DNA of 64,000 nucleotides, taken from Lachnospiraceae bacterium P6A3 (GTDB lineage: Bacteria; Bacillota; Clostridia; Lachnospirales; Lachnospiraceae). Made by a program: the position numbers and the translations under genes. The notes beneath the pieces were generated by a model. The model had not been told where the DNA came from. It searched no databases and was given only the letters and a program-made list of their open reading frames with translations. The stretch's first letter is position 1, and each line of letters begins with the position of its first letter. Of the stretch, positions 1 through 64,000 are shown in pieces. The stretch spans positions 124,001 through 188,000 of the forward strand of contig JNKP01000004.1 in assembly GCA_000702085.1 (NCBI GenBank), in the 5' to 3' direction.

Positions 1-256
1 AGTCTGATACTACGATTAAACCACTGTACAGTTCAGCACCTTCGGTTCCTTTTATCGAGAATCCAACACCCCACATAATCTTCGGAAGGATATGCTTGAT
101 GTATATGATGTCGTAGCCTTTCTCCTTGTAGGCAGATATCAGCCTGTTTATATCGCCTGTGAGTTTATCCGTATCATATGTAAACATCGGTTTCCTCTTA
201 TCCCACAGATAATCATTCTGCATATCAATTACAAGTAAAGCTTTTTTCGCTCCCAT
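1..256 (-). CDS. Isochorismatase-like cysteine hydrolase (partial)
   Basis: The gene starts with ATG at 256 and runs off the left edge, so only the first 85 residues are visible. They begin MGAKKALLVIDMQNDY; the VIDMQND stretch is the beta-strand that carries the catalytic Asp in isochorismatase/nicotinamidase-type hydrolases. The catalytic Cys and cis-peptide region lie outside the window, so the substrate cannot be judged. The GNAT gene ends upstream of it on the same strand, 21 bp away, so the two may be co-transcribed. Confidence 0.75.
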   Translation of the reverse strand, partial: MGAKKALLVIDMQNDYLWDKRKPMFTYDTDKLTGDINRLISAYKEKGYDIIYIKHILPKIMWGVGFSIKGTEGAELYSGLIVVSD

Positions 257-277
257 CTTAATTCCCTTGTTCCTTTA

Positions 278-718
278 CTATTTCAATTCTTCGCAATACA
301 TACATATTGTTCCATTTGATAACTTAAATCCGTTCTTTTCATAAAACTTAGCCGCCGGTGCATACTCACTTGTATAAAGAACAATGCCTGCAAGTCCTTT
401 TTCCTTACTGTAATCTTTAATCGCATTTAATAGCTGTTTACCTATTCCATGCCCTTGTCGTTCGGGAAGTACCGCCATCTCATTGATGTAAATCTCTTCT
501 TTGCTTCCGGAAATTTTACAAAGTGCAAATATACAACCTAACACTTCATCATTTTCTTCATAAACATATCCAACAAATTTTTTTTGTTCAAAAAAATCGC
601 GAAGATATTCTGTTGCATTTTCTGCTGTCCAATCTATTCCCCAATGTTCCATAGGGAATGCTTTGTAATAAATCATGCCGCATTGCGCTAAGTCAATGTT
701 CTCCATAACTCTGATCAT
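278..718 (-). CDS. GNAT family N-acetyltransferase
   Basis: This 146-aa protein has the length of a single-domain GCN5-related acetyltransferase, which moves an acetyl group from acetyl-CoA to an amine. The acetyl-CoA pyrophosphate-binding motif A is visible as VLPERQGHGIGKQLL (QxxGxG/A type, about residues 83-97). It is followed by the usual C-terminal strand with YTSEYAPAAKFYEKNGF, typical of motif B. The substrate cannot be predicted. The isochorismatase-like gene follows 21 bp downstream. Confidence 0.85.
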   Translation of the reverse strand: MIRVMENIDLAQCGMIYYKAFPMEHWGIDWTAENATEYLRDFFEQKKFVGYVYEENDEVLGCIFALCKISGSKEEIYINEMAVLPERQGHGIGKQLLNAIKDYSKEKGLAGIVLYTSEYAPAAKFYEKNGFKLSNGTICMYCEELK

Positions 719-952
719 TTTTCTGCCCCACCATCAAACACTAATTTGTCATAGTACCTTATGCCGTAAGATAATACTTTTAATGTCAATTATATCAGAG
801 ATACTGCAAAAAGCTGACTTTCAAGCCACGATCAAGGCTTTTATTGCATTATTTATGGATTTTTATCGTCCTTGGCAAGCAGGGCATACAGGCCCAACCT
901 CATTCCAGTAATATTGATTCCAAAAAGAATAGAGGAAATGAGTTGTAAATCA

Positions 953-982
953 GAAAAAGCATCCCTCACGGATGCTTTTTCA
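953..982 (-). terminator. Rho-independent terminator after the toxin gene
   Basis: The hairpin GCATCC-CTCAC-GGATGC is flanked by A-runs on the left and T-runs on the right. Read on the minus strand it gives a stem followed by U residues, just past the stop of the RelE-type toxin at 1002. It would also work in the plus direction. The stretch from 719 to 952 shows nothing else I can support. Confidence 0.7.
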
Positions 983-1001
983 TTAGTGCATACTTATACT
1001 C

Positions 1002-1331
1002 TCAGATCTTCTCATCTCTATTTTCCAGGCGATGAAGGAAACGGCGAACCTCCATTATCTTTTTTCCTTTTTCTTCAAGCACAACATAATAAACTATGTA
1101 CTCGTTTACATATATACGATAATACGGATGCTTTCTGTCTTTTTTAGACGGAACAGGAGCTACTATTTCCGGACCGTCTTCCAGTCGTTGTAATATTGCT
1201 TCTGCAACCTTGTCCAAAAGATTATTTGCAGCATCGGGATTCCCAAGGTTAAAAGCGATGTAGGAGGTATCTCGATCGAGCTCTTCGTAGAATAAAGGAA
1301 GATATCTCAGCTCATATTTCTCATCAAGCAT
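1002..1331 (-). CDS. RelE/ParE-type toxin
   Basis: This 109-aa protein has the length and layout of the RelE/ParE superfamily. It contains YLPLFYEELDRDTSYIAFNL near the N-terminus, then a C-terminal half ending in the RIYVNEYIVYYVVLEEKGKKIMEVRRFLHRLEN pattern (only described here; the basic C-terminal strand is where RelE family members hold catalytic residues). It overlaps the antitoxin gene by 8 bp, the usual arrangement with antitoxin first. The family includes ribosome-dependent mRNA interferases and gyrase poisons, and the sequence alone does not decide which this is. Confidence 0.8.
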   Translation of the reverse strand: MLDEKYELRYLPLFYEELDRDTSYIAFNLGNPDAANNLLDKVAEAILQRLEDGPEIVAPVPSKKDRKHPYYRIYVNEYIVYYVVLEEKGKKIMEVRRFLHRLENRDEKI

Positions 1332-1581
1332 TTATTTTCCTCCGGAGTCCTCCAAAAACCTGATCATGAGTCAACCTAACATCAGTTGCTTCAGCTGCTG
1401 CATCAGCAACATCCATAACATGCTCTTCAGGCTCAGACAAACGAGAATATGCCTCGATGCTCATAACCACCATCGTTCCATATCCATTTTTCGTAAGATA
1501 TACGGGATCTCCGCCCTGGACACATTTTTCTATATCAGTAAATTTATTTCTTAAATCAGAAACAGGTCGAATCTGTACCAT
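1324..1581 (-). CDS. Phd/YefM-type antitoxin
   Basis: The start was set at ATG 1581 because GGAGG lies 8 nt upstream; a longer reading from 1602 has no such site. The 85-aa product begins MVQIRPVSDLRNKFTDIEK and contains GDPVYLTKNGYGTMVVMSIEAYSRL, the typical Phd/YefM N-terminal DNA-binding fold. In this family the C-terminal part wraps the partner toxin. It is the first gene of a two-gene toxin-antitoxin operon and probably represses it through the inverted repeat upstream at 1606-1636. Confidence 0.85.
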   Translation of the reverse strand: MVQIRPVSDLRNKFTDIEKCVQGGDPVYLTKNGYGTMVVMSIEAYSRLSEPEEHVMDVADAAAEATDVRLTHDQVFGGLRRKINA

Positions 1582-1605
1582 AGTTCTGCCTCCTTGTATC
1601 ATTAC

Positions 1606-1636
1606 CTTATCATAATTTTATCATAACTCTGATAAG
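1606..1636. promoter_or_regulatory. Inverted-repeat operator upstream of the toxin-antitoxin operon
   Basis: CTTATCA at 1606-1612 and TGATAAG at 1630-1636 form an inverted repeat, with a further TTATCAT inside it at 1619-1625. It sits about 25 bp upstream of the antitoxin start and over the region where the promoter should lie. Phd/YefM antitoxins usually bind palindromes in this position, so autoregulation is the likely role. This is inference from position and symmetry. Confidence 0.5.
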
Positions 1637-1686
1637 ATTAATATACTACCTGCCTACGATTTTAGCAATACTTTTTCAAATAAATG

Positions 1687-1716
1687 ACGGGAACCTGTCT
1701 TTATACGGATTCCCGT
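1687..1716. other. Intergenic hairpin
   Basis: ACGGGAA (1687-1693) and TTCCCGT (1710-1716) form a 7-bp stem with a 16-nt loop in the gap between the toxin-antitoxin operon and the tRNA region. Only a weak T-rich tail follows on either strand, so it may be a poor terminator. Apart from it, I see nothing functional between 1637 and 1910. Confidence 0.35.
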
Positions 1717-1910
1717 TATTTGTCGATCATTTTATCGGCACATTAGCAATCATTTTTTATCACTTTAAAGCAACAAGGAAACCCATCCCTGGTTATGACC
1801 AGGCATTACGATCGCAGACAGAAAAAAACCGTTGATCCCAAGCTTATAAACGAGGCATTTGGCTTTGAGATCAGGCCATTGCCCACCCACTGCCCGGTAA
1901 AACTTGCATG

Positions 1911-1943
1911 AAAAAACCTCGTAAACATTGAATTTACGAGGTT
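1911..1943 (-). terminator. Rho-independent terminator after the duplicated tRNA tail
   Basis: CCTCGTAAA (1917-1925) pairs with TTTACGAGG (1933-1941). On the minus strand the stem is followed by six T residues, a good intrinsic terminator. It lies directly downstream of a second copy of the tRNA-Gly 3' end, so the pair looks like a tRNA tail with its own terminator. Confidence 0.75.
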
Positions 1944-1948
1944 TCTGT

Positions 1949-2054
1949 GCGAGCAGGTGATGGGGTGAGCGCGCTCCAGTGGAGCGCAAGCCGCGAACCG
2001 ACCGAGCCGGCAGGCGAGACCGGACACACATGTGTCCGAGGTCTCGCCTGCTCG
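1949..2054 (-). repeat. Duplicated tRNA-Gly 3' end and strong palindromes
   Basis: A 16-bp copy of the tRNA-Gly 3' end and flank (GCGAGCAGGTGATGGG) is found at 1949-1964 and again at 2091-2106, inside the real tRNA. Between them lie a 7-bp hairpin (1971-1987, GCGCTCC/GGAGCGC) and a near-perfect long stem: GCAGGCGAGACC (2010-2021) with GGTCTCGCCTGC (2040-2051), with an inner GGACACA/TGTGTCC stem. No protein is supported here. It could be a remnant of a decayed tRNA copy, an attachment-site scar, or a small structured RNA. Confidence 0.6.
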
Positions 2055-2090
2055 CAAAAAAAGCCCCCGGAAATCTTCCGGGGGCTTTTT
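2055..2090 (-). terminator. Terminator of tRNA-Gly
   Basis: GCCCCCGGAA pairs with TTCCGGGGGC across a short loop, with seven A residues on the left and five T residues on the right. On the minus strand it starts 3 nt after the tRNA 3' end and ends in a T-run, so it should terminate the tRNA transcript. The symmetry also allows plus-strand use. Confidence 0.85.
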
Positions 2091-2093
2091 GCG

Positions 2094-2164
2094 AGCAGGT
2101 GATGGGAATCGGACCCACATATCCAGCTTGGAAGGCTGGTGTTCTACCACTGAACTACACCTGC
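2094..2164 (-). tRNA. tRNA-Gly (anticodon UCC)
   Basis: Read on the minus strand, the 71-nt gene starts GCAGGTG and ends CACCTGC plus discriminator T, giving a perfect 7-bp acceptor stem. The D-arm contains GTTCAGTGGTAGAAC, the anticodon loop is CTTCCAA with anticodon TCC, and the T-arm contains GGTCCGATTCC. The CCA end is not encoded. It is transcribed from its own promoter at 2196-2224 and followed by a strong terminator. Confidence 0.95.
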
Positions 2165-2195
2165 AATTTGCATCTGTTTTGCAACAGCAAAGTCA

Positions 2196-2224
2196 ATATT
2201 ACACAATTACTTTATTCTTGTCAA
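2196..2224 (-). promoter_or_regulatory. Sigma-A promoter of tRNA-Gly
   Basis: On the minus strand TTGACA (2224-2219) is followed after exactly 17 nt by TAATAT (2201-2196), close to the vegetative consensus. Transcription would start about 25 nt upstream of the tRNA 5' end at 2164. The -35 box lies next to the stop of the upstream DUF6020 gene at 2234. Confidence 0.8.
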
Positions 2225-2233
2225 CAAATTTTT

Positions 2234-4045
2234 TTAAACATTTTTTCTGTACCCTTCGACTATCGCCAGAAGCACCACCGGAAGGGTCAGAACATTGAAA
2301 TACACATACCTGAACTGACACAGGGGTCCCGCAAATACCGTTACCAGGTAAAAAAGCGGAATGGCTCCCACGCTGATCATCCTGCGGGACTTTTTGAAAG
2401 CTCCGCTTATGATCAGAAATACAACCGACCATACATAAACCGTGGCTCTCAAAAACCAGGATATGAGGGGAATACGGAATTTACCCGTATCGTAATAAAT
2501 CGCATTGAACAATCCCTCGAATGCGGGAATCAGGTTTTTATTCGTAATATCCGCATATTCTTCGGGAAGAGGTTTGACCACATAAGGTAAAGTAGATCCC
2601 AGGGTAAATGCCTCATAAGGATTCCAGTATCCGTAGGTAAGCCACGCAAACTGGTCTATATAATCCCCGGGATATTTCAATCCGCACTTGATAAACAGCT
2701 TTAAGAAGGTCTTTAAATCGCTTTGAAGCAGTTCCTCATTTGCGCATGCCTTAACATCGTCCGAGAAACTGATCAAATATCCTTCCAGCGCTCTTTCGGG
2801 AATATAGGCAAGTATGGTCTCGCGTAATACCGGATCCATCTCATCTCCGTGAAGGATCGTAACCCTGGCAAGACACATTATGGGAAGAGGGAATGTTTCT
2901 CTGTATTTATCAGCTACAGTGGAACCTTCTGCTTTGATCAGCGCATTATTTTCGACATGATATGCCCCGAACAGCAATAAAACGATAAGAAGCATTACCG
3001 CTTTGCTTTTCAGATTCTTTCTGAGAAGTGCTATTACGATACCGCCGAGAAGGAACGCATATACCATATTGTTCCTGAAAAGACTCCCGAGAGAGGACAT
3101 AATGATAAAAAGAGCAGCGTAAATAATCATCTGCTTTTTCGGAGCATTCTTTTCCTCCGCATCCAGGAGCCTTAAAAGAAATGTCATTCCGATCAGTGCC
3201 AGGGCGATGCCCATGGTGCCTTTTTCCGCGGTAACGGCGTAATATCCGTTAACGGGATTAATTACGCACAGGATGAAAAATGCTATTCTTACTTTCCGGG
3301 AAAATCCCCTGTCATACACATACAGCATGAAAACACCGATGGATACGGCAAGAAGCAGCATCTGAAGAAGTGTCATGATCTGCATTCCGTATGCCGGTGC
3401 GCCCATCTTCAGACCAAGCTCATAAAACTTTCTGAGCATAAGACCGTGTATGACCGTATGATGTGTGGTTCTGTGACCCGCCAGCTGTGCAAGCAGCTCA
3501 TCATATGAATCCCCGAAGAAATTCATGGGCCACATATACAGGAACAAGGGAATATAGGATAAAAACGTGATAAGAGAAATGACTGCAAAATACAGGATCC
3601 TATTCCTGCCCGTACCGGCGGCCTTTTCTCCTTCAAAGAGCTTTGAAGAAATAAATTCCGTCGCACCTATGATCTCGGATACGAGAGGAATCGTAAATAT
3701 GGAAAACCCGGCAGACATTACGAGTGCCGTAAAAACCTTGGATGCCTTGTCAAACAGGGTCACTTCGTAGAGAACGTACTGTCCCCATACACTGCAAAAT
3801 CCCAGTAATATACCCATCAGGACCGAAATCCTGACCCTGCGCTTATCGGAAGATACTTTAGGATCGGTAAATCTTCCCAGCATTATAACGTTCAGAACAA
3901 ATACCATTATGGATCCGGGGCCGAAAGAGAAGATCCCCGTGCCGAAATAAGGACCGAAATCCCCGGACAGGCCCCGTACATATTCTGCGGCGGCCAGATG
4001 AAGAAATGCCAATATGAAGATAATTATGTTCTTATACTTTTTCAT
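2234..4045 (-). CDS. DUF6020-type multi-spanning membrane protein
   Basis: This 603-aa protein is dominated by hydrophobic segments, with roughly a dozen predicted membrane spans. It carries a soluble loop after YMWPMNFFGDSYDELLAQLAGHRTTHHTVIH-like sequence around residue 170-200. That loop (an acidic stretch followed by a His-rich segment) resembles a similar loop in the 546-aa protein at 50545-52185 (GYDSEWQTLQ, NHHPVLHT), so the two are related. The architecture resembles lipid-linked-sugar (GT-C-like) glycosyltransferases, but no catalytic activity is established. It is last in an operon after gtrA and the MurG-type gene, 17 bp downstream of the latter, which suggests envelope glycan assembly. 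Confidence 0.65.
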   Translation of the reverse strand: MKKYKNIIIFILAFLHLAAAEYVRGLSGDFGPYFGTGIFSFGPGSIMVFVLNVIMLGRFTDPKVSSDKRRVRISVLMGILLGFCSVWGQYVLYEVTLFDKASKVFTALVMSAGFSIFTIPLVSEIIGATEFISSKLFEGEKAAGTGRNRILYFAVISLITFLSYIPLFLYMWPMNFFGDSYDELLAQLAGHRTTHHTVIHGLMLRKFYELGLKMGAPAYGMQIMTLLQMLLLAVSIGVFMLYVYDRGFSRKVRIAFFILCVINPVNGYYAVTAEKGTMGIALALIGMTFLLRLLDAEEKNAPKKQMIIYAALFIIMSSLGSLFRNNMVYAFLLGGIVIALLRKNLKSKAVMLLIVLLLFGAYHVENNALIKAEGSTVADKYRETFPLPIMCLARVTILHGDEMDPVLRETILAYIPERALEGYLISFSDDVKACANEELLQSDLKTFLKLFIKCGLKYPGDYIDQFAWLTYGYWNPYEAFTLGSTLPYVVKPLPEEYADITNKNLIPAFEGLFNAIYYDTGKFRIPLISWFLRATVYVWSVVFLIISGAFKKSRRMISVGAIPLFYLVTVFAGPLCQFRYVYFNVLTLPVVLLAIVEGYRKNV

Positions 4046-4062
4046 GACATTCTTCGAAAGTG

Positions 4063-5136
4063 TTAATCCCCGGTTTTTTCATCGGCTGCTTCAACCAGCA
4101 TATCGCAAATTATCTTGATAGCATCCTGCTGTGTGCTTTCGGACATTGCGGATATATACGACTCTCTGTTTTCGTAGAGTTCGTTTACCTTGGAAACAAG
4201 AAGCTCTGTGGTAATGTCTTCCTGTTTTATGACCATAGAATACCCCTGTCCCTCAAAAGAGCGGGCATTTAAAAGCTGGTCCCCTCTTCCTCCGGGAAGC
4301 GGGATCAATATATTGGGCTTTTTAAGAGCAAGAAGTTCGAAAACGGAATTCGCACCCGCACGGGATACTACTATGTCCGCAGCGGCAAACAGATCCGCAA
4401 GGCCTCTTCCCACATAATCAAACTGCCTGTATCCTTCCTTGCCGTCATATGCTTCATCCGTTTTGCCTTTGCCGCATATATGGATGACATTGAAGGTCTT
4501 TAAGAGTTCGGGAAGCGCACCCCTTACCGCCTCGTTGACGGCAGCGGCGCCGAGACTTCCTCCTATTACGAGAAGAACAGGCTTGCCTTCCTCAAATCCG
4601 CAAACAATATGTCCGTTTCCGGAATTACCCTCCGAAAGCTCCTTTCTGACAGGTGCTCCCGTCAGCACTCCCTTATCCTTGGGAAGTGATTTGAGAGTTT
4701 CGGGAAAATCACAGCAGATCTTCTCAGCTGCGGAAAAACAAAGCTTGTTCGCAAGCCCCACCGAATAATCGGATTCATGGATTATACAGGGAATTCCCAG
4801 TTTCTTGGCGCCCTTAACGACAGGAACACTTACGAAACCTCCCTTGGAAAAAACAACATCGGGAGACAGCTCCTTGAGAATCTTACGAGCCTCCCTGACA
4901 CCCTTAAGTACCCTGAAGGGATCCGTGAAGTTTTTCATGCTGAAATATCTGCGGAACTTTCCGGTGGAAACCCCGTAATATTTTATACCCGTATCTTCAA
5001 TCAGCTTTTTTTCGATCCCGTCGTAAGAGCCGATGTAATAGATCTCAAAGCCTCGTGCTTTGAGAGTGGGCATCAGCGCGATATTCGGGGTTACGTGTCC
5101 TGCGGTTCCTCCGCCGGTCATTACGATTCTTTTCAT
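4063..5136 (-). CDS. murG: MurG-type UDP-GlcNAc undecaprenyl-PP-MurNAc-pentapeptide transferase
   Basis: The 357-aa protein begins MKRIVMTGGGTAGHVTPNIAL, the glycine-rich GGGTAGH lipid-side loop of MurG. It also has FSKGGFVSVPVV and, near residue 250, SRAGANSVFELLALKKPNILIPLP, the UDP-GlcNAc-binding motif. MurG adds GlcNAc to lipid I on the inner face of the membrane to make lipid II. It is not in a cell-division (dcw) cluster here but sits between gtrA and a DUF6020 gene. It could be the housekeeping enzyme moved elsewhere or a paralogue acting on another lipid-linked sugar. Confidence 0.85.
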   Translation of the reverse strand: MKRIVMTGGGTAGHVTPNIALMPTLKARGFEIYYIGSYDGIEKKLIEDTGIKYYGVSTGKFRRYFSMKNFTDPFRVLKGVREARKILKELSPDVVFSKGGFVSVPVVKGAKKLGIPCIIHESDYSVGLANKLCFSAAEKICCDFPETLKSLPKDKGVLTGAPVRKELSEGNSGNGHIVCGFEEGKPVLLVIGGSLGAAAVNEAVRGALPELLKTFNVIHICGKGKTDEAYDGKEGYRQFDYVGRGLADLFAAADIVVSRAGANSVFELLALKKPNILIPLPGGRGDQLLNARSFEGQGYSMVIKQEDITTELLVSKVNELYENRESYISAMSESTQQDAIKIICDMLVEAADEKTGD

Positions 5137-5139
5137 GTT

Positions 5140-5652
5140 TTATTTCTTTTTCCTGAAAATAAATACTTTGCTGAAAACGTAATTCAAAACGGTTACGAGA
5201 ACTGCGGAAATACAGATCTTGGAGATCCAGTAATTCCAGGAAAGGACGTTAACCGTAAGCCACATGATGAAAATATCAAGAAACCAGGTGGAAAGACGGG
5301 ATACCGCAAAACCTCCGAATTCTTTGGCAATGTGAGGATTGGTGCTTCTGAATACCCAGCTTCTGTTGAGAGGATATCCGAAACATACTCCCGCAACCCA
5401 TCCTATGGTATTAATGACCGCATTCTGGAATGTGTCTTCGGAATTGAGAAGGAAATGCTCTGCCAGAAAGCATGCTCCCCAGGATACGATCGTGGTAAGC
5501 ACTCCTACTACCAGATAAACCCAGAGCTCTTCGTGCTTGCAGAATATCTTATGTGCCCAGGGCCACCACTCGAGCCAGTCCCTGAACTTGTCTTCAAGAT
5601 TTCTCTTTCTTTCGGGTTCCGCAGTATTTACGGTCTCTTTGATCTCTTCCAT
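5140..5652 (-). CDS. GtrA family membrane protein
   Basis: ATG at 5652 was chosen because AAAGG lies 7 nt upstream; a longer form would begin with TTG and has no ribosome site. The 170-aa product has a charged N-terminal 30 residues and then four hydrophobic segments. It matches the GtrA family in LWVYLVVGVLTTIVSWGACF and GVCFGYPLNRSWVF (about residues 85-98). GtrA proteins are thought to help flip or present lipid-linked sugars. The spacing of 3 bp to the MurG-type gene implies co-translation and a shared envelope role. Confidence 0.85.
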   Translation of the reverse strand: MEEIKETVNTAEPERKRNLEDKFRDWLEWWPWAHKIFCKHEELWVYLVVGVLTTIVSWGACFLAEHFLLNSEDTFQNAVINTIGWVAGVCFGYPLNRSWVFRSTNPHIAKEFGGFAVSRLSTWFLDIFIMWLTVNVLSWNYWISKICISAVLVTVLNYVFSKVFIFRKKK

Positions 5653-5676
5653 TTTACTACCTTTCAAAAAATGTCA

Positions 5677-6642
5677 TTAAAGCCCGTTTACGACATGTAT
5701 GGGCTTTCCCGCCTGAAACGCTTTTATATTATCATACACACCCTGTACGCATCTGGTCCTTGCTTCGACCGATCCCCATGCAAGGTGAGGTGTTATTATC
5801 AGTTTTCCCGAATCCTTGATCTTACTCAAAGGATTTGTAAGCCTTAAAGGCTCGTCTTCCAATACATCAAGACCCGCACCCGCTATCTCTCCGCTTTCGA
5901 GAGCATTGTACAGATCCGTGTTGTTTACGACTCTGCCCCTTGCCACATTGATAAGATATGCCGTATTTTTCATCTTCTTAAGAGCATCGGCATCAATGTA
6001 GTTTCTTGTGATATCGCTTAAAGGGCAATGAAGCGACAGAAAATCGCTTCTTTCAAGAAGTTCGTCCTTGGTTACCTTCTCATATTCCGTAACGGTGCTG
6101 TTTCCGGTAACGGAGGTGAATATAACTTTACATCCGAAAGCAGTCGCAATCTGAGCAACCTTTCTTCCGATATTGCCCATTCCCACGATTCCCCAGGTCT
6201 TTCCCGCGAGTTCGCCGAAGGCTACATCGAAGTTGGAGAATCTGTCCTGAGCACTGTATTTTCCTGATTTTACATAATCATCATAATAGGAAAGATTCTG
6301 TGATACGGCAAGTGCAAGAGTAAAGGTGTGCTGAGCCACCATTTCCGTGGAATAGCCCACAACATTGCACACGGGAATGCCGCGGCCCTTAAGATACTCA
6401 AGGTCACAGTTATCGAATCCGGTTGCAAACTCGCAGACAAGCTTTACGTTCGGTGAAGCATCCAGAGACTCTTTATTGATAGGACATTTGTTGGCAACCA
6501 CAATGTCCGCGTCGCGGGTTCTTTCTATAACTTCTTCCACGCTTACGGTATTTCTGTATGCGGTAACTTCACCAAGCTCGTTAAAGATATCAACACTGAT
6601 ATCCGGTCCCACACTGTTTCTTTCCAATACGACGATTTTCAT
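5677..6642 (-). CDS. D-isomer 2-hydroxyacid dehydrogenase
   Basis: This 321-aa NAD(P)-dependent oxidoreductase has the family order of a split catalytic domain around a Rossmann domain. GIVGMGNIGRKVAQ (about 152-165) is the dinucleotide-binding GxGxxG loop. LINVARGRVV (about 233-242) and ITPHLAWGSVEAR (about 284-296) carry the conserved Arg and the catalytic His. It reduces a 2-keto acid to the D-2-hydroxy acid or the reverse; hydroxypyruvate/glycerate or a branched substrate are possible. It is first in the group leading to gtrA and the MurG-type gene. Confidence 0.85.
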   Translation of the reverse strand: MKIVVLERNSVGPDISVDIFNELGEVTAYRNTVSVEEVIERTRDADIVVANKCPINKESLDASPNVKLVCEFATGFDNCDLEYLKGRGIPVCNVVGYSTEMVAQHTFTLALAVSQNLSYYDDYVKSGKYSAQDRFSNFDVAFGELAGKTWGIVGMGNIGRKVAQIATAFGCKVIFTSVTGNSTVTEYEKVTKDELLERSDFLSLHCPLSDITRNYIDADALKKMKNTAYLINVARGRVVNNTDLYNALESGEIAGAGLDVLEDEPLRLTNPLSKIKDSGKLIITPHLAWGSVEARTRCVQGVYDNIKAFQAGKPIHVVNGL

Positions 6643-6658
6643 ATGCTTACCTATCCTT

Positions 6659-6690
6659 AAAAAAAGACCGGCACCGATAAAGCGCCGGTC
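6659..6690 (-). terminator. Terminator after the lipoprotein gene
   Basis: GACCGGC (6666-6672) pairs with GCCGGTC (6684-6690); on the minus strand the stem is followed by six to seven T residues. It separates the lipoprotein gene ending at 6711 from the dehydrogenase operon starting at 6642. Confidence 0.8.
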
Positions 6691-6710
6691 CTTAAGACAT
6701 TATAGCTTAA

Positions 6711-7547
6711 TTATTTAACGGTTGCGACGGTAACGTGAACCTGAGGTCCCTCATACCAGTACATGAAACCGGTGATGTCAACGGTATCTCCAACGTTAAA
6801 TGCTTCAACGGTCTGATATACCTCGGTGTCAGCGCCTCTGAGATAAGACTCTACAACAAAGGTGTAAACATTTCCGTCAGCATCTGCAAGGTTGATGTAA
6901 AGGTCATCTCCCTGGCTCTTGGATCCGTCCCATCCGTAAGTGAATGCAGCACCCTCTCTCTCAGCTACGGTAAGTCCGGTGAAAGTAACGTACTGATTCA
7001 TGTAATCTGCAAGTGCCTCGGTGTCAGCGATCTTGTCGGTAAGATCGGTAGCTGCTGCAACATAAGTGTCATCAGCAAGGATCTCATAGGTAGCGTCGAT
7101 GATCTCTACCTCACCTGACCACTCTGACTTGAATCCGGTAACACGGATCTTGGTTCCGGGAACCATTGCATCATAATCTTCCTGTGAGCAAGGCATGTTG
7201 TAAAGGAAGTAAGCTCCGTCCTTGTCCTGGGTATAGAAGGTAGCCATTCCTACTCCTTCGTTCTCCCACCATCCCTGCTTGTCCTGTACGTAGGTCTCAA
7301 CAACAACTTCGGTGTCAACGTCAGCTGCTGCGAACTCAGCGTAAGACATAACAACTACATCGCTCTCTTCGGTATCTGCGTCTGCATCAGCGTCTGCATC
7401 AGTATCCTGAACATCTGCGTCTGCATCTTCAACTGCCTCGGTCTCAACCTCGGTCTCGGGAGCCTGAACGTTCTCCTCTTCTGCGCCACAAGCGGCAAGT
7501 GAAACTGCCATAACCGCTGCAGCAAAAACTGCTGTAAATTTTTTCAT
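6711..7547 (-). CDS. Secreted lipoprotein, function unknown
   Basis: The 278-aa protein starts with a lipoprotein signal peptide ending in the lipobox LAAC (Cys20), so it should be anchored to the outer face of the membrane. Residues about 25-65 are an acidic linker with Asp-Ala repeats (DADADADADTEE). The remaining 210 residues are beta-rich with pieces such as VPGTKIRVTGF and VGDTVDITGFMYWYEGPQVHV, suggesting two OB-fold-like beta-barrel units. I do not recognise a family. It has its own promoter (7611-7639), AGGAGG ribosome site and terminator, so it is monocistronic. Confidence 0.75.
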   Translation of the reverse strand: MKKFTAVFAAAVMAVSLAACGAEEENVQAPETEVETEAVEDADADVQDTDADADADADTEESDVVVMSYAEFAAADVDTEVVVETYVQDKQGWWENEGVGMATFYTQDKDGAYFLYNMPCSQEDYDAMVPGTKIRVTGFKSEWSGEVEIIDATYEILADDTYVAAATDLTDKIADTEALADYMNQYVTFTGLTVAEREGAAFTYGWDGSKSQGDDLYINLADADGNVYTFVVESYLRGADTEVYQTVEAFNVGDTVDITGFMYWYEGPQVHVTVATVK

Positions 7548-7580
7548 AATTTCCTCCTAAATTGCCCTTTAAATTAATAT

Positions 7581-7607
7581 ATGCGGTCAAAAGGGCTTTG
7601 ACCGCAT
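7581..7607 (-). terminator. Long hairpin between the sugar ABC operon and the lipoprotein gene
   Basis: ATGCGGTCAAA (7581-7591) and TTTGACCGCAT (7597-7607) form an 11-bp stem with a 5-nt loop. On the minus strand it lies 60 bp past the stop of the solute-binding protein at 7668, so it probably ends that long operon, although no clean T-run follows. It also lies at the predicted 5' end of the lipoprotein transcript. Confidence 0.5.
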
Positions 7608-7610
7608 AGC

Positions 7611-7639
7611 ATTGTAACTCATTTGTACATTTTTGACAA
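7611..7639 (-). promoter_or_regulatory. Sigma-A promoter of the lipoprotein gene
   Basis: On the minus strand TTGTCA (7639-7634) and TACAAT (7616-7611) are separated by exactly 17 nt. The lipoprotein start at 7547 is about 60 nt downstream of the expected transcription start. Confidence 0.65.
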
Positions 7640-7667
7640 CTTTATAAACTTTTTATTATGAATTATT

Positions 7668-9284
7668 CTATTTCTCCTTCTTTTTGAGGAAACGGTCCTT
7701 TAAAACATACAATCCCATGCATACCCACGCGGCAGCTATCACGGTCAGAAGGATTACTGAAGTACGGGGAAGAGGACCCAGATCTCTGCTTATGGAATTG
7801 TCCTGCTTAAGCTCGCCCAGCCTGTACATCTGGGATACATCGGAGTACATCTGCTCCAGATATGCATCGTCAACCGTTCCGCTTCTTCGAACCGTCTTAA
7901 CGCAGTTTTCAACCATCTGCCCCGCTGCGTTTCGAAGGGATGTGGAGCCGTTGAATACCGGGGTGATGAAGGTGTTGTCGGTATTTTCAATCACCATCCT
8001 GACGCAGTCTATCTTGACCTGATAATGAAGACTGTTATCGGTTCCGCCCAGAGAAAGGTATTCCTGATATGCGGGATCGTTCTGAGCCTTTAAGGTAACG
8101 GGGACATATCCTTCCGTTTCGGAATATCTCTCCTGCATCTCGTTGGTAAGAAGGAACTGTGCAAAAAGCCAGCTGGCAAGAACCTCCTGGGGATCATCCT
8201 TATTGAAGATACAGATGGAAGGACCCTGTGAGATCATCTGAACATCTGATGTATCGTATTGGGGAACGGGTCTGACAACTGTCTCAAACTCCACCTTCTT
8301 GGTATCGTGAATGTCCGATAAAGGTGCATGAGAACCCATCCAGGTGGCTCCCGCGGTTGAATCAACCGCAAGTATGCACTGTCCGGCATTCATAAAGTTA
8401 CCGGGATAGCTGGATATCTTAAATGTGGAAAAAGCCCTGGTCTGTCCGTGAGAAGCAATCTCTTTGAGAATATCACCGGTTGTGTCGTTGAATATCAGAA
8501 TGCTTCCCGCTTCATCCGAATATCCGCCGCCGGTCTGTCTGAGCATAGTGATCAGCATGTTGTCGGTGGACTTATATATGAAGGGAATCATTACATCCTG
8601 ACCGTTGACCGCATATGTGCCGTCCGGATTCTTCTCAAGAGCAGCCTCCGAAACTTCCCATACCCAGTCCCATGTGGGGATATCGGGTATTTCATAGCCC
8701 ATTGCTTCAACATAGGTTTTATTAATGTACAAAGCCTCGGAGGATCTCATGAAAGGAAGTCCCATCAGATCTCCGTTAAGTTCAAGCTCCTCCAGGAATT
8801 TCGGAACGATCTCCTCCGCGGAAGGTCCGTCGAACTTAAGCTCGCTTCCTCCCAGTCCGTATCTGGGATCGTTAATGATATCATTCAGCACAACTATCTT
8901 GCCGTCACCTGTCATGTAAGTGGCAATGTGATCCGGGTAAGTAATGCAGACATTGGGAGTGGTATCCGTCGAGATATTTGTAATGACATCATTATATATA
9001 GCCGAGTAGTCCGTATAGAGCTTCAGATTTACATGAATATTGGGGTAAAGAGCCTCAAAATCCTCAACGCATTTCTGATATATCTCAACCTGGGTCTTAT
9101 TGGTATCGTTCTTGGCCCAGAAATCTATCTCATATACCGTATCTTCATCAAACCGGTCCGGCATCTCAAAACTCTCACGTCTCGACGATCCGTGACAGCC
9201 GGTAAGGAGCGTCGTCATGCACACGCCTGCCATGACAAGTGATACGGCCTTTCGTATTCTTTTTCCGAGTAATAATGCCTTCAT
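7668..9284 (-). CDS. Carbohydrate ABC transporter substrate-binding protein
   Basis: The 538-aa protein has an N-terminal lipoprotein signal (LLTGCHG lipobox near residue 30). It is followed by a family-1 extracellular solute-binding fold (YEIDFWAKNDTNKTQVEIYQ, then CITYPDHIATYM). Such proteins capture sugars outside the cell and deliver them to the permease. Unusually, it ends with a hydrophobic segment and basic tail (SVILLTVIAAAWVCMGLYVL, KDRFLKKKEK), so it may be anchored at both ends. The start overlaps the upstream permease gene by 4 bp. The substrate is not predictable. Confidence 0.85.
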   Translation of the reverse strand: MKALLLGKRIRKAVSLVMAGVCMTTLLTGCHGSSRRESFEMPDRFDEDTVYEIDFWAKNDTNKTQVEIYQKCVEDFEALYPNIHVNLKLYTDYSAIYNDVITNISTDTTPNVCITYPDHIATYMTGDGKIVVLNDIINDPRYGLGGSELKFDGPSAEEIVPKFLEELELNGDLMGLPFMRSSEALYINKTYVEAMGYEIPDIPTWDWVWEVSEAALEKNPDGTYAVNGQDVMIPFIYKSTDNMLITMLRQTGGGYSDEAGSILIFNDTTGDILKEIASHGQTRAFSTFKISSYPGNFMNAGQCILAVDSTAGATWMGSHAPLSDIHDTKKVEFETVVRPVPQYDTSDVQMISQGPSICIFNKDDPQEVLASWLFAQFLLTNEMQERYSETEGYVPVTLKAQNDPAYQEYLSLGGTDNSLHYQVKIDCVRMVIENTDNTFITPVFNGSTSLRNAAGQMVENCVKTVRRSGTVDDAYLEQMYSDVSQMYRLGELKQDNSISRDLGPLPRTSVILLTVIAAAWVCMGLYVLKDRFLKKKEK

Positions 9285-10156
9285 CCTTTAAGTCCGCCTC
9301 TTGAAACTCCGGCCATGATCTGGCGCCTGAAAATAAGGAACAATATGATGAGAGGAAGCGAGATGACAACGACTGCTGCCATCATCGCAGGAATGTTTTC
9401 CCTGCCGAAGCCGCTCTGTCTGATCTCCTGAATTCCGTTGGATACCAGGTAGTAATTCTTGTCATCCGTGATAAGTCTGGGCCATACATACGAATTCCAG
9501 CACTCGATAACTTTAAGTATGATTATGGTCACCACCGTGGGACGGCATATTGGAAGCATCACCCTGAACAGATATTTCAGATCACTCGTTCCGTCAACCT
9601 TGGCCGCATAATAGAGCTGGTCCGGAACCTGTGCGAAATTCTCTCTTAAGAGATATACATAAAACACACTCATTACCGAAGGAAGTATCAGTCCGGAAAA
9701 TGTATTTCTCATATCCAGGTTTGTTATGGTCACGAAATTCGTAATGACTATAAGCTCGCTGGGGATCATCATCATTGACAGGAAAACCGTAAACAAAAGA
9801 TCCCTGCCCTTAAACTCAAGTCTTGAAAAAGCAAACGCAGCCAGGGTTATCACAATCACCATCACCGCAGTGGTCACAACGGTAAAGATAAATGTATTCA
9901 GAAGATATCTTCCCAAAGGCACCTGTGAAAAGGCATTCGTGAAGTTTTCAAAGGTAGGATCCGTAACATAAAATTTGGGGATCTTTTCTCCGTTATAAGA
10001 AGCATAACTCTTAAAGGATGTCAGGATCATCCAGTAAAAAGGAAAGAGCACCATAAGTCCCCATATTCCCAGAAAAGAATACACGACTACATTTTTGATC
10101 ACTCTTTTTGCTTTATCGCTTTTTTCTGCTTTCAGGAATTTTTCTTGATTATCCAT
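9281..10156 (-). CDS. Carbohydrate ABC transporter permease (MalG type)
   Basis: The 291-aa inner-membrane permease has six hydrophobic segments and MalG-like features. These include the N-terminal FPFYWMILTSFKS and the EAA-like loop YYAAKVDGTSDLKYLFRVMLPICRP (about residues 180-205), which contacts the ATPase. It pairs with the permease encoded just upstream (10165-11061). The overlap with the binding-protein gene indicates coupled expression. Confidence 0.9.
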   Translation of the reverse strand: MDNQEKFLKAEKSDKAKRVIKNVVVYSFLGIWGLMVLFPFYWMILTSFKSYASYNGEKIPKFYVTDPTFENFTNAFSQVPLGRYLLNTFIFTVVTTAVMVIVITLAAFAFSRLEFKGRDLLFTVFLSMMMIPSELIVITNFVTITNLDMRNTFSGLILPSVMSVFYVYLLRENFAQVPDQLYYAAKVDGTSDLKYLFRVMLPICRPTVVTIIILKVIECWNSYVWPRLITDDKNYYLVSNGIQEIRQSGFGRENIPAMMAAVVVISLPLIILFLIFRRQIMAGVSRGGLKG

Positions 10157-10164
10157 GGTATTTA

Positions 10165-11061
10165 TCAGGTGTAATAAACATGTTTCTTACTTACGAGAAG
10201 ATTGATACAGGTGATGGTCAGCACTATCACAAACAAAACTATCGCAGCAGCAGATGCAAAAGAAGGATATCCGCCGCTGTCTCCGTAGAGCATGTCATAT
10301 ACATATCCGACTATGGTGTTCATACCTGCGGCATTCAGATCCGTTCCGAAAAGCGCAACCGCGTCTGAGTATTCCTTGAAGGCACCTATGAATCCGGTGA
10401 TGACCAGATAGAAAATGGTGGGGGATATCATGGGAAGCGTGATCTTAAAAAAGATTCTGAAAGAACCTGTCCCGTCAACTCTTGCGGCGTTGTAATATGT
10501 GCTGTTTACCGAAGCAAGTGCGCTTGTAAGGAGCAGTACTTTAAAGGGGAGTACCACCCAGATAATGTAAAAACACATTACAAACATCTTGGCCCAGTAA
10601 GGTCCGTCGATGAAGTCCACACTCTCTCCGCCGAAAAAGTTTATAAGAAGATTAACAAGTCCGTCGGAATAAGCGGTCTTTTTAAACAGGACCATGAAGA
10701 CCAGACCGACTGCCAGTGTGTTGGTAACATAAGGAAGAAAATAAACCGTCTGGAAAAGCTCTCGAAGCTTTTTGATGGAATTGAGCGCAAGAGATATCAG
10801 AAGTGCAAATCCCGTAGAAAGAGGCACCGTAATGATAACCATTATAAAAGTATTCCTGAGAGCCTGAAGGAAATACGTATCGTGAAGCACGTATGAGAAA
10901 TTATAAAGACCCGTTCCCGAAGAACGTCCCGAGACAAAATTGTATCCCTCCTCAAATGAATATACGAATACATCCATAAGAGGATAAACCATGAATATGA
11001 TCATGAATACCAGCGCAGGCAGCAGATACAGCCAGGCTTTCAGATTGTTTTTCTCCGTCAT
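10165..11061 (-). CDS. Carbohydrate ABC transporter permease (MalF/UgpA type)
   Basis: This 298-aa protein has six membrane spans and begins with LKAWLYLLPALVFMIIFMVYPL, typical of sugar permeases of the UgpA/MalF class. Its cytoplasmic EAA loop reads YYNAARVDGTGSFRIFFKITLPMISP (about residues 190-215). It forms the translocation channel with the MalG-type partner. The start codon overlaps the stop of the FRG-domain gene by 4 bp (ATGA), so that gene is part of the transporter operon. Confidence 0.9.
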   Translation of the reverse strand: MTEKNNLKAWLYLLPALVFMIIFMVYPLMDVFVYSFEEGYNFVSGRSSGTGLYNFSYVLHDTYFLQALRNTFIMVIITVPLSTGFALLISLALNSIKKLRELFQTVYFLPYVTNTLAVGLVFMVLFKKTAYSDGLVNLLINFFGGESVDFIDGPYWAKMFVMCFYIIWVVLPFKVLLLTSALASVNSTYYNAARVDGTGSFRIFFKITLPMISPTIFYLVITGFIGAFKEYSDAVALFGTDLNAAGMNTIVGYVYDMLYGDSGGYPSFASAAAIVLFVIVLTITCINLLVSKKHVYYT

Positions 11062-11834
11062 TTCGATACCTGTCCGGAAGTGTTTCCGTATTTGATGGTG
11101 CTTACCAGATCCTTGATCTTACCGACATTCATAAAGAGCGAATCCTCGGAAATATGCTTTTCCGCAAGCTCTTCCAGGATCTTCGTTTTATGGTCTGCTG
11201 ATATAACTATTGTGTCAAAAACTTCTTTCCGGTCGATTCCTTCTTTCTGCAGGATCTTCTCGAGGGGCATTTCGTCCCTTCCCCACAGTAGGAATAAACC
11301 GCGCTGTGAATAGAGCCTGTCGAACTGTCTGGTCGCCTCGATGAAGATCGGCATATCCAGTCCGTCGTCACCCATTCGGGTATCGCTCTTATCTACGTAG
11401 TGCTGCAGCCATTTATACAGATACTCGTTGTTTTTGTTAATCTGAGCACTGTTCTTGCCGTACTTTTTGAGCAGCCATTCATACCTGCTCTTGTTGAATA
11501 CATAAACCTTGCCGTCCCTGTCTCCGTATCTTCCCTTTGCATCAAAGCATGCGAAAAACAAAGCAACCGTATATGAATATGAAAAATCCAATAATCTGGT
11601 ATGGAGCGAAAAATGCTGTGCTATTTCGATGCATGTAAGTTCGTCGTATCCGAAAACTTTCTGCATCTCATCAACGAAACGGAACATCTGGACATCCGCC
11701 GTCTTAATATGATCCGCCCTGAGTCCCGACGGGATCAGTACGAAATCACTGACGGGCTGTCCCCTGAAAAGAATGATGTCACCCCTTCCGTCCAGTGCCT
11801 CACAGTACTCATCGTATGAAGTAATCTTATCCAT
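11058..11834 (-). CDS. FRG-domain protein inside the sugar ABC operon
   Basis: The 258-aa protein shows the FRG signature at the N-terminus (DIILFRGQPVSDFVLIPSGL, about residues 19-38). It continues with IEIAQHFSLHTRLLDFSYSYTVALFFAC (about 92-119), which matches the typical QHxxxxTRLLDFTxxxxxALFFA motif. FRG domains are found as single proteins and in some anti-phage systems; their biochemical activity is unclear. Its start overlaps the ATPase stop by 1 bp and its stop overlaps the permease start, so it is tightly embedded in the transporter operon. The reason is unknown. Confidence 0.8.
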   Translation of the reverse strand: MDKITSYDEYCEALDGRGDIILFRGQPVSDFVLIPSGLRADHIKTADVQMFRFVDEMQKVFGYDELTCIEIAQHFSLHTRLLDFSYSYTVALFFACFDAKGRYGDRDGKVYVFNKSRYEWLLKKYGKNSAQINKNNEYLYKWLQHYVDKSDTRMGDDGLDMPIFIEATRQFDRLYSQRGLFLLWGRDEMPLEKILQKEGIDRKEVFDTIVISADHKTKILEELAEKHISEDSLFMNVGKIKDLVSTIKYGNTSGQVSK

Positions 11835-12940
11835 TACTTTTTCTCTTTTCCGAATCTTATTCTTGCACCGGTCTTAGGATCAAACAGATGAACCTTGCCG
11901 GGTCTGAGATTAAATGCAACGGTATCTTTTGATTCGTCCGGTCTCATATCGGAATCGATAATGGACCTTACAACAGGTGCCTCGCATTTATCGTTTTTGG
12001 ACACTATGCTTATGTCCCTGCCCATGACTTCAACGCGGTCGAGCTTGCATTTAAACGGACCGTTTTCGTCATATATGAAGCCTTCGGGTCTTATGCCTGC
12101 GGTGATTTCACCGTCTCTTACTCCGGGAACATCCAGTACACAGTCATCGCCGATATAAAGCTTTTCACCGCTTACTTTAGCTTCGAATACATTTATCGCC
12201 GGAGTTCCGAGGAATTTGGCAACAAAAAGATTTGCGGGATCGTCATATACTTCCTGGGGCTTTCCGGACTGGTGAAGCTCTCCGTCTTTCATAACCACGA
12301 TCATGTCCGAAATACTCATGGCTTCTTCCTGGTCATGGGTTACGAATACGGTTGTGACGCCCGTCTCTCTCTGGATCCTGCGTATCTCTTCTCTTGTCTG
12401 AAGTCTTAGTCTTGCATCAAGATTGGATAAAGGCTCATCCATGAGGAGCAGTCTGGGAGTTTTGATAAGTGCTCTCGCTATGGCAACTCTCTGCTGCTGA
12501 CCGCCGGATAATTCTTTGGGTTTTCTTTCCAGTAGATTTTCTATCTGAACAAGAGCAGCAACCTTCACGGCTTTTTCTTTCATCTGCTCTTTGGTCATCT
12601 TCTCTTCACCTTTAAGATTGCCCAAAGGGAAGATGATGTTGTTGTAAACGCTCATGTGAGGATAAAGAGCATAGTTTTGGAAAACCATACCGACGCCTCT
12701 AAGCTCGGGAGATACATTTGTAACGTCATCCTCACCGAAGACGATTTTGCCTTCCGTAGGTTTTTCCAATCCGCAGATCATATTAAGAATCGTACTTTTA
12801 CCGCAGCCGGAAGGGCCCAAAAGTGCAACAAGCTTTCCGTCGGGGATCTCGAATGTAAAATCCCTGACCGCCGTTACAGAATCTCCCTTGCCTCCTCTGG
12901 GAGGAAAGACCTTGGTAAGTTTATCCAAAACTACTTTCAT
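11834..12940 (-). CDS. Sugar ABC transporter ATP-binding protein (UgpC/MsmK type)
   Basis: This 368-aa ATPase has Walker A GPSGCGKST (about 41-49), Q-loop VFQNYALYPHMS, signature LSGGQQQRVAIARAL (about 144-158), Walker B LLLMDEPLSNLDA and the switch His in VTHDQEEAM. The extra 120-residue C-terminal region has TOBE/MOP-like pieces (ITAGIRPEGF), as in sugar importer ATPases that bind regulators. It powers the MalF/MalG-type permeases. The gene lies between tldE and the FRG-domain gene. Confidence 0.9.
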   Translation of the reverse strand: MKVVLDKLTKVFPPRGGKGDSVTAVRDFTFEIPDGKLVALLGPSGCGKSTILNMICGLEKPTEGKIVFGEDDVTNVSPELRGVGMVFQNYALYPHMSVYNNIIFPLGNLKGEEKMTKEQMKEKAVKVAALVQIENLLERKPKELSGGQQQRVAIARALIKTPRLLLMDEPLSNLDARLRLQTREEIRRIQRETGVTTVFVTHDQEEAMSISDMIVVMKDGELHQSGKPQEVYDDPANLFVAKFLGTPAINVFEAKVSGEKLYIGDDCVLDVPGVRDGEITAGIRPEGFIYDENGPFKCKLDRVEVMGRDISIVSKNDKCEAPVVRSIIDSDMRPDESKDTVAFNLRPGKVHLFDPKTGARIRFGKEKK

Positions 12941-12967
12941 ATTAATCTCCGCACTAAGCTTTTATGA

Positions 12968-14254
12968 TCATTCCGCGCCGGTTACGGTAACTCCGGACAG
13001 TCTGGTATATGTAGGGATAAGAGCGTTGTCGTATCTGGTTCTGTCCTCGCTCATCTTCATATCCATCATAAGCATTCTCAAGTTGCCGGAAACGGATCCT
13101 CCGGTAACGGGCTTTACGCTTCCGTCCGCCTCATGAAGATATGCGAGTCTGATCTCTCCGAAGATATCTCCTGTAAGAGTATCAACCTGGAAATCCGAGA
13201 AATATACGCACTCAAGAACGGGTCCCTTTAACAGTTCTTCCGAAGTATGTGTTCCGCCGGATACTTCGTAATTGCTGAGAATAAAGGTGTCCTTTTCTCC
13301 CATATAATATGAGAATCTTGTGCTTCCGTGGAATGCCTTGGGAATGCCGTCTTCCATAAGTACTTCGTCGCGAATGGGACTTCCCTCGGAGTCAACCTCA
13401 CGGTTCTGTGATGAACCGGGAAGATTCTTAACCGCCTTCATGGTAACCTTGTCACCCTTGATTCCGGGAACAACTTCTTTACCCTTTTCGAGAGGAGAAT
13501 ACTTCATGCAGATATATGCGATATCAAGTGCATCCTTGAAAAATTCATAGATTCTTACCGCATCATCGCTGGAAAATACTACGTCATACTTTTCAAGAGA
13601 AGGCGTCTTTTCCGCATTCAGTCTGTTTCTGCCGTGCTTCATGGTTGAAGCAATGTTTTTCCTGATATCATCCTTAAGGCAAAGACCGGAATCATACAGG
13701 TTGTAGAACTCGATCTCATGATCGCGGTTCTTGGCATTTACGACAGTCTCAAGCAGAGATACCGGATACTTCTCGGTTATATCGATGCCGGTGCTTGTAA
13801 CTATTCTTCTGGTAATGGATGATACAAAGATCTCATAACTGTTAACGAAAGCTTCGTCATCCTCTTCCAGATTTTTCATGGTATCGATGAAGTCGCCGGA
13901 AATCTTGTTGATATCGGCATCTTCAAGAGCGGGAACCTCGTTTATTGCGGGTGCCTTAAGTTCATAATATGCATCCTGAACAAGGCTTGCCTGATAGATA
14001 AGATCCTTTATGGTAAGCTCCACATACTCGGGAGTCTCATCGGGTCCCATATCCGCACTTGCGGTTCCCACCGACTTCTTGTCATCGGAAAGTACATAAA
14101 CGGTAATCTGAATATTCTCTATATCCTTGGATCTGTTCTGGTCAAGGCTGTGACGGATAAAATAAAACTCCCATCCCTTGGTCACAGTATCCGTAATTCT
14201 CCATGCAAAAGCTCCGCTCTTTTCCAGGAGCTCCTTTATCTTTTCTATTTTCAT
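12968..14254 (-). CDS. TldE/PmbA-type modulator of metalloprotease
   Basis: The 428-aa protein belongs to the TldD/PmbA superfamily by position and by FYNLYDSGLCLKDDIRKNIA and SNYEVSGGTHTSEELL-like segments near the C-terminal third. In the well-known pair, TldD supplies the zinc site and TldE (PmbA) lacks it. No HExxxH is visible here, which fits TldE. The heterodimer degrades unfolded peptides and matures some ribosomal peptides. The start overlaps the TldD stop by 1 bp. Confidence 0.75.
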   Translation of the reverse strand: MKIEKIKELLEKSGAFAWRITDTVTKGWEFYFIRHSLDQNRSKDIENIQITVYVLSDDKKSVGTASADMGPDETPEYVELTIKDLIYQASLVQDAYYELKAPAINEVPALEDADINKISGDFIDTMKNLEEDDEAFVNSYEIFVSSITRRIVTSTGIDITEKYPVSLLETVVNAKNRDHEIEFYNLYDSGLCLKDDIRKNIASTMKHGRNRLNAEKTPSLEKYDVVFSSDDAVRIYEFFKDALDIAYICMKYSPLEKGKEVVPGIKGDKVTMKAVKNLPGSSQNREVDSEGSPIRDEVLMEDGIPKAFHGSTRFSYYMGEKDTFILSNYEVSGGTHTSEELLKGPVLECVYFSDFQVDTLTGDIFGEIRLAYLHEADGSVKPVTGGSVSGNLRMLMMDMKMSEDRTRYDNALIPTYTRLSGVTVTGAE

Positions 14255-15687
14255 TATCCGAGCCTCGCTTTCGTCTTAAGGTAAGGGCCGCCGTCCGCAA
14301 CCTTGACCCATTCTTTATGTCCTTTGCCGCATCCGCCGCTTCCGAACACGAGGCGATCTTTTGAACACATGGATATGGCACCGAGAAGATCGGGAACATA
14401 TCCCGTCATGATAACGGGAGAAACAACCCTTCCGGTAAGCTTTCCGTCTTTGATCTCACGTCCTTTTTGGATAATGCACTGGATTCCCCAATGCTTGGGA
14501 TCTTCCATTCCGCTTTCCATTCCCTCGAGAAGGAAACCGTACTTGATCGATTCGATCATTTCCTCCTTGGTATACTCACCGGAATCAAACATTGTATTGG
14601 TCATTCTGGTGTAAACCTTGTGCGAGAAATTCTCTCTTTTTCCGTTTCCTGTAGGATGGAAACCGAGTCTCTTTGCGGCAAGCGCATCGCAGATTCCGGA
14701 TTTTAAGATTCCGTTTTCAATCTCAACAACATCACCTGCCATTACTCCTTCGTCATCGAAGAAATAGCTGGTTACGTTTTCTGCGCAAAGTGCACCCTCA
14801 TGCATTGTTACATTATCGGATGCAACTCTCTTTCCGATGTAGTCTTCACCGAGAGCTCTGTGCTTGACGAACATGTCCATCTCGACACCGTGTCCGAATG
14901 CCTCATGTGCAATAAGACCGGTTACTTCGGGAGAGGTTATTACCTCATATTCTCCGGGCTCGATGGGCTCGGCACTGAGGAGTTCTTCCGCATTCTTGAC
15001 GACCATGGGAAGATAGTCTTCAAGTTCGTCGAAGAGTTCGGGTCCTTTTATTCCCGATACGCTCTTATAATCTTCATCAACCTTACCACCCTTTCTGACA
15101 ACAACAGCGATCATTCCTTCACTGTACACATAGGACTGTCTGAGGTCCCTGTTCTTAGTAAGGAACATTTTGCTGATATGGGTTGACTGGGCATTTGCCA
15201 TACACTCGATGACATTCTCGCCCATCTTCATTCCTTTATCGGAGATGGCTATGAGCTTATCTGCAAGCTCTTTGATGTTTGCTTTCTCGGGAAGGGATCC
15301 TGTTTCCTTTTCTCCGAAGAATGTAAGAGGCTCATCATCAAGAACATCGGTCTCATAAATATCGGAACCTGTCTTTGCAAGAAGCGCATCCTGCTTATCA
15401 AGTTCTTCACGGATTCTGCCGATAATGGCTGCGGTGTCATTCCAATCCGCATTGTTAACCGCGTACTCACTGTACTTTTTATTCTTACAGACCCTGAATA
15501 CCACGCCTCTTTCGGTGGTCATGGTCTTGTTTGATATACTCCTTGCCTTGCTTCCGATTCTGATCACAAGACCTTTTGAATCGGTACACAATGCACTTAC
15601 GTAATCGTGATCTTTGTTAAGATCATCGATGACTTCTTTGACACTTGGAGCTATTGATGTCAAATACTCTGAAAATGGTGCTTTCAA
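14254..15687 (-). CDS. tldD: TldD-type metalloprotease
   Basis: The 477-aa protein carries the zinc-binding HExxxH in LIAHEAFGHGVEMDMF (about residues 260-275). It also has YFFDDEGVMAGDVVEIENGIL and the C-terminal FGSGGCGKGHKEWVKVADGGPYL, as in TldD. It acts with the TldE partner encoded directly downstream as an intracellular peptidase. Neither gene is next to an obvious precursor-peptide gene, so a role in general peptide turnover is as likely as natural-product maturation. Confidence 0.85.
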   Translation of the reverse strand: MKAPFSEYLTSIAPSVKEVIDDLNKDHDYVSALCTDSKGLVIRIGSKARSISNKTMTTERGVVFRVCKNKKYSEYAVNNADWNDTAAIIGRIREELDKQDALLAKTGSDIYETDVLDDEPLTFFGEKETGSLPEKANIKELADKLIAISDKGMKMGENVIECMANAQSTHISKMFLTKNRDLRQSYVYSEGMIAVVVRKGGKVDEDYKSVSGIKGPELFDELEDYLPMVVKNAEELLSAEPIEPGEYEVITSPEVTGLIAHEAFGHGVEMDMFVKHRALGEDYIGKRVASDNVTMHEGALCAENVTSYFFDDEGVMAGDVVEIENGILKSGICDALAAKRLGFHPTGNGKRENFSHKVYTRMTNTMFDSGEYTKEEMIESIKYGFLLEGMESGMEDPKHWGIQCIIQKGREIKDGKLTGRVVSPVIMTGYVPDLLGAISMCSKDRLVFGSGGCGKGHKEWVKVADGGPYLKTKARLG

Positions 15688-15693
15688 CTTTCT

Positions 15694-16755
15694 TTATTCC
15701 TTTCTGTATATTTTATCGAGGAGGGCCTTTTTATCGGGATCCTCATCGTAAATATCGCCGATGTAATATTCGGGCATGAATTGTATCATCTCGGGATTCT
15801 TAAGTATATAGTCCCTGACCCATCTTTCCTGCTTTTTGTAATAGGGATAGTCATGGGGAGATGCGTTGCGGGGCTGCATATACTTCGCCCCGTAATTTTT
15901 CTTAAGGACCGCATCATAACCTGCAGGGATATATACCGAGCCTGTCTCGAAGGGTGCTTCAATGACCTTGGAAAATGCATCCTTAGGGAAGATCATATTC
16001 TTATGACCCAGAGCCATATGAGCCATGCACGCAACTTCATCCGCATCTTTTCCCTTTGTAAGAGATGCGATCATCACCGAGAGTTCGTTCAGCTGTCTTA
16101 ATACATCGCCGTTTTTATCTATCTTGTACCCGGTGGCATTATAGATCGAAGCGTATGCTTCATCCAGGTCTATTCCTTCATAAATTCCGGGAGGAGCCTG
16201 ATATTTCTGCCAGTACAGACTCTTGTATTTGAATGCCACATTAAGGAGATACGTGAAGATCTGGATATTTACTTCATACATCTCTCTGTCCCTGGGGACA
16301 TAATCCAGAGGATATACATCAAGTCCCACCGAGTAAGGGAATCCGCAATGCTCCTTCAGATAATCGGGATCGAAATTTGCGAGGTTGTTATTGTTGATAC
16401 GGGTTATGCCCATATAATCGACAAATCTTCCCTCTTCGGGAAAATTCTCATCGAAATGATCTATCTGAAATCCGGGCATCTCTTTTGCGGCATAGCGGAG
16501 GAACATATTGTAATCCCCGCGCATCATGCACACATCCATATCGTCATCCCAGGGAATGAAGCCTTTATGTCTGACCGCTCCCAAAAGAGTTCCGCAAAAG
16601 GCATACCATTTCAATCCGTGTCTGGAGCAAACTTTGTCGAAAAGTTCCAGTACCTGAAGCTGAGCTCCCCAGCATCTTTTCATAAGGGAGCCTACTTTAA
16701 ATCCGGATCTTTCTTCATCGGTATAATATTCTTCACCCAGTTCGAAACCTAACAT
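15694..16755 (-). CDS. LicD family protein
   Basis: The 353-aa protein has the LicD nucleotidyltransferase-fold signature. [31 protein letters not shown] is where the GT-LLGAxRH and DDDxD parts bind nucleotide and metal (about residues 45-78). LicD proteins transfer phosphocholine or other phospho-groups to surface glycans. It shares its layout, including a C-terminal KKNYGAKYM and PHDYPYYKKQERW segment, with the neighbour at 16767-17756 and with the N-terminal half of the protein at 53378. It likely decorates a surface polymer. Confidence 0.85.
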   Translation of the reverse strand: MLGFELGEEYYTDEERSGFKVGSLMKRCWGAQLQVLELFDKVCSRHGLKWYAFCGTLLGAVRHKGFIPWDDDMDVCMMRGDYNMFLRYAAKEMPGFQIDHFDENFPEEGRFVDYMGITRINNNNLANFDPDYLKEHCGFPYSVGLDVYPLDYVPRDREMYEVNIQIFTYLLNVAFKYKSLYWQKYQAPPGIYEGIDLDEAYASIYNATGYKIDKNGDVLRQLNELSVMIASLTKGKDADEVACMAHMALGHKNMIFPKDAFSKVIEAPFETGSVYIPAGYDAVLKKNYGAKYMQPRNASPHDYPYYKKQERWVRDYILKNPEMIQFMPEYYIGDIYDEDPDKKALLDKIYRKE

Positions 16756-16766
16756 TTATCCGCTCC

Positions 16767-17756
16767 TTAGAGGTATTTGGCGATCCATTCCTGTGAAACA
16801 GCATCGGGATGCTTGGCTATAACTTCCCTCATCACCTTCTGATGCACCTTATAATAAGGATATTCGTGAGGCGAATGGATCTTCGGTATAATATATTTCG
16901 GTCCGTAGTTTTGCTTCAGCATGGTTTCGTATCCTGCCGGTATATATACATACCCGGTTTCAAACGGAACCGTAAAAAGTGTATCGAAACATTCTCTCGG
17001 AAACATCATCCTGTCACCTTCAAATGTAATGTGACCTACATTTCCGATATATCTTCCCTCTTCCGCTGAGTTCATGGAATCGGTCATATCGATAAGGATA
17101 TTCAGCTGCCTTATGATATCCGTATTAAGATCGAATTCGTAACCGGTTATCATGGAAATCTCCGCAAGAACCTGTGAAGGTTCAAGCCTGTTTCCGTCCT
17201 TATCCGTCAAAGGTCCCGAACCAGCAAGGATCTTCCTGCACAGCTCCGTTGCCTGTTTTATTTTGTAATGAAGCTCCTTGTGAGCTTTTCTTTCCTCGGG
17301 ATCTTCCACTATATAATCGAGGGGATACAGATCCAGTCCCGCAGGATAGGGGAAGGAGCAAAACTGTGAAAGTCTGTCTTCTTCAAATATTATGGTGCTT
17401 GAATTATTGACTCTGGTGATGCAGTCATATTCATGATCGCCTTCGTCATAATTGATGATGGCATAGCCGGCAGGAAACTCTAAGGGAGCAACCTCTAAAA
17501 ACTTCTCATAATCTTCCCTGAGCATTGCGATGTCCACATCATCATCCCAGGGGATAAAGCCTTTGTGCCTTACGGCGCCGAGGAGAGTTCCCACAAAAGC
17601 AAACCACTTCAGCCCGTATTTCTCACAGATCCGGTCAAACTCTTCCAGTACTTTGAGCTGGGCTCCCCAGCATCTTTTCATGAGTTCGGGGACCGTAAAT
17701 CCTGACCGGACTTCCTCTTTGAAATAGTTTTCATCCAATTCGTAATGAACAGACAC
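16767..17756 (-). CDS. LicD family protein
   Basis: This 329-aa protein is a close paralogue of the next gene (15694-16755): both start with an [24 protein letters not shown] segment and share [20 protein letters not shown], the phosphotransferase active site. The C-terminus contains [23 protein letters not shown]. The pair probably arose by tandem duplication and may act on related acceptor sugars. It follows the radical SAM gene by 2 bp, so the genes are co-transcribed. Confidence 0.85.
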
Positions 17757-17758
17757 TT

Positions 17759-18751
17759 TTACCTCCAGTCATATATAAGAGCTCCCGGACACTTCCCGGC
17801 GATAAGCCCTTTTATATGATCTTCCATCCGGATCCTTACCTTATCCGGATATTGATAATAGCCGCTTACACAGACATATGGATATTGCACAACTTCCGAT
17901 TCCGGAAATTTCTTTCGCATGTTTTTGAGATACTGATCGGATATCCTGAAAGATCCGATGCTGATATCCCTTACTTTCGATAGGTCTACGGATGAAGCTA
18001 CCTTGTCGATCATAGCCGTATAACTGTCTTCCCAGTTCCTGAAATAGATCATGGGATCAAAGCATAATCTCACGGGAAATCCCGCTTCCATGGCAGCATT
18101 TACGGCACCGATCCTCTCCGAAAGCCCCGGAGTTCCTTTTTCGAACCTTTCCGTCACCTCATCGGGCGAGAGGGTAAAAGCAAATATCGCCCTTTGACTT
18201 ACGGGAAGATTCTTATATATATCGGTGCGCGAACATTTTGTACGAAGCTCCACACTGATGTTTTCGTGCTCGAGAGCCTCCCTGCACCATTCGGATACAA
18301 AGCCCGTGATACTCTCAAGTGCATTCAGGTCCGTATTATAGGAAGCGCAGACATATACCGGAAAATCTTTTTCCAGCTTTTCAATCTCGGCAAAAGTCTC
18401 TTCGATATCCGTAAAAATGCATATATCCCTTCCGGGATACATGCCTTTCAGAAAACAATATTCGCAATCATATATACAGTTCATCACTCCGGGAGAATAA
18501 TAAAAATGCTCATTCCCGAAGCTCTGACAGACAGGCGCTCCTTCATACAGATGCTTTCCGGGATTACGTGCCAGGATAAGCGACCTTCCTGAAGCGCATC
18601 CTTCTTTTCTCAGATCGAAGACGTCCTTGTAATGAACGATATATTCCGGATCACTGCAGCCCAGCCTTTCAAGGATCCTTAAGGTTACGGCATCCGAAGC
18701 CGCATTCTTCTCGACATATATATTCTCAAAAAGAGCATGCGACATAGTCAT
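17759..18751 (-). CDS. SPL-type radical SAM protein
   Basis: The 330-aa protein has a CxxxCxxC cluster (Cys92, Cys96, Cys99 in [17 protein letters not shown]), which binds the 4Fe-4S/SAM centre. The flanking GxxCxSFGNxHFYYSPG context resembles the spore photoproduct lyase (SplB) family. Spore photoproduct lyase repairs thymine dimers in spore DNA, but many family members occur outside spore formers with unknown roles. ATG at 18751 and at 18745 both follow GGAG closely. The start overlaps the small gene 18726-18959. Confidence 0.75.
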
Positions 18752-18959
18752 ATATCTCCGATAAAACCTTTTTGGAGGAGTTTTTATCGCTGCAGGGAAG
18801 CTTTCCTTCCGCGGTCAGTTTATCCCTCATCTCATCCAGATCAATTCCCGTAAGCGCCGCATAAATGCAGATCTGCCTGAGCCGGTTTTTCATCGATTCG
18901 CTCAGTACCAGATCCGAGGCCAAAACATCGGGAATTTCGGTTTTATTACATGTTTCCAT
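18726..18959 (-). CDS. Small protein upstream of the SPL-type radical SAM gene
   Basis: This 77-aa protein is the first gene of the long operon and overlaps the radical SAM gene by 26 bp. It is largely helical and begins METCNKTEIPDVLASDLVLS, with the segment MKNRLRQICIYAALTGIDLDEMRDKLTAEGKL after it. I do not recognise a family. The gene pair may be coupled by translation, as small partners often are. The overlap makes the gene credible although it is short. Confidence 0.55.
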   Translation of the reverse strand: METCNKTEIPDVLASDLVLSESMKNRLRQICIYAALTGIDLDEMRDKLTAEGKLPCSDKNSSKKVLSEIYDYVACSF

Positions 18960-18969
18960 AATCCATTTA

Positions 18970-18975
18970 AGTATA
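18970..18975 (-). promoter_or_regulatory. Probable -10 box of the minus-strand operon
   Basis: TATACT on the minus strand lies 11 bp upstream of the start at 18959. A clear -35 box was not identified, and the short distance implies a brief leader. It is the only good -10 match in the 102-bp divergent gap on this strand. Confidence 0.35.
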
Positions 18976-19013
18976 CCTTTTTTAAAAATGCCCTACAACA
19001 TAGAAATTTACTG

Positions 19014-19019
19014 TATAAT
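19014..19019 (+). promoter_or_regulatory. -10 box of the plus-strand aminopropyltransferase-like gene
   Basis: A perfect TATAAT preceded by TG lies 43 bp upstream of the start at 19062. No good -35 box is visible at the usual distance. It faces the TATACT box of the divergent operon across the 102-bp intergenic gap. Confidence 0.5.
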
Positions 19020-19061
19020 ATGCCCTGTGGCTCAGGTCACAAACTTATAACGGAGCATATT

Positions 19062-20684
19062 ATGAAATTCGATATTTTAAAAAACAGATATTACCTCTAT
19101 ATCACGGAATTTTTTGCCGGAATGGCCGTCATGGCCGTTGAGCTGGGGGCTTCAAGACTCCTGGCACCTTATTTTTCCTCATCACAGATCGTGTGGACCA
19201 TAATAATCGGAACCATCATGATTGCCATGGCCCTCGGTAACGTTGTTGGCGGAAAATGGGCCGATAAGAACTCGGATCCCGCAAGACTTTTCAGGCGCAT
19301 CCTTATCTCGGCAGTCTGGATCGCATTTATCCCGGTTCTGGGAAAATACATCATTCTCGCCATAACCGGAGTCATGATTGTTACGGTATCAACGGGACTT
19401 CTCATATGGTCCTCTCTGATAGCCTGCATGGTTATCTTCGTATTCCCTCTGTTCCTTTTGGGAACCGTAACCCCTTCCCTTATCAAGTACACCATCTCAG
19501 ACATTGAAGAGAGCGGATCCGTTGCGGGACGCCTGGGCGCATGTAACACCATCGGATCCATTATCGGAACCTTCCTTCCCACCTTCGTAACGATCCCTTC
19601 CGTGGGAACCGGAATGACCTTCCTGATATTCTCCGGAATCCTCCTTGTGATCGGACTGCTCTTTTTCATTTCCCGCAAAACAAAACTTGTTTTATGCACG
19701 GTCAGCACCATTCTCTACGTGATCGCATGCATATTCGGACATACATCACATTTCGCCTTCTGGATATCGGATCTTACATATGAAGGAGAATCCGTTTATA
19801 ACTATCTCCAGGTCACCGATACCGAGTGGGCCACATCCCTTTCCACCAACGTTCTCTTCGGTGTCCAGTCCATCAAGATGAAATCCGGAAACCTGACCGG
19901 AATGTATTATGACTACGCCCTCGCGGCACCCACCATGGCCATGGGTTACGAGGATGAAGACGGAACCGTTACAGGAACCGATAAGCCCGACATCCTTATC
20001 CTGGGAATGGGTACAGGTACCTTCGCCGTCCAGTGCGAAAAATACTTTCCCGGATGCAACATCACCGGTGTGGAGATAGATGAGAAGATCACGGAACTTG
20101 CTCATGAGTACTTCGATCTTCCCGAAGACATTCAGGTTTACACCTACGACGGAAGAGCATTTCTCGAAGCCGATCCCGGAAAATACGATGTCATCCTTGT
20201 TGATGCTTATCAGGACATTACCATTCCTTTTCAGATGAGTTCATCCGAATTCTTCAATCTGGTCAAAGATCACCTTAAAGAAAACGGCATCATGGTCATG
20301 AACATGAACATGCACGGAAACGGTGAGACCGATATCACCACATATCTCTCCGATACCGTTGCCTCCGTCTTCCCCAACGTTGCCACAGTTAACGTAGTGG
20401 GTTCCACCAACAGAGAACTCTTCGCATCCGTTAATACCGACCTCTTTAAATCACTTGAGTCCAATGCCGGTTTTTCATCCGATGACGGCCTCACCTATCA
20501 GCTGGGCAAAGTCATGGCAGGCCTTACCGCATATGAGGGAACCGGACTTATCCTTACAGACGACAAAGCTCCCGTAGAGCTTCTCGGAATGGAAGTAATT
20601 GATACACTTATCAATAATGAGATCGGCTACTATAAGGAGATATATCAGGAAGAAGGTCTGAGCGGACTTATCGAAAGCCTTTGA
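19062..20684 (+). CDS. MFS-like/spermidine synthase-like fusion protein
   Basis: ATG 19062 was chosen because GGAGC lies 6 nt upstream; a longer reading begins at 19020. The 540-aa protein has about seven hydrophobic segments (roughly residues 10-215, starting FAGMAVMAVELGASRLLAPYF). A soluble domain with a Rossmann methyltransferase/aminopropyltransferase fold follows: DILILGMGTGTFAVQC (about 323-338), GVEIDEKITELA and YDVILVDAYQD. Such fusions are common in bacteria but their product is not known to be spermidine. It is the first gene of a two-gene plus-strand operon with the PlsC-type gene. Confidence 0.75.
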   Translation: MKFDILKNRYYLYITEFFAGMAVMAVELGASRLLAPYFSSSQIVWTIIIGTIMIAMALGNVVGGKWADKNSDPARLFRRILISAVWIAFIPVLGKYIILAITGVMIVTVSTGLLIWSSLIACMVIFVFPLFLLGTVTPSLIKYTISDIEESGSVAGRLGACNTIGSIIGTFLPTFVTIPSVGTGMTFLIFSGILLVIGLLFFISRKTKLVLCTVSTILYVIACIFGHTSHFAFWISDLTYEGESVYNYLQVTDTEWATSLSTNVLFGVQSIKMKSGNLTGMYYDYALAAPTMAMGYEDEDGTVTGTDKPDILILGMGTGTFAVQCEKYFPGCNITGVEIDEKITELAHEYFDLPEDIQVYTYDGRAFLEADPGKYDVILVDAYQDITIPFQMSSSEFFNLVKDHLKENGIMVMNMNMHGNGETDITTYLSDTVASVFPNVATVNVVGSTNRELFASVNTDLFKSLESNAGFSSDDGLTYQLGKVMAGLTAYEGTGLILTDDKAPVELLGMEVIDTLINNEIGYYKEIYQEEGLSGLIESL

Positions 20685-20702
20685 TATAAGCGGAGATAAT
20701 CA

Positions 20703-21992
20703 ATGAAGATCAAAACAAAATCTTTATCCTACGAAAAAGTAAGACGCCTTCCACACGCAGCAGTCAGGACCCCGAGAAAACCCAGCCCCGCCTTACGTAA
20801 GCTTATCTATACCCTTGCTTCATCCGAATTAAAGAAAGCGGATTTTACGATTAATGTAGGCGATATGAAAGGCGTAGGCGAAAAGCAGCCCGCACTTTAT
20901 CTCATGAACCACTCATGCTTTACCGATCTTATGATCGCATCCCATGTCATAAAGAGGCCTTATAACATCGTTGCCACAACGGATGCATTTGTGGGAAAAG
21001 AATCCCTCATGAGAGCCATCGGCTGTATACCCACCCAGAAGTTTCAGCCCGACATCAAACTCATCAAAGATATTTCCTATGCTCTGACCAAGCTTAAAAC
21101 TTCGGTCCTTATGTACCCCGAAGCGGGATATACCTTCGACGGAACAACCACCACTCTTCCCGATTCTTTGGGTAAGATGATCAAGATGTTTAATTATCCC
21201 GTGGTGATGATCCTTTCGCACGGTGCGTTTTTGCATGATCCTCTTTACAACGGACTCAGACTCAGAAACTGTAAGATCACCGCAGATAAATACACATTGT
21301 TTTCTCCGGAAGAGATCAAGACTCTTTCCGTAGATCAGATAAATGAAAGAATTCGCGAAGCATTTTCATTCGATAACCTGAAAGAGCAGTGTGAAACAGG
21401 AACCCGCATCACCGAAGATTTCAGAGCTGAAGGCCTTTCCAGGGTTCTCTATAAATGCCCCGTATGCGGCAAAGAGGGAAAAATGCATGCATCCGGCATT
21501 TCTCTTAAATGCGAAGAATGCGGAAGCACATGGGAACTGACAGAGCTTGGCAAGATGGAGTTCAAGGGCGAAGTACCGAAAGAGATGTGCGCTCCGAAAC
21601 TTTTCGATCACATACCCGACTGGTTTAAATGGGAAAGAGAATGTGTCAGAAAAGAACTTGAAGAAGACACGTACCTGTTGGATGTTCCTGTGCACATCTA
21701 CATGATTGTAGATTACAAAGCTTTCTACGAAGTCGGCGACGGAAAGCTTGTTCACAACGAAGAAGGATTCCACCTGACAGGATGTAACGGCAAGCTTGAT
21801 TTCAAGCAAAAACCTCTGGCATCCTACAGCGTCAACTCCGATTACTTCTACTACGAGATCGGAGATATGATCTCCATCGGAGACAAGAACGGACTCTTCT
21901 ACTGCTTCCCTCCCGAAGGAGTCGACGTGGTGGCCAAGACCCGCCTTGCTGCGGAAGAACTATACAAGATAAAGAAAACCTCTGCCCGCTAA
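20703..21992 (+). CDS. PlsC-type acyltransferase with a zinc ribbon
   Basis: The 429-aa protein has the acyltransferase motif NHSCFTDL (HxxxxD catalytic dyad, about residues 67-74) and a later MYPEAGYTFDG, similar to the PlsC substrate-binding block. A CPVCGKEG...LKCEECG zinc ribbon follows near residue 250-272, which is not part of the classical lysophosphatidate acyltransferase. The C-terminal 150 residues are of unknown function. It probably acylates a lipid or lipid-linked acceptor at the membrane. It lies 18 bp after the fusion protein gene. Confidence 0.75.
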   Translation: MKIKTKSLSYEKVRRLPHAAVRTPRKPSPALRKLIYTLASSELKKADFTINVGDMKGVGEKQPALYLMNHSCFTDLMIASHVIKRPYNIVATTDAFVGKESLMRAIGCIPTQKFQPDIKLIKDISYALTKLKTSVLMYPEAGYTFDGTTTTLPDSLGKMIKMFNYPVVMILSHGAFLHDPLYNGLRLRNCKITADKYTLFSPEEIKTLSVDQINERIREAFSFDNLKEQCETGTRITEDFRAEGLSRVLYKCPVCGKEGKMHASGISLKCEECGSTWELTELGKMEFKGEVPKEMCAPKLFDHIPDWFKWERECVRKELEEDTYLLDVPVHIYMIVDYKAFYEVGDGKLVHNEEGFHLTGCNGKLDFKQKPLASYSVNSDYFYYEIGDMISIGDKNGLFYCFPPEGVDVVAKTRLAAEELYKIKKTSAR

Positions 21993-22006
21993 GGCAGAGG
22001 TTTTTT
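21974..22006 (+). terminator. Bidirectional terminator between convergent genes
   Basis: ACCTCTGCC pairs with GGCAGAGGT across a short loop, with A-runs on the left and a T6 run on the right. It overlaps the stop of the acyltransferase gene and separates it from the convergent lipoprotein gene at 22030. Confidence 0.8.
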
Positions 22007-22029
22007 ACTCCTTTCTTATGAATTTATGA

Positions 22030-22737
22030 TTAGGGGACGTATCGGGACTGTAATTCCGAGAATGTCTGATCGAGCTCATCTCCGCGGAGCATTACGCAGG
22101 AATCAAGAATTCTCTGAGCGGTATCAACATCCAGATCGGCGTTGTACCATACGGCAAAGTGCCCGTTTGAAACTGAGTCATAGCCTTCCCAAGGAACATA
22201 ATCGGCCATTTTGGATTCATCTACCAGATACACTACTACGAACTTCTTGTCCTGGTCACAAACCATAATATATGTCTCTTCCTTATCTCCGGTCACCAGC
22301 CTCGTGAAATCAATAGGTGCTTCGTAATATAATCCTTCTTTATTTTCGTGAATATTGCACATGCCGTCCTCAACGTCATAGTCGGCCCAGAAATCTATAT
22401 TACAGCTCCATTCATCTTCCGGTTTCACCCTGAAGCTGGAGTGTACACCTCTTCCGCTGCCCCACTCTATAAAATACATGACCTTAAAATCGGGGGTTTC
22501 ATCTACAGGCTCTTCGGTGGCAGGCTCTTCTTCCTCGGATTCCTCTACCGGCATAGATTTCTCCACTTCTTCAACTGCCTCCTCTTCTTCGTCATCCTCA
22601 AAAGTATCAACATCCTCATTAACAACGGGGGCGTCTGAAACCTCATCTCCCACCGGGGTGGTATTGCCGCAAGCAGCAACGGAAAGCATCATTGCACATA
22701 CGATAACAAATACAACCATTTTCTTCATATTATTCAT
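22030..22737 (-). CDS. Secreted lipoprotein with acidic linker
   Basis: The 235-aa protein has a signal peptide with lipobox SVAACG (Cys23) and a 45-residue acidic linker rich in Glu (FEDDEEEEAVEEVEKS). The globular C-terminal half begins around VMYFIEWGSGRGVHSSFRV. No family was recognised. It lies 51 bp downstream of the 86-aa gene of the CRISPR-linked regulon, so read-through from that promoter is possible. It also has its own GGAG ribosome site. Confidence 0.75.
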   Translation of the reverse strand: MNNMKKMVVFVIVCAMMLSVAACGNTTPVGDEVSDAPVVNEDVDTFEDDEEEEAVEEVEKSMPVEESEEEEPATEEPVDETPDFKVMYFIEWGSGRGVHSSFRVKPEDEWSCNIDFWADYDVEDGMCNIHENKEGLYYEAPIDFTRLVTGDKEETYIMVCDQDKKFVVVYLVDESKMADYVPWEGYDSVSNGHFAVWYNADLDVDTAQRILDSCVMLRGDELDQTFSELQSRYVP

Positions 22738-22788
22738 ATACTATTCTCCTCTTAAACTAAATTGATAAATTATTAAATCCCGGAAGCT

Positions 22789-23049
22789 TTAATCAAATAC
22801 CCAATTATCCTCCTCCCCATTAAGCTCCCAAACAAACTCTCTGATAATGTTCATGGTATGATTTATTGCCTTGTCCCTCTTTGCATAGGTATGGTCTATA
22901 GCTCTCTCAAGCGGTACCTCCTTCTTGAAATACCTATATACATTCTCATTAAACGGAATCCTGAACAGCGACCTGGTTCTTTTGCCATCATTCATATAGA
23001 AATTCAATACTCTGGAATCTTCGTTTTTACACATGATTATTCTTCTCAT
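22789..23049 (-). CDS. Small 86-aa protein of the CRISPR-linked regulon
   Basis: The small basic protein starts MRRIIMCKNEDSRVLNFYMN and has no recognised domain or signal peptide. It contains a C-terminal TMNIIREFVWELNGEEDNWVFD helix-like segment. Translation starts at ATG 23049 after AAAGGAG. Its promoter contains the shared regulon element at 23095-23130, the reason for grouping it with the CRISPR island. Nothing in its sequence suggests a specific role. Confidence 0.6.
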   Translation of the reverse strand: MRRIIMCKNEDSRVLNFYMNDGKRTRSLFRIPFNENVYRYFKKEVPLERAIDHTYAKRDKAINHTMNIIREFVWELNGEEDNWVFD

Positions 23050-23094
23050 TTATCTCTCCTTTGCGTTAAGTTATTTGTTCCTTGCTTACATATG

Positions 23095-23130
23095 TAACTA
23101 GACGTATCCCGGCAAAAATTAACCGTTTTT
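23095..23130 (-). promoter_or_regulatory. Regulon promoter element, site A (86-aa gene)
   Basis: On the minus strand AAAAACGGTT (23130-23121) is followed after 19 nt by CTAGTTA (23101-23095). The element lies 46 nt upstream of the ATG at 23049. It matches four other elements of the island in both half-sites and in exact spacing. It also lies just beyond the stop of the upstream transglutaminase-like gene at 23149. Confidence 0.7.
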
Positions 23131-23148
23131 CGAAAAAATATTTGAAAC

Positions 23149-24192
23149 TTAGAAAAAGTCCTTGTAGTTCTCTATATAGTGGTCACGGCACATCTGTTCC
23201 TGAGAGATCAGGTAATACTTATATGAAATGCCGGTTCTGCTTAAACAATCATCCCAACAGACATCGATACAAAGCCACTGACCGTCCACACATACAATAT
23301 TCCAGGCGTGATTTCCGCCCCATATGGTCTGACAGGGTATACCGAGGGCATACATAAAATACTCAAAGGTTTCCGCATAGCCGTTACAAACCGCAGTGCC
23401 GTTGGTCATAAAGCCATCAATATAGTATGAACGGTTCCCGAAGGAACGGTCATAGTAGCAATTAGCGCACATCCAGTCATGGACAGCATGAATCTTCTGT
23501 TCGGTAGTCATACCGGGGGTGATGATACTCTGGGCAACCTGAATAATCGCAAGTTTTGCGTTTGCGCGGGCGGTGGTAGCCATAACAGGTCTGCCTTCAT
23601 ATACACCCGTGGTCTTATAGTGATTCCATAATGCCTCTGCGGAATAACCGCATTCAGCCGCTATATCCGGATTGAGAGCAGCATAGGAAGCCGCATCAAA
23701 CAAAGCTGCCTCATTGGTTGCGACATTTACCGAATAATTCCATCTTTGCCAGCAATAACCGTTCTCTATACGTGTGCACGCAGAGCTCTGCTGAGTAACC
23801 TTGTAGTCTTCATATGCCTTCCCATTTACGACCATGGAAGAAAAAACGGAGAGACGGCTTGCGGCATAGTTATCTACGGAAACCAAGGTATCGGAAGAAT
23901 CGGTCTCTCCAGCATAAGGAAGCCTTCCTTCGGCAGCACCGCAAAGAAGGTAGTGTGTGTAAAGCATTTGAGGGTCGGTTCCGAATGCAGCTACAACATC
24001 GGGGTAAGAAGCGGCATAAAACTCCGCGTCAAAGAAATTACCGTCAGCCATCTGAATAGGTGCTGCGGGAGCGGAAACAGTCTGAACGGGTGCAGCCTGA
24101 GCAGGAGCGGCCTGGACGGATCCGCTTACACTCATGGTAACGATAACGGCAGCAATAAGGGCAATGATTGATTTAATATTCTTCATATTCAT
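23149..24192 (-). CDS. Secreted transglutaminase-like protein 1
   Basis: The 347-aa protein has an N-terminal signal peptide (about residues 1-28) and an Ala/Pro-rich linker. Two repeats of the FDAxxYAxxNPDIAAxxGxxxxALxxHY type follow (about 54-90 and 165-200). The C-terminal cysteine-protease-like domain shows the transglutaminase triad: Cys269 (TAVCNGYAETFEYFM), His295 (GGNHAWNIV) and Asp310 (CIDVCWDD). These enzymes cross-link or cleave peptides outside the cell. It is paralogous to 29037-30119. Start ATG 24192 or 24186, both after AGGAG. A regulon element (site B) drives it. Confidence 0.8.
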   Translation of the reverse strand: MNMKNIKSIIALIAAVIVTMSVSGSVQAAPAQAAPVQTVSAPAAPIQMADGNFFDAEFYAASYPDVVAAFGTDPQMLYTHYLLCGAAEGRLPYAGETDSSDTLVSVDNYAASRLSVFSSMVVNGKAYEDYKVTQQSSACTRIENGYCWQRWNYSVNVATNEAALFDAASYAALNPDIAAECGYSAEALWNHYKTTGVYEGRPVMATTARANAKLAIIQVAQSIITPGMTTEQKIHAVHDWMCANCYYDRSFGNRSYYIDGFMTNGTAVCNGYAETFEYFMYALGIPCQTIWGGNHAWNIVCVDGQWLCIDVCWDDCLSRTGISYKYYLISQEQMCRDHYIENYKDFF

Positions 24193-24247
24193 ATTCTCCT
24201 TGAAAATAGATTGGTTAATTGTTTCGGGGCATCATCCCCTGCACTAC

Positions 24248-24283
24248 TAAGTAGCCGGAAGGATTGATTTTTTAACCGTTTTT
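24248..24283 (-). promoter_or_regulatory. Regulon promoter element, site B (transglutaminase-like 1)
   Basis: Minus-strand AAAAACGGTT (24283-24274) is followed after 19 nt by CTACTTA (24254-24248). It lies 55 nt upstream of ATG 24192. Together with site C on the plus strand, 20 bp away, it makes a divergent, back-to-back pair of elements over a T/A-rich stretch. Confidence 0.7.
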
Positions 24284-24303
24284 CAAAAAATTATTTTTTT
24301 CAT

Positions 24304-24339
24304 AAAAACGGTTAAAAAATCCAAAGATATTACTACTTA
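24304..24339 (+). promoter_or_regulatory. Regulon promoter element, site C (small plus-strand gene)
   Basis: AAAAACGGTT (24304-24313) is followed after 19 nt by CTACTTA (24333-24339), then by AGGAGG at 24347-24352 and ATG at 24361. The leader would therefore be very short. The spacing equals that of the four other elements exactly. Confidence 0.7.
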
Positions 24340-24360
24340 TGGATATAGGAGGATATGACC

Positions 24361-24792
24361 ATGAATAATAAGAACATTACCAATGAAGAAAAGCTTTTTA
24401 TCGAATATGTACTTAACACAACTTTAATGGAGGAAATAGAAGATTATAAGACGGGCCGATTCCCCGACCTTTGCGATTCAGGTAATGAACCTCTTACACC
24501 CGAGGACAAAGCAGGAAAGGAGATTCTTTATTATGTAAAAAGGTCCATTGCCGAACGAAACAAAGAAATACTCAAAAGAATAAAAAAGAATGTAAAATAT
24601 AAAAAAGCTCTTGATGACCTTAACAAAAATTTCTACGTTGCCTACAATAATACCTTCGGAGTTGTTCCGGTTAATTCATTTAATGCAGGCGAATATCCCG
24701 GTGATGCCGTAAAAAGCCTCTCACCGCAAAAAGATTTCGAGACCGTACTTAGTGAATACGTAGAATACATGCTTGAAGATTTTTATAAGTAA
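24361..24792 (+). CDS. Small cytoplasmic protein 1 paired with transglutaminase-like 1
   Basis: The protein (143 aa from ATG 24361, chosen because AGGAGG is 8 nt upstream) is mostly helical and charged, without signal peptide. It is a paralogue of the protein at 28492-29007: both share NEEKLFIEYV/KEEKYLIEFV near the start and GVVPVNSFNAGEY/GYVPVNINNAKEY near residue 100. Both also end with a segment following FE(T/R)xx-x-EYVxYML type residues. Each paralogue lies beside a transglutaminase-like gene, which suggests a linked function. No family was recognised. Confidence 0.65.
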   Translation: MNNKNITNEEKLFIEYVLNTTLMEEIEDYKTGRFPDLCDSGNEPLTPEDKAGKEILYYVKRSIAERNKEILKRIKKNVKYKKALDDLNKNFYVAYNNTFGVVPVNSFNAGEYPGDAVKSLSPQKDFETVLSEYVEYMLEDFYK

Positions 24793-24794
24793 CC

Positions 24795-24828
24795 AAAAAA
24801 GCTCTGCCCGGTCGGGCAGAGCTTTTCG
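24795..24828. terminator. Bidirectional terminator between convergent genes
   Basis: GCTCTGCCC pairs with GGGCAGAGC across a short loop, flanked by A-run and T-run. It ends the small plus-strand gene and the convergent CARF-HEPN operon that stops at 24848. Confidence 0.85.
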
Positions 24829-24847
24829 TTATGTATGCGGCGGGTAA

Positions 24848-26686
24848 TTAACCAATATACCTGTCCTGAATTCCATCCAAAATGGTTTTCTTATATGAAT
24901 CTATCGTTCCATCCAATTTGATTCCAACCATTTTTTCAAGTAATTTAAGCGCTTCCTTCTCGTCCACAGTTTGTTCGCCTTCTCCGGCATGATTCATACG
25001 ATTACGGAGTATCTTAACTGCAAGATAGTAAGCCATGATCATATATGTTCTTTCGTTGTAATTCACTCCGTTTATTAAAGCCTGAACTTTACCGTCCTTA
25101 AGCCTGCTTATTGCAAATGCTTTCTTCCTGTATATTATATAACCGGCATTATTTTTCGGAGAGGCGATAGCTTTGTAGTCCTCCGAATTATTATATAAGA
25201 AGAAATGACGCCAATATATGTTGCTCCTGGTTTTTAATGCATTCCATATTTCTACTGCTCTGCTCGGAAGATCTCCGGGTTTCTCCTCAACAGCATCCCG
25301 CTCTTCAACGTATTCCATTCTGGGATATATATTTACCGCAAAATCCGGATCTTTCTTTAAATCATCCTTGTAGTATTTCTTCACAAAAGAAACAAACTTC
25401 AACAATGCATCCCGTATTTTTTTATCCTGAATATTATTTGCTTCACATGTTAAATTTTCAATTGCTTGGTCCTTAGTTATAGTATCTGTAAAAGAAACAG
25501 TACTGTTCTTTATTACTTCATATAATTCTCTGACTTCCAGACCTTCGGCGGCTCTGTCATATAATTCGGTATAAAAACCCTCATCATACTTGGTGTGTCC
25601 CAGCTTGGGTTCTATCTGAGAAATATCCACATAATCAGGAATCATATTATGTTCAAAATAATACTTTGGCATTTTATCCACATAAATGGTTATAGCCTGC
25701 TGTATCATATTATTATCAACGCACCATCTGATCATCTTGGGATAATTTATCTCTTTATCGGAGTCCAAATACATTTTCTTACGAATGATCGGTGCCAGGG
25801 ATTTCAGCATTTCAAAGTTTATATCGGACGGATATCCTTCCGAAGCATAATCCTCAACCTTTTTAATTGCCTCATCCAGCTCTTTTACCTTATTATCAAG
25901 GCTTCCGATATCACATATGGCAAGTGCATTTGAAAAATCAATCAATTTTTCAATCATTGTGATTGCTGTATTCTTCCCCTGTAAATCTTCACGGGGAATA
26001 GTTCTGTAGAACTTTTCCAGTTCATGTGCGTTTCCGGTATTTACAAATTCATTAACTCCATTGATCAATTGATACAGATCATATATGTAGTGAATATCAT
26101 ATATATTGTTTTTATACTTATTGGTTTCTTCTTTTACTTTTCTAAAAAGGCTGTAAACAATCTTACCGCAAACAAGTCCCCTGAATTCCAAAAAGCGAAT
26201 CATGGAGGTCATCAGAAAACTGATATCTCTTACACCACCGGTATAATCTATGTATACTTCTTCTCCCTCGGTAACATTTTCAAAACATTTGGATAATTCA
26301 CGATAAAGTTCAGCCGGAAGCTGCTTACCGAAATCCTTGTGGACAAGCTTGTCTTCACAGTCTTTTTCAAAATCATACGGAATACAGCAGAATGCGACAG
26401 AATCATTGCCGTATTCCGACAGCAGCTCCGTTACGTAATCCTTGAAGCGGTCGTATTGAGGTTTATCTTCCGGTTCGGTCATTACTTTGTACGAAGTAAT
26501 GCATATAACACGCTTAAGATTCTTTTTTTCTTTTAATGCAGATTCAATCAGGCACCTTACAGGCGCATCATTTGTTTGTGTCCCAATATAAAGTTCATCA
26601 TCCAAATAGTATTCTTCAGATTGGCTTCCCGGATGATAATCGCTTAAAAACAATAATAAATTGAAATCTACTTTTTCTGCACTCAT
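24848..26686 (-). CDS. CARF-HEPN RNase, Csm6/Csx1-like (TM1812-type)
   Basis: The 612-aa protein begins with a CARF-like domain: LLLFLSDYHPGSQSEE at the N-terminus and VYIDYTGGVRDISFL at 144-158. The D-T-G-G-x-R arrangement is typical of TM1812-type CARF proteins that bind cyclic oligoadenylate. The C-terminus carries a HEPN RNase motif, RxxxxH (Arg561-His566 in LRNRMNHAGE). Such enzymes cut RNA when Cas10 makes cyclic oligoadenylate. It is the last gene of the operon, 2 bp after the sigma-like gene. A long middle region (about 180-500) is helical and unassigned. Confidence 0.8.
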   Translation of the reverse strand: MSAEKVDFNLLLFLSDYHPGSQSEEYYLDDELYIGTQTNDAPVRCLIESALKEKKNLKRVICITSYKVMTEPEDKPQYDRFKDYVTELLSEYGNDSVAFCCIPYDFEKDCEDKLVHKDFGKQLPAELYRELSKCFENVTEGEEVYIDYTGGVRDISFLMTSMIRFLEFRGLVCGKIVYSLFRKVKEETNKYKNNIYDIHYIYDLYQLINGVNEFVNTGNAHELEKFYRTIPREDLQGKNTAITMIEKLIDFSNALAICDIGSLDNKVKELDEAIKKVEDYASEGYPSDINFEMLKSLAPIIRKKMYLDSDKEINYPKMIRWCVDNNMIQQAITIYVDKMPKYYFEHNMIPDYVDISQIEPKLGHTKYDEGFYTELYDRAAEGLEVRELYEVIKNSTVSFTDTITKDQAIENLTCEANNIQDKKIRDALLKFVSFVKKYYKDDLKKDPDFAVNIYPRMEYVEERDAVEEKPGDLPSRAVEIWNALKTRSNIYWRHFFLYNNSEDYKAIASPKNNAGYIIYRKKAFAISRLKDGKVQALINGVNYNERTYMIMAYYLAVKILRNRMNHAGEGEQTVDEKEALKLLEKMVGIKLDGTIDSYKKTILDGIQDRYIG

Positions 26687-26688
26687 CG

Positions 26689-27759
26689 CTATCTCCCCAT
26701 TTGATATTCTTTTACTATTTCTCTGTATTGTTTACGATATTTTCCAACGTATGCATCCCCATGCATATCCGGAATTGTTCTGTTTATTTCGGCATCGATG
26801 CAATCGCAATAATACATATATGCTTCAATCAAAGATGCATGGAACGGACATTCAGGAATATCAAGTCCCTTTTCACTCATGTGATCGATTTCAAACAGCT
26901 TTTTATATACTGAAATGTATTCTTCGTTAGATGTTACTTTTTCTATCAGATCTCTGATGATCATAGTCTTCTTAAAAGAACTCTTAATCAGATCCATCAG
27001 CCTTGTGACGTCTTCCACCATTATATAATCAACCAATCTGTCATCCAGATTTTCGTAAATTTCATATGAATGGCGGCTTTCCTCATATAATCTCTCGTCC
27101 AAATACTTCATCATATAAATAATTCCTTCTGTGAAGAAAATTCTATACATTTTGGCCTGAGACTTTTTGCGGTCTTTTAACAGCTTAATGATGTTTACAG
27201 CAAGAAGAATTCCCGATTCCGCATCTATAGCGTCAGCCTCCGTCGGGGATGCATTTTTCATATCCTTATAAATTTCAGGATTTTCTACTATTTCTCCCTC
27301 TTCATCAAATTTGACTTCCAGACTTTTTAAACGACTTTCTTTTTTAGTTTTATCAGGATTGTCCGGATCCTCAACCTCTATCATGTCAATGTCAAACGCA
27401 TCGAGAAAAGCTTGATTCAGATTTAGTAAGAAGAAATTGACGAATCCCTTTTCCTTGTCGGGATTATATGTAGCAGTTATAGACTGAATCTCTTCGTCAA
27501 AAATCGATTCATATTCATCATTATGATCCGATCTATTATTGCTCGCCAATCTCATCAATGTTTTTCTGTTTTCAAACAGCATCATGATAACTGAAAAAAA
27601 TACATTTTTGTTATCGATTTCGAAAATATGATTTCCGTTCTCATCATTCTTATAAATATTCCTTCCCCTTTCATCGATTCCAAGAATGATTACATGAGCT
27701 CCGACACCATACTCCCGGACATATTCATCAATCTTCTTCTTTTCTTCTTTAAATCCCAT
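26689..27759 (-). CDS. Sigma-70-like protein in the CARF operon
   Basis: ATG 27759 was chosen because GGAGG lies 8 nt upstream (a longer reading uses GTG). The 356-aa protein is not a standard family by inspection. It resembles divergent sigma-70-like proteins of Lachnospiraceae. DEYESIFDEEIQSITATYNP with DKEKGFVNFFLLNLNQAFLD (about 81-120) looks like a region-2 helix pair. A long acidic linker follows, then KMYRIFFTEGIIYMM (about 203-217) and a helical C-terminus (LVDYIMVEDVTRLMDLI, further ECPFHASLIEAYMYYC) in the region-4-like place. DNA binding is inferred. It sits between a CARF gene and a CARF-HEPN gene. Confidence 0.4.
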   Translation of the reverse strand: MGFKEEKKKIDEYVREYGVGAHVIILGIDERGRNIYKNDENGNHIFEIDNKNVFFSVIMMLFENRKTLMRLASNNRSDHNDEYESIFDEEIQSITATYNPDKEKGFVNFFLLNLNQAFLDAFDIDMIEVEDPDNPDKTKKESRLKSLEVKFDEEGEIVENPEIYKDMKNASPTEADAIDAESGILLAVNIIKLLKDRKKSQAKMYRIFFTEGIIYMMKYLDERLYEESRHSYEIYENLDDRLVDYIMVEDVTRLMDLIKSSFKKTMIIRDLIEKVTSNEEYISVYKKLFEIDHMSEKGLDIPECPFHASLIEAYMYYCDCIDAEINRTIPDMHGDAYVGKYRKQYREIVKEYQMGR

Positions 27760-27761
27760 CG

Positions 27762-28385
27762 TCACTCCTCCAGCCCAAGCAGTCTCCGGATTACAGTTTT
27801 GGGGTCCGTTGCTCCGTCCAAAGACAGATGATTAACGATCTGATTCATGAAAAATGTTGCTGTTACATCATAAAGATAACCGCTCTTAACCTCTCCTGCG
27901 CTTCGGTTTATCTTACCGTATACGATCTTTTCAATGGTAACGTTCTTACAGGTTCTGTAAGCAAAGTTCAAAGCCATCATTTCAACTATGGGAATCGGTT
28001 TTGTTCCGAAGGTTTCGCAGACATACATTCTGTCCTCATCATTAATGTGCGAAATCAGCCTTTCAAACAAAAGCAGCTGAGAATCAATGTTTTCTTCGGG
28101 CTCAGCATCTATAACCGTCCATTTTATCTTTGAAAAATTTTTGCCTAATGCTTCAATCTCATTTTTAAGCACTTCGTAATTCTTTTTCACATCCTCATTA
28201 TCGCGTTCCATCATGCATAAGATTTCTGCTTCCTCATCTTCTTCCAGAAAATTCTCTATTAAAACCGATATCGGAAAAGAAACCGGATTATCTATCACTA
28301 CCGAATCCATATCAACAGGAATGTATAAAATCTTGCTAAGATTATTGCCATATTGCATTGATACATATGTCAGAAATTTTTTCAT
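27762..28385 (-). CDS. Stand-alone CARF-like (TM1812-type) sensor
   Basis: This 207-aa protein has the Rossmann-like organisation of a CARF domain without a fused effector. LTYVSMQYGNNLSKILYIP is near the N-terminus, a ligand-loop-like VCETFGTKPIPIVEMMALNFAY at about 122-143 matches the YIDYTGGVRDISF segment of the CARF-HEPN neighbour, and a short C-terminal helical tail follows. No nuclease motif is visible. It could sense cyclic oligoadenylate and control the adjacent sigma-like protein, act as a ring nuclease, or simply bind ligand. It ends 2 bp before the ATG of the sigma-like gene, so the two should be translated together. Confidence 0.6.
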   Translation of the reverse strand: MKKFLTYVSMQYGNNLSKILYIPVDMDSVVIDNPVSFPISVLIENFLEEDEEAEILCMMERDNEDVKKNYEVLKNEIEALGKNFSKIKWTVIDAEPEENIDSQLLLFERLISHINDEDRMYVCETFGTKPIPIVEMMALNFAYRTCKNVTIEKIVYGKINRSAGEVKSGYLYDVTATFFMNQIVNHLSLDGATDPKTVIRRLLGLEE

Positions 28386-28428
28386 TTCTTTTGTTCTCCT
28401 TTTCTGAAGAATCCATTCTCACTTATAA

Positions 28429-28437
28429 AGTATACCA
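28429..28437 (-). promoter_or_regulatory. Possible extended -10 promoter of the CARF operon
   Basis: On the minus strand TGGTATACT (28437-28429) is an extended -10 box about 44 nt upstream of the CARF start at 28385, in a 106-bp gap after the small protein gene. Upstream of it, TGTAA and TTACA (28440-28461) form a short inverted repeat that could be an operator. A separate start for the CARF, sigma-like and RNase genes is possible besides read-through from site D. Confidence 0.4.
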
Positions 28438-28491
28438 CCTGTAAAATACCCATATATTACAAAAATACCGGATGGACTTGTGCATTTTTCA

Positions 28492-29007
28492 CTACTTAAC
28501 CCTCCTTAATCCGCCCTTTTTATTATTATTCTCAACCATTCTTTTTACGTGCACTTCCAGATCGGCCAACGCGTTCTCAAACGCCATTCTGGAGATTATT
28601 CCGTCATCAACAAATTCATTTACCATTCTGTCGAAACTTTGATAAGGCATGGGGCCCCAGGTATTCTCTTCTTTGTATTCCTTTGCATTATTAATGTTTA
28701 CAGGAACATATCCGTACCTCTCCGTTTCTACCACCCGGAAATAATGGTCCATATGAAACAGCTCTTTTCTGAAGGGTCCGACCTTTCTGATTTTTGAAAA
28801 AAGTTCCCACTTTCTGTCGGTATAGCAGGCTATCATTGCACACATCATGTCATACCCTATCTCATCTTCTCTGGACTTAAATTCTTCCTCGCCTGTGTGT
28901 ATGTCCGGGTATCTTTCACTGCGCATTTTTTCAAGCCTGTATATCATATGTTCAACTTCAACGAATTCAATTAAATACTTCTCTTCCTTAGTCATCTCGG
29001 TGCCCAT
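28492..29007 (-). CDS. Small cytoplasmic protein 2 paired with transglutaminase-like 2
   Basis: ATG 29007 was chosen because GGAGGTGATG precedes it directly. The 171-aa protein is charged and helical, with no signal peptide. It is a paralogue of the protein at 24361-24792: same order of EEK-LIEF at the start and VPVNINNAKEY at about residue 110, with a longer C-terminus ending in a basic NNNKKGGLRRVK. It lies 29 bp after the transglutaminase-like gene, so the two are co-transcribed. Function unknown. Confidence 0.7.
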   Translation of the reverse strand: MGTEMTKEEKYLIEFVEVEHMIYRLEKMRSERYPDIHTGEEEFKSREDEIGYDMMCAMIACYTDRKWELFSKIRKVGPFRKELFHMDHYFRVVETERYGYVPVNINNAKEYKEENTWGPMPYQSFDRMVNEFVDDGIISRMAFENALADLEVHVKRMVENNNKKGGLRRVK

Positions 29008-29036
29008 CACATCACCTCCATTATCGGATTGGTACA

Positions 29037-30119
29037 TCAGAAATAATCCTCCGTGCGCCAGACTGTATGGTACAACATCTGATCCCCGGTCTTGAGCAGA
29101 TATGAATTGCTGTACAGATCCATGACCGAATTTACCGGGTCGTCTTTGGTAACATCGACATAAAGCCACTGACCGTTAACAAACACCGAGTTCCAGGAAT
29201 GGTATCCGCCGGACTCGCCCAGAACAACATTGCAGGGAATATCCAATAAAGCCATGAAATACTCAAAGGTCACCGCATAACCATGACATACTCCGGTTCT
29301 TTCGAACATGAACCCCTGGATTTTACGGCAATTCAGCCCACAACTAAGGTCGTAATGAGCATAGCCGACCATCCAGTCATGTATCGCAATAACCTTCTGA
29401 ACATCTGACATATCAGGGGTAATAATATATGCCGCAACCTGAGCTGCAAGGATCTTTGCATTTGCTTCATCTGTTATTCCCGCTGCGGGTCTGCCTTCAT
29501 ATACACCTATAGTCTTATAATGGTTCCAAAGAGCTGCTTTGTCGGTTCCATAGAGTGCAGCTATATCAGGGTTCATCATTGCATAGTAATTCGCGTCAAA
29601 AAGCGCAGACTCGTCCACATATATTTTGCTGTTAATCGATGCTCTGTACCCATCGTAATCCGCACAGTAGATAAGCATCCACTCGCGGTCGGGATAAGCC
29701 ACTTTAGAATTCTCCAGAATATATCCGTTATTAATAAGAGCAGAAAAAGCAAGAAGCTGCTTCTCTGCCCAGTATCCCTGCATGGGAACAGGCGCGGGTA
29801 CATTATCATAATTACTGACATAGGGAAGCCAGCCGGCGCTTCTTCCGACAGTAAGATAGTGCTGATATAAAGCTTCGGGAGTTCCGCCTACGGCATAAGC
29901 TACCTCGGGATGAGCCCAGGCATAATAATTGTGATCAAATACATTTCCGTCTGACATCATGTGAAGGTGACCCACGCCGCTGTAGGGTCCGGGATCCTGA
30001 ATATCGATATAGGAAATATCCATCGCCTGAACAGACGAAGGAATTAAAAGCGCTCCTATCATTACGCCAACAGCCATAACTACGATTCCTGCTACATTCT
30101 TTATTACATTCTTTTCCAT
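29037..30119 (-). CDS. Secreted transglutaminase-like protein 2
   Basis: ATG 30119 was taken as the start because AAGGAG lies 7 nt upstream; the longer reading begins with TTG. The 360-aa product has a signal peptide (MEKNVIKNVAGIVVMAVGVM onward), FDHNYYAWAHPEVAYAVGG and FDANYYAMMNPDIAALYG repeats, and a C-terminal transglutaminase-like domain. The domain has Cys in RTGVCHGYAVTFEYFM, His in GGYHSWNSVF and Asp in YVDVTKDDP. It is a paralogue of 23149-24192. Site D (30183-30218) is its promoter element, 63 nt upstream. It heads the operon leading to the CARF genes. Confidence 0.8.
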   Translation of the reverse strand: MEKNVIKNVAGIVVMAVGVMIGALLIPSSVQAMDISYIDIQDPGPYSGVGHLHMMSDGNVFDHNYYAWAHPEVAYAVGGTPEALYQHYLTVGRSAGWLPYVSNYDNVPAPVPMQGYWAEKQLLAFSALINNGYILENSKVAYPDREWMLIYCADYDGYRASINSKIYVDESALFDANYYAMMNPDIAALYGTDKAALWNHYKTIGVYEGRPAAGITDEANAKILAAQVAAYIITPDMSDVQKVIAIHDWMVGYAHYDLSCGLNCRKIQGFMFERTGVCHGYAVTFEYFMALLDIPCNVVLGESGGYHSWNSVFVNGQWLYVDVTKDDPVNSVMDLYSNSYLLKTGDQMLYHTVWRTEDYF

Positions 30120-30182
30120 ATTATTTCTCCTTACAGCCGGTACATACGGCAAATTTATTTGTTGTTTTTATCTTTACAATAC

Positions 30183-30218
30183 TAATTAGATGTTTTTTTC
30201 AATTTTTTAACCGTTTTT
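30183..30218 (-). promoter_or_regulatory. Regulon promoter element, site D (transglutaminase-like 2 operon)
   Basis: Minus-strand AAAAACGGTT (30218-30209) is followed after 19 nt by CTAATTA (30189-30183). It lies 63 nt upstream of the ATG at 30119 and just downstream (in the direction of transcription) of the terminator that ends the CRISPR array. Confidence 0.7.
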
Positions 30219-30221
30219 CTC

Positions 30222-30260
30222 AAAAAAATAAAAAACTCTGCCGATAAGCAGAGTTTTTTA
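30222..30260 (-). terminator. Terminator of the CRISPR array
   Basis: AACTCTGC pairs with GCAGAGTT across a six-base loop, with A-runs on the left and T-runs on the right. On the minus strand it directly follows the last repeat, so it should terminate the array transcript. Its position supports minus-strand transcription of the array. Confidence 0.75.
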
Positions 30261-30634
30261 TTTAGGGCCCTGTGCGGGCTTAGATATGTTTAACGAACTG
30301 AAGCCTTTTGCAGCAAAAGCTCAGCAGATGTGTTAATGCCCTGTGCGGGCTTAGATATGTTTAACAGATATGAAGTTAATTTTTATTGGACCATCTGGGT
30401 GTTAATGCCCTGTGCGGGCTTAGATATGTTTAACAAAAAATCAAATTAATTGCCGAAAGGGTACATGGTGTTAATGCCCTGTGCGGGCTTAGATATGTTT
30501 AACGTATGATGAGTCTAATATGTTTATTCGGAGCTTCGTGTTAATGCCCTGTGCGGGCTTAGATTTGTTTAACGGAAAAGTGAAATGAGTAAAGCAGCAC
30601 CTAATACTGTGTTAATGCCCTCTTCGGGCGCAAC
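30259..30634 (-). CRISPR. Short CRISPR array (six repeat units, five spacers)
   Basis: The 36-nt repeat, read on the minus strand, begins GTTAAACATATCTAA, has the hairpin GCCC-GCACA-GGGC, and ends with the 8-nt tail ATTAACAC. The exact 8 nt after the hairpin fit the 5' handle left by Cas6 cleavage. Units lie at 30259-30294 (degenerate beyond the hairpin), 30330-30365, 30399-30434, 30468-30503, 30538-30573 (one mismatch) and 30609-30634 (shortened to 26 nt). Spacers are 35, 33, 33, 34 and 35 nt. It lies 62 bp downstream of the last cas gene. No clear leader is visible. Confidence 0.9.
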
Positions 30635-30696
30635 CAACATTTTCAGCCATCTCGCAAAGGCTACATAAACAGAAGGCTTTCCGGATGCATAAAAAA

Positions 30697-32748
30697 TTAT
30701 GCTTTACCAACCGGATACCACTTGTCTCGTTCAATCCCATTCTTATCCGGCCGCTTTCCTCCATAACGCACTTCAACTCTGCAACCATCGTAATTTTTCT
30801 CAGCATCATAGAAATCTGCTCTTCCACCGTTATCAAGTTTTACATATGCAAATATTCCCTTCGGATTATATCCTGTAACTACTCCTGTATAAGTCTTACC
30901 CTCCTCATATGAAAGATCCTGTCTGTATGAAGTCTTTCCATAATTACCACCGGATCCGTCATCAACAAATTCTTTTGCTTTCAACAATGCCGTATTTGCA
31001 TTCAAAATACTCGGAAGTGTTTGATCAATTTTTCCCGAAGTTTGTTTACTATTAGTATCCCAATTGTCGGAGAACCATTTGTGTGAAGCTGTATCGTTCT
31101 CTTTTTTCCCGGCTCCGGGATTTGTGATAAAGGGGTAGGATACAGTATTCCCCTCAGTGGATCTGATATTCATGATTGTGAGAAGTTCACTGTTCTCCGT
31201 GATATTAAAAGGATTACTTATATCAACAGTCTCATTTTCCGAGATGCCATATGGATTCAGACTTCTTAAATATTCCTTTGTTATAGTTATCTTAGCAGAT
31301 CCAAGGCCAATAGGTTTTCCGTGTCCGATCTTATAACAAAGATCGCTGTCAGCTTTGTTATCTCCAAGTGACAGAGTCCACTTCAGTTCTTCATACTGTT
31401 CTCTGCTTATATCATCAAAATAAACCCTGAATCCGAATGTTTTTCCTTTCTCCACAAGTTCCATTGTGGAGTTTCTTTTTGTCTTTGTTTTCTCTATATA
31501 TGATTCGTCCTGAGAATTATGCCAGTAATACTTTCGACCTCTGAGCGAAATGCCGTCATCGTCGTATGATTTGATGGAAGCTTTATCTTTGCCTGTTGCA
31601 TAAAATGGCATATACGAGGGTCGGGGGCCTCCCAATTCCTTTAAAGTCACAAACGTTCCTTCATATTGTCCGCACGCCAGTTTTGCATCGGTTATCCTTA
31701 CATGGCTACCGATACTTTCATTATTACTCATTCCAAACAAAGCACAGGCCTTACACAAAGAGCTTCTATCATTACAGGGTTTCTTTGCTCCCAGAAAATG
31801 ATCCATTTTTCTCTCATATACTATCCTTCCGACACTTGCAAGAGAAAATTTATGGTTGTTACTTTCATACCACACAGGAATAACAGTTCCGTTTTTTTCT
31901 TTCTCCAGTAGATTATCAAAGCCTTTGTAACAATCACCCTTATCTTCAATATTACGATTGACAGCAGGATCGTTATACATACTGAATATGAGTTTTAATC
32001 CTTCAATATCATCATCGGTAACGGTAATATTCTGTCTGCTTTCCTTTTCAAATATGCTTTCAAAATGTTTTTTCCCGGGCAACGGCTCGCCGATATACAA
32101 ATAGCCTTCTTTTCCCAGATCTTCATTAGCCGAGAATCTATTAACCACGACTCCAACCGATATTTCACGGGATTTCTTTTTGCTGACGTATTCGGTCAAT
32201 GCAGAAAAGCTGACTTTCTGGCCATATTTGTAATTGGATTCCAGCTCATTTCTGGAAATCCTCTGAGCTTCTTTAAATTCCGGAAGATTAAAAGCTACAT
32301 ATTGAGGATCTTGAATAATGATGAGATATCTCTTTGCAGAGTAAAGCACCCACTTTCCTCCTTCATAAATAAGGAGTCCGGGCTTTCCTGCTTCAGTCAT
32401 CCCTGCTCTTTTGGTAAATATGTAATTTTCATCCGCAGTTACAAGGCATGAATCGGATGCGGTTTCATAGACTGTTCTTACGCAGCCGCGAATAGAGCTT
32501 CCGGGAATCATAGGTATATTATCCACAGGGTCCCTGAAGAATGAATATACCCCGTGACCATTAGCTTCTCTTTCTTTAAGTTCGGGAATAGCCAGAGGTG
32601 TTTTGGTAATAAGCTCACAATCGAAATATCCGCTGATCTTATCCTCTCCATAATAATCAGCAACAGGTTTTCTCGGCGTATTCTTCCAGTCAACACGGAC
32701 AAAGTTATAGGGATTGATAAACTTAATATCTGTATTCTTATATCCCAT
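30697..32748 (-). CDS. TIGR03986-type CRISPR RAMP protein with OB-like C-terminus
   Basis: The 683-aa protein is the last cas gene. Its RAMP character is shown by YSFFRDPVDNIPMIPGSSIRGCVRTVYE (about residues 68-95, the helix that follows the PxSSxxG loop) and by a zinc-like CKACALFGMSN near residue 345. GKPIGLGSAKITI (about 500) is a glycine-rich loop. The last 60 residues, including YTGVVTGYNPKGIFAYVKLD, look like an S1/cold-shock OB-fold. It would be a Cas7-like backbone subunit binding crRNA in a III-D-like complex. The end lies 62 bp before the array. Confidence 0.7.
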   Translation of the reverse strand: MGYKNTDIKFINPYNFVRVDWKNTPRKPVADYYGEDKISGYFDCELITKTPLAIPELKEREANGHGVYSFFRDPVDNIPMIPGSSIRGCVRTVYETASDSCLVTADENYIFTKRAGMTEAGKPGLLIYEGGKWVLYSAKRYLIIIQDPQYVAFNLPEFKEAQRISRNELESNYKYGQKVSFSALTEYVSKKKSREISVGVVVNRFSANEDLGKEGYLYIGEPLPGKKHFESIFEKESRQNITVTDDDIEGLKLIFSMYNDPAVNRNIEDKGDCYKGFDNLLEKEKNGTVIPVWYESNNHKFSLASVGRIVYERKMDHFLGAKKPCNDRSSLCKACALFGMSNNESIGSHVRITDAKLACGQYEGTFVTLKELGGPRPSYMPFYATGKDKASIKSYDDDGISLRGRKYYWHNSQDESYIEKTKTKRNSTMELVEKGKTFGFRVYFDDISREQYEELKWTLSLGDNKADSDLCYKIGHGKPIGLGSAKITITKEYLRSLNPYGISENETVDISNPFNITENSELLTIMNIRSTEGNTVSYPFITNPGAGKKENDTASHKWFSDNWDTNSKQTSGKIDQTLPSILNANTALLKAKEFVDDGSGGNYGKTSYRQDLSYEEGKTYTGVVTGYNPKGIFAYVKLDNGGRADFYDAEKNYDGCRVEVRYGGKRPDKNGIERDKWYPVGKA

Positions 32749-32750
32749 GA

Positions 32751-33212
32751 TTATCCCTCCTCAAATCCGACAACACGCCAATCCTTAATCCTGACCTGTC
32801 CGGTTGATGAATATTGGTCCAAATAGTATCTGATCCTTACCTTTGCACTGTTGGTTTTTTCTATAGGAAGATTATAAATACATCCGCCCGTGGAATGCAC
32901 TTTTCCGTCTTTCTTATCTATGCTTCCGTTGACATCAAGATACTGAATCTCGTCATAGTGATCAGAGCCCGTAGTATCATCAAGAATTCTTTCGTAAAAA
33001 TCTTTTCCTACCGTGGATCTGAACAATTTATATTCTGCCCCTGTATTAAATACTCTTATCTCAAGAACCTTGTCTTTTTTCGTATCAAATCCGTATTTAG
33101 CGAAATTATCCGCTTTATCTATGATGTATTCATCCGTCAGAGCAGCGATGAAATAGCTGTTCGATTTCTGAAGATACTCTCCAATTTTTCCCGGATATTC
33201 AACCCTGCTCAT
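32751..33212 (-). CDS. Csx19-like type III-D protein
   Basis: This 153-aa protein fits the Csx19 pattern from type III-D loci: FAKYGFDTKKDKVLEIRVFN (about residues 38-57, like the LREARLF part) and, at the end, YYLDQYSSTGQVRIKDWRVVG (the G-Q-x-x-x-x-x-R-L-V-G finish). It has no catalytic motif and is presumed to be a subunit of the effector complex. Assignment rests on remembered family pattern, so it needs a profile search. It lies 2 bp upstream of the TIGR03986-type gene. Confidence 0.55.
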   Translation of the reverse strand: MSRVEYPGKIGEYLQKSNSYFIAALTDEYIIDKADNFAKYGFDTKKDKVLEIRVFNTGAEYKLFRSTVGKDFYERILDDTTGSDHYDEIQYLDVNGSIDKKDGKVHSTGGCIYNLPIEKTNSAKVRIRYYLDQYSSTGQVRIKDWRVVGFEEG

Positions 33213-34474
33213 CGGAACGCCTCCTTTATCTCATTAAAGATCATGTCATATACATGTCTTCCATCAAGACCGTCTTGCATTTCCTTGCCGTTTATCGATG
33301 TAATCCGGAATATACCGCGTCCTATGGATGTTGCTCCTCCGATGGCTAGAAGTCCAAAGTGAAGGTCCGATAATGTAGCAGCAAGTGCGGATGCATCATT
33401 TTCATTAATGCGTTCTTTTCCGCTCCATCTTATATCCAGTTCGGTTTCTCCACCCATACAGATCTTTTCCGTAAACAGCGCCCCGGAAACCGTTCCACCG
33501 GTAAATCTGTCTATTGCATTTCTGGAAATAACTTTATCTTTAGAATCCTTTATTTCTGATTCACTGAATGACAGCTCAGAGCGTTTTGTTTCTTTTCCTG
33601 CTGTTCCGAATACCTTATCAACATCTGCGCCCATCTCCTCCATCCTGTGGCGAATCGCACCGGCCCAGGTTGTTCCGGGTATCACGGGAGCATAGTTGTT
33701 ATCGTTTGCGGTATGGGATTTAAGCTGTTCCATATCCGGAGAGGTGCTGTCGCCTTCGTTTACTTCGGTTGTATATCTTCTTATGGATAATCCTCCCTGC
33801 AAAGCAAGCTTAAGAGTAAGGGTTTTATCCGCACCCGTGCTTATATCAATTCCTGCAGATTGCCAGTGACTGCCTGATTCAATATCAAAATCCAGCCATT
33901 TATCTACTTCATCTTTGTTCTCAAGGTTAAAGCAAACCGAGTTGATGCTGTTAATTTTGATCTCTCCGAAGCCTCTTGTGCACTTACCGCCGAATGAAAG
34001 ACCGGATGAAACTGCTCTTTTAAGAACGCTCTCAACATAGTCTTTATCAGATTCATCGTAATAACTCTGCTCGATATAGGTAATAAGCTCCGTGCCGGCC
34101 TCAAGCACCTCCATATCAAACTTAGCTCCGTCCTTGGCGGTTTTATATTCGTCAAGAGCAACACTGTCCCTTATGGATACATATAATGATTTATTCGACT
34201 CACTGACAATGGCATCATAGAATATTACTCTGCTCTCCGATCTTCCACCCGAATTTTTATCTATTTCTCCGAAATATTTCTTTTTATCACCATCGTCAGC
34301 CATTTTGGAAGACATTACCCCGGCGATGGAGGATGCGGGGATATACGGCATACCCACAGAATTCCTGAGAATATCTCTGTCAGTCTTTTCACCCTCTCCG
34401 TATCCGATATTCATGGGAGACTGAAGAGTAAACTTTATACGATAATATTTTTTCTTTATTATCTTACTCATCAT
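33209..34474 (-). CDS. Tandem-RAMP Cas7-like protein (Csm3-type)
   Basis: The 421-aa protein contains two RAMP units. The first has FTLQSPMNIGYGEGEKT, then PYIPASSIAGVMS (about residues 35-55) and ends with FGGKCTRGFGEIKI (about 180). The second has GGLSIRRYTTEV and PVIPGTTWAGAIRHRM (about 265-282), ending with ATSIGRGIFRITS. RAMP proteins of this type form the crRNA-binding backbone and cut target RNA. The 4-bp overlap with Csx10 shows it is co-translated. The two units may be a fusion of Cas7 subunits. Confidence 0.75.
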   Translation of the reverse strand: MMSKIIKKKYYRIKFTLQSPMNIGYGEGEKTDRDILRNSVGMPYIPASSIAGVMSSKMADDGDKKKYFGEIDKNSGGRSESRVIFYDAIVSESNKSLYVSIRDSVALDEYKTAKDGAKFDMEVLEAGTELITYIEQSYYDESDKDYVESVLKRAVSSGLSFGGKCTRGFGEIKINSINSVCFNLENKDEVDKWLDFDIESGSHWQSAGIDISTGADKTLTLKLALQGGLSIRRYTTEVNEGDSTSPDMEQLKSHTANDNNYAPVIPGTTWAGAIRHRMEEMGADVDKVFGTAGKETKRSELSFSESEIKDSKDKVISRNAIDRFTGGTVSGALFTEKICMGGETELDIRWSGKERINENDASALAATLSDLHFGLLAIGGATSIGRGIFRITSINGKEMQDGLDGRHVYDMIFNEIKEAFR

Positions 34475-36609
34475 TTTTCTCCTCCCAGATATTTACGGTT
34501 TGCAAGCACGGCATAGACATATTCCGGCCATCTTGATAACATTTCATCTTTTATCTCATCTTCGGTAAGAAGAAGTTCCCTGAGATCGTTCATACATTTC
34601 TCTGTTCTTCCGGAATCGTCTTTCAAATCCAGGAATAATCTTTCGATCCTTCTCAGAAGTTTTTCTCCCTGGGCTCTGATGCTGCTCGTTTTTATGGATT
34701 TGATACGTTTTTCAAATTCCTTAAACGCTTCCACAGTCATGCCATACTTATCAATACTTTCAGTGAGCATAAGCTTCCATCTTCCGACGGCTGAATTACT
34801 TACATTTTTATATTCGGCATTTTTTATGGAATCACCTATTATACCCGCTACCCATTCATCAATGACTAAAGGAGTCAATAGTCTGCCGATATATTTATCA
34901 CACTTTGCTTCGGAATACGTTTCATTTATTTCAACGCAGTTCAGTCCGGCATATTCACACTTCTCAGCCTCGGAAAAGCGCACGAGGCCATAACCTTCGG
35001 ATATTCTTTCACCGATACTCTGCGATCTTCCGGTGAAATCTTTGCTGAGTTTATATACCAGATAGCTTCCGGCCTTTATTGCAGGAACCGGTTCATTCCT
35101 GAGATTCCACTTGGTCATATATCCGGTTATGTGCGTTGTCTGTATGGAAGAAAGATATCTGCTATCAGCATCGTTTTCATCTTCATATGATATTCCGAGG
35201 AGTGATGCAATTTGCTCTCTTATCTCATCGTAGTAAACGCTGTATCTTCCGTCATCCAGCATGACTGCCATATCCGAGCACAGAGTAACAACCAGATGCT
35301 TTCCTGCTCCGACAGTTATGTATTCATCATCCGCATTCTTTGCAGACATGTCAGCAAGACGGCACAGTCCGTACTGTGCGGTTCTGGATTTTCCGAAATA
35401 GCAATCTCCTTTCAGCAGGCCGATTACTTTGTCTGCATATTCATTCTTTACCTTTATGGTTCCGGCAAACTTCTGTCCGGGGACAATACAGTTAACGGAA
35501 TACAGCATTTCTGTGTCATTTCCCTTTTCGTGTCTGTGATGATATACAATGTCCCTTTCCACATCCAGAACGCTTATATCAGAGCCGGTGATGCTTACAT
35601 ACTTTCCCTTAAGCTTCTTGGGCTGATTTCCTTTTTCCGGATTGAAATCCTGATCCTCCGGATTGGGTAATGTTTTTTCCAGCGTACATACATACTTTTT
35701 GGTCTTTTTAAGTCTGTTTATATATTCCGGAGCGGGATAGAATATCTTCCCTCCGCGGCAAGGGTACATATGCGAATAAACAGTTGTCCCATCGATAAAC
35801 AGATTTCTGAATTCATCGGAATCCGCATTTCCTCCCGCACTGAGATATTTGGAAGCAAGCATACCGATGATCATTTTGCCTGATATATAATCCCTGGTAT
35901 CGCTTTCTTTCTCGGCACTCAAAACAAGCGGTTCTATATTTTCCATTACGTATGAGATCAAAGTACTGTCACCGACAGACTTTGTAATTACATCTGCTTC
36001 AGCTTTCTTATCATCACAGGAGGTGTCGTTTACCAGAGTGCATTTAACATTACCGAGACCGCGGTTTCTCTTTAATCCGATATGTCTTGTTGCTTTGAGG
36101 ATGTCCTCCACAATCTTTTCATCCTCATCGCTGTATGATACTTCGGCATAAAAAACCATGGGCTCTTCGCTGCAGGGATCATACATGTTTACAACTCTTG
36201 TATAACGAAGCGTGGAAGGGTCCGCAACTCCGTCCTTCATGGCAGTCTGTCCGACTACATGGGTATACCTGTCCAAAACCCTCTGACTATCCAACGACAT
36301 ATCTTTTTTCTTGGAATCAATGTATGCAGATAACGTCTTTTTATTCTCAATGTATGCGTTTCCGACTCTTAATGCACCGGATTCGATATTTGCACCCCTT
36401 CTTCCGAAAAGTCTTTTGGAAACATCGTCTCCGTATTTTGCTCCAAGAATACTTTCAAGGCTTTCTCTCATGCAGCCTTTTATTCTCTTTGCGGGGATAT
36501 AGGGAATTCCGTTATCGTCATAGCAAACATCCGAATCAATGATGCCGGCATAGGAATATCCGGAACCGGTACACAGATCCGATCTAAGTTCGATTTTTAT
36601 CCTGCTCAT
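34471..36609 (-). CDS. csx10: Csx10-type CRISPR RAMP protein
   Basis: ATG 36609 was taken as the start because GGAGGGGG lies about 8 nt upstream and the stop of Cas10 is 1 bp away; a longer reading from 36666 overlaps Cas10. The 712-aa product begins MSRIKIELRSDLCTGSGYSY and has GIPYIPAKRIKGCMRESLES (about 37-56). KRNRGLGNVKCTL (about 190) and SEGYGLVRFSEAEK (about 560) are typical glycine-rich RAMP loops. Csx10 is the Cas5-like subunit that defines type III-D. Its C-terminal 160 residues are helical. Confidence 0.75.
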   Translation of the reverse strand: MSRIKIELRSDLCTGSGYSYAGIIDSDVCYDDNGIPYIPAKRIKGCMRESLESILGAKYGDDVSKRLFGRRGANIESGALRVGNAYIENKKTLSAYIDSKKKDMSLDSQRVLDRYTHVVGQTAMKDGVADPSTLRYTRVVNMYDPCSEEPMVFYAEVSYSDEDEKIVEDILKATRHIGLKRNRGLGNVKCTLVNDTSCDDKKAEADVITKSVGDSTLISYVMENIEPLVLSAEKESDTRDYISGKMIIGMLASKYLSAGGNADSDEFRNLFIDGTTVYSHMYPCRGGKIFYPAPEYINRLKKTKKYVCTLEKTLPNPEDQDFNPEKGNQPKKLKGKYVSITGSDISVLDVERDIVYHHRHEKGNDTEMLYSVNCIVPGQKFAGTIKVKNEYADKVIGLLKGDCYFGKSRTAQYGLCRLADMSAKNADDEYITVGAGKHLVVTLCSDMAVMLDDGRYSVYYDEIREQIASLLGISYEDENDADSRYLSSIQTTHITGYMTKWNLRNEPVPAIKAGSYLVYKLSKDFTGRSQSIGERISEGYGLVRFSEAEKCEYAGLNCVEINETYSEAKCDKYIGRLLTPLVIDEWVAGIIGDSIKNAEYKNVSNSAVGRWKLMLTESIDKYGMTVEAFKEFEKRIKSIKTSSIRAQGEKLLRRIERLFLDLKDDSGRTEKCMNDLRELLLTEDEIKDEMLSRWPEYVYAVLANRKYLGGEK

Positions 36610-36610
36610 A

Positions 36611-38233
36611 TCAGTTTTCCCCCTCCGCACCATTCCACCACAGATCATATGAAATCGAAACATCATAGATCAGATTCCTTCTGAACTCTTCATTAAGCCC
36701 ATTGATCCACTGCCATTCTGTTTCATCATCGTCAGTGACGGATGAATGAGCATAAATTCTCTTGAGTTCAAGATCAAGCTCTGCAAGGCTTGTTCTCGCT
36801 GTTTTTGCAAGTCCCTTGATATTGCTTCTGGCATACTTATCAAACAGCTTTGCCATTCTTTCTACTTGGGAATAATATGTTACATTCTCCTCCGACGGGT
36901 TCTTATTTCCCCGGATAAACCACGGTCTGCTGATAATGTCACTGTTTTCTACTTCCCTGATGGATTCGAGGGACATTCCGTATGCGCCCTGTCCGATATG
37001 AAAATCTATAAAAGAGGCATCTTTAAGGTCTTTATCTTCACGCGCCAGTTCTTTCATCTTCTGTTTTCCGGATTCACACGCTTCCTCCGCTATTCTGTAT
37101 GCATCTGAATATGGAGCGTGACTGTGGAATACGGAAATACCCGCACAGGCGGATTCGCCGTTATTAACATCCAGATTATCCAGATAACTCATAGTACATT
37201 CCATAGCATCTTTGGCTTTTACTATGAAGTTAATTTCGTCACCCGCATATACAACTATCCTGAACGGATCTTCATTACCATCTTTAGGTGAGAGGGCTGC
37301 CTTTATACCTTCTTCAACGTATGTTTTCTGGATTGAATTCGAGAATTTTCTGAGAGCCTTAACACTTGATATGTAATCCTTTGTTCCATCCGTAGCGCTC
37401 TGAACCCGGGCTCCCATATTGTTTCCGTCAATATAGATTACGGCAAGCTTGGAATCTCTGCCTTTTTCTTCTACAAGATTGTCCAATAATTTTTCATTCT
37501 TGCTGAAGAAGTTTCTTTCGATCTCGGTCAGATTTGAGTGTCCGCTTTCAATCATTTTAAGCTCGGTATGGTATTTGACAAGCTTTGCATACGCCTCTTT
37601 GGTGAGCTTGCCGTTTTCTCCCTTTACCTTAAGAGTTTCTTTTATTCCCTTATCAAGCTCTTCATATCCGGGCATTAATGAATAATCTATAAGAGGCTGC
37701 GAAGTGCTTCGGTTAACCTTGGCAACAGGTAATACTCCCCAGGGATCCACTTTACTTTCCTGAGCTTCGTTAACGCGATGAGTCTTATACAATTTCTTTA
37801 CATCACTTCCGTAATCGGAAAACCGGTCATCATCAACAGGGATCGCTGTACCCAGTATCCTCAAAGTTCCGATATTCAGAAGTACTTTCTTCGTAAACTC
37901 ATAAGTAACTTTCTTAAAAGTATCTTCATCTTTAAAAAGCAGGATAAAGTTACCGCCGCCATCATATACGACTTCGCCGATGTATCCCTCTTCTATATGC
38001 TTCTTAAATCTTTCGGGAGAAAAATCTGTTTCATCATCACGTTTATAGGAAAAGATTCCCTTACAACCTTCTTCCATACCCTTTGCTGTCTCAAACAGAT
38101 AATCGTCAAAAACATCTCTAATGATCCAGGATCCGCCGACTATCTCCTGGATCTTATTGGTCCTGAAGATAAACTCCTGCTTACCTCTTACATCGTACAT
38201 TGCAAGAACCGGCTTCTTCATTTCACCACTCAT
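36611..38233 (-). CDS. cas10: Cas10 (HD-less, AGDE variant palm)
   Basis: The 540-aa protein has a Cas10 start (MKKPVLAMYDVRGKQEFIFR) with no HD nuclease domain. The first palm-like sheet is DGGGNFILLFKD (91-102). The cyclase palm follows: VIYIDGNNMG (265-274) and VVYAGDEINF (327-336), where GGDD is replaced by AGDE. GGDEF-type cyclases tolerate A at the first position, so activity is possible. It is expected to make cyclic oligoadenylate on target recognition. No zinc-finger Cys pairs were seen. It starts directly after Cas6, with GGGAGG upstream. Confidence 0.85.
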   Translation of the reverse strand: MSGEMKKPVLAMYDVRGKQEFIFRTNKIQEIVGGSWIIRDVFDDYLFETAKGMEEGCKGIFSYKRDDETDFSPERFKKHIEEGYIGEVVYDGGGNFILLFKDEDTFKKVTYEFTKKVLLNIGTLRILGTAIPVDDDRFSDYGSDVKKLYKTHRVNEAQESKVDPWGVLPVAKVNRSTSQPLIDYSLMPGYEELDKGIKETLKVKGENGKLTKEAYAKLVKYHTELKMIESGHSNLTEIERNFFSKNEKLLDNLVEEKGRDSKLAVIYIDGNNMGARVQSATDGTKDYISSVKALRKFSNSIQKTYVEEGIKAALSPKDGNEDPFRIVVYAGDEINFIVKAKDAMECTMSYLDNLDVNNGESACAGISVFHSHAPYSDAYRIAEEACESGKQKMKELAREDKDLKDASFIDFHIGQGAYGMSLESIREVENSDIISRPWFIRGNKNPSEENVTYYSQVERMAKLFDKYARSNIKGLAKTARTSLAELDLELKRIYAHSSVTDDDETEWQWINGLNEEFRRNLIYDVSISYDLWWNGAEGEN

Positions 38234-39205
38234 TTATATATCCTCCCTGCTTTTTTCGTCGGAAGTCATTTCGATTCTGTATCTTCCGAATCCGAAACTG
38301 GTATTTTTCCCTATATGTGTAAGTTCTCCGGCAATCAGTATATCCAGTATCTCTTCAGGAATATTTTCCACCGTAACGCTTCCTGTTATCCCCTCCAGAT
38401 ACATTCCGGTCTTTGTATGGTTTGAATATCTCCTTACGGATACTTTACGGTGCTTTTCTTCCAAAACTTTCGGAACGGGCAGGGTACCTGTATATTCCCT
38501 TTCTCCCAGCCCGCTCTCGATACCTTCATAGCAGTCCAGTATAAATAATCTCCTGCAGGCTGAATCCAGAACTGCTTCCATGGAAAACTCATCAATAAAT
38601 TCTTTATTGTATTTCACCGTTAAGGGAGATCTGAATTCTATTTTCTTCTCCCCGGCGGCGGAAAGTTTCCTTCTGCGGTATCTTACATAATCACCCACAG
38701 TACTTATTCCCAGTCTTGTGATGTCGATGCTGTCGCCGTCCATTATCGGTTCCCGCTTTGAATTGGTGACGGCCTTTATTGTAAAGCACGCATCATCACT
38801 TCCGAGTCCGCTCATCCCAAGAGAATAGAAGGCTCCGAGTATCTGTGAAAACCAGCATATTGTTTTTCCGAACAGGATGATCGAGAAATTTAAAGTATCC
38901 CCCGCGGAGAAGTTCTCTCTGTGATCATCGCATTCGATCACATAGCCCACGCTTTCGCCTGAATTCATAAACCTGGGCAGGATCTCCATTTTCGAATACA
39001 GCACTCTTCTGACGAGGCATTCATCCGAAAATCCGCACTCATCGCAGTTCCTGTCTTCTATGCAGTTTGAGCGCAGAAGCATCTCACCCATTCCGCCTCT
39101 TAATGCGGAGGATTTATGAACAGGGAGTATGCAGTTTTCTGTCATCTCCACGGTAAAATGGATTTTTACATATCGGATCTTAAGAAGCTTAGAAATATCA
39201 TCCAT
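38234..39205 (-). CDS. cas6: Cas6 CRISPR-RNA endoribonuclease
   Basis: The 323-aa protein has the Cas6 C-terminal pattern: RRYSNHTKTGMYLEGITGSV (about 258-277), VENIPEEILDILIAGELTHIG, and the glycine-rich loop GKNTSFGFGRYRI near residue 297-309. The N-terminal half contains ALRGGMGEMLL, also a RAMP feature. Cas6 cuts the repeat RNA at the base of its hairpin, leaving the 8-nt handle; the array's hairpin and 8-nt tail agree with this. A four-Cys segment (CIEDRNCDECGFSDEC, about 48-63) might bind a metal. Confidence 0.8.
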   Translation of the reverse strand: MDDISKLLKIRYVKIHFTVEMTENCILPVHKSSALRGGMGEMLLRSNCIEDRNCDECGFSDECLVRRVLYSKMEILPRFMNSGESVGYVIECDDHRENFSAGDTLNFSIILFGKTICWFSQILGAFYSLGMSGLGSDDACFTIKAVTNSKREPIMDGDSIDITRLGISTVGDYVRYRRRKLSAAGEKKIEFRSPLTVKYNKEFIDEFSMEAVLDSACRRLFILDCYEGIESGLGEREYTGTLPVPKVLEEKHRKVSVRRYSNHTKTGMYLEGITGSVTVENIPEEILDILIAGELTHIGKNTSFGFGRYRIEMTSDEKSREDI

Positions 39206-39206
39206 A

Positions 39207-39575
39207 TCAATATTCTCTGAACTGTTCGAATTTAAAGACTACATTTTTGACAGAATTGCCTTTGGAATCCACCCGTTCTTCCGCTATGCGGCAGGAAGTG
39301 GCAGCAACTACTCTGATTCCCAGACTCTTAAGATACATTATAACATGATATGCGCATGTAAACTCCCCCTGAACCATAACGGCTCCGGTATTTTTTCCGA
39401 GCATTTCGGCAATCTTTTCAGCCCATTCCCGAGCCGTGCTCTCAACTTCAGCGCCACTAGCTTTCGGATCCACCGTGGGGAATGCTACGTCAATAACTTC
39501 ACCGTATTTTGCTGCGGCGTCCAGCTGTTCCTTTGTCCAGTTTTTTGAGGGGTGATTTGAGAAATTAATAAACAT
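39207..39575 (-). CDS. Putative Csx15/Csx20-like ring nuclease
   Basis: This 122-aa protein opens the cas operon. It begins MFINFSNHPSKNWTKEQLDAA, like the short CRISPR-associated proteins of the Csx15/Csx20 group that start with a strand, SHP/NHP, then WTxEQ. It ends with a Rossmann-like half (AVMVQGEFTCAYHVIMYLKS, GIRVVAATSCRIAEE). Relatives of this group have been proposed to degrade cyclic oligoadenylate and so switch off the response. The assignment here is by pattern and gene position only. It is 1 bp upstream of cas6. Confidence 0.45.
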   Translation of the reverse strand: MFINFSNHPSKNWTKEQLDAAAKYGEVIDVAFPTVDPKASGAEVESTAREWAEKIAEMLGKNTGAVMVQGEFTCAYHVIMYLKSLGIRVVAATSCRIAEERVDSKGNSVKNVVFKFEQFREY

Positions 39576-39593
39576 GATCTGTCCTCCTGTATA

Positions 39594-39629
39594 TATATAG
39601 AAGGGCAGATCATTTTTTTAACCGTTTTT
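39594..39629 (-). promoter_or_regulatory. Regulon promoter element, site E (cas operon)
   Basis: Minus-strand AAAAACGGTT (39629-39620) is followed after 19 nt by CTATATA (39600-39594). The AGGAGG of the first cas gene begins only 6 nt beyond and ATG is at 39575, so the mRNA leader would be very short. It follows a terminator of the upstream diguanylate cyclase gene. Confidence 0.75.
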
Positions 39630-39631
39630 AT

Positions 39632-39657
39632 AAAAAAAGACAGGGATTATCTCCCTG
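39632..39657 (-). terminator. Terminator of the diguanylate cyclase gene
   Basis: CAGGGA (39641-39646) pairs with TCCCTG (39652-39657), followed on the minus strand by a T-run. It overlaps the end of the cyclase gene and sits directly before the cas promoter element. Confidence 0.6.
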
Positions 39658-41389
39658 CCTTCATTGCTTTCTTCATTTCATACATTCTTGCATCCGCAAT
39701 ACGCAAACCGTCGCGGATATTTTTCGCTTCTCCGTCGAAGGAATCATAGCTTCCGTATGCCGTACTCATCCTAAGCCCTGAATGTCCGGTGTCTTTATTG
39801 GCCAAGATTGCATTAAGATCTTTAAGCTTACTCTCGAGCCACTTTCTGTCGCCCTCAGCCTTGGGGATCATGACATAAATAAATTCATCACCGCCCGTTC
39901 TGGCAATATATCCTTTTCCGTCAAAAATACTTTTTAAAGTATCCGCAAACAGAGTTATATACTTGTCGCCCTCTTCATGGCCGTAGGTATCGTTTGCTTT
40001 CTTCAGATCGTTTAGGTCAAACTGAACGGTAATATACTGCTCTCCGCTCGCATCAATGTTATCGAAAAATCTCTCGGTTGCCTGTCTGTTGTTGAGTCCG
40101 GTAAGAGAGTCGGTATATGCCAGTTTGGATATAAGCCCTATTCTCTCCTCTTCCCTCGCATCCATGATGGTGGTACTCATGTAATCGAAGAACAGAGACA
40201 GGACAAAGAAGATCATTACGATGCAGGTAATGCTTACGGTAAATCCGGAGCTTCCTCTGGGTGAATAACGCGAGAAATAATTGTATCTGATCAGATCCGT
40301 AAGTGCGGCAAGGCCGGTCATTATTGTCGCATATGAGGAAAGCTGATGATTATTCTTTCCTTTATACAGATCATAGAATCTGAAAAATACCAGCATGAAT
40401 ATTACGATTGCATCATAGATATGTGCGATGATCAGATTCGTTCTCAGGCTCTCTCCCAATGAATAATATCTGAAGAGAACAATGGCGATATAAGCAAGTC
40501 CCACAAGCCATACCACGCCAAAAAGGATATTTCTCCTTCTGGCCTGTTTTACTCCCTCGGCGTCCTTAAATCGTCCGCTCTCAAAATGGAATCCTATGAA
40601 AAATATGGGGATAAAGAAGAATGCGATATAGTTGGTCTCAACCTTTGTGATGATATCACTTGTAAAGATCTCGGACAGATTCATGCCCGTGAAGATCCAT
40701 ATTCCGAAGGCCATGGCCAGAAGCGATAAGGATAAAAATCTGACTGAATCGGCAAAGGCAAAGGTTCCTCTGAACTCCTGGGCAAGTGCCATGATCATCA
40801 TGGCCATTCCCACAACTATGAAAAAGAAAGAAAGAGCAAGGTAAAGTGCCTTCCCCGAAGCATAATCCTGATAGAAGGATCCGGATCTCCAGATCTCGGG
40901 ACTTGCCAGGGATGAAAAGGCATGCTTTTCTCCTGCTCTTATAATTATTATAAGTTCCTTGCCCGCAGATCCGGGAGCAAGCTTTACTACATAAAAACCG
41001 CTTCCCAGTCCCTGGTTTCTGTCGTATCTGTCGGTATCCGCTTCCATACGAAGCTCTCCGTTTACATATACGCGGGCATCATAATAATGAATGGGGACAA
41101 TAAGATTACTGTCAAAGGGGATATCTCCGGGAAGCATGCATGACAGCTCCACGGTATCCCCTCTTTTTATATCTTTAAAATAGAAGGATCTGAGATCCAC
41201 GCCGGAATATGTCTGATCGTTAACCCTGACATCCCAGCCATAATTCAGAACATGAGTAGCACCCTTGCCTTTGCTGAGGTTTACAAGAAGGCTCCAGGCA
41301 TAGGAAACGCTCAATACACAGATCACCGATACGATGATGATCCTGATCACGGAAAGTTTTCTTTTTTGAGAAGATAATTCCATGTTCAT
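39647..41389 (-). CDS. Membrane diguanylate cyclase (7TM-GGDEF)
   Basis: The 580-aa protein has one N-terminal membrane segment, an extracellular beta-rich domain (about 55-180), then about seven membrane segments (about 185-400). The C-terminal GGDEF domain (about 425-580) has the intact catalytic motif ARTGGDEFIYVM, which makes cyclic di-GMP from GTP. The architecture suggests an envelope sensor of the 7TMR type. It ends next to the cas operon but is separated from it by a terminator. It follows the lysozyme gene by 29 bp and may be co-transcribed. Confidence 0.85.
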   Translation of the reverse strand: MNMELSSQKRKLSVIRIIIVSVICVLSVSYAWSLLVNLSKGKGATHVLNYGWDVRVNDQTYSGVDLRSFYFKDIKRGDTVELSCMLPGDIPFDSNLIVPIHYYDARVYVNGELRMEADTDRYDRNQGLGSGFYVVKLAPGSAGKELIIIIRAGEKHAFSSLASPEIWRSGSFYQDYASGKALYLALSFFFIVVGMAMMIMALAQEFRGTFAFADSVRFLSLSLLAMAFGIWIFTGMNLSEIFTSDIITKVETNYIAFFFIPIFFIGFHFESGRFKDAEGVKQARRRNILFGVVWLVGLAYIAIVLFRYYSLGESLRTNLIIAHIYDAIVIFMLVFFRFYDLYKGKNNHQLSSYATIMTGLAALTDLIRYNYFSRYSPRGSSGFTVSITCIVMIFFVLSLFFDYMSTTIMDAREEERIGLISKLAYTDSLTGLNNRQATERFFDNIDASGEQYITVQFDLNDLKKANDTYGHEEGDKYITLFADTLKSIFDGKGYIARTGGDEFIYVMIPKAEGDRKWLESKLKDLNAILANKDTGHSGLRMSTAYGSYDSFDGEAKNIRDGLRIADARMYEMKKAMKAGR

Positions 41390-41418
41390 TCTGATATTTT
41401 ATCCGATTTGTCTCTGTG

Positions 41419-42870
41419 TTACTGAATCATTATTGCAAGTCCTGAAGGATCAGCTACGTACACATGTCCGAGGGCATCCGTAGCGGTTCCTCCCACAAGA
41501 AGAGCTCCTCCCTGAACAGGATCGAAATAGAAGGTAAGTCCGCTGATGGTTACAAGTCCGGTCTGAAGTCTTCCGTTAGCATCTGAATAATAGATGGAAT
41601 TTCCGTCACTGAACAATCCCTTCTGAAGTACGCCGTCGGGTCCGAAGAAATAGGTGTAGACACCGTCAAATACGAAGCCGGTAGTCATCTGTCCTCCGGT
41701 AAGGGGATCGAAATAGTAAGTTGCACCGCCTACATTTTGCATTCCGGTCCGGATATGACCGAGTGCATCGGCATAATAAACGGCTGATCCCACATTGAAG
41801 AGTCCGGTCTGCATTACTCCGGTATCGGCAGCCATGTAATAGGTGTTGATGCCGTCAGAGATAAATCCGGTCTGCATAAGTCCGTTTACGTCAAAGAAAT
41901 ACCTGAATCCCTGAACATCCGCCCAGCCCACAACCATGTGACCATTCTCGTCAAAATATCTCATTCCGTCGCCGAGTGCTACGAATCCGACCTGCATAAG
42001 TCCGGTGGGATCGAAGTAATAGACGAAGTCGCCTACGGGATAAAGGGCATTTGCTATCAGATGTCCGAAGGGATCGAGATAATAGATTCCGCCGTTTACA
42101 TTGGCAAATGTATTGGACTGTCTTCGGTAATTAACGTAATAGTATGTAAATCCGTCCCTGGTGATAAATCCGTTGGGAACGAGATACTGTGACAGATCCT
42201 TGAACTGGTAATCGATATCAACATGACCTCTGATTCCGGGGATCGTGCCGCTGTCGGTTGCCTGCCAGAATGCAGCGCCTTCATAGGTACAGGTGTTGTA
42301 CCACTGTGCTACCCACTTGTCATAACCGAAAGGTCCTATGGTGGAAGTGAGCATGCTCTTATTGGAATAAACCATGGGGTAATATCCGGCAGCTTCAACG
42401 GTCTGGCAGAATACCTGACAGATCATTGCGTTGGTAAGGGGATCGAGAGCCTTTTGTCTGTAGTTCTCAAGATCCAGTACAACGGGCATGTTGATCACAT
42501 AAGGTGCAATGGCATTGAGGATCCACTGTGCCTCGATGATGCCGTCGGTAACACTTGATGCATAGGAATAGATATATACGCCGGTCTTGATTCCTACGGC
42601 CTGTGCGCCCGCCATGTTCTGGGCAAATTTATCGTCATATCCGTATATGGTTCCGCCGCACTTGATGAATGCGAACTGAACTCCGCTTGCCTTTACGGCA
42701 TTCCAGTCTATATCTCCCTGCCATGCGGATACATCGATACCCCATGCTATGGCAGATTCGGCACCTTTTGCCTCTACCTTATCCGTTCCGGGTGTAACAG
42801 CGCAGTTAAGTGCCAGGAGAAATGCCAGTGCTGTACATACGCAAGCTTTAAGTGTTTTCAATATTTTCAT
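41419..42870 (-). CDS. GH25 lysozyme with cell-wall-binding repeats
   Basis: ATG 42870 was chosen for its GAGGGAGA site; a longer reading from 42954 overlaps livF. The 483-aa protein has a signal peptide (about 1-35), then a glycoside hydrolase 25 domain: IAWGIDVSAWQGDIDWNAV (about residues 41-59), VVLDLENY and GHVDIDYQF, where Asp and Glu are catalytic. Nine or so repeats follow (FYFDxxGxxQTGLxx type, about 235-470), which bind the cell wall. It cleaves peptidoglycan outside the cell. It has its own promoter inside livF. Confidence 0.85.
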   Translation of the reverse strand: MKILKTLKACVCTALAFLLALNCAVTPGTDKVEAKGAESAIAWGIDVSAWQGDIDWNAVKASGVQFAFIKCGGTIYGYDDKFAQNMAGAQAVGIKTGVYIYSYASSVTDGIIEAQWILNAIAPYVINMPVVLDLENYRQKALDPLTNAMICQVFCQTVEAAGYYPMVYSNKSMLTSTIGPFGYDKWVAQWYNTCTYEGAAFWQATDSGTIPGIRGHVDIDYQFKDLSQYLVPNGFITRDGFTYYYVNYRRQSNTFANVNGGIYYLDPFGHLIANALYPVGDFVYYFDPTGLMQVGFVALGDGMRYFDENGHMVVGWADVQGFRYFFDVNGLMQTGFISDGINTYYMAADTGVMQTGLFNVGSAVYYADALGHIRTGMQNVGGATYYFDPLTGGQMTTGFVFDGVYTYFFGPDGVLQKGLFSDGNSIYYSDANGRLQTGLVTISGLTFYFDPVQGGALLVGGTATDALGHVYVADPSGLAIMIQ

Positions 42871-42883
42871 TCCGTCTCCCTCA

Positions 42884-42911
42884 AAAAATAGGGATGGCAC
42901 TCGACCATCCC
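42884..42911 (-). terminator. Terminator or attenuator before the lysozyme gene
   Basis: GGGATGG (42891-42897) pairs with CCATCCC (42905-42911); on the minus strand a six-T run follows, only 14 nt upstream of the lysozyme start. It ends the livJHMGF transcript and, because it also lies downstream of the lysozyme promoter, it could attenuate that gene. Confidence 0.65.
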
Positions 42912-42925
42912 CCATATCTTTAATA

Positions 42926-42954
42926 AGTATTGACTTTTTTTCGCTCTTTGTCAA
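42926..42954 (-). promoter_or_regulatory. Probable promoter of the lysozyme gene
   Basis: On the minus strand TTGACA (42954-42949) overlaps the livF stop codon and is followed after 17 nt by AATACT. The -10 is imperfect; TACTTA at 19-nt spacing is an alternative. Confidence 0.45.
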
Positions 42955-43661
42955 CCTCCGAGGTATGCCTTCTTGACGGAGTCGTCATTGAGAAGATCCT
43001 TACCCGTTCCGGTATTTACTATTCTTCCGGTCTCAAGGACATAAGCTCTGTCTGCGATGGAAAGTGCCATCTGAGCGTTCTGTTCAACGAGAAGAATGGT
43101 TGTTCCGGCTTTGTTGAGAGCCTCGATTATCTCAAATATCTGATCTACCAGAATGGGAGCAAGTCCCATGGAAGGCTCGTCCAGCATCATAAGCCTGGGC
43201 TTACTCATAAGAGCTCTTCCCATGGCAAGCATCTGCTGCTCACCGCCCGAAAGCGTTCCGGCCATCTGGCCCTGACGCTCTTTAAGTCTGGGGAAATGCT
43301 CATAAACCATCTCAAGAGTTTCGGGAATCTCGGAAGCAGGTCTGGTATAAGCGCCCATCTCAAGATTTTCCTTAACGGAAAGCTGTGCGAAGACTCTTCT
43401 TCCCTCGGGACAAAGTGCCATTCCTTCGCTTACGACCTTGTGAGGTGCAACTCCGAGAATGCTCTTTCCCTCGAATTCGATGGATCCTTCCCTGGGCTTT
43501 AAAAGTCCGCCCACGGTATTAAGGGTGGTGGATTTTCCGGCACCGTTTGCTCCGATAAGGGTAACGATTTCACCCTCGCCGACTTCAAAGGATACACCCT
43601 TTATCGCATGTATGCTGCCGTAATATACGTGCAGATTTTCAACTTTCAGTACTGTACTCAT
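42951..43661 (-). CDS. livF: Branched-chain amino acid ABC ATPase LivF
   Basis: The 236-aa ATPase has Walker A IGANGAGKST (about 37-46), signature LSGGEQQMLAMGRAL (about 138-152) and Walker B LMMLDEPSMGLAP with the long LivF ending. With LivG it drives uptake of branched-chain amino acids across the membrane. It is the last gene of the liv operon. It is separated from livG by 104 bp containing a 13-bp duplication and small hairpins. Confidence 0.9.
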   Translation of the reverse strand: MSTVLKVENLHVYYGSIHAIKGVSFEVGEGEIVTLIGANGAGKSTTLNTVGGLLKPREGSIEFEGKSILGVAPHKVVSEGMALCPEGRRVFAQLSVKENLEMGAYTRPASEIPETLEMVYEHFPRLKERQGQMAGTLSGGEQQMLAMGRALMSKPRLMMLDEPSMGLAPILVDQIFEIIEALNKAGTTILLVEQNAQMALSIADRAYVLETGRIVNTGTGKDLLNDDSVKKAYLGG

Positions 43662-43670
43662 ACTTTTCTC

Positions 43671-43775
43671 CGCCTAACCTCTGTTTCGATGCCGAAGGCA
43701 TCTTCATTAGGGACGAGATAATGCAGTATGCATTAACTCCAGCGCTAACGCGTAAGCGTTTGCGCCTAACCTCTG
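43671..43775. repeat. Short duplication and palindromes between livG and livF
   Basis: CGCCTAACCTCTG occurs at 43671-43683 and at 43763-43775; the second copy covers the livG stop. Between them lie two short palindromes (GATGCCGAAGGCATC and AATGCAGTATGCATT) and a CGCTAACGCGTAAGCG block. It resembles a small inserted or duplicated intergenic repeat; no gene or site is supported. Confidence 0.5.
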
Positions 43776-44608
43776 TGTGTTCCGAGATATGCTTCAATAA
43801 CCTGAGGATTTCCCTGGATCTGGGAAGGGGTTCCCTTTGCGATTATCCTTCCGAAGTTCAGAACGACTATACTTTCGCAGATTCCCATGACAAGGTTCAT
43901 ATCATGCTCTATGAGAAGAACCGCGATCTGGAACTCATCTCTGATCTTACGGATATTGTTCATAAGTTCTTCGGTCTCGGAGGGGTTCATACCCGCCGCA
44001 GGCTCGTCCAGAAGAAGGAGCTTGGGGCCGGTGGCCAGCGCTCTTACGATCTCAAGTCTGCGCTGTGCTCCGTAGGGAAGTGAATCTGCCGTAACATTTG
44101 CAAGATCCGCCATTCCGAAGATATCCAGAAGCTCAAGAGCCTTTTCGTGAGCCTTCTTTTCTTCCTTCCAGTAATTGGGAAGTCTGAAGATTCCGGCTAC
44201 GGTATGATATCCGATATGGTTATGAAGTCCGATCTTAACATTTTCCTCAACGGTCAGTTTGTCGAACAGTCTTATATTCTGGAATGTTCTTGCGATACCC
44301 ATCTGGTTGACCTGTGAAGGAGTCAGATTGTGGGTATCCTTACCGCCCAGCATGATGGTTCCTCTGGTGGGCTCATATACCTTGGTAAGAAGGTTGAATA
44401 TTGTGGTCTTGCCCGCACCGTTGGGACCGATGAGTCCGCATATCTCCGTAGCACCTATTCCGATGTTGAATTCATCAACCGCTACGAGTCCTCCGAAATC
44501 AATTCCTAAGTGAGCCGCTTCAAGAACAAGGGGCTTTCCGAGGTCTTTTTCGGGAACGAAATTGGGGCTGGGCACATTAACAAGCTTTACTTCGGGAGAC
44601 TTACTCAT
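43766..44608 (-). CDS. livG: Branched-chain amino acid ABC ATPase LivG
   Basis: The 280-aa ATPase has Walker A IGPNGAGKTT (about 59-68), a signature-like block LPYGAQRRLEIVRALATGP (about 175-193) and Walker B LLLLDEPAAGMNP. The long insert between Walker A and signature is typical of LivG. It pairs with LivF. Its start overlaps the livM stop by 1 bp. The 3' end carries the 13-bp unit duplicated before livF. Confidence 0.9.
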   Translation of the reverse strand: MSKSPEVKLVNVPSPNFVPEKDLGKPLVLEAAHLGIDFGGLVAVDEFNIGIGATEICGLIGPNGAGKTTIFNLLTKVYEPTRGTIMLGGKDTHNLTPSQVNQMGIARTFQNIRLFDKLTVEENVKIGLHNHIGYHTVAGIFRLPNYWKEEKKAHEKALELLDIFGMADLANVTADSLPYGAQRRLEIVRALATGPKLLLLDEPAAGMNPSETEELMNNIRKIRDEFQIAVLLIEHDMNLVMGICESIVVLNFGRIIAKGTPSQIQGNPQVIEAYLGTHRG

Positions 44609-45669
44609 TATTTTCTGCCTCCTTTCGATAATTTCATTCGCAATTTCTTGAAGAAGGTATCGATCTTACCGTTCAGTTTCTCGTTATTGGTACCGAGCAT
44701 AACCAGGATGAGGACGATCGCATAAACAAGCATACGGTAGTCGCTGAACTTTCTGAGAAGCTCGGGCAATACGACCAGGACGCCTGCTGCTATGATGGAT
44801 CCCGTCATGTTTCCGATTCCGCCGAGAACTACGAATACCAGAACGAGGATCGAAGTGTTAAAGTCGAATTTCTTGGGAACAAGTGTCGAATAGTTAAGGG
44901 CATATACGGCACCTGCGGCACCTGCCATAGCCGCCGATACGGTGAAGGCAAGCATCTTATATTTCATGGGAGAAAGTCCCATGCTCTCCGCTGCAATCCT
45001 GTTATCCCTGATGGCCATGATGGCACGTCCGGTTCTGGAATTGACCAGGTTCTGGATGATGATCAGGATGATGATCAGGAGAATGATGGCTGCCACAAAT
45101 GTGGAGATCTTTCTGATACCGACCGCTCCCATGGGTCCGTTGATGATGACCTTACCCGTTGCGCTCATTGCAAGGGCAGCGGGATTGTTGAATGCGAAAT
45201 GTACTCCTTTTTCATCGATTCCCACATAGAGACAGTTGAGAATATTTTTAATGATCTCACCGAATGCAAGGGTAACGATGGCAAGGTAGTCGCCGTTAAG
45301 TCTGAGAACGGGGATTCCGATAAGGAAACCTGCGATAGCCGCTATAACCGCAGCAACGATTATGCTTACGATAAGGCTTGAAAGATCCGAAGATCCTGCC
45401 ATTGCGCTGCTTACGATAACCGCAGTGAATGCGCCTACGGACATAAAACCCGCATGTCCGAGAGAAAGCTCTCCGGAGATACCGACCACCAGGTTAAGGG
45501 ATACCGCCATCATCATGTAACATGCAATGGGGATCAGCTGACCCTTAAGCGCACTGGAGATGTTGCCTGTGGATACCAGTGTCTGGAAAACAACGAAAAA
45601 CGCAAGTACTATTCCGTAATTGAGAAATGCCTTTTTGGAAGCCGTGGAGGCTTTATCGAATATCTTCAT
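44608..45669 (-). CDS. livM: Branched-chain amino acid permease LivM
   Basis: The 353-aa permease has about ten hydrophobic segments and the LivM pattern: MMMAVSLNLVVGISGELSLGHAGFM near residue 52-76, and the cytoplasmic loop RAIMAIRDNRIAAESMGLSP (about 215-234), which contacts the ATPases. It forms the transport channel with LivH. It lies 13 bp downstream of livH, with a GGAGGC-type ribosome site. Confidence 0.9.
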   Translation of the reverse strand: MKIFDKASTASKKAFLNYGIVLAFFVVFQTLVSTGNISSALKGQLIPIACYMMMAVSLNLVVGISGELSLGHAGFMSVGAFTAVIVSSAMAGSSDLSSLIVSIIVAAVIAAIAGFLIGIPVLRLNGDYLAIVTLAFGEIIKNILNCLYVGIDEKGVHFAFNNPAALAMSATGKVIINGPMGAVGIRKISTFVAAIILLIIILIIIQNLVNSRTGRAIMAIRDNRIAAESMGLSPMKYKMLAFTVSAAMAGAAGAVYALNYSTLVPKKFDFNTSILVLVFVVLGGIGNMTGSIIAAGVLVVLPELLRKFSDYRMLVYAIVLILVMLGTNNEKLNGKIDTFFKKLRMKLSKGGRK

Positions 45670-45682
45670 CTGCTTTGCCTCC

Positions 45683-46555
45683 TTATACTTTCTCGTGAAT
45701 CTGCTTGCCTAAAAGTCCGGTGGGTCTGAATATCAGTACGACTATCAGAACTCCGAACACTATCGCATCCGCAAGCTCGGATGAGATATAAGCTCTGGCC
45801 AGGATCTCGATGACACCGAGAAGGATTCCTCCGATCATGGCGCCGGGAATGGAACCGATACCTCCGAATACCGCAGCGGTGAAGGCTTTGATTCCGGGAA
45901 GAGATCCGGTTGTAGGCATCAGAGTGGGATATGCCGAGCAGAGAAGAACACCTGCGATTGCTGCAAGTCCCGAACCGATTGCGAATGTAAGTGAAATGGT
46001 GAAGTTAACATTGATGCCCATGAGAGTTGCGGCACCTTTGTCCTCGGATACGGCTCTCATTGCCTTACCTACCTTGGTACGGGTGGTAAACAGAGTGAGA
46101 ATAACCATTATCACGATATTTGCGAAGATAGCTACCAGAGCAACGGGTGAAATCTTGGCTCCGAAGAACTCGATAGCTTCGGCATTTTTGAACATGTCGG
46201 GGAATGCCTTGGGATTTGCTCCCCAGAGAAGAAGTGCTGCATTCTGGAGAAAATAGGACATTCCGATGGCGGTTATAAGAACCGCAAGTGAGGTAGCCGA
46301 ACGAAGAGGCTTGTAAGCCAGTCTCTCGATGGTGATACCCAGGATCGTACAAACGATGATTGCAAGGAGAAGCGCAAGAGGTGCGGGAAGTCCGGCCTTT
46401 GTCATGGCAAAGAAGGAAACATATCCTCCGACCATTATGACATCACCGTGAGCAAAGTTAAGCATCTTGGCAATACCGTAGACCATGGTATATCCAAGTG
46501 CGATTATCGCATATATACTCCCGAGGCTAATGCCGTTGATCAAATGTACAAGCAT
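45683..46555 (-). CDS. livH: Branched-chain amino acid permease LivH
   Basis: The 290-aa permease starts MLVHLINGISLGSIYAIIAL, the normal LivH beginning, and shows GYTMVYGIAKMLNFAHGDVIMVGGY (about 21-45) plus the cytoplasmic loop GKAMRAVSEDKGAATLMGIN (about 163-182). About eight hydrophobic segments are visible. It is the second gene of the operon, after a stem-loop at 46579-46600 that may lower its expression relative to the binding protein. Confidence 0.9.
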   Translation of the reverse strand: MLVHLINGISLGSIYAIIALGYTMVYGIAKMLNFAHGDVIMVGGYVSFFAMTKAGLPAPLALLLAIIVCTILGITIERLAYKPLRSATSLAVLITAIGMSYFLQNAALLLWGANPKAFPDMFKNAEAIEFFGAKISPVALVAIFANIVIMVILTLFTTRTKVGKAMRAVSEDKGAATLMGINVNFTISLTFAIGSGLAAIAGVLLCSAYPTLMPTTGSLPGIKAFTAAVFGGIGSIPGAMIGGILLGVIEILARAYISSELADAIVFGVLIVVLIFRPTGLLGKQIHEKV

Positions 46556-46578
46556 GATGCGTACTCCTTAAAATACAT

Positions 46579-46600
46579 CGGGCGCTTTTGAGGGCGCCCG
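46579..46600 (-). other. Intercistronic stem-loop between livJ and livH
   Basis: CGGGCGC (46579-46585) pairs with GCGCCCG (46594-46600), without a T-run. Such stem-loops after a binding-protein gene often protect the 5' part of an mRNA and so raise binding-protein levels over permease. This is inferred from position. Confidence 0.55.
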
Positions 46601-46614
46601 GTGCTGATTAATTA

Positions 46615-47832
46615 TCACATTCCAACATAAACTCCGTCTTTGATGACAACAGCCTTGGGCTCTTTGTTAACCTGGCCGTTAGCATCCCAAACCATTCCGA
46701 GACCGGTAACACCGTCAGCGGAGAAGTCTGCATCGGTAAATACGGAGATAAGGATCTCACAAAGCTGCTCAGCGCTCATATCGGTAACATCGAGTCCGCC
46801 GTTCTTTGCTGCGTAGAACTCAAGAGCTGCCTTGATAGCGTAAGCACAGTCATATCCGTCAGCTGCGAACTGTGAAGGAACCTCGCCGAACTTAGCGGTG
46901 AACTTCTCTACGAAATTCTTGGTAAGATCGTCGGTAGCGTCAGCTGAGAAAGGAGTGAGGAGCATAACGCCCTCTGCAAGAGAGGTGTCAAATCCCTCGA
47001 TGGTAAGGATTCCGTCCATACCGTCTACACCGAAGAACTTAGGCTCATATCCGATGGAGTCAGCCTGCTTAAGGATAAGAGAAGCGGGGGTGTAGTAGAT
47101 GGGAAGGAATACAAGGTCTGCACCGTTTGACTGAGCATCTCCTACCTGTACGGAGAAGTCGGTGGTGTCATCGGTGAAAGTGGTCTCTGAAACGATCTCA
47201 AGTCCGAGCTCTTCAGCTTTAGCCTTGAAGGTCTGATAGATTCCGGTTGAGTAAGCGTCAGCGTTGTTGTAGATAATAGCAACCTTGGTAGCAAGCTTGT
47301 TATCGAAAATGTACTGAGCTGATGCGGAACCCTGGTTAGGATCTGCGAAGCAAAGCTGGAATACATTGTCCTTGCCTTCGGTTACGGTAGTAGCTGAAGC
47401 TGAAGGGGTGAGCATAAATACTCTGTCAGAGTTAGCCTCTGCAGAAACAGCGATACAGGGAGTGGTGGTAACGGTTCCTGCGATTGCCTGAACGCCCCAG
47501 TCCTGAAGCTGATGATAAGCGTTTACGGACTTCTCTGCATCGTGCTCATCATCCTGAGCCTGAAGTTCGATCTGGAAATCTCCGCCGAGAGCGTTGATCT
47601 CGTCAACAGCGATCTGAGCTCCGTTTACAACGGCATTTCCGTAAATAGCAGCGCCGCCGGTAAGGGGTCCGATAACTCCGAGCTTAAGGGTTCCGGTAAG
47701 TGCTCCGTCTCCGGTAGCTGCAGCGCCGGTTCCGTTTGCTGCGGGAGTGGTAGGCTCGGTAGAGTTACCGCATCCTGCCATAGCCATTACCATGGCTCCT
47801 GCCAGGATAAGTGAAAGCAATTTCTTTTTCAT
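46615..47832 (-). CDS. livJ: Branched-chain amino acid binding lipoprotein LivJ
   Basis: ATG 47832 is preceded by AGGAGG, which decides the start over a longer reading to 47865. The 405-aa product has a lipobox (MAMAGCGNS, Cys22) and a low-complexity Thr/Ala/Gly linker. A type-1 periplasmic binding fold follows, starting LKLGVIGPLTGGAAIYGNA (about 49-67). It delivers leucine, isoleucine, valine or related amino acids to LivHMGF. It is transcribed from a good sigma-A promoter at 47920-47948. Confidence 0.9.
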   Translation of the reverse strand: MKKKLLSLILAGAMVMAMAGCGNSTEPTTPAANGTGAAATGDGALTGTLKLGVIGPLTGGAAIYGNAVVNGAQIAVDEINALGGDFQIELQAQDDEHDAEKSVNAYHQLQDWGVQAIAGTVTTTPCIAVSAEANSDRVFMLTPSASATTVTEGKDNVFQLCFADPNQGSASAQYIFDNKLATKVAIIYNNADAYSTGIYQTFKAKAEELGLEIVSETTFTDDTTDFSVQVGDAQSNGADLVFLPIYYTPASLILKQADSIGYEPKFFGVDGMDGILTIEGFDTSLAEGVMLLTPFSADATDDLTKNFVEKFTAKFGEVPSQFAADGYDCAYAIKAALEFYAAKNGGLDVTDMSAEQLCEILISVFTDADFSADGVTGLGMVWDANGQVNKEPKAVVIKDGVYVGM

Positions 47833-47919
47833 AATATTTCCTCCTGTTACATCAACATATAACAAAACAGCCGAAGGTTACTAACTAATACGTTTAAGCC
47901 CCCTTTGGCTATGAAAAGC

Positions 47920-47948
47920 ATTTTATTAGAAAGAACGCATTTCGTCAA
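47920..47948 (-). promoter_or_regulatory. Sigma-A promoter of the liv operon
   Basis: On the minus strand TTGACG (47948-47943) is followed after 17 nt by TAAAAT (47925-47920). The ATG of livJ is at 47832, giving a leader of about 80 nt with no recognised riboswitch or T-box. Confidence 0.7.
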
Positions 47949-48014
47949 CGGGGAATTATACAAATATTCGTGTATACAATACCAAAATATGTGGCTATTT
48001 TGCCCAATTTCCGC

Positions 48015-48872
48015 CTAATTATTCTTGATAAACAGGATTCCGAGGGTTCCGGGACCGCAATGTGAGGAGATAACCCCTCCCGCCTTGGTCTCAAGAATCT
48101 CCTTGAATACGCCCAGGGATTCAAGGTATTTTCTGACTTCATCCACAATGGCTCTTTCCGAATCACGGACCGTATGAGTAATGAAAACTCTGTCATGGTC
48201 CGCATCAAGAAGTGCTTCCTCAAGATCCGTTGCATATTTCATAACGGCATTTCCGAGACTTCCGCGGTATTTTTTGTTAACACCCATGGCGCCGTCCTTA
48301 ACCGTGATCTCGGGATGAAGCTTTAAGGTTCCTGCAAGAAGTGCGGTTACCGCTGAGCACCTTCCTCCTCTGGACAGATAGGTAAGAGTATCGATGACAA
48401 AGCTTGCCCTTACTCTGGGGATCAGAGCTTCAATTTCTTTAACGATATCCCCGGCTTCTTTTCCCTCAGCTGCCATTTCCGCAGCCTTTATCACCAGGAG
48501 GCCTATTCCGGTGGAAAGATTTGCGGAATCGATGACATGCATATGACCGTTTCCGTTGTCCTCCGAATATATGGATGCCAGATTATAGGTTGAACTCATT
48601 CCGGATGAAATGGTGAAAAGAATGATATCGTCACCGGCTTCAAGTACGGGAGCCGCAGCCTGTTCAAGTCTTTCCGCCGTTATTGCCGCGGTTTTTGGGG
48701 TGGTTTTATTTTCATCCGCCCACTTAAAGATCTCTTTCTGGCCGAGACCCTCGCCGTCGTAATAGCTCTTGTCTCCCATAATGATGCACAGGGGAATGAT
48801 CGTTACCGAATATTTCTTAATAAGCTCTTCGCTCAGATCGCAGGTTGAATCCGCAAAAATCTTTACTCCCAT
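48015..48872 (-). CDS. DegV family fatty-acid-binding protein
   Basis: The 285-aa protein begins MGVKIFADSTCDLSEELIKKY, the DegV signature with the DSTxDL loop. It also has ILFTISSGMSSTYNLAS (about 84-100, SSGLSGTYxxA pattern) and VIDSANLSTGIGLLV. Family members bind fatty acids and act in bacterial fatty-acid kinase systems (FakB). No FakA gene is nearby. It ends the operon that starts with the LicD fusion at 55672; the gap to the upstream membrane protein gene is 14 bp. Confidence 0.85.
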   Translation of the reverse strand: MGVKIFADSTCDLSEELIKKYSVTIIPLCIIMGDKSYYDGEGLGQKEIFKWADENKTTPKTAAITAERLEQAAAPVLEAGDDIILFTISSGMSSTYNLASIYSEDNGNGHMHVIDSANLSTGIGLLVIKAAEMAAEGKEAGDIVKEIEALIPRVRASFVIDTLTYLSRGGRCSAVTALLAGTLKLHPEITVKDGAMGVNKKYRGSLGNAVMKYATDLEEALLDADHDRVFITHTVRDSERAIVDEVRKYLESLGVFKEILETKAGGVISSHCGPGTLGILFIKNN

Positions 48873-48886
48873 TTATTCCTCCAAGA

Positions 48887-50548
48887 TCATTTAATATATA
48901 TTTTGTAATATGTCGTATCCACAACCTCGGATGCGCCATATTCATTTTCAAGATAGTCTATCAGCCAGGACGAAGCCACCACGGCATCAAGCGAACCTTC
49001 ATAGCATTCCACGGCTATCATGTCGGGTGCTCTGTCGGGACGCTCCCTCCAGTACTCGGCATAGCTTTCACCGTACTCTTCCGTCATGATCGTTGTTCCG
49101 TGTCCGATCCGGGCATCCGTATACAGATATGTAACGGCGTCCCCGGTGATCATTACGTAATCCGCACCATCCAGAATCTGCGAAAGCTCTTCATTATCTA
49201 TACGTGCTTTGTTCGCATAAATCCTCTCAAGAATCAGCCATTTCTGAGGCCCCGAAGGAACTCTGGCCTCGGCATCGAATATATTCAGAAGCCTGTTTCT
49301 GGGATTCCCGTATTGGAATATGTTTATCAGTATTACCAACACCGCTCCTGCGGCAAAAAGAAAACGATCAGCCTTACGCCCCGTATCTTCGGGAAGTGCA
49401 AGTGCCATGATCACCGCAAAAAAGACCGTCAGATATTTTGCGGAAGAAAACACGCTCTGATTGCAGGCAACAAGTACCGTCAGGAAAACCGCTCCGCTTC
49501 CTGCTGCATACAGCTGAAGAAGTTTTTTCTCTTCATCTTTATAAGATTTATTTCTTATTCCGTATATCAACGCGATCACGGATATTATCAATATGCATCC
49601 GAAAGTATATTCAACGGGATATACGTCATTCTTAAGCAGGATGTGAAGCGTTCTCCATAAAAAGACCAACGTGAAGGATACAAAAACTGCGGATTCTTTC
49701 TTTTTAAATACCTTGGAAATTAATAATCCGAGTACTGCAAAGCCTACGATGAATATCAGGAGAATTCCCGTGTCCGCAGCATATCCGAAAAGCTTGGATA
49801 ACCCGCCTCCGTGGGTCGTATCGCTGGAAAGCATCATTTTAATGCTGTGTATCAGGCTTCCCACAGACATATATGAAAGGATCCTTACCATATATAATGC
49901 GCCGGATGCTATACATACGGATAAGATTGTGGCAAATTCCCTGCGGCATCCCTTCGACTTTGCAAATACATATACAAATACAAAAACAGCAAAGATCAAT
50001 GAGGGCGGATAAGACATTACGCATATGGATAAGAATATGCCTGCCAGTAAAGACAGTCCGATCCTTTTTTTATTATCTTCCTCGCATTTATCCAAATACA
50101 GTCTGTCGAGACAAGCCAAAGTAAGGACGGATGTCTGATTGATCAGGTTGGAAAACTCCGGTATGCATATGGACTTGGGTGACAGATTTGCATAAAGCAG
50201 GGCGGCAATAAAAGCCTTATCATCCGTCATATGTCTCCCGAGAGCTCTGTACAGCACGTAAGACACGATCAGGTGTATCGCCATTCCGCAGGCTCTTACA
50301 AATACTATCTCACCTTCTCCCGACCGTACAAAAAGTCTGTATATCCACAGGAAGAATTCGATCGCATAACCGGAAGTCTGATGAAGCTCCCACATGTCCT
50401 TAAACAGCAGGTCTCCCTGCAGGAGTCTGTTTCCAATGGCAAAAGCATATCCTTCATCAATGACCCATCCGAAGAAGATCATCTTGAATGCGGAAACAAG
50501 CGTAAGCCCGATCAGTATTATTTTTAATAAAGAAGTTTTTTTCTTCAT
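48887..50548 (-). CDS. Multi-spanning membrane protein (GT-C-like)
   Basis: The 553-aa protein has about ten hydrophobic segments in the N-terminal 400 residues. A soluble C-terminal region begins near RVPSGPQKWLILERIYANKARIDNEE. Near the N-terminus an acidic loop, FGWVIDEGYAFAIGNRLLQGDLLFKDMWELHQTSG-like (about 26-60), resembles the acidic first loop of GT-C glycosyltransferases that use lipid-linked sugars. No family is certain. The start overlaps the neighbouring DUF6020 gene stop by 4 bp. Confidence 0.6.
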   Translation of the reverse strand: MKKKTSLLKIILIGLTLVSAFKMIFFGWVIDEGYAFAIGNRLLQGDLLFKDMWELHQTSGYAIEFFLWIYRLFVRSGEGEIVFVRACGMAIHLIVSYVLYRALGRHMTDDKAFIAALLYANLSPKSICIPEFSNLINQTSVLTLACLDRLYLDKCEEDNKKRIGLSLLAGIFLSICVMSYPPSLIFAVFVFVYVFAKSKGCRREFATILSVCIASGALYMVRILSYMSVGSLIHSIKMMLSSDTTHGGGLSKLFGYAADTGILLIFIVGFAVLGLLISKVFKKKESAVFVSFTLVFLWRTLHILLKNDVYPVEYTFGCILIISVIALIYGIRNKSYKDEEKKLLQLYAAGSGAVFLTVLVACNQSVFSSAKYLTVFFAVIMALALPEDTGRKADRFLFAAGAVLVILINIFQYGNPRNRLLNIFDAEARVPSGPQKWLILERIYANKARIDNEELSQILDGADYVMITGDAVTYLYTDARIGHGTTIMTEEYGESYAEYWRERPDRAPDMIAVECYEGSLDAVVASSWLIDYLENEYGASEVVDTTYYKIYIK

Positions 50549-52185
50549 TTATCAAGATCTGTAACAGTTTCGGATTCTTCTTCGGACTTCTCTGCCTCAG
50601 CCTTTTTTCCGCGCGCAAAGAGAGGAATGAACCATACCGGTATCAGCATAAAGAAGGGATACATATATCTGAAAGCGGAAACCGGTCCGAGAAGATAAGT
50701 TGCCCACAAAGCTCCCGCGGTAATCACAGCCGCGGTATATCCCTTATTACGTCTCTTAATTGCAGCATAAAGCGCAAAAAACAGTGTTATAAACGGGATT
50801 GAAAGCGAAAAAGGCAAACCGGCTATAAGCCCGCTGTGCTCAATCTCACCGATTATCATATCATAAAATCCTTTCACCTCCGGAAGCACGGAAGAAGCAG
50901 TCACAGTATATACATATATGAAGACATTGTCCGTTTCCACATAGCCTCTGGCGGCATACCTGTCGGTGATCGCAGCACCCGGATACCAGAGCTGGACATT
51001 TTGTGTAAGAAACGCATCGATAAATTCGGAAGGATATTTCCTGATCAGGTGCATGTACAGATCCCAGAACGCCGACTTATCAGAATCATACAGCTCGTCG
51101 TTAAAAGAAAACTTAACCGTATCCGCAAGTCTCGGGTTATAAGCTCCTGCCGGCATATACTGTTCCGTTATGAATTTCTCCGGAAGAGTCAGCTCGGCAT
51201 ATCTGTGCACATACACTGCAGCGACCTGATTGATGGGAACGCTTAAAGCCTCGTGCGATTCCGTTTTTTCCACCGAACATGCGGGATATACAAAAGCGGT
51301 AATGATTGCTGAGATTATGACTCCGATCAGGGAAGCAATAAGAGCCTTTTTCATGCCGTCATCTTTTCTCATGAAAAACAAAACAATGACAAGTATAACT
51401 CCCGCAGGAAGAAAATTATTTCTGAGAAGCGATGACAAAGTAAGTGTGATAAATACAAATACGGGATTTACTTTTTCTCCTCTTCCCGCTTTGAGAAGAT
51501 TCAAAACAAGTAACATGACCGCACATGAAAACAAAACATCCTTCGTCATCTGTACGGAGAATACGCTGAATGCGGGATACAGGGAATAAAACAGAATCGT
51601 AAGAACAGGAAGGGGCCATCTGCATCCCTCTCGGATCTCACATCTTACAACAAATGCACAGATGACAGACACTATTACGATCTGGAAAATACAATATATA
51701 ACAAGGCCGTAAGGATGAGGCACTCCCCACCACTCAAGAGCCAGGAAAAAGTTCCATATAAGTGTGTGCAAAACGGGGTGATGATTTGAAAGAGGAAGAA
51801 CACCGTAAGCCTGAAGAGTCTGCCATTCGGAATCATATCCCAGTATTCCGGGGAAATACGCAAGCAGTGCAAGTGCGGAAGATGCAGAGGCCATAACAAA
51901 AGCAATAATGGGAAAAGCTTTATATATTCCGGGAATTTCTTCCTCCGGATATGCTTCCTTTTCTGCGATTTTTCCGATGATCTTTCCGATAAATGCAAAT
52001 ACGAGCAAAAGAGGAATAAACAAAAAGAGGAACACCGCTATGTTTTCTTTGGGTGCCCTCAAAAGACCGGAGACCGAATTGTAATTATATACGCTTCGTC
52101 CGATTGTTATGATTCCTGCTAAACAGAATGAGAAAAAAACTTCGGAGATTCCGATAAAACGATTTTTCTTAACAGATGCTTCCAA
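50545..52185 (-). CDS. DUF6020-type membrane protein
   Basis: The 546-aa protein has about twelve hydrophobic segments and an acidic, His-containing loop (GYDSEWQTLQAYGVLPLSNHHPVLHT, about residues 120-145). That loop mirrors the loop of the 2234-4045 protein, so the two are paralogues. It ends with an acidic tail (ESETVTDLDK). An enzyme that builds or transfers lipid-linked sugars is plausible but not shown. It lies between the TcdA and GT-C-like genes in one operon. Confidence 0.65.
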   Translation of the reverse strand: MEASVKKNRFIGISEVFFSFCLAGIITIGRSVYNYNSVSGLLRAPKENIAVFLFLFIPLLLVFAFIGKIIGKIAEKEAYPEEEIPGIYKAFPIIAFVMASASSALALLAYFPGILGYDSEWQTLQAYGVLPLSNHHPVLHTLIWNFFLALEWWGVPHPYGLVIYCIFQIVIVSVICAFVVRCEIREGCRWPLPVLTILFYSLYPAFSVFSVQMTKDVLFSCAVMLLVLNLLKAGRGEKVNPVFVFITLTLSSLLRNNFLPAGVILVIVLFFMRKDDGMKKALIASLIGVIISAIITAFVYPACSVEKTESHEALSVPINQVAAVYVHRYAELTLPEKFITEQYMPAGAYNPRLADTVKFSFNDELYDSDKSAFWDLYMHLIRKYPSEFIDAFLTQNVQLWYPGAAITDRYAARGYVETDNVFIYVYTVTASSVLPEVKGFYDMIIGEIEHSGLIAGLPFSLSIPFITLFFALYAAIKRRNKGYTAAVITAGALWATYLLGPVSAFRYMYPFFMLIPVWFIPLFARGKKAEAEKSEEESETVTDLDK

Positions 52186-52186
52186 T

Positions 52187-52909
52187 TTATCTCCCTGCCC
52201 CGGTCAGATCTCTGACGACTTCTCCCGCAATGATAAGTCCGCAGACCGAAGGTACAAATGCTATGCTTCCGGGAGCGGGGCGTCCGGATGCTTTAAACTG
52301 AGGATCCGTATCTGCTGAATTCCTTATAGGTTCCTCTTCAGAATATACCACTTTCAGGTCTTTTATTCCTCTCTTTTTGCACTCATGTCGGATGACCTTG
52401 GCAAGAGGACAGACCTTGGTTTTATAAATATCTGCTACTTTAAATGCGGATGCATCAAGCTTGTTTCCCGCACCCATTGAACTTATGACAGGAACGCCTG
52501 CTGCCTTTGCTCTTTCTATTATGGAAAGCTTTGCCGAAACGGTATCCACGGCATCAACCACATAGTCGTATTCCGAAAAATCAAACTCCTGCGCATTCTC
52601 CGGAAGGTAAAAGCAGGCTCTCGCTTCAACCTTCGCATCCGGATTGATATCGGAGATCCTTTCTTTCATCACATCGACTTTAAGCTTTCCTACCGTGGAG
52701 TTAAGGGCAATTATCTGCCTGTTGATATTGGTAACATCAACCTCATCGCTGTCCACGAGAACAAAGCTTCCGACGCCGCTTCTTGCAAGGGCCTCGGCAA
52801 CATAGCCGCCGACACCGCCTATTCCGAATATGGCAACCTTTGCATTTTTAAGTTTCGCGATCCCCTCATTTCCGAGAAGAAGACCGCTTCTGGTTATCCA
52901 TTCATCCAT
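52187..52909 (-). CDS. tcdA: tRNA threonylcarbamoyladenosine dehydratase TcdA
   Basis: The 240-aa protein has the E1-like ThiF fold: VAIFGIGGVGGYVAEALARSG (about 27-47, ATP-binding glycine loop), DEVDVTNINRQI (about 57-68) and the ATP-contacting DYVVDAVDTVSAK (about 113-125). The C-terminal part has KVCPLAKVIRHECKKRG, as in TcdA/CsdL. It forms cyclic t6A at position 37 of tRNAs. Its start overlaps the Nudix gene stop by 8 bp. Confidence 0.85.
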   Translation of the reverse strand: MDEWITRSGLLLGNEGIAKLKNAKVAIFGIGGVGGYVAEALARSGVGSFVLVDSDEVDVTNINRQIIALNSTVGKLKVDVMKERISDINPDAKVEARACFYLPENAQEFDFSEYDYVVDAVDTVSAKLSIIERAKAAGVPVISSMGAGNKLDASAFKVADIYKTKVCPLAKVIRHECKKRGIKDLKVVYSEEEPIRNSADTDPQFKASGRPAPGSIAFVPSVCGLIIAGEVVRDLTGAGR

Positions 52910-53381
52910 TCCGGTTTTCCGTCACTTCCGCAAGGTGTTCATCTCTGCCCTTGCCTTCATACCGAAGTGTCATGTTTATATCTTCCCGTCCTTCCAATAA
53001 AGGCTTCAGGAAATATTTATCCCCTTCCCACATTGGAAGATCAAACACCTTACCCGTCTCGATCCATTCAAGCTTTCCTTCATCGCAGGATGAATTAATC
53101 TCACCCGAAAAGCCTTCAGCCCTGAACAGATGCATCTCCTCATCGTCCCACATTTCGGATACGAATTTTATGATCCCGCAGAATCTGTAATCCGTAACGG
53201 TAAGTCCCGTCTCTTCAAACACTTCTCTTTTCATACATTCCTCGGGAGTTTCACCTTCCTCGGTTTTTCCTCCGACTCCGATCCACTTACCCTCGTTTGC
53301 ATCGTTTTCTTTTTTATTACGATACAGGAGAAGAACTTTATCTTCCTTAAATATATAACAAAGCGATGTTTTTCTCATCAT
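52902..53381 (-). CDS. Nudix hydrolase (MutT-type)
   Basis: The 159-aa protein has a complete Nudix box GKTEEGETPEECMKREVFEE with TGL following (about residues 37-59, GX5EX7REUXEEXGU), which binds the divalent metal. MutT-type enzymes remove oxidised nucleotides such as 8-oxo-dGTP. The sequence cannot exclude another nucleoside-diphosphate substrate. It overlaps both neighbours by 4 to 8 bp. Confidence 0.85.
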   Translation of the reverse strand: MMRKTSLCYIFKEDKVLLLYRNKKENDANEGKWIGVGGKTEEGETPEECMKREVFEETGLTVTDYRFCGIIKFVSEMWDDEEMHLFRAEGFSGEINSSCDEGKLEWIETGKVFDLPMWEGDKYFLKPLLEGREDINMTLRYEGKGRDEHLAEVTENRNG

Positions 53382-55672
53382 TCTCCCATCACTGAAAAGT
53401 TCGCTATCATAACCGGTTTCCCCTGGGTCGTAAATGCGGGAATGTAGGGCGACGGACTTCCGTAATATGCATCAAATTCTTTAACGATATCATCCGTAAG
53501 ATGCGCATCCAAAGATAGCGTTTCAAGATTTCTCTTCTTTACGGTTTCATCTATTATGGAAAAGATCTCTTCGGACAATGTCTTATCTATATTCATCCAC
53601 TGATCTCTGTCTTCCGGATAGATGGAAACTGCAGGTTCGATATCCGCGGAGCTCTCCGTCAGTATCTCAAGTTTTTCTTTTAATCCTGCAGGAAGCACGT
53701 CCGCTTTTTCCGATATTTCATTGGCTCCGATACAAAACAGAACGCGTTTTTTATTGTTTTTTTCGGACGCGGAATCGGAATCGCCGGGAGCGCAAACCTT
53801 CAGTTTATCCTGCCATACCGGACGCGTTCCTTCACCTGCAAATTCACAAAGGGACCTTACATACTGCTCTTTGATATTTTCCGACTGTACGAAAACCGTA
53901 TCCGAATAGATGATTCCCGGAGCGGTAACGTAATTCTTCAGATTATAAATATCCGTTATGTCTTCTTCTCCGAATTCGGACGTCCTTCCGATGAAAATAA
54001 AACATAACTCATCCGTGAATCTCCTGAGGTTTTCTGCGTAGAATACAGGAGGCACGGTGTAGATGGGATTTTCTCCGTCGTACTGGTTCTGGATATATAT
54101 CTTATCCGGGCAGTGAAGAGCGGGATCATAAGAAGCATAATCCGTAAGATGCTCTTCGCATGCCAATCCTTTATACGGAGTCAGATCTCCTGAGGATGCA
54201 ATCTCCTCATCGCTCATGTCCACAGATCCGTAAGCATCCTTGGTCATAAGAGGAAGAGCCACAACATATACATCCGTATCATCAAACGCGCAGGCTTTTT
54301 TATATTCTGATTCGAATGCCTTCCACTCCTTTGGGCCCGTGGTCATAAAACAGATTTCTTTTCTGTTTAAAATATTCGTCTCTATGCTTTCGCATATTCC
54401 GTCAAGAGCACTTCTGATACCGGACATATCAAGAACTCCCGATTCCGAGGCAGAGGTATATGCCGTATAAACAGCTTCGCAGTAGGCTTCCAGAGTCTTA
54501 ACAACCGCCTTGGTGCGCTCCCTTGTTTCGCCGAGAACACTTTCGATAAGGGTTCCCAGGTCCGCTGCAAGCTGCTGGCTGTTTTGGAATACTTCATTAA
54601 GTCCTTCCGTGTCTCCGCCCGATATACACGATACCGCTTCATTATAGAAGCCTTCGAGACCGTTTACGCATTCGGCGGATATAGTTTTAAGACTTCCGGT
54701 TCTGTCGGTCTCCGGTCTTACAAGCATTTCCGGCGAGAATTTAAATCCGGGAAATTCATCTCCGGACAGTTTCATGATCTCCTTTTTCTGACCTTCATAG
54801 AAGGGGTAATCATGTCCGCCCCATACTTTTCTGATCCTGTTGTAATTACCGTATCTTCTTGTAAGAACCAGGTTGTAATATGCCGGAACGGGAATGGTCG
54901 TATCTTCAAAAGGAAGTCTTACGACCTTTTCATAATGTTTGGATAATTCTCCGCTCTTTGCTCCGTTTTTTAAAATCCAGGGAAAGATCTGACCGATGGA
55001 ATCGGAATCCTTATCCTCAACTCTTGCCATCTCGCGCTCCGCAAGCTTATACAAAAAGACGGCATAATCTCTGTCGGATAAATTCTGAGGGAGGGAGGTT
55101 TTATATTTTGCGGCCAGCTGCAATGCACGCTTCATAAAAGCCTGCTTTGATATCCTGCCCTCGGTAAAAGCATCCGCACATGCCAGGATGTCCAGGATCT
55201 CCCGGTCTCTTTTTTCTTCTTCATCCGGATCGGTGTAGAGATTGTCTTTGATAAAGATATCTACCCCGGCAAGCCAGGGAAGATTGTAATGAGCATTCAG
55301 ATATTCGGGATCAAAACATATCTTCTTATTGTTTACAACCCTGGATAAAAACATCCAGTGATTTTCATGTCTTTCAAAATCGTGAATATCATAATGAGGC
55401 GGAAGCTCTTTATCCGCCACTTCACGGAATTTCACATAGTCGGCGCGCTTCATGCATATATCAAGATCATCATCCCAGGGAATGAATCCTCCGTGCCTTA
55501 CCGCTCCCAGGATCGAGCCCCAGTCGGCATAATAGGTTATGTCATATTTGACGCATATTCTGTCGATTTCCGAAAGCACGTCAAGAGTGGCAGCCCATGC
55601 CTGCTTGACTGCCGTCGGAACATAAAATCCGTTTCTTATTTCGTCTCTGAAGAAATCCTTGGAATGATTCAT
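53378..55672 (-). CDS. LicD-fused large surface-glycan protein
   Basis: The 764-aa protein has a LicD domain in its first 320 residues: [27 protein letters not shown] (about 46-72). A linker follows, then a helical stretch and a C-terminal region (about 440-764). That region has PDKIYIQNQYDGENPIYTVPPVFYAENLRRF and TDELCFIFIGRTSEF, as in the CDP-glycerol glycerophosphotransferase-like group. This would couple a phospho-transfer to glycan or teichoic-acid modification, which is inference. It is the first gene of the operon to DegV. Confidence 0.6.
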   Translation of the reverse strand: MNHSKDFFRDEIRNGFYVPTAVKQAWAATLDVLSEIDRICVKYDITYYADWGSILGAVRHGGFIPWDDDLDICMKRADYVKFREVADKELPPHYDIHDFERHENHWMFLSRVVNNKKICFDPEYLNAHYNLPWLAGVDIFIKDNLYTDPDEEEKRDREILDILACADAFTEGRISKQAFMKRALQLAAKYKTSLPQNLSDRDYAVFLYKLAEREMARVEDKDSDSIGQIFPWILKNGAKSGELSKHYEKVVRLPFEDTTIPVPAYYNLVLTRRYGNYNRIRKVWGGHDYPFYEGQKKEIMKLSGDEFPGFKFSPEMLVRPETDRTGSLKTISAECVNGLEGFYNEAVSCISGGDTEGLNEVFQNSQQLAADLGTLIESVLGETRERTKAVVKTLEAYCEAVYTAYTSASESGVLDMSGIRSALDGICESIETNILNRKEICFMTTGPKEWKAFESEYKKACAFDDTDVYVVALPLMTKDAYGSVDMSDEEIASSGDLTPYKGLACEEHLTDYASYDPALHCPDKIYIQNQYDGENPIYTVPPVFYAENLRRFTDELCFIFIGRTSEFGEEDITDIYNLKNYVTAPGIIYSDTVFVQSENIKEQYVRSLCEFAGEGTRPVWQDKLKVCAPGDSDSASEKNNKKRVLFCIGANEISEKADVLPAGLKEKLEILTESSADIEPAVSIYPEDRDQWMNIDKTLSEEIFSIIDETVKKRNLETLSLDAHLTDDIVKEFDAYYGSPSPYIPAFTTQGKPVMIANFSVMGE

Positions 55673-55735
55673 CTTTTGCCTTTTTATCGCACTTCTTTAA
55701 GTTTAGCCTTTTTGACGAAAGTTATCAAGAACGGC

Positions 55736-55766
55736 AAAACCCCTCTGCCGGTAACAGGCAGAGGGG
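55736..55766 (-). terminator. Terminator of the ABC-2 exporter genes
   Basis: CCCCTCTGCC (55740-55749) pairs with GGCAGAGGGG (55757-55766), with a TTTT tail on the minus strand. It lies about 25 bp after the stop at 55791. Confidence 0.8.
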
Positions 55767-55790
55767 TCATTGACAGATCGGTTAATTATG

Positions 55791-56582
55791 TTATGAAGCC
55801 AGATCTCTTTTGTCGTAATACACGAATGAAAAAACTACGAGCAAGACGGTAAGTGCCGTTCCGAAAACTATTCCCTTTATCTCCGTGTCCGCACCGGAGA
55901 ATATATCAGAAGCATTCGAATAGGAAAAAGGACCGATAAACAGATAGTCTTTAACATCAGGAACCACTCTTCCGATAATATCGTACGCATAACACATAAG
56001 GGCGGTTCCAAGCGCAAGTCCTGTTTTTGTCTTGGAAGAAAGGGATGAGATTGCAAAACAGATTCCCGCAATCTCCGTATCAAGCAAAAACTGCATTCCC
56101 ATATATTTCATAAATTCTTTTACGGGAAGGTCTTCACCGAGAGCTGCAAATCCGCTTGCATACAGGCCTGCGCATATGAGCGTAAACATGATCAGCATTG
56201 CGAATATGCAAAGCGCTTTGGCAGCAACTATCTTTTTCCTTGATACGGGAAATGAATACAGGAATTCTCCTGTGTGAAGCTCTTCTTCCTTGGAAAGCAT
56301 TCCCGCACCGATGAGTGCCGCAAACATGCTTCCTCCCAATCCATGCACCGCACCGACCTCGGTTGCAAAATAACCCTTTAATGTGGCAATGCTCAAGGTG
56401 CTCATTCCGAAGGCATCGGAAAAGCTTCCCATATGGGAAAATGCATCCGCCATATCCTTCATCTCACCTTCCATACTGCTGTAGAGAAGTATGCAGGCAA
56501 GCCCCATACCCCCAACGGACAGACTCCATATAAGAAGGGTTTTTAAATTCATCTTTAATTCTTTAAGGAATATTTTTTTCAT
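55791..56582 (-). CDS. ABC-2 type transporter permease
   Basis: The 263-aa membrane protein has about six hydrophobic segments and begins with a basic cytoplasmic start (MKKIFLKELKMNLKTLLIWS). It has FLYSFPVSRKKIVAAKALCIF (about 112-132), the usual cytoplasmic coupling segment of ABC-2 permeases. It is the membrane part of an exporter with the ATPase encoded directly upstream (4-bp overlap). The substrate is unknown. Confidence 0.85.
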   Translation of the reverse strand: MKKIFLKELKMNLKTLLIWSLSVGGMGLACILLYSSMEGEMKDMADAFSHMGSFSDAFGMSTLSIATLKGYFATEVGAVHGLGGSMFAALIGAGMLSKEEELHTGEFLYSFPVSRKKIVAAKALCIFAMLIMFTLICAGLYASGFAALGEDLPVKEFMKYMGMQFLLDTEIAGICFAISSLSSKTKTGLALGTALMCYAYDIIGRVVPDVKDYLFIGPFSYSNASDIFSGADTEIKGIVFGTALTVLLVVFSFVYYDKRDLAS

Positions 56583-57277
56583 GCATCTTCCTCCGAATCT
56601 TCATAGAATTTCAAAAATTCATCGTCATCTATATCCGGACTCTCCAGCATTGTGAGTTTTCCTTCACGCATTATGGCAGCGCTTTTACAATACTTGTTTA
56701 CTTCCGATAAAACATGTGTGGACAAAAGGCAGGTTGCGCCCTTATCCACATATTCCGTTATCAGTTCAAAAAAGCTTCTTTGCATGAGGGGGTCAAGACC
56801 TCCCGTAGGTTCATCGAATATAAAAAGCTTCGGTTTATGCTGCATGGCACAGACTATACTCACCTTCTTTTTATTTCCGTATGACAGCTCCCTGATCTTC
56901 TTATCGGTATTAACCTTAAGCCTCTCGCAGAGCTTTCCGGCCTCTTCCCTGCAATCCAGTCCTCTTATATCCGCGGCATATGCTATAACCTCTGATACCT
57001 TCATGGAATCGTAAAACCATGCTTCCGAAGGCATATATCCAACATTTGCAAGTATCTTCTCCCTGTCCTTAACACTGTCCATTCCCAGTATTTTGATGCT
57101 GCCCTTATCAAATTTCAAAAACCCCATCATGGACCTGATGGTAGTGGATTTACCCGCACCGTTGGGGCCTAAGAATCCGAATATATCACCTTCTTTAACC
57201 GTAAGGGATACATCCGTAACCCCTCTGTTTTTACCGTAATTTTTGGTAAGGTGTTCGATCTCTATTACGTTACCCAT
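56579..57277 (-). CDS. ABC exporter ATP-binding protein
   Basis: ATG 57277 follows AGGAGG; the longer reading to 57355 has no such site. The 232-aa ATPase has Walker A FLGPNGAGKST (about 36-46), a non-canonical signature LSYGNKKKVSIVCAM (about 131-145) and Walker B LFIFDEPTGGLDP. It is of the multidrug/antibiotic CcmA type and pairs with the ABC-2 permease. It sits downstream of a LytTR regulator and DUF3021 pair, which often control such exporters, but a terminator separates them. Confidence 0.85.
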   Translation of the reverse strand: MGNVIEIEHLTKNYGKNRGVTDVSLTVKEGDIFGFLGPNGAGKSTTIRSMMGFLKFDKGSIKILGMDSVKDREKILANVGYMPSEAWFYDSMKVSEVIAYAADIRGLDCREEAGKLCERLKVNTDKKIRELSYGNKKKVSIVCAMQHKPKLFIFDEPTGGLDPLMQRSFFELITEYVDKGATCLLSTHVLSEVNKYCKSAAIMREGKLTMLESPDIDDDEFLKFYEDSEEDA

Positions 57278-57312
57278 AAGCACCTCCTTATCTCTTAATC
57301 TATTGATAACAG

Positions 57313-57345
57313 AAAAAAAATACGGGAACAATAACTGTTCCCGTA
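57313..57345 (-). terminator. Terminator of the LytTR/DUF3021 operon
   Basis: ACGGGAACA (57322-57330) pairs with TGTTCCCGT (57336-57344), with an eight-T run on the minus strand. It lies between the DUF3021 gene (stop at 57371) and the ABC ATPase gene (start at 57277). Confidence 0.85.
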
Positions 57346-57370
57346 AGATGCACATTTTTGCCGCTATGAT

Positions 57371-57832
57371 TCACTTTTTATGCTCGGCCTGGAATAATTT
57401 CAGGTCTTCATTCAGTTTCTTGTCATCGATTTTTCGCTTTGTTTTATATATCAGAAATACACATCCGTAGGTAACCAGCAGATATGCCGCAAATGCTAAG
57501 ACGGCAACCGCATTACCGTCGAACCATTTTCCGATCACCGATACAAGCACATATAAAGCGGTGCAGACTATAAATCCCGCGATTTCCTTTCCATTCAGCT
57601 TTTCCGCTTCATCAAAATTCCCGAAGAGGTAAACCTGTATATAGCCTATGATGTAGCATGTAAAGATCATTTCCGTCATATGCAAAATACTGGCATCATA
57701 AACTCCGCATACTACCCTGTATACGCAGTAGAAAAACAGTATTGCAAAAAAGTACAGGCAGGCTTTGAATTCTATTCCTATCTCTTTAGTCAGATAAGCT
57801 TCCCAGATCGAGATCTTTTTATTATTCTTCAT
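57371..57832 (-). CDS. DUF3021 membrane protein
   Basis: The 153-aa protein has four hydrophobic segments and a basic C-terminal tail, and fits the DUF3021 family. Members usually accompany LytTR-domain regulators and hold or control them at the membrane. Here the LytTR gene lies 1 bp upstream. Its activity is not established; regulation of the neighbouring exporter is the likely context. Confidence 0.75.
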   Translation of the reverse strand: MKNNKKISIWEAYLTKEIGIEFKACLYFFAILFFYCVYRVVCGVYDASILHMTEMIFTCYIIGYIQVYLFGNFDEAEKLNGKEIAGFIVCTALYVLVSVIGKWFDGNAVAVLAFAAYLLVTYGCVFLIYKTKRKIDDKKLNEDLKLFQAEHKK

Positions 57833-57833
57833 C

Positions 57834-58274
57834 TTATCTGTCCCCTTTCAAAAGTCTTCTGAATTCCGATGCATATCTTCTGGATATTATGATATGCTCT
57901 CCGCCTTCCATGGTAGCGTCTATCCTGTTGGACGAAAGGCTCTTCAGCGCCGATACTCTTCCTATGTTAATGACCATGGACTTGCTGCATCTGAAAAAGC
58001 TCTCATCATCTGTCTCGTTCATAAAGGAGCTTAGAGATCCGTCTATCCTTACAACCTTATCCACGGTGTAAGCAAAGACCTTATCATCCACCGACTCAAG
58101 ATAGAGTATCTCATCCGGGCTGACAAATACATCTCCGTCATCCGTCTTTCCCTTCAGTCTGTTATCATCACCGTTTACGGCATTCAATATTCTGTTGATC
58201 TGAGGAGTAAGCTCTTTGTAGCGTATGACCACACTGTCCTCACCCTCATTTATCTGTTTTATATCAATGTTCAT
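57834..58274 (-). CDS. LytTR DNA-binding domain regulator
   Basis: The 146-aa protein has only the LytTR domain: FVSPDEILYLESVDDKVFAYT (about residues 50-70) and FFRCSKSMVINIGRVSALKSL (about 93-113), with the family's ISRRYASEFRRLL end. It lacks a receiver domain, as in the LytTR regulatory systems where a DUF3021 protein inhibits the regulator. It is expected to bind DNA and activate genes. The esterase gene upstream overlaps it by 11 bp. Confidence 0.85.
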   Translation of the reverse strand: MNIDIKQINEGEDSVVIRYKELTPQINRILNAVNGDDNRLKGKTDDGDVFVSPDEILYLESVDDKVFAYTVDKVVRIDGSLSSFMNETDDESFFRCSKSMVINIGRVSALKSLSSNRIDATMEGGEHIIISRRYASEFRRLLKGDR

Positions 58275-58950
58275 TATTCAGACACCACGCAAAGCCTTTG
58301 GCACATCTTCCGGCAGGATCATTAAAGTGTCCGCCATCATTCCATTCAAGGATACACCTGATATCTTCCTGATTTAAAAGTTCATTCTGATACCTGATAC
58401 AATCTCCGACTCCTGCCTTTTTTTTATTTTTGGTTTTCTCTTCCTTGATGCCCAGACTTAAGTACACATTACTGCATAAAATTTTATTATCCGATGCATA
58501 TTCTCTCCATCCGTCAAACCAGACAGAAGGCGAAACGCAGCATACAGATTCAAAGGCTGTTGAATTATATGCACTCCATAATGAAAATAGTCCCGCCAGC
58601 GAATAACCTCCGAGCACAACAGGGGTACTGCCGCTCAGCTTCAGCCTTTCCCGGGCTGAAGGAATCAATTCCTCAGTGATATATCGAAGTGTCAGAGATG
58701 CTCCGTCGCCAAACGATTCATTTCCGAACACCGGTGGTGCACACCATGGGGAAAGTTCATTATTCCAGTCATCTATGTGAAATGAGATAAACGCAAAGTT
58801 CCTCTTTGAGGATGAAACAATGATGCGAACCTCCTCATCAAGGAACCTTTCTTCATCGCCCGATGCGGGCTGTATAAAAAGCAGCTCCGGATCGGATGAA
58901 TAATACGCCGTACATTCTTTTGTGCCCACTTCAAACGACATCTTTTCCAT
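58264..58950 (-). CDS. Alpha/beta-hydrolase (esterase-type)
   Basis: The 228-aa protein has the nucleophile elbow GGYSLAG (Gly-x-Ser-x-Gly, about residues 113-119) in VVLGGYSLAGLFSLW. A C-terminal NDGGHFNDPAGRCAKG segment likely carries the catalytic His. It has no signal peptide, so it should act in the cytoplasm. Esterase or thioesterase activity is possible. It is tightly linked to the LytTR gene and to the ligase at 58960-60426. Confidence 0.75.
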   Translation of the reverse strand: MEKMSFEVGTKECTAYYSSDPELLFIQPASGDEERFLDEEVRIIVSSSKRNFAFISFHIDDWNNELSPWCAPPVFGNESFGDGASLTLRYITEELIPSARERLKLSGSTPVVLGGYSLAGLFSLWSAYNSTAFESVCCVSPSVWFDGWREYASDNKILCSNVYLSLGIKEEKTKNKKKAGVGDCIRYQNELLNQEDIRCILEWNDGGHFNDPAGRCAKGFAWCLNNEH

Positions 58951-58959
58951 GGATATATT

Positions 58960-60426
58960 TTACTTTAACATCTGCGTACTGCTGATGATGTTGTATTTTC
59001 CGATTCTTTCAAATCTGGAAACATTTTTGTTCAGTTCTTCAATAAGTCCGTCCCAGACTGCGGAATCCGAAGGTGCCTCAGAATCCTTTACATAAATATC
59101 TGTACAGAGAAGATCTCCCCTCATATATACCTTTACTGCCACGATACTCTCGTGAATCTCCTTCACTCTTTCTTCGATCCTTTTTGTGGATATATTTTCA
59201 CCGTTTGAAAGAGTTATACGGGTATCTTTTCTACCCCTGAGGTACACCTTATTATTCTTTATGGTTCCGATATCTCCCGTAAGGAAATAACCGTCCTCGT
59301 TAAATGCAGCTTTCGTAGCTTCTTCATCCTTGAAATATCCGAGGAAAATATTATCTCCCTTTATTGCCAGTTCTCCGTATCCTTCCTCATCGGGATCAAG
59401 GACAACCGCATCCACATCCTCAAAAAGAGTTCCAACACTTTCCATATCCTCTTCACCGGGATAATCAATGCTGAATCCGGAGGAGGTTTCCGATAAAGCA
59501 TATGCGTTCATCATATACATCCCTTCATCCGCATATGCTTTTCTGATCTCCGGCGTAAGCTTGGCACCGCCGCAGAACAGATATTTCATTCTTCCGCCAA
59601 GGAGCATTCCCAGGCCCACTCCCATAGCTTTTGACGCTTCATAGAATCTTGTGAACACAAGAGGAACTCCGGAAAAGATCGTAGGATGAACCGCCATCAT
59701 CTCCTGTGCCATCTCTTTAATACTGCCGGCCAGATATATCTCGTAACCGAACACCAGTGAATAAATAAAATTGTATATGGATCCGTAGGTGTGATTAAGA
59801 GGCAGGAAGAGATAGCAGACATCTTCGGTTCCGGCATTTATTCTTCGACCGAGAGAACGCCACCCCGAGAACACATTATTGATCGATAAGAGAACAGCTT
59901 TGGGAAAGGACGTGGTACCGCTTGTAAAAACTACCTTCGCAGGTACGTTTCCCGGTCTTGCCTCCAGAGAAAACAGTTCCTTGCAGATGCTTTTACCTTC
60001 TTCAATACATCCGGCAAAATCATTTTGTATTGATATATATGTAAGATCCGGAAATTCCTTTTTGATCCTGTCCATTATCTCATTTTGTCTTTCATCATAA
60101 ATAAGACAGGAGAGTTCACTCTTTTTGATGGAATAAACAACATTATCGTAGGACCAGTCCTTGTTAAAACCTACGCCGCATCCCACATAGCACATGATGG
60201 ATATATCGCTTATCATCCACTCTATACTGTTGGGTCCGTATATTCCGATGTTTTTTTCAGAGAAGCCTTTTTCCGTCAGGTAAGCTGCAAGATAATTTAC
60301 CTTCTCTATAAAACCGCCATACGTGATGGGAGAATAATTTATTCCGTCCTTTTTCTCATAGAGATAATTTCTTGCACCCCATTTTGAATAGTCTTCTTTA
60401 AGATATTCTTCAAGTACGTTTGACAT
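58960..60426 (-). CDS. AMP-dependent acyl-CoA synthetase/ligase-type enzyme
   Basis: The 488-aa protein has the adenylate-forming signature VFTSGTTSFPKAVLLS (about residues 165-180), and later YALSETSSGFSIDYPG, plus YFLTGDIGTIKNNKVYLRGRKDTRITLSNGENIS, the hinge region. Such enzymes activate a carboxylic acid as acyl-adenylate and load it onto CoA or a carrier protein. The carboxylic acid is not predictable. It lies between the GNAT-type and esterase genes; no carrier protein gene is visible nearby. Confidence 0.85.
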   Translation of the reverse strand: MSNVLEEYLKEDYSKWGARNYLYEKKDGINYSPITYGGFIEKVNYLAAYLTEKGFSEKNIGIYGPNSIEWMISDISIMCYVGCGVGFNKDWSYDNVVYSIKKSELSCLIYDERQNEIMDRIKKEFPDLTYISIQNDFAGCIEEGKSICKELFSLEARPGNVPAKVVFTSGTTSFPKAVLLSINNVFSGWRSLGRRINAGTEDVCYLFLPLNHTYGSIYNFIYSLVFGYEIYLAGSIKEMAQEMMAVHPTIFSGVPLVFTRFYEASKAMGVGLGMLLGGRMKYLFCGGAKLTPEIRKAYADEGMYMMNAYALSETSSGFSIDYPGEEDMESVGTLFEDVDAVVLDPDEEGYGELAIKGDNIFLGYFKDEEATKAAFNEDGYFLTGDIGTIKNNKVYLRGRKDTRITLSNGENISTKRIEERVKEIHESIVAVKVYMRGDLLCTDIYVKDSEAPSDSAVWDGLIEELNKNVSRFERIGKYNIISSTQMLK

Positions 60427-60446
60427 ATTTGCTCCCCTTTAACTAT

Positions 60447-61508
60447 TTATAATTCATGCTTCAGCAGTACATATTCATATATACTCGTCTTTTCTTCCTC
60501 TGCATAATTCTGCGTAACCTTGCCGTCTCTTGCAAGAGCTCCTATACTTGGAAGTCCGCTTTGCATAAGCTCCTTCATGATTGCATATACAAGAGCTTTT
60601 CCTAGTCCTCTGTGTTTTTGATCCACACCCATGTACAGCATTACATATCTGTCAGGATGTTTCCTTGTCTTCAGAATTCCCGGTATATCCAGAAGGCCCG
60701 CATGGTATACTCTGTTTCCGTAATCCGGAAGACTTATATAGAAACCCACTGCCTTTCCGTTGTAATAAGCCATCTTGGTCATACTCATGTTCATGATTGT
60801 CTTGTAGCTTTTGAACATTTCGCAGAAGTCTTCTTTTGAGACATTTTTATATATCGGGAAATCACTGTATAGCTCAGTTATAAGTGTATATACTTCCTCC
60901 ACGGCCTTTTCATATTCTTCAGCCTTGGGGCTTTCTATCTTATATCCCTGTGCCAGAAATTCTTTATATCTGTTTTCAAACTTCTCATTTATGTAATCTT
61001 CACCCACGGATCTGAATGCACTGGAAGTATAATGCTCACTGATCTCATATCCGCTGTTTTGGAACAGCTCAAGATAATAGTCCTTGTTGTACGGCTCTCC
61101 CGTATAAGGCGGCAAATCAAAATTATTGATTTTCAACCTGTACTTAAGCCAGAAAGAAGCATCAACCGGGCCGATGATAACGGAACACTTTTTTTCCTTG
61201 GCGATTTTCTCTGCTTCCGAAAAAAGGAAAGAAGAAACTTCTTTATCGTTAATACATTCGAAAAATCCAAGATATGCCGTAGTATCATCTGGATATGTGG
61301 TTATCGCAAATCTTCCGACCGTCACATCATCTCTGAGGATCAGATATGCATCCAGATCAAAATACTTGGATAAAGGATGAGTCCCTTCGAGAAGCGCTTT
61401 CATCTGAGAAACACTTTCCATATTATCTTTAGAGGAATACATCCTCTTTGGAAAATCCACAAATCTTTTAATGTTTGATTTTTCCGTTCCTACTTTAACA
61501 AGTTTCAT
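60447..61508 (-). CDS. GNAT-type acyltransferase (353 aa)
   Basis: This 353-aa protein is longer than a single GNAT domain. A GNAT acetyl-CoA motif, MGVDQKHRGLGKALVYAIMKE (about residues 296-316), lies in the C-terminal half, while the N-terminal 200 residues form a second, less clear acyltransferase-like unit. It would transfer an acyl group to an amine. It follows the dikinase gene with a 4-bp overlap and precedes the ligase, suggesting a shared pathway. Confidence 0.7.
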   Translation of the reverse strand: MKLVKVGTEKSNIKRFVDFPKRMYSSKDNMESVSQMKALLEGTHPLSKYFDLDAYLILRDDVTVGRFAITTYPDDTTAYLGFFECINDKEVSSFLFSEAEKIAKEKKCSVIIGPVDASFWLKYRLKINNFDLPPYTGEPYNKDYYLELFQNSGYEISEHYTSSAFRSVGEDYINEKFENRYKEFLAQGYKIESPKAEEYEKAVEEVYTLITELYSDFPIYKNVSKEDFCEMFKSYKTIMNMSMTKMAYYNGKAVGFYISLPDYGNRVYHAGLLDIPGILKTRKHPDRYVMLYMGVDQKHRGLGKALVYAIMKELMQSGLPSIGALARDGKVTQNYAEEEKTSIYEYVLLKHEL

Positions 61509-63763
61509 AAGGCTCTCCCTATGATCTCTATACGTCCGGTACCTCCGTCCATGCGGATAATATCTCCGGTTTTTACAATGTCGGTCAGTTTATCCACTCC
61601 GACGATGGACGGAATGTTCAGTTCTCTTGATATGATCGCAGTATGTGACAGAAGGGATCCCTTTTCCGATATGACTCCCTTGGCTGTGGCAAGTAAGAAT
61701 ACCCATCCGGGATCCGTCATCTTGGTAATAAGGATTTTGTCACGTACATCTCTTGCATCCTCGGGACAGGTTATAACAAGCGCTTCTCCCTCAGCTGTGC
61801 TTCCGGAGCAGGGAACACCCTGCAGTGAATTTTCGGAGATCACTTTTTTGTGTGAATTGACATTCGAGTGTCTCTTGTTAAATTCCTTATCCTCGAAAAT
61901 GAGCCTTGTATAAGGAGGCAGCATTTCATAAACGGAATATTCTTCCTTCCTCTCTGAGACAACGGATTTCATATCCGCAGGCTTACTTACCATCCCGAAT
62001 GCTTCATCCATAGTAAGGTAGTACATATCTTCCGGCTTTTCTATGAGACCGCTTCCGGCAAACCTGTCTCCCATGGTATCAAAGATGAGTCTTACGATTC
62101 CGTATATCCTGCTGCGGTTAAGTCTTGATTTTTCTCTTCCCGCTATACCGGCAGCACATCTTTTTCCCAGAAACCTTGTGACAGGGTCTGCTTTTATCGA
62201 GAGTTCCTCACTGCGGTTTATATCCTCATACATCTTCTTAAGTCGGGAAGGATCTTTTCTGTATTCTTCGATCCTTTCATCCAGAAGTGAAGGCGTAGAT
62301 CTGAAAGTCCTTCTTTCCAGCTTTAATTCCTCAAGGTTTCTGTCCCCGTAAAGTCTTATATATTCTTTTTTACTCTTTTCGAAATCTTCTTCGGATAATT
62401 CGTCTTTTCTGTAAGCCAGTTCTATAAGTGCCTTTACCGGCTTCATGCTTTCAATATCCGATATACCCGAAATATATTTATTGATATATGCATCATCACG
62501 GTCATATTTCTTGCGAAGCCTGTTTTTTACAAGTCCCGTATAGATAAATGCATACATATCATTAAGAAGAGTAACATCCCATATACTCAGGAGCTTATCT
62601 CTTACTTCATCATAAAGCCCGATCAGTTCATTAAGATCCATTTCCGGATCGTAGCTTTCATAAAAATGTTCATTTACTCTTACGAATTCTTTTTCAAGAC
62701 TTCTCATATGTCTCGGAACGGACAGAAGTTCATACAAAGAATTCACATAAGTCATACAGCGGACAAAAGGGTTTAAGTTTACTTCTTTGTCGCTTACGGT
62801 TTTATTCTTAACCCCGAGCATTTCCTGCCATACGGGAATGATCTTCTTATTAAAAGGAAGAAATTTCAGCACCGTATACCAGTTGCTGATCTTGTAATAC
62901 ATTCTCCCGTTAGCATCACCGACCATGTTGTTGAAAACATCGGTGTGCTTGTTTAATTCTTTATCATTCTTAAGTACTCTTCGGCTTACACCTTTAAACA
63001 CGCCGCCGTAAACCATATGTACAAAAGATACTGTTAACGGCAGGGATAAACCCGGATAGCTCTCGACTATATTACTGTTGTCGAGTATCAGAGGATTGTC
63101 CCCTTTGATCGTAGTAATGGGTCTTGCCTGCAGGATATAAAGCTTTCCCTTTGAATATGCAAATTCTATATCCAGATAATCTCCGAGAAGCTCCCTGATC
63201 TTACCGGATACTTCCATCAACTCTTCTACCTGATCGGAAGAAAGAAGATCTTCTTTTCCTTCGAAGTAAAATAATTTATCAGTCTGATGGTAATAATATG
63301 TGGTCGTGTCAGAAGATCCGGATACCACACCTTCTCCCAGGCCTCTTGCACAAGCGATCACGCTTTCATTCAAAAGACCCTGAGGATTTGATGTAAACAA
63401 AACTCCCGACGTATCGGCATCTACCATGTCCTGGACAATAACGCACATCTTAAGATCGGCCGGGCTTAGCTTACGACTGTCCATATAACCGATTACATTT
63501 TCGGCATTGACCGAATCCCTGCACGCGCGGATCTTTTCAGGGATTTCTTCCGGCTTTACATTCAGATAAGTCACAAATTGCCCTGCGAAGCTTTGATCCG
63601 CACCGTCTTCGAGATTACAGCAGCTTCTTACGGCAACTTTTCCTTTTCTCGAAGTGAATCTGCTTTCATCAAATTCTTCGCCGAATTCTATTATCTCGAA
63701 AACGGGAACATTAAAGCCCGCCTCTTTCAATTTGATCAGATTGTCAGCTTTGCTTCCGTACAT
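61505..63763 (-). CDS. PEP-synthase-like dikinase (rifampicin-phosphotransferase type)
   Basis: ATG 63763 was chosen because GGAAGGA lies 8 nt upstream; a TTG start at 63781 overlaps the upstream gene. The 752-aa protein has an N-terminal PEP/pyruvate-binding ATP-grasp domain (about 1-245, with YGSKADNLIKLKEAGFNVP and RSCCNLEDGADQSFAGQF). A long helical middle follows, and a C-terminal phospho-His domain, GSLLSHTAIISRELNIPSIVGV (about 705-726), carries the active His. These enzymes transfer phosphate with ATP. The substrate is unknown. Confidence 0.8.
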   Translation of the reverse strand: MYGSKADNLIKLKEAGFNVPVFEIIEFGEEFDESRFTSRKGKVAVRSCCNLEDGADQSFAGQFVTYLNVKPEEIPEKIRACRDSVNAENVIGYMDSRKLSPADLKMCVIVQDMVDADTSGVLFTSNPQGLLNESVIACARGLGEGVVSGSSDTTTYYYHQTDKLFYFEGKEDLLSSDQVEELMEVSGKIRELLGDYLDIEFAYSKGKLYILQARPITTIKGDNPLILDNSNIVESYPGLSLPLTVSFVHMVYGGVFKGVSRRVLKNDKELNKHTDVFNNMVGDANGRMYYKISNWYTVLKFLPFNKKIIPVWQEMLGVKNKTVSDKEVNLNPFVRCMTYVNSLYELLSVPRHMRSLEKEFVRVNEHFYESYDPEMDLNELIGLYDEVRDKLLSIWDVTLLNDMYAFIYTGLVKNRLRKKYDRDDAYINKYISGISDIESMKPVKALIELAYRKDELSEEDFEKSKKEYIRLYGDRNLEELKLERRTFRSTPSLLDERIEEYRKDPSRLKKMYEDINRSEELSIKADPVTRFLGKRCAAGIAGREKSRLNRSRIYGIVRLIFDTMGDRFAGSGLIEKPEDMYYLTMDEAFGMVSKPADMKSVVSERKEEYSVYEMLPPYTRLIFEDKEFNKRHSNVNSHKKVISENSLQGVPCSGSTAEGEALVITCPEDARDVRDKILITKMTDPGWVFLLATAKGVISEKGSLLSHTAIISRELNIPSIVGVDKLTDIVKTGDIIRMDGGTGRIEIIGRAL

Positions 63764-63764
63764 C

Positions 63765-63998
63765 CTAGATCCTTCCGACAAGCAGGAACACCACTATAGT
63801 AAGCAGCATTGTCGATTCCTGCAGATAAGTGTATCTTTCGACTTTTTCCACCAGGACAAATTTCTCCGGGTCTTTCATATACTGAATAAATTTCCATGTC
63901 ATCCAGGATACCAGCAGGAACAATATTACAATCGAGATTTTGTTCAGTCTGAATACGAGAATAAAGTTTGTAATAATATCAGCGATGGTAAGTATCAT
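63765..63998 (-). CDS. Small membrane protein, partial or complete
   Basis: The 77-aa stretch has two hydrophobic segments, ISIVILFLLVSWMTWKFIQY in the middle and TMLLTIVVFLLVGRI at the end. It ends 1 bp before the dikinase ATG. The visible Met is at 63998, 2 bp from the right edge, so the true start may lie outside the window. No family was recognised. Confidence 0.4.
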   Translation of the reverse strand: MILTIADIITNFILVFRLNKISIVILFLLVSWMTWKFIQYMKDPEKFVLVEKVERYTYLQESTMLLTIVVFLLVGRI

Positions 63999-64000
63999 TA

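Follow-up and report, generated by a model that had tools for sequence, protein, structure and literature searches.

The question raised by this locus is what the short gene at the head of a type III CRISPR operon in Lachnospiraceae bacterium P6A3 encodes, and from which promoter that operon is read. A first-pass annotation, made from the letters alone, had placed a 122-aa open reading frame at 39207–39575; it is present there, on the minus strand, with an ATG start (all coordinates refer to the window, that is, the whole stretch of 64,000 nucleotides that was analysed; Table 1).

The first gene of the cas operon encodes Csx20

The annotation had likened the protein to the Csx15/Csx20 group by motifs (FSNHPS and NWTKEQ) that are both found in it. 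Profile searches place it in Csx20: compared with Csx15, Csx16, Csx20 and Csx3, it matched the PADLOC Csx20 model (PDLC01397) best, with an E-value of 5.8e-35 over residues 1–122, its full length. A PADLOC model for a CARF-HEPN-Csx20 fusion also matched (E 6.9e-23), the combined Csx15/20 model matched more weakly than Csx20 alone (E 5e-20), and the Csx16 and stand-alone Csx3 models were absent among the 7 PADLOC families listed with E-values of at most 1. We dropped Csx15 and Csx16 as identities, since the Csx20 profile was stronger and the Csx16 model was not listed. The NCBIfam model CAS_Csx20 (NF040559) matched residues 46–122 with 47.1 bits (E 2.9e-12), under its curated equivalog cut-off of 70 bits, which is a threshold for naming and not a biological trait. 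Because the PADLOC match is full-length and the relatives support it, the Csx20 assignment stands despite this shortfall. A Pfam search returned no family, and a sequence search of the PDB nothing usable (best E 0.25).

In two alignments, the protein is 39–49% identical to its relatives. Judged against 14 distinct sequences, with L014 and L113 incomplete in the count, it keeps N4, N7-H8-P9-S10, W13, Q17, G25, F32-P33 and Q69-G70-E71, as well as the conserved R96, E100, K110 and R120; from the positions that are at least 85% conserved it departs at two, V27 (I elsewhere) and A31 (P elsewhere). In L113, the csx20 frame extends upstream to include NFTNHPS, with no ATG to start it. By its profile and conserved positions, the 122-aa protein is Csx20, a known family and not a new one, and the earlier hedge that it might be a novel relative is unnecessary.

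Predicted fold and activity of Csx20

A Rossmann-like fold had also been anticipated, and the single-chain AlphaFold2 model (8 sequences; pLDDT 94.9, pTM 0.82) agrees with this, having five strands and three helices and a Rossmann/CARF-like appearance. In the model, the NHPS, FP and QGE stretches come right after strands 1, 2 and 3, respectively; the edge after the strands is the usual ligand-binding side of Rossmann sheets. No PDB entry reached E 0.001 in the Foldseek search; a permuted ribose-binding lobe came first (1.5e-3), with Cam1 at 2.6e-3 and Sso2081 at 0.054. A second structure comparison was topped by CARF/SAVED proteins (Z-scores: SAVED-CHAT 6.6, Csm6 6.3, Cam1 6.3, Cap5 6.0, Cad1 5.9, Can2 5.5, Sis0811 5.4 and Sso2081 5.2). 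Since unrelated Rossmann proteins reach similar Z-scores (5 to 6.6), these values back the fold class and point to no specific relative. A five-stranded Rossmann-like fold with moderate resemblance to CARF/SAVED proteins is thus supported by the prediction.

PMC12409355 describes for Csx20 a CARF-like fold of five strands, with a DALI Z of 8.0 to Sso2081; it reports that Csx20 cleaves cA4, acts on cA3 at higher protein concentration and is strongly associated with the Csx1 effector. Csx15 and Csx16 are likewise presented there as small Rossmann-like proteins of type III loci. Compared by description, our protein and that Csx20 have in common the family, the size, the predicted five-stranded CARF-like fold and a Csx1-bearing type III locus, whereas the window's gene sits under a rare local promoter, beside a CARF/sigma-like pair. 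Since the published family member cleaves cA4, it would be reasonable for the window's Csx20 to do so, and we consider it very likely that this protein is a ring nuclease that linearises the cA4 made by Cas10, limiting Csx1 and CARF activity. Our analysis itself gives the family, the fold class, the conserved positions, the operon and the effectors. It is improbable that the protein would instead bind cyclic oligoadenylate without cutting it efficiently and act as a sponge, as has been considered for Csx15: that role was suggested in the same paper, where Csx15 had no clear activity, and the combined Csx15/20 model does match our protein, but the stand-alone Csx20 model is far stronger and the Csx20 assayed in that work did cleave cA4.

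csx20 opens a type III-D operon

AGGAGG lies directly 5' of the csx20 ATG, and a single base separates the csx20 stop from the cas6 ATG. Upstream on the same strand is a gene for a GGDEF protein (41389–39647) with a terminator-like hairpin at its end (39662–39636). Since this gene closes with such a hairpin, csx20 is the first gene of the operon; its earlier description as the first gene under a regulon element is confirmed for the operon start, and an exact copy of the element lies before it.

The locus around csx20 is a type III-D system (Table 1). In the operon, csx20 is followed by cas6, cas10, a Cas7/Cas5 III-D gene, a Csm3-like Cas7 gene, csx19 and a TIGR03986 RAMP gene; after it come a short CRISPR array, whose last copy is strongly degenerate, a transglutaminase-like gene, a 172-aa gene, a stand-alone CARF gene, a 358-aa gene and csx1. 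Both CARF proteins that the annotation had read downstream of csx20, the stand-alone CARF and the Csx1-type CARF-HEPN protein, are real. Cas10 has 540 aa and carries AGDE where GGDD is replaced; an HD family was absent among its Pfam matches at E up to 1. The locus therefore holds a cyclase-type Cas10 (AGDE) together with Csx1, a cA4-type effector. AGDE is one variant of the Cas10 motif in loci having known effectors, according to PMC11229360. Cas10 was recognised in 20 related loci, and its motif was AGDE in 5, DGDD in 8, AGDD in 3, EGDD in 2 and GGDE in 1, with none clear in the remaining one (L114).

Table 1. Features of the csx20 locus in window coordinates.
Feature	Coordinates	Strand	Evidence
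csx20, putative cA4 ring nuclease	39207–39575	-	PADLOC Csx20; NCBIfam CAS_Csx20 below cut-off; model pLDDT 94.9
cas6	38234–39205	-	Pfam CRISPR_Cas6 E 1.8e-11; PADLOC Cas6 E 5.6e-60
cas10, type III-D, palm motif AGDE	36611–38233	-	PADLOC Cas10d E 1.1e-82
Cas7/Cas5-type III-D protein, start may be further in	34471–36666	-	PADLOC Cas5_IIId E 2.1e-99
Cas7 III-D/Csm3-like	33209–34474	-	PADLOC Cas7_IIId E 3.2e-97
csx19	32751–33212	-	NCBIfam TIGR03984, 45.4 bits (cut-off 35)
TIGR03986 RAMP protein	30697–32748	-	NCBIfam E 7e-77, above cut-off
Short CRISPR array with six copies, of which the first and last are divergent	30259–30650		
Transglutaminase-like protein, signal-like N-terminus	29037–30119	-	Pfam Transglut_core E 6.7e-10 (longer ORF)
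172-aa partner-like protein, paralogue of 24355–24792	28492–29010	-	BLASTP E 1e-17
Stand-alone CARF, 207 aa	27762–28385	-	PADLOC PDLC01821 E 5.9e-79
358-aa sigma-like protein, CARF operon partner	26689–27765	-	8-partner profile E 9.1e-7
csx1, CARF-HEPN effector	24848–26686	-	PADLOC Csx1/Csm6 E 8.7e-39
145-aa protein under element	24355–24792	+	ORF; paralogue of the 172-aa protein
Second transglutaminase-like protein	23149–24192	-	Pfam Transglut_core E 2.7e-11
Small ORF, about 86 aa, under fifth element copy	22789–23049	-	Reading frame
Element copy 1, before csx20 and cas operon	39594–39628	-	Exact match
Element copy 2	30183–30217	-	Exact match
Element copy 3	24305–24339	+	Exact match
Element copy 4	24248–24282	-	Exact match
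Element copy 5	23095–23129	-	Exact match

Distribution of csx20

Matches to csx20 were found in 6 of 200 genomes of the family, its own included, the other five at 40–45% identity; scanning a viral contig collection with csx20 and with the CARF brought up no relative. A search with a CARF alignment yielded 29 CARF loci (see below), of which 20 have a recognised cas10 and 7 a recognised csx20 (L094, L097, L099, L102, L110, L113 and L120). The sigma-like gene is followed, as the next gene to be recognised, by csx20 in L094, L097, L099 (after about 1.1 kb), L110 and L120, and in L113 csx20 stands ahead of cas6, cas10 and the others in the same order as in the window. It was not recognised in 22 of the 29 loci, where the available DNA is often cut by contig ends. 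G116, the one genome of the same genus that was searched, has no match to csx20, to the 358-aa protein or to the CARF, which suggests horizontal gain or loss.

Two related type III-D loci have another gene in the place of csx20: in G007 and G368, a MYG1/UPF0160 protein precedes cas6 (L024, 13109–13930, and L025, 7016–7846; Pfam E 6.6e-42 and 5.2e-43). It is a candidate for another signal-degrading enzyme; no paper on MYG1, CRISPR and type III together was found in the literature searched. Csx20 domains also lie within frames of 842 and 518 aa (L012, G028:C77:4478–4834; L015, G092:C416:1187–1543), and may there be joined to CARF-HEPN proteins, the arrangement that the PADLOC fusion model describes.

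A bipartite promoter-like element recurs around the CARF gene

Five exact copies of a bipartite element, AAAACGGTTAA-N17-CTANWTA, occur in the 2.98-Mb assembly, all in the window and within 17 kb around the CARF/358-aa pair; the pattern was derived from the same five sites that it counts. Inexact matches across the genome number 0 at one mismatch, 3 at two and 26 at three; since these are not above the reversed-pattern control (41 matches at up to three mismatches), we take them as chance. AAAACGGTTAAAAAA is found exactly four times in the assembly, each time here, and three more times elsewhere with one mismatch. The five upstream sequences align at a constant distance to CTANWTA. In a separate test, neither 20,000 shuffles nor 20,000 random rotations gave a single case with five invariant columns in a stretch of seven at one offset. 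A shorter pattern with up to two mismatches was not enriched across the whole window (11 found, 7.85 expected).

The copies stand before csx20, both transglutaminase-like genes, the 145-aa gene and the small ORF; the operon that encodes the CARF, the 358-aa protein and Csx1 is without one. Consensus scans found no sigma-A-type promoter before either csx20 or the CARF operon, so that such scans cannot separate the two. The transglutaminase-like proteins are 40% identical to each other. Each forms a set with a small protein, and these two paralogous sets (28492–30119 and 23149–24792) stand under the one element type. It is possible that these proteins, with their small partners, are CRISPR-induced effectors. 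In the 29 related loci, a coarse search for 11-mers shared upstream of genes recognised no equivalent element, and the window's pattern matched 10 of 157 loci, all 10 from its own genome.

The CARF is paired with a divergent sigma-like protein

At the family level, PDLC01821, the PADLOC model matched by the stand-alone CARF, has matches in 7 of 397 genomes, and at the order level in 17 of 392 (own genome included in each); several of the matching proteins, those with long open frames, are probably CARF-HEPN proteins. The 29 CARF loci were obtained by scanning one genome per species (84,980 species) with a CARF alignment (A4). In 26 of them, the CARF has a partner gene after it, and the other three, L098, L109 and L121, end at a contig edge; in 25 of the 29, an ORF of at least 150 aa lies within 170 bases after the CARF, and the partner of L095 is read in another frame. 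Two partner-group profiles match the gene after the CARF in 24 of the 29 loci at E 0.01 or better, a count in which 19 of the matched partners had themselves built the profiles and five (L093, L095, L098, L104 and L120, the last appearing near-identical to L110) had not. The partners in L103, L114 and L118 are matched by neither profile.

Against 33 sigma factors, the profile of 8 partners aligns to one at region 2 (Prob 91%, E 1e-6), with reversed sigma, CARF and Csx20 controls at 0.1–0.7% and a score of 52.9 versus a maximum of 17.2 in 100 column-permuted profiles. A mixed profile of these 8 partners, the window protein, L095 and L104 scored 38.0 versus a maximum of 13.9. The profile of 11 other partners gave a Prob of only 5.3% and a score of 28.5 versus a maximum of 17.2, its alignment lying near the C-terminus of the sigma profile. 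An initial comparison, against 7 sigma factors of the own genome, gave a weak match (Prob at most 21%); with 33, the match became clear for the 8-partner group. Taken singly, the partners of L093, L095, L103, L104, L114 and L118 showed no significant match to the sigma profile, and neither did the window's 358-aa protein. Among the window's ORFs, a small database, this protein is the top match of both the 8-partner profile (next E 0.39) and the 11-partner profile (E 0.001, next 0.078), and the relatives' sigma-like partners are 13–21% identical to it. Pfam gave it a single chance-level match and the PDB sequence search nothing usable (best E 0.19), and it had no relative in the genome contig collection or, save its own copy, in the 200 family genomes. 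Its AlphaFold2 model was discarded (pLDDT 51.5). From the profile comparisons, the 358-aa protein appears to belong to a divergent family resembling sigma-70, and the CARF/sigma pair may plausibly be a module that recurs in type III-D loci, for the most part those of Clostridia. Two further CARF/sigma-like pairs (L026, 9683–11204, and L027, 9837–11347) have no cas gene recognised by eye, and one of them adjoins WXG100-like and other secretion-type genes.

Might the partner be a divergent helix-turn-helix activator or repressor and no sigma factor? Pfam would allow this, as Sigma70_r3 is matched in 2 of 26 partners (best E 0.00081) and Sigma70_r2 in 1 of 26 (E 0.14), the unrelated Sol_i_2 outscores the sigma families among the partners (E 0.00012), and one relative outside type III loci matches a repressor HTH (E 0.00019). 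The region 2 match of the 8-partner profile, with its margin over the permuted profiles, argues against it, and two boxes at a fixed distance suit a sigma factor better than an operator; we therefore regard a helix-turn-helix regulator as unlikely. A weightier alternative, to which we give a little less than an even chance, is that the element is real but served by another sigma factor or DNA-binding protein, and that the CARF/358-aa pair does something else. The 358-aa protein has no sigma match on its own and a poor model, its own operon lacks the element, and no exact match or recognised equivalent was seen in the pair loci of other genomes. A general regulator, however, would not be expected to have all five exact copies of its element close to the pair, with the rest of the 2.98 Mb free of them; and because the sigma-like partners of the relatives are so divergent from the window's, their promoters are expected to differ.

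A proposed transcription switch with Csx20 as its brake

We tentatively propose, giving it not quite half of our confidence, that the CARF/sigma-like pair serves a dedicated promoter of the alternative-sigma type, from which the cas operon is read; such a regulon is suggested by the closeness of the genes, by a promoter set unique to this locality and by remote homology. The scheme can be stated as follows. The type III-D Cas10 would make cA4 as the alarm; the stand-alone CARF would sense cyclic oligoadenylate and free or activate its operon partner; and the partner, a new divergent sigma factor, would drive five local promoters, which would feed the csx20-led cas operon and the two transglutaminase-like/small-protein sets. 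If the operon is under a promoter served by the alarm, the alarm would raise the cas genes and their off-switch together. Csx20 would linearise cA4, shortening the time for which the Csx1 ribonuclease and the stand-alone CARF are active, and would thereby act as a brake inside a positive feedback loop. The whole would amount to a protease-free CRISPR transcription switch, which we put forward as a conceivable arrangement falling somewhat short of probable.

The nearest published systems in the literature searched are CalpL-CalpT-CalpS, Csa3 and the Csx29 endopeptidase. The Csx29-Csx30-RpoE system of type III-E is said to link a CRISPR effector to a sigma factor, reportedly by RNA-activated proteolysis without a cyclic nucleotide step. 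CalpL-CalpT-CalpS likewise turns a cA4 alarm into a sigma-factor response, relying, according to PMC11229360, on a SAVED-Lon protease and an anti-sigma factor. We dropped it as an identity for the present locus, as SAVED and Lon are absent among the PADLOC and Pfam matches listed for 14 locus proteins. Csa3 is likewise a case of CARF-controlled transcription, but according to PMC9704534 its CARF and HTH are fused in one protein, whereas the window has separate genes and a sigma-like partner. In the titles and abstract openings searched, a scope outside which the 2020 CARF classification lies, we found no description of a stand-alone CARF with a sigma factor.

Csx20 by itself is one further member of a known family, the ordinary and well supported part of this work. 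The locus raises the questions of whether the alarm induces its own off-switch and whether the transglutaminase-like proteins are CRISPR-induced effectors. If the proposed circuit is true, type III immunity would have, beside the protease route, another way of passing a cyclic oligoadenylate signal to a sigma factor, and the five promoters would name its apparent output in one genome.
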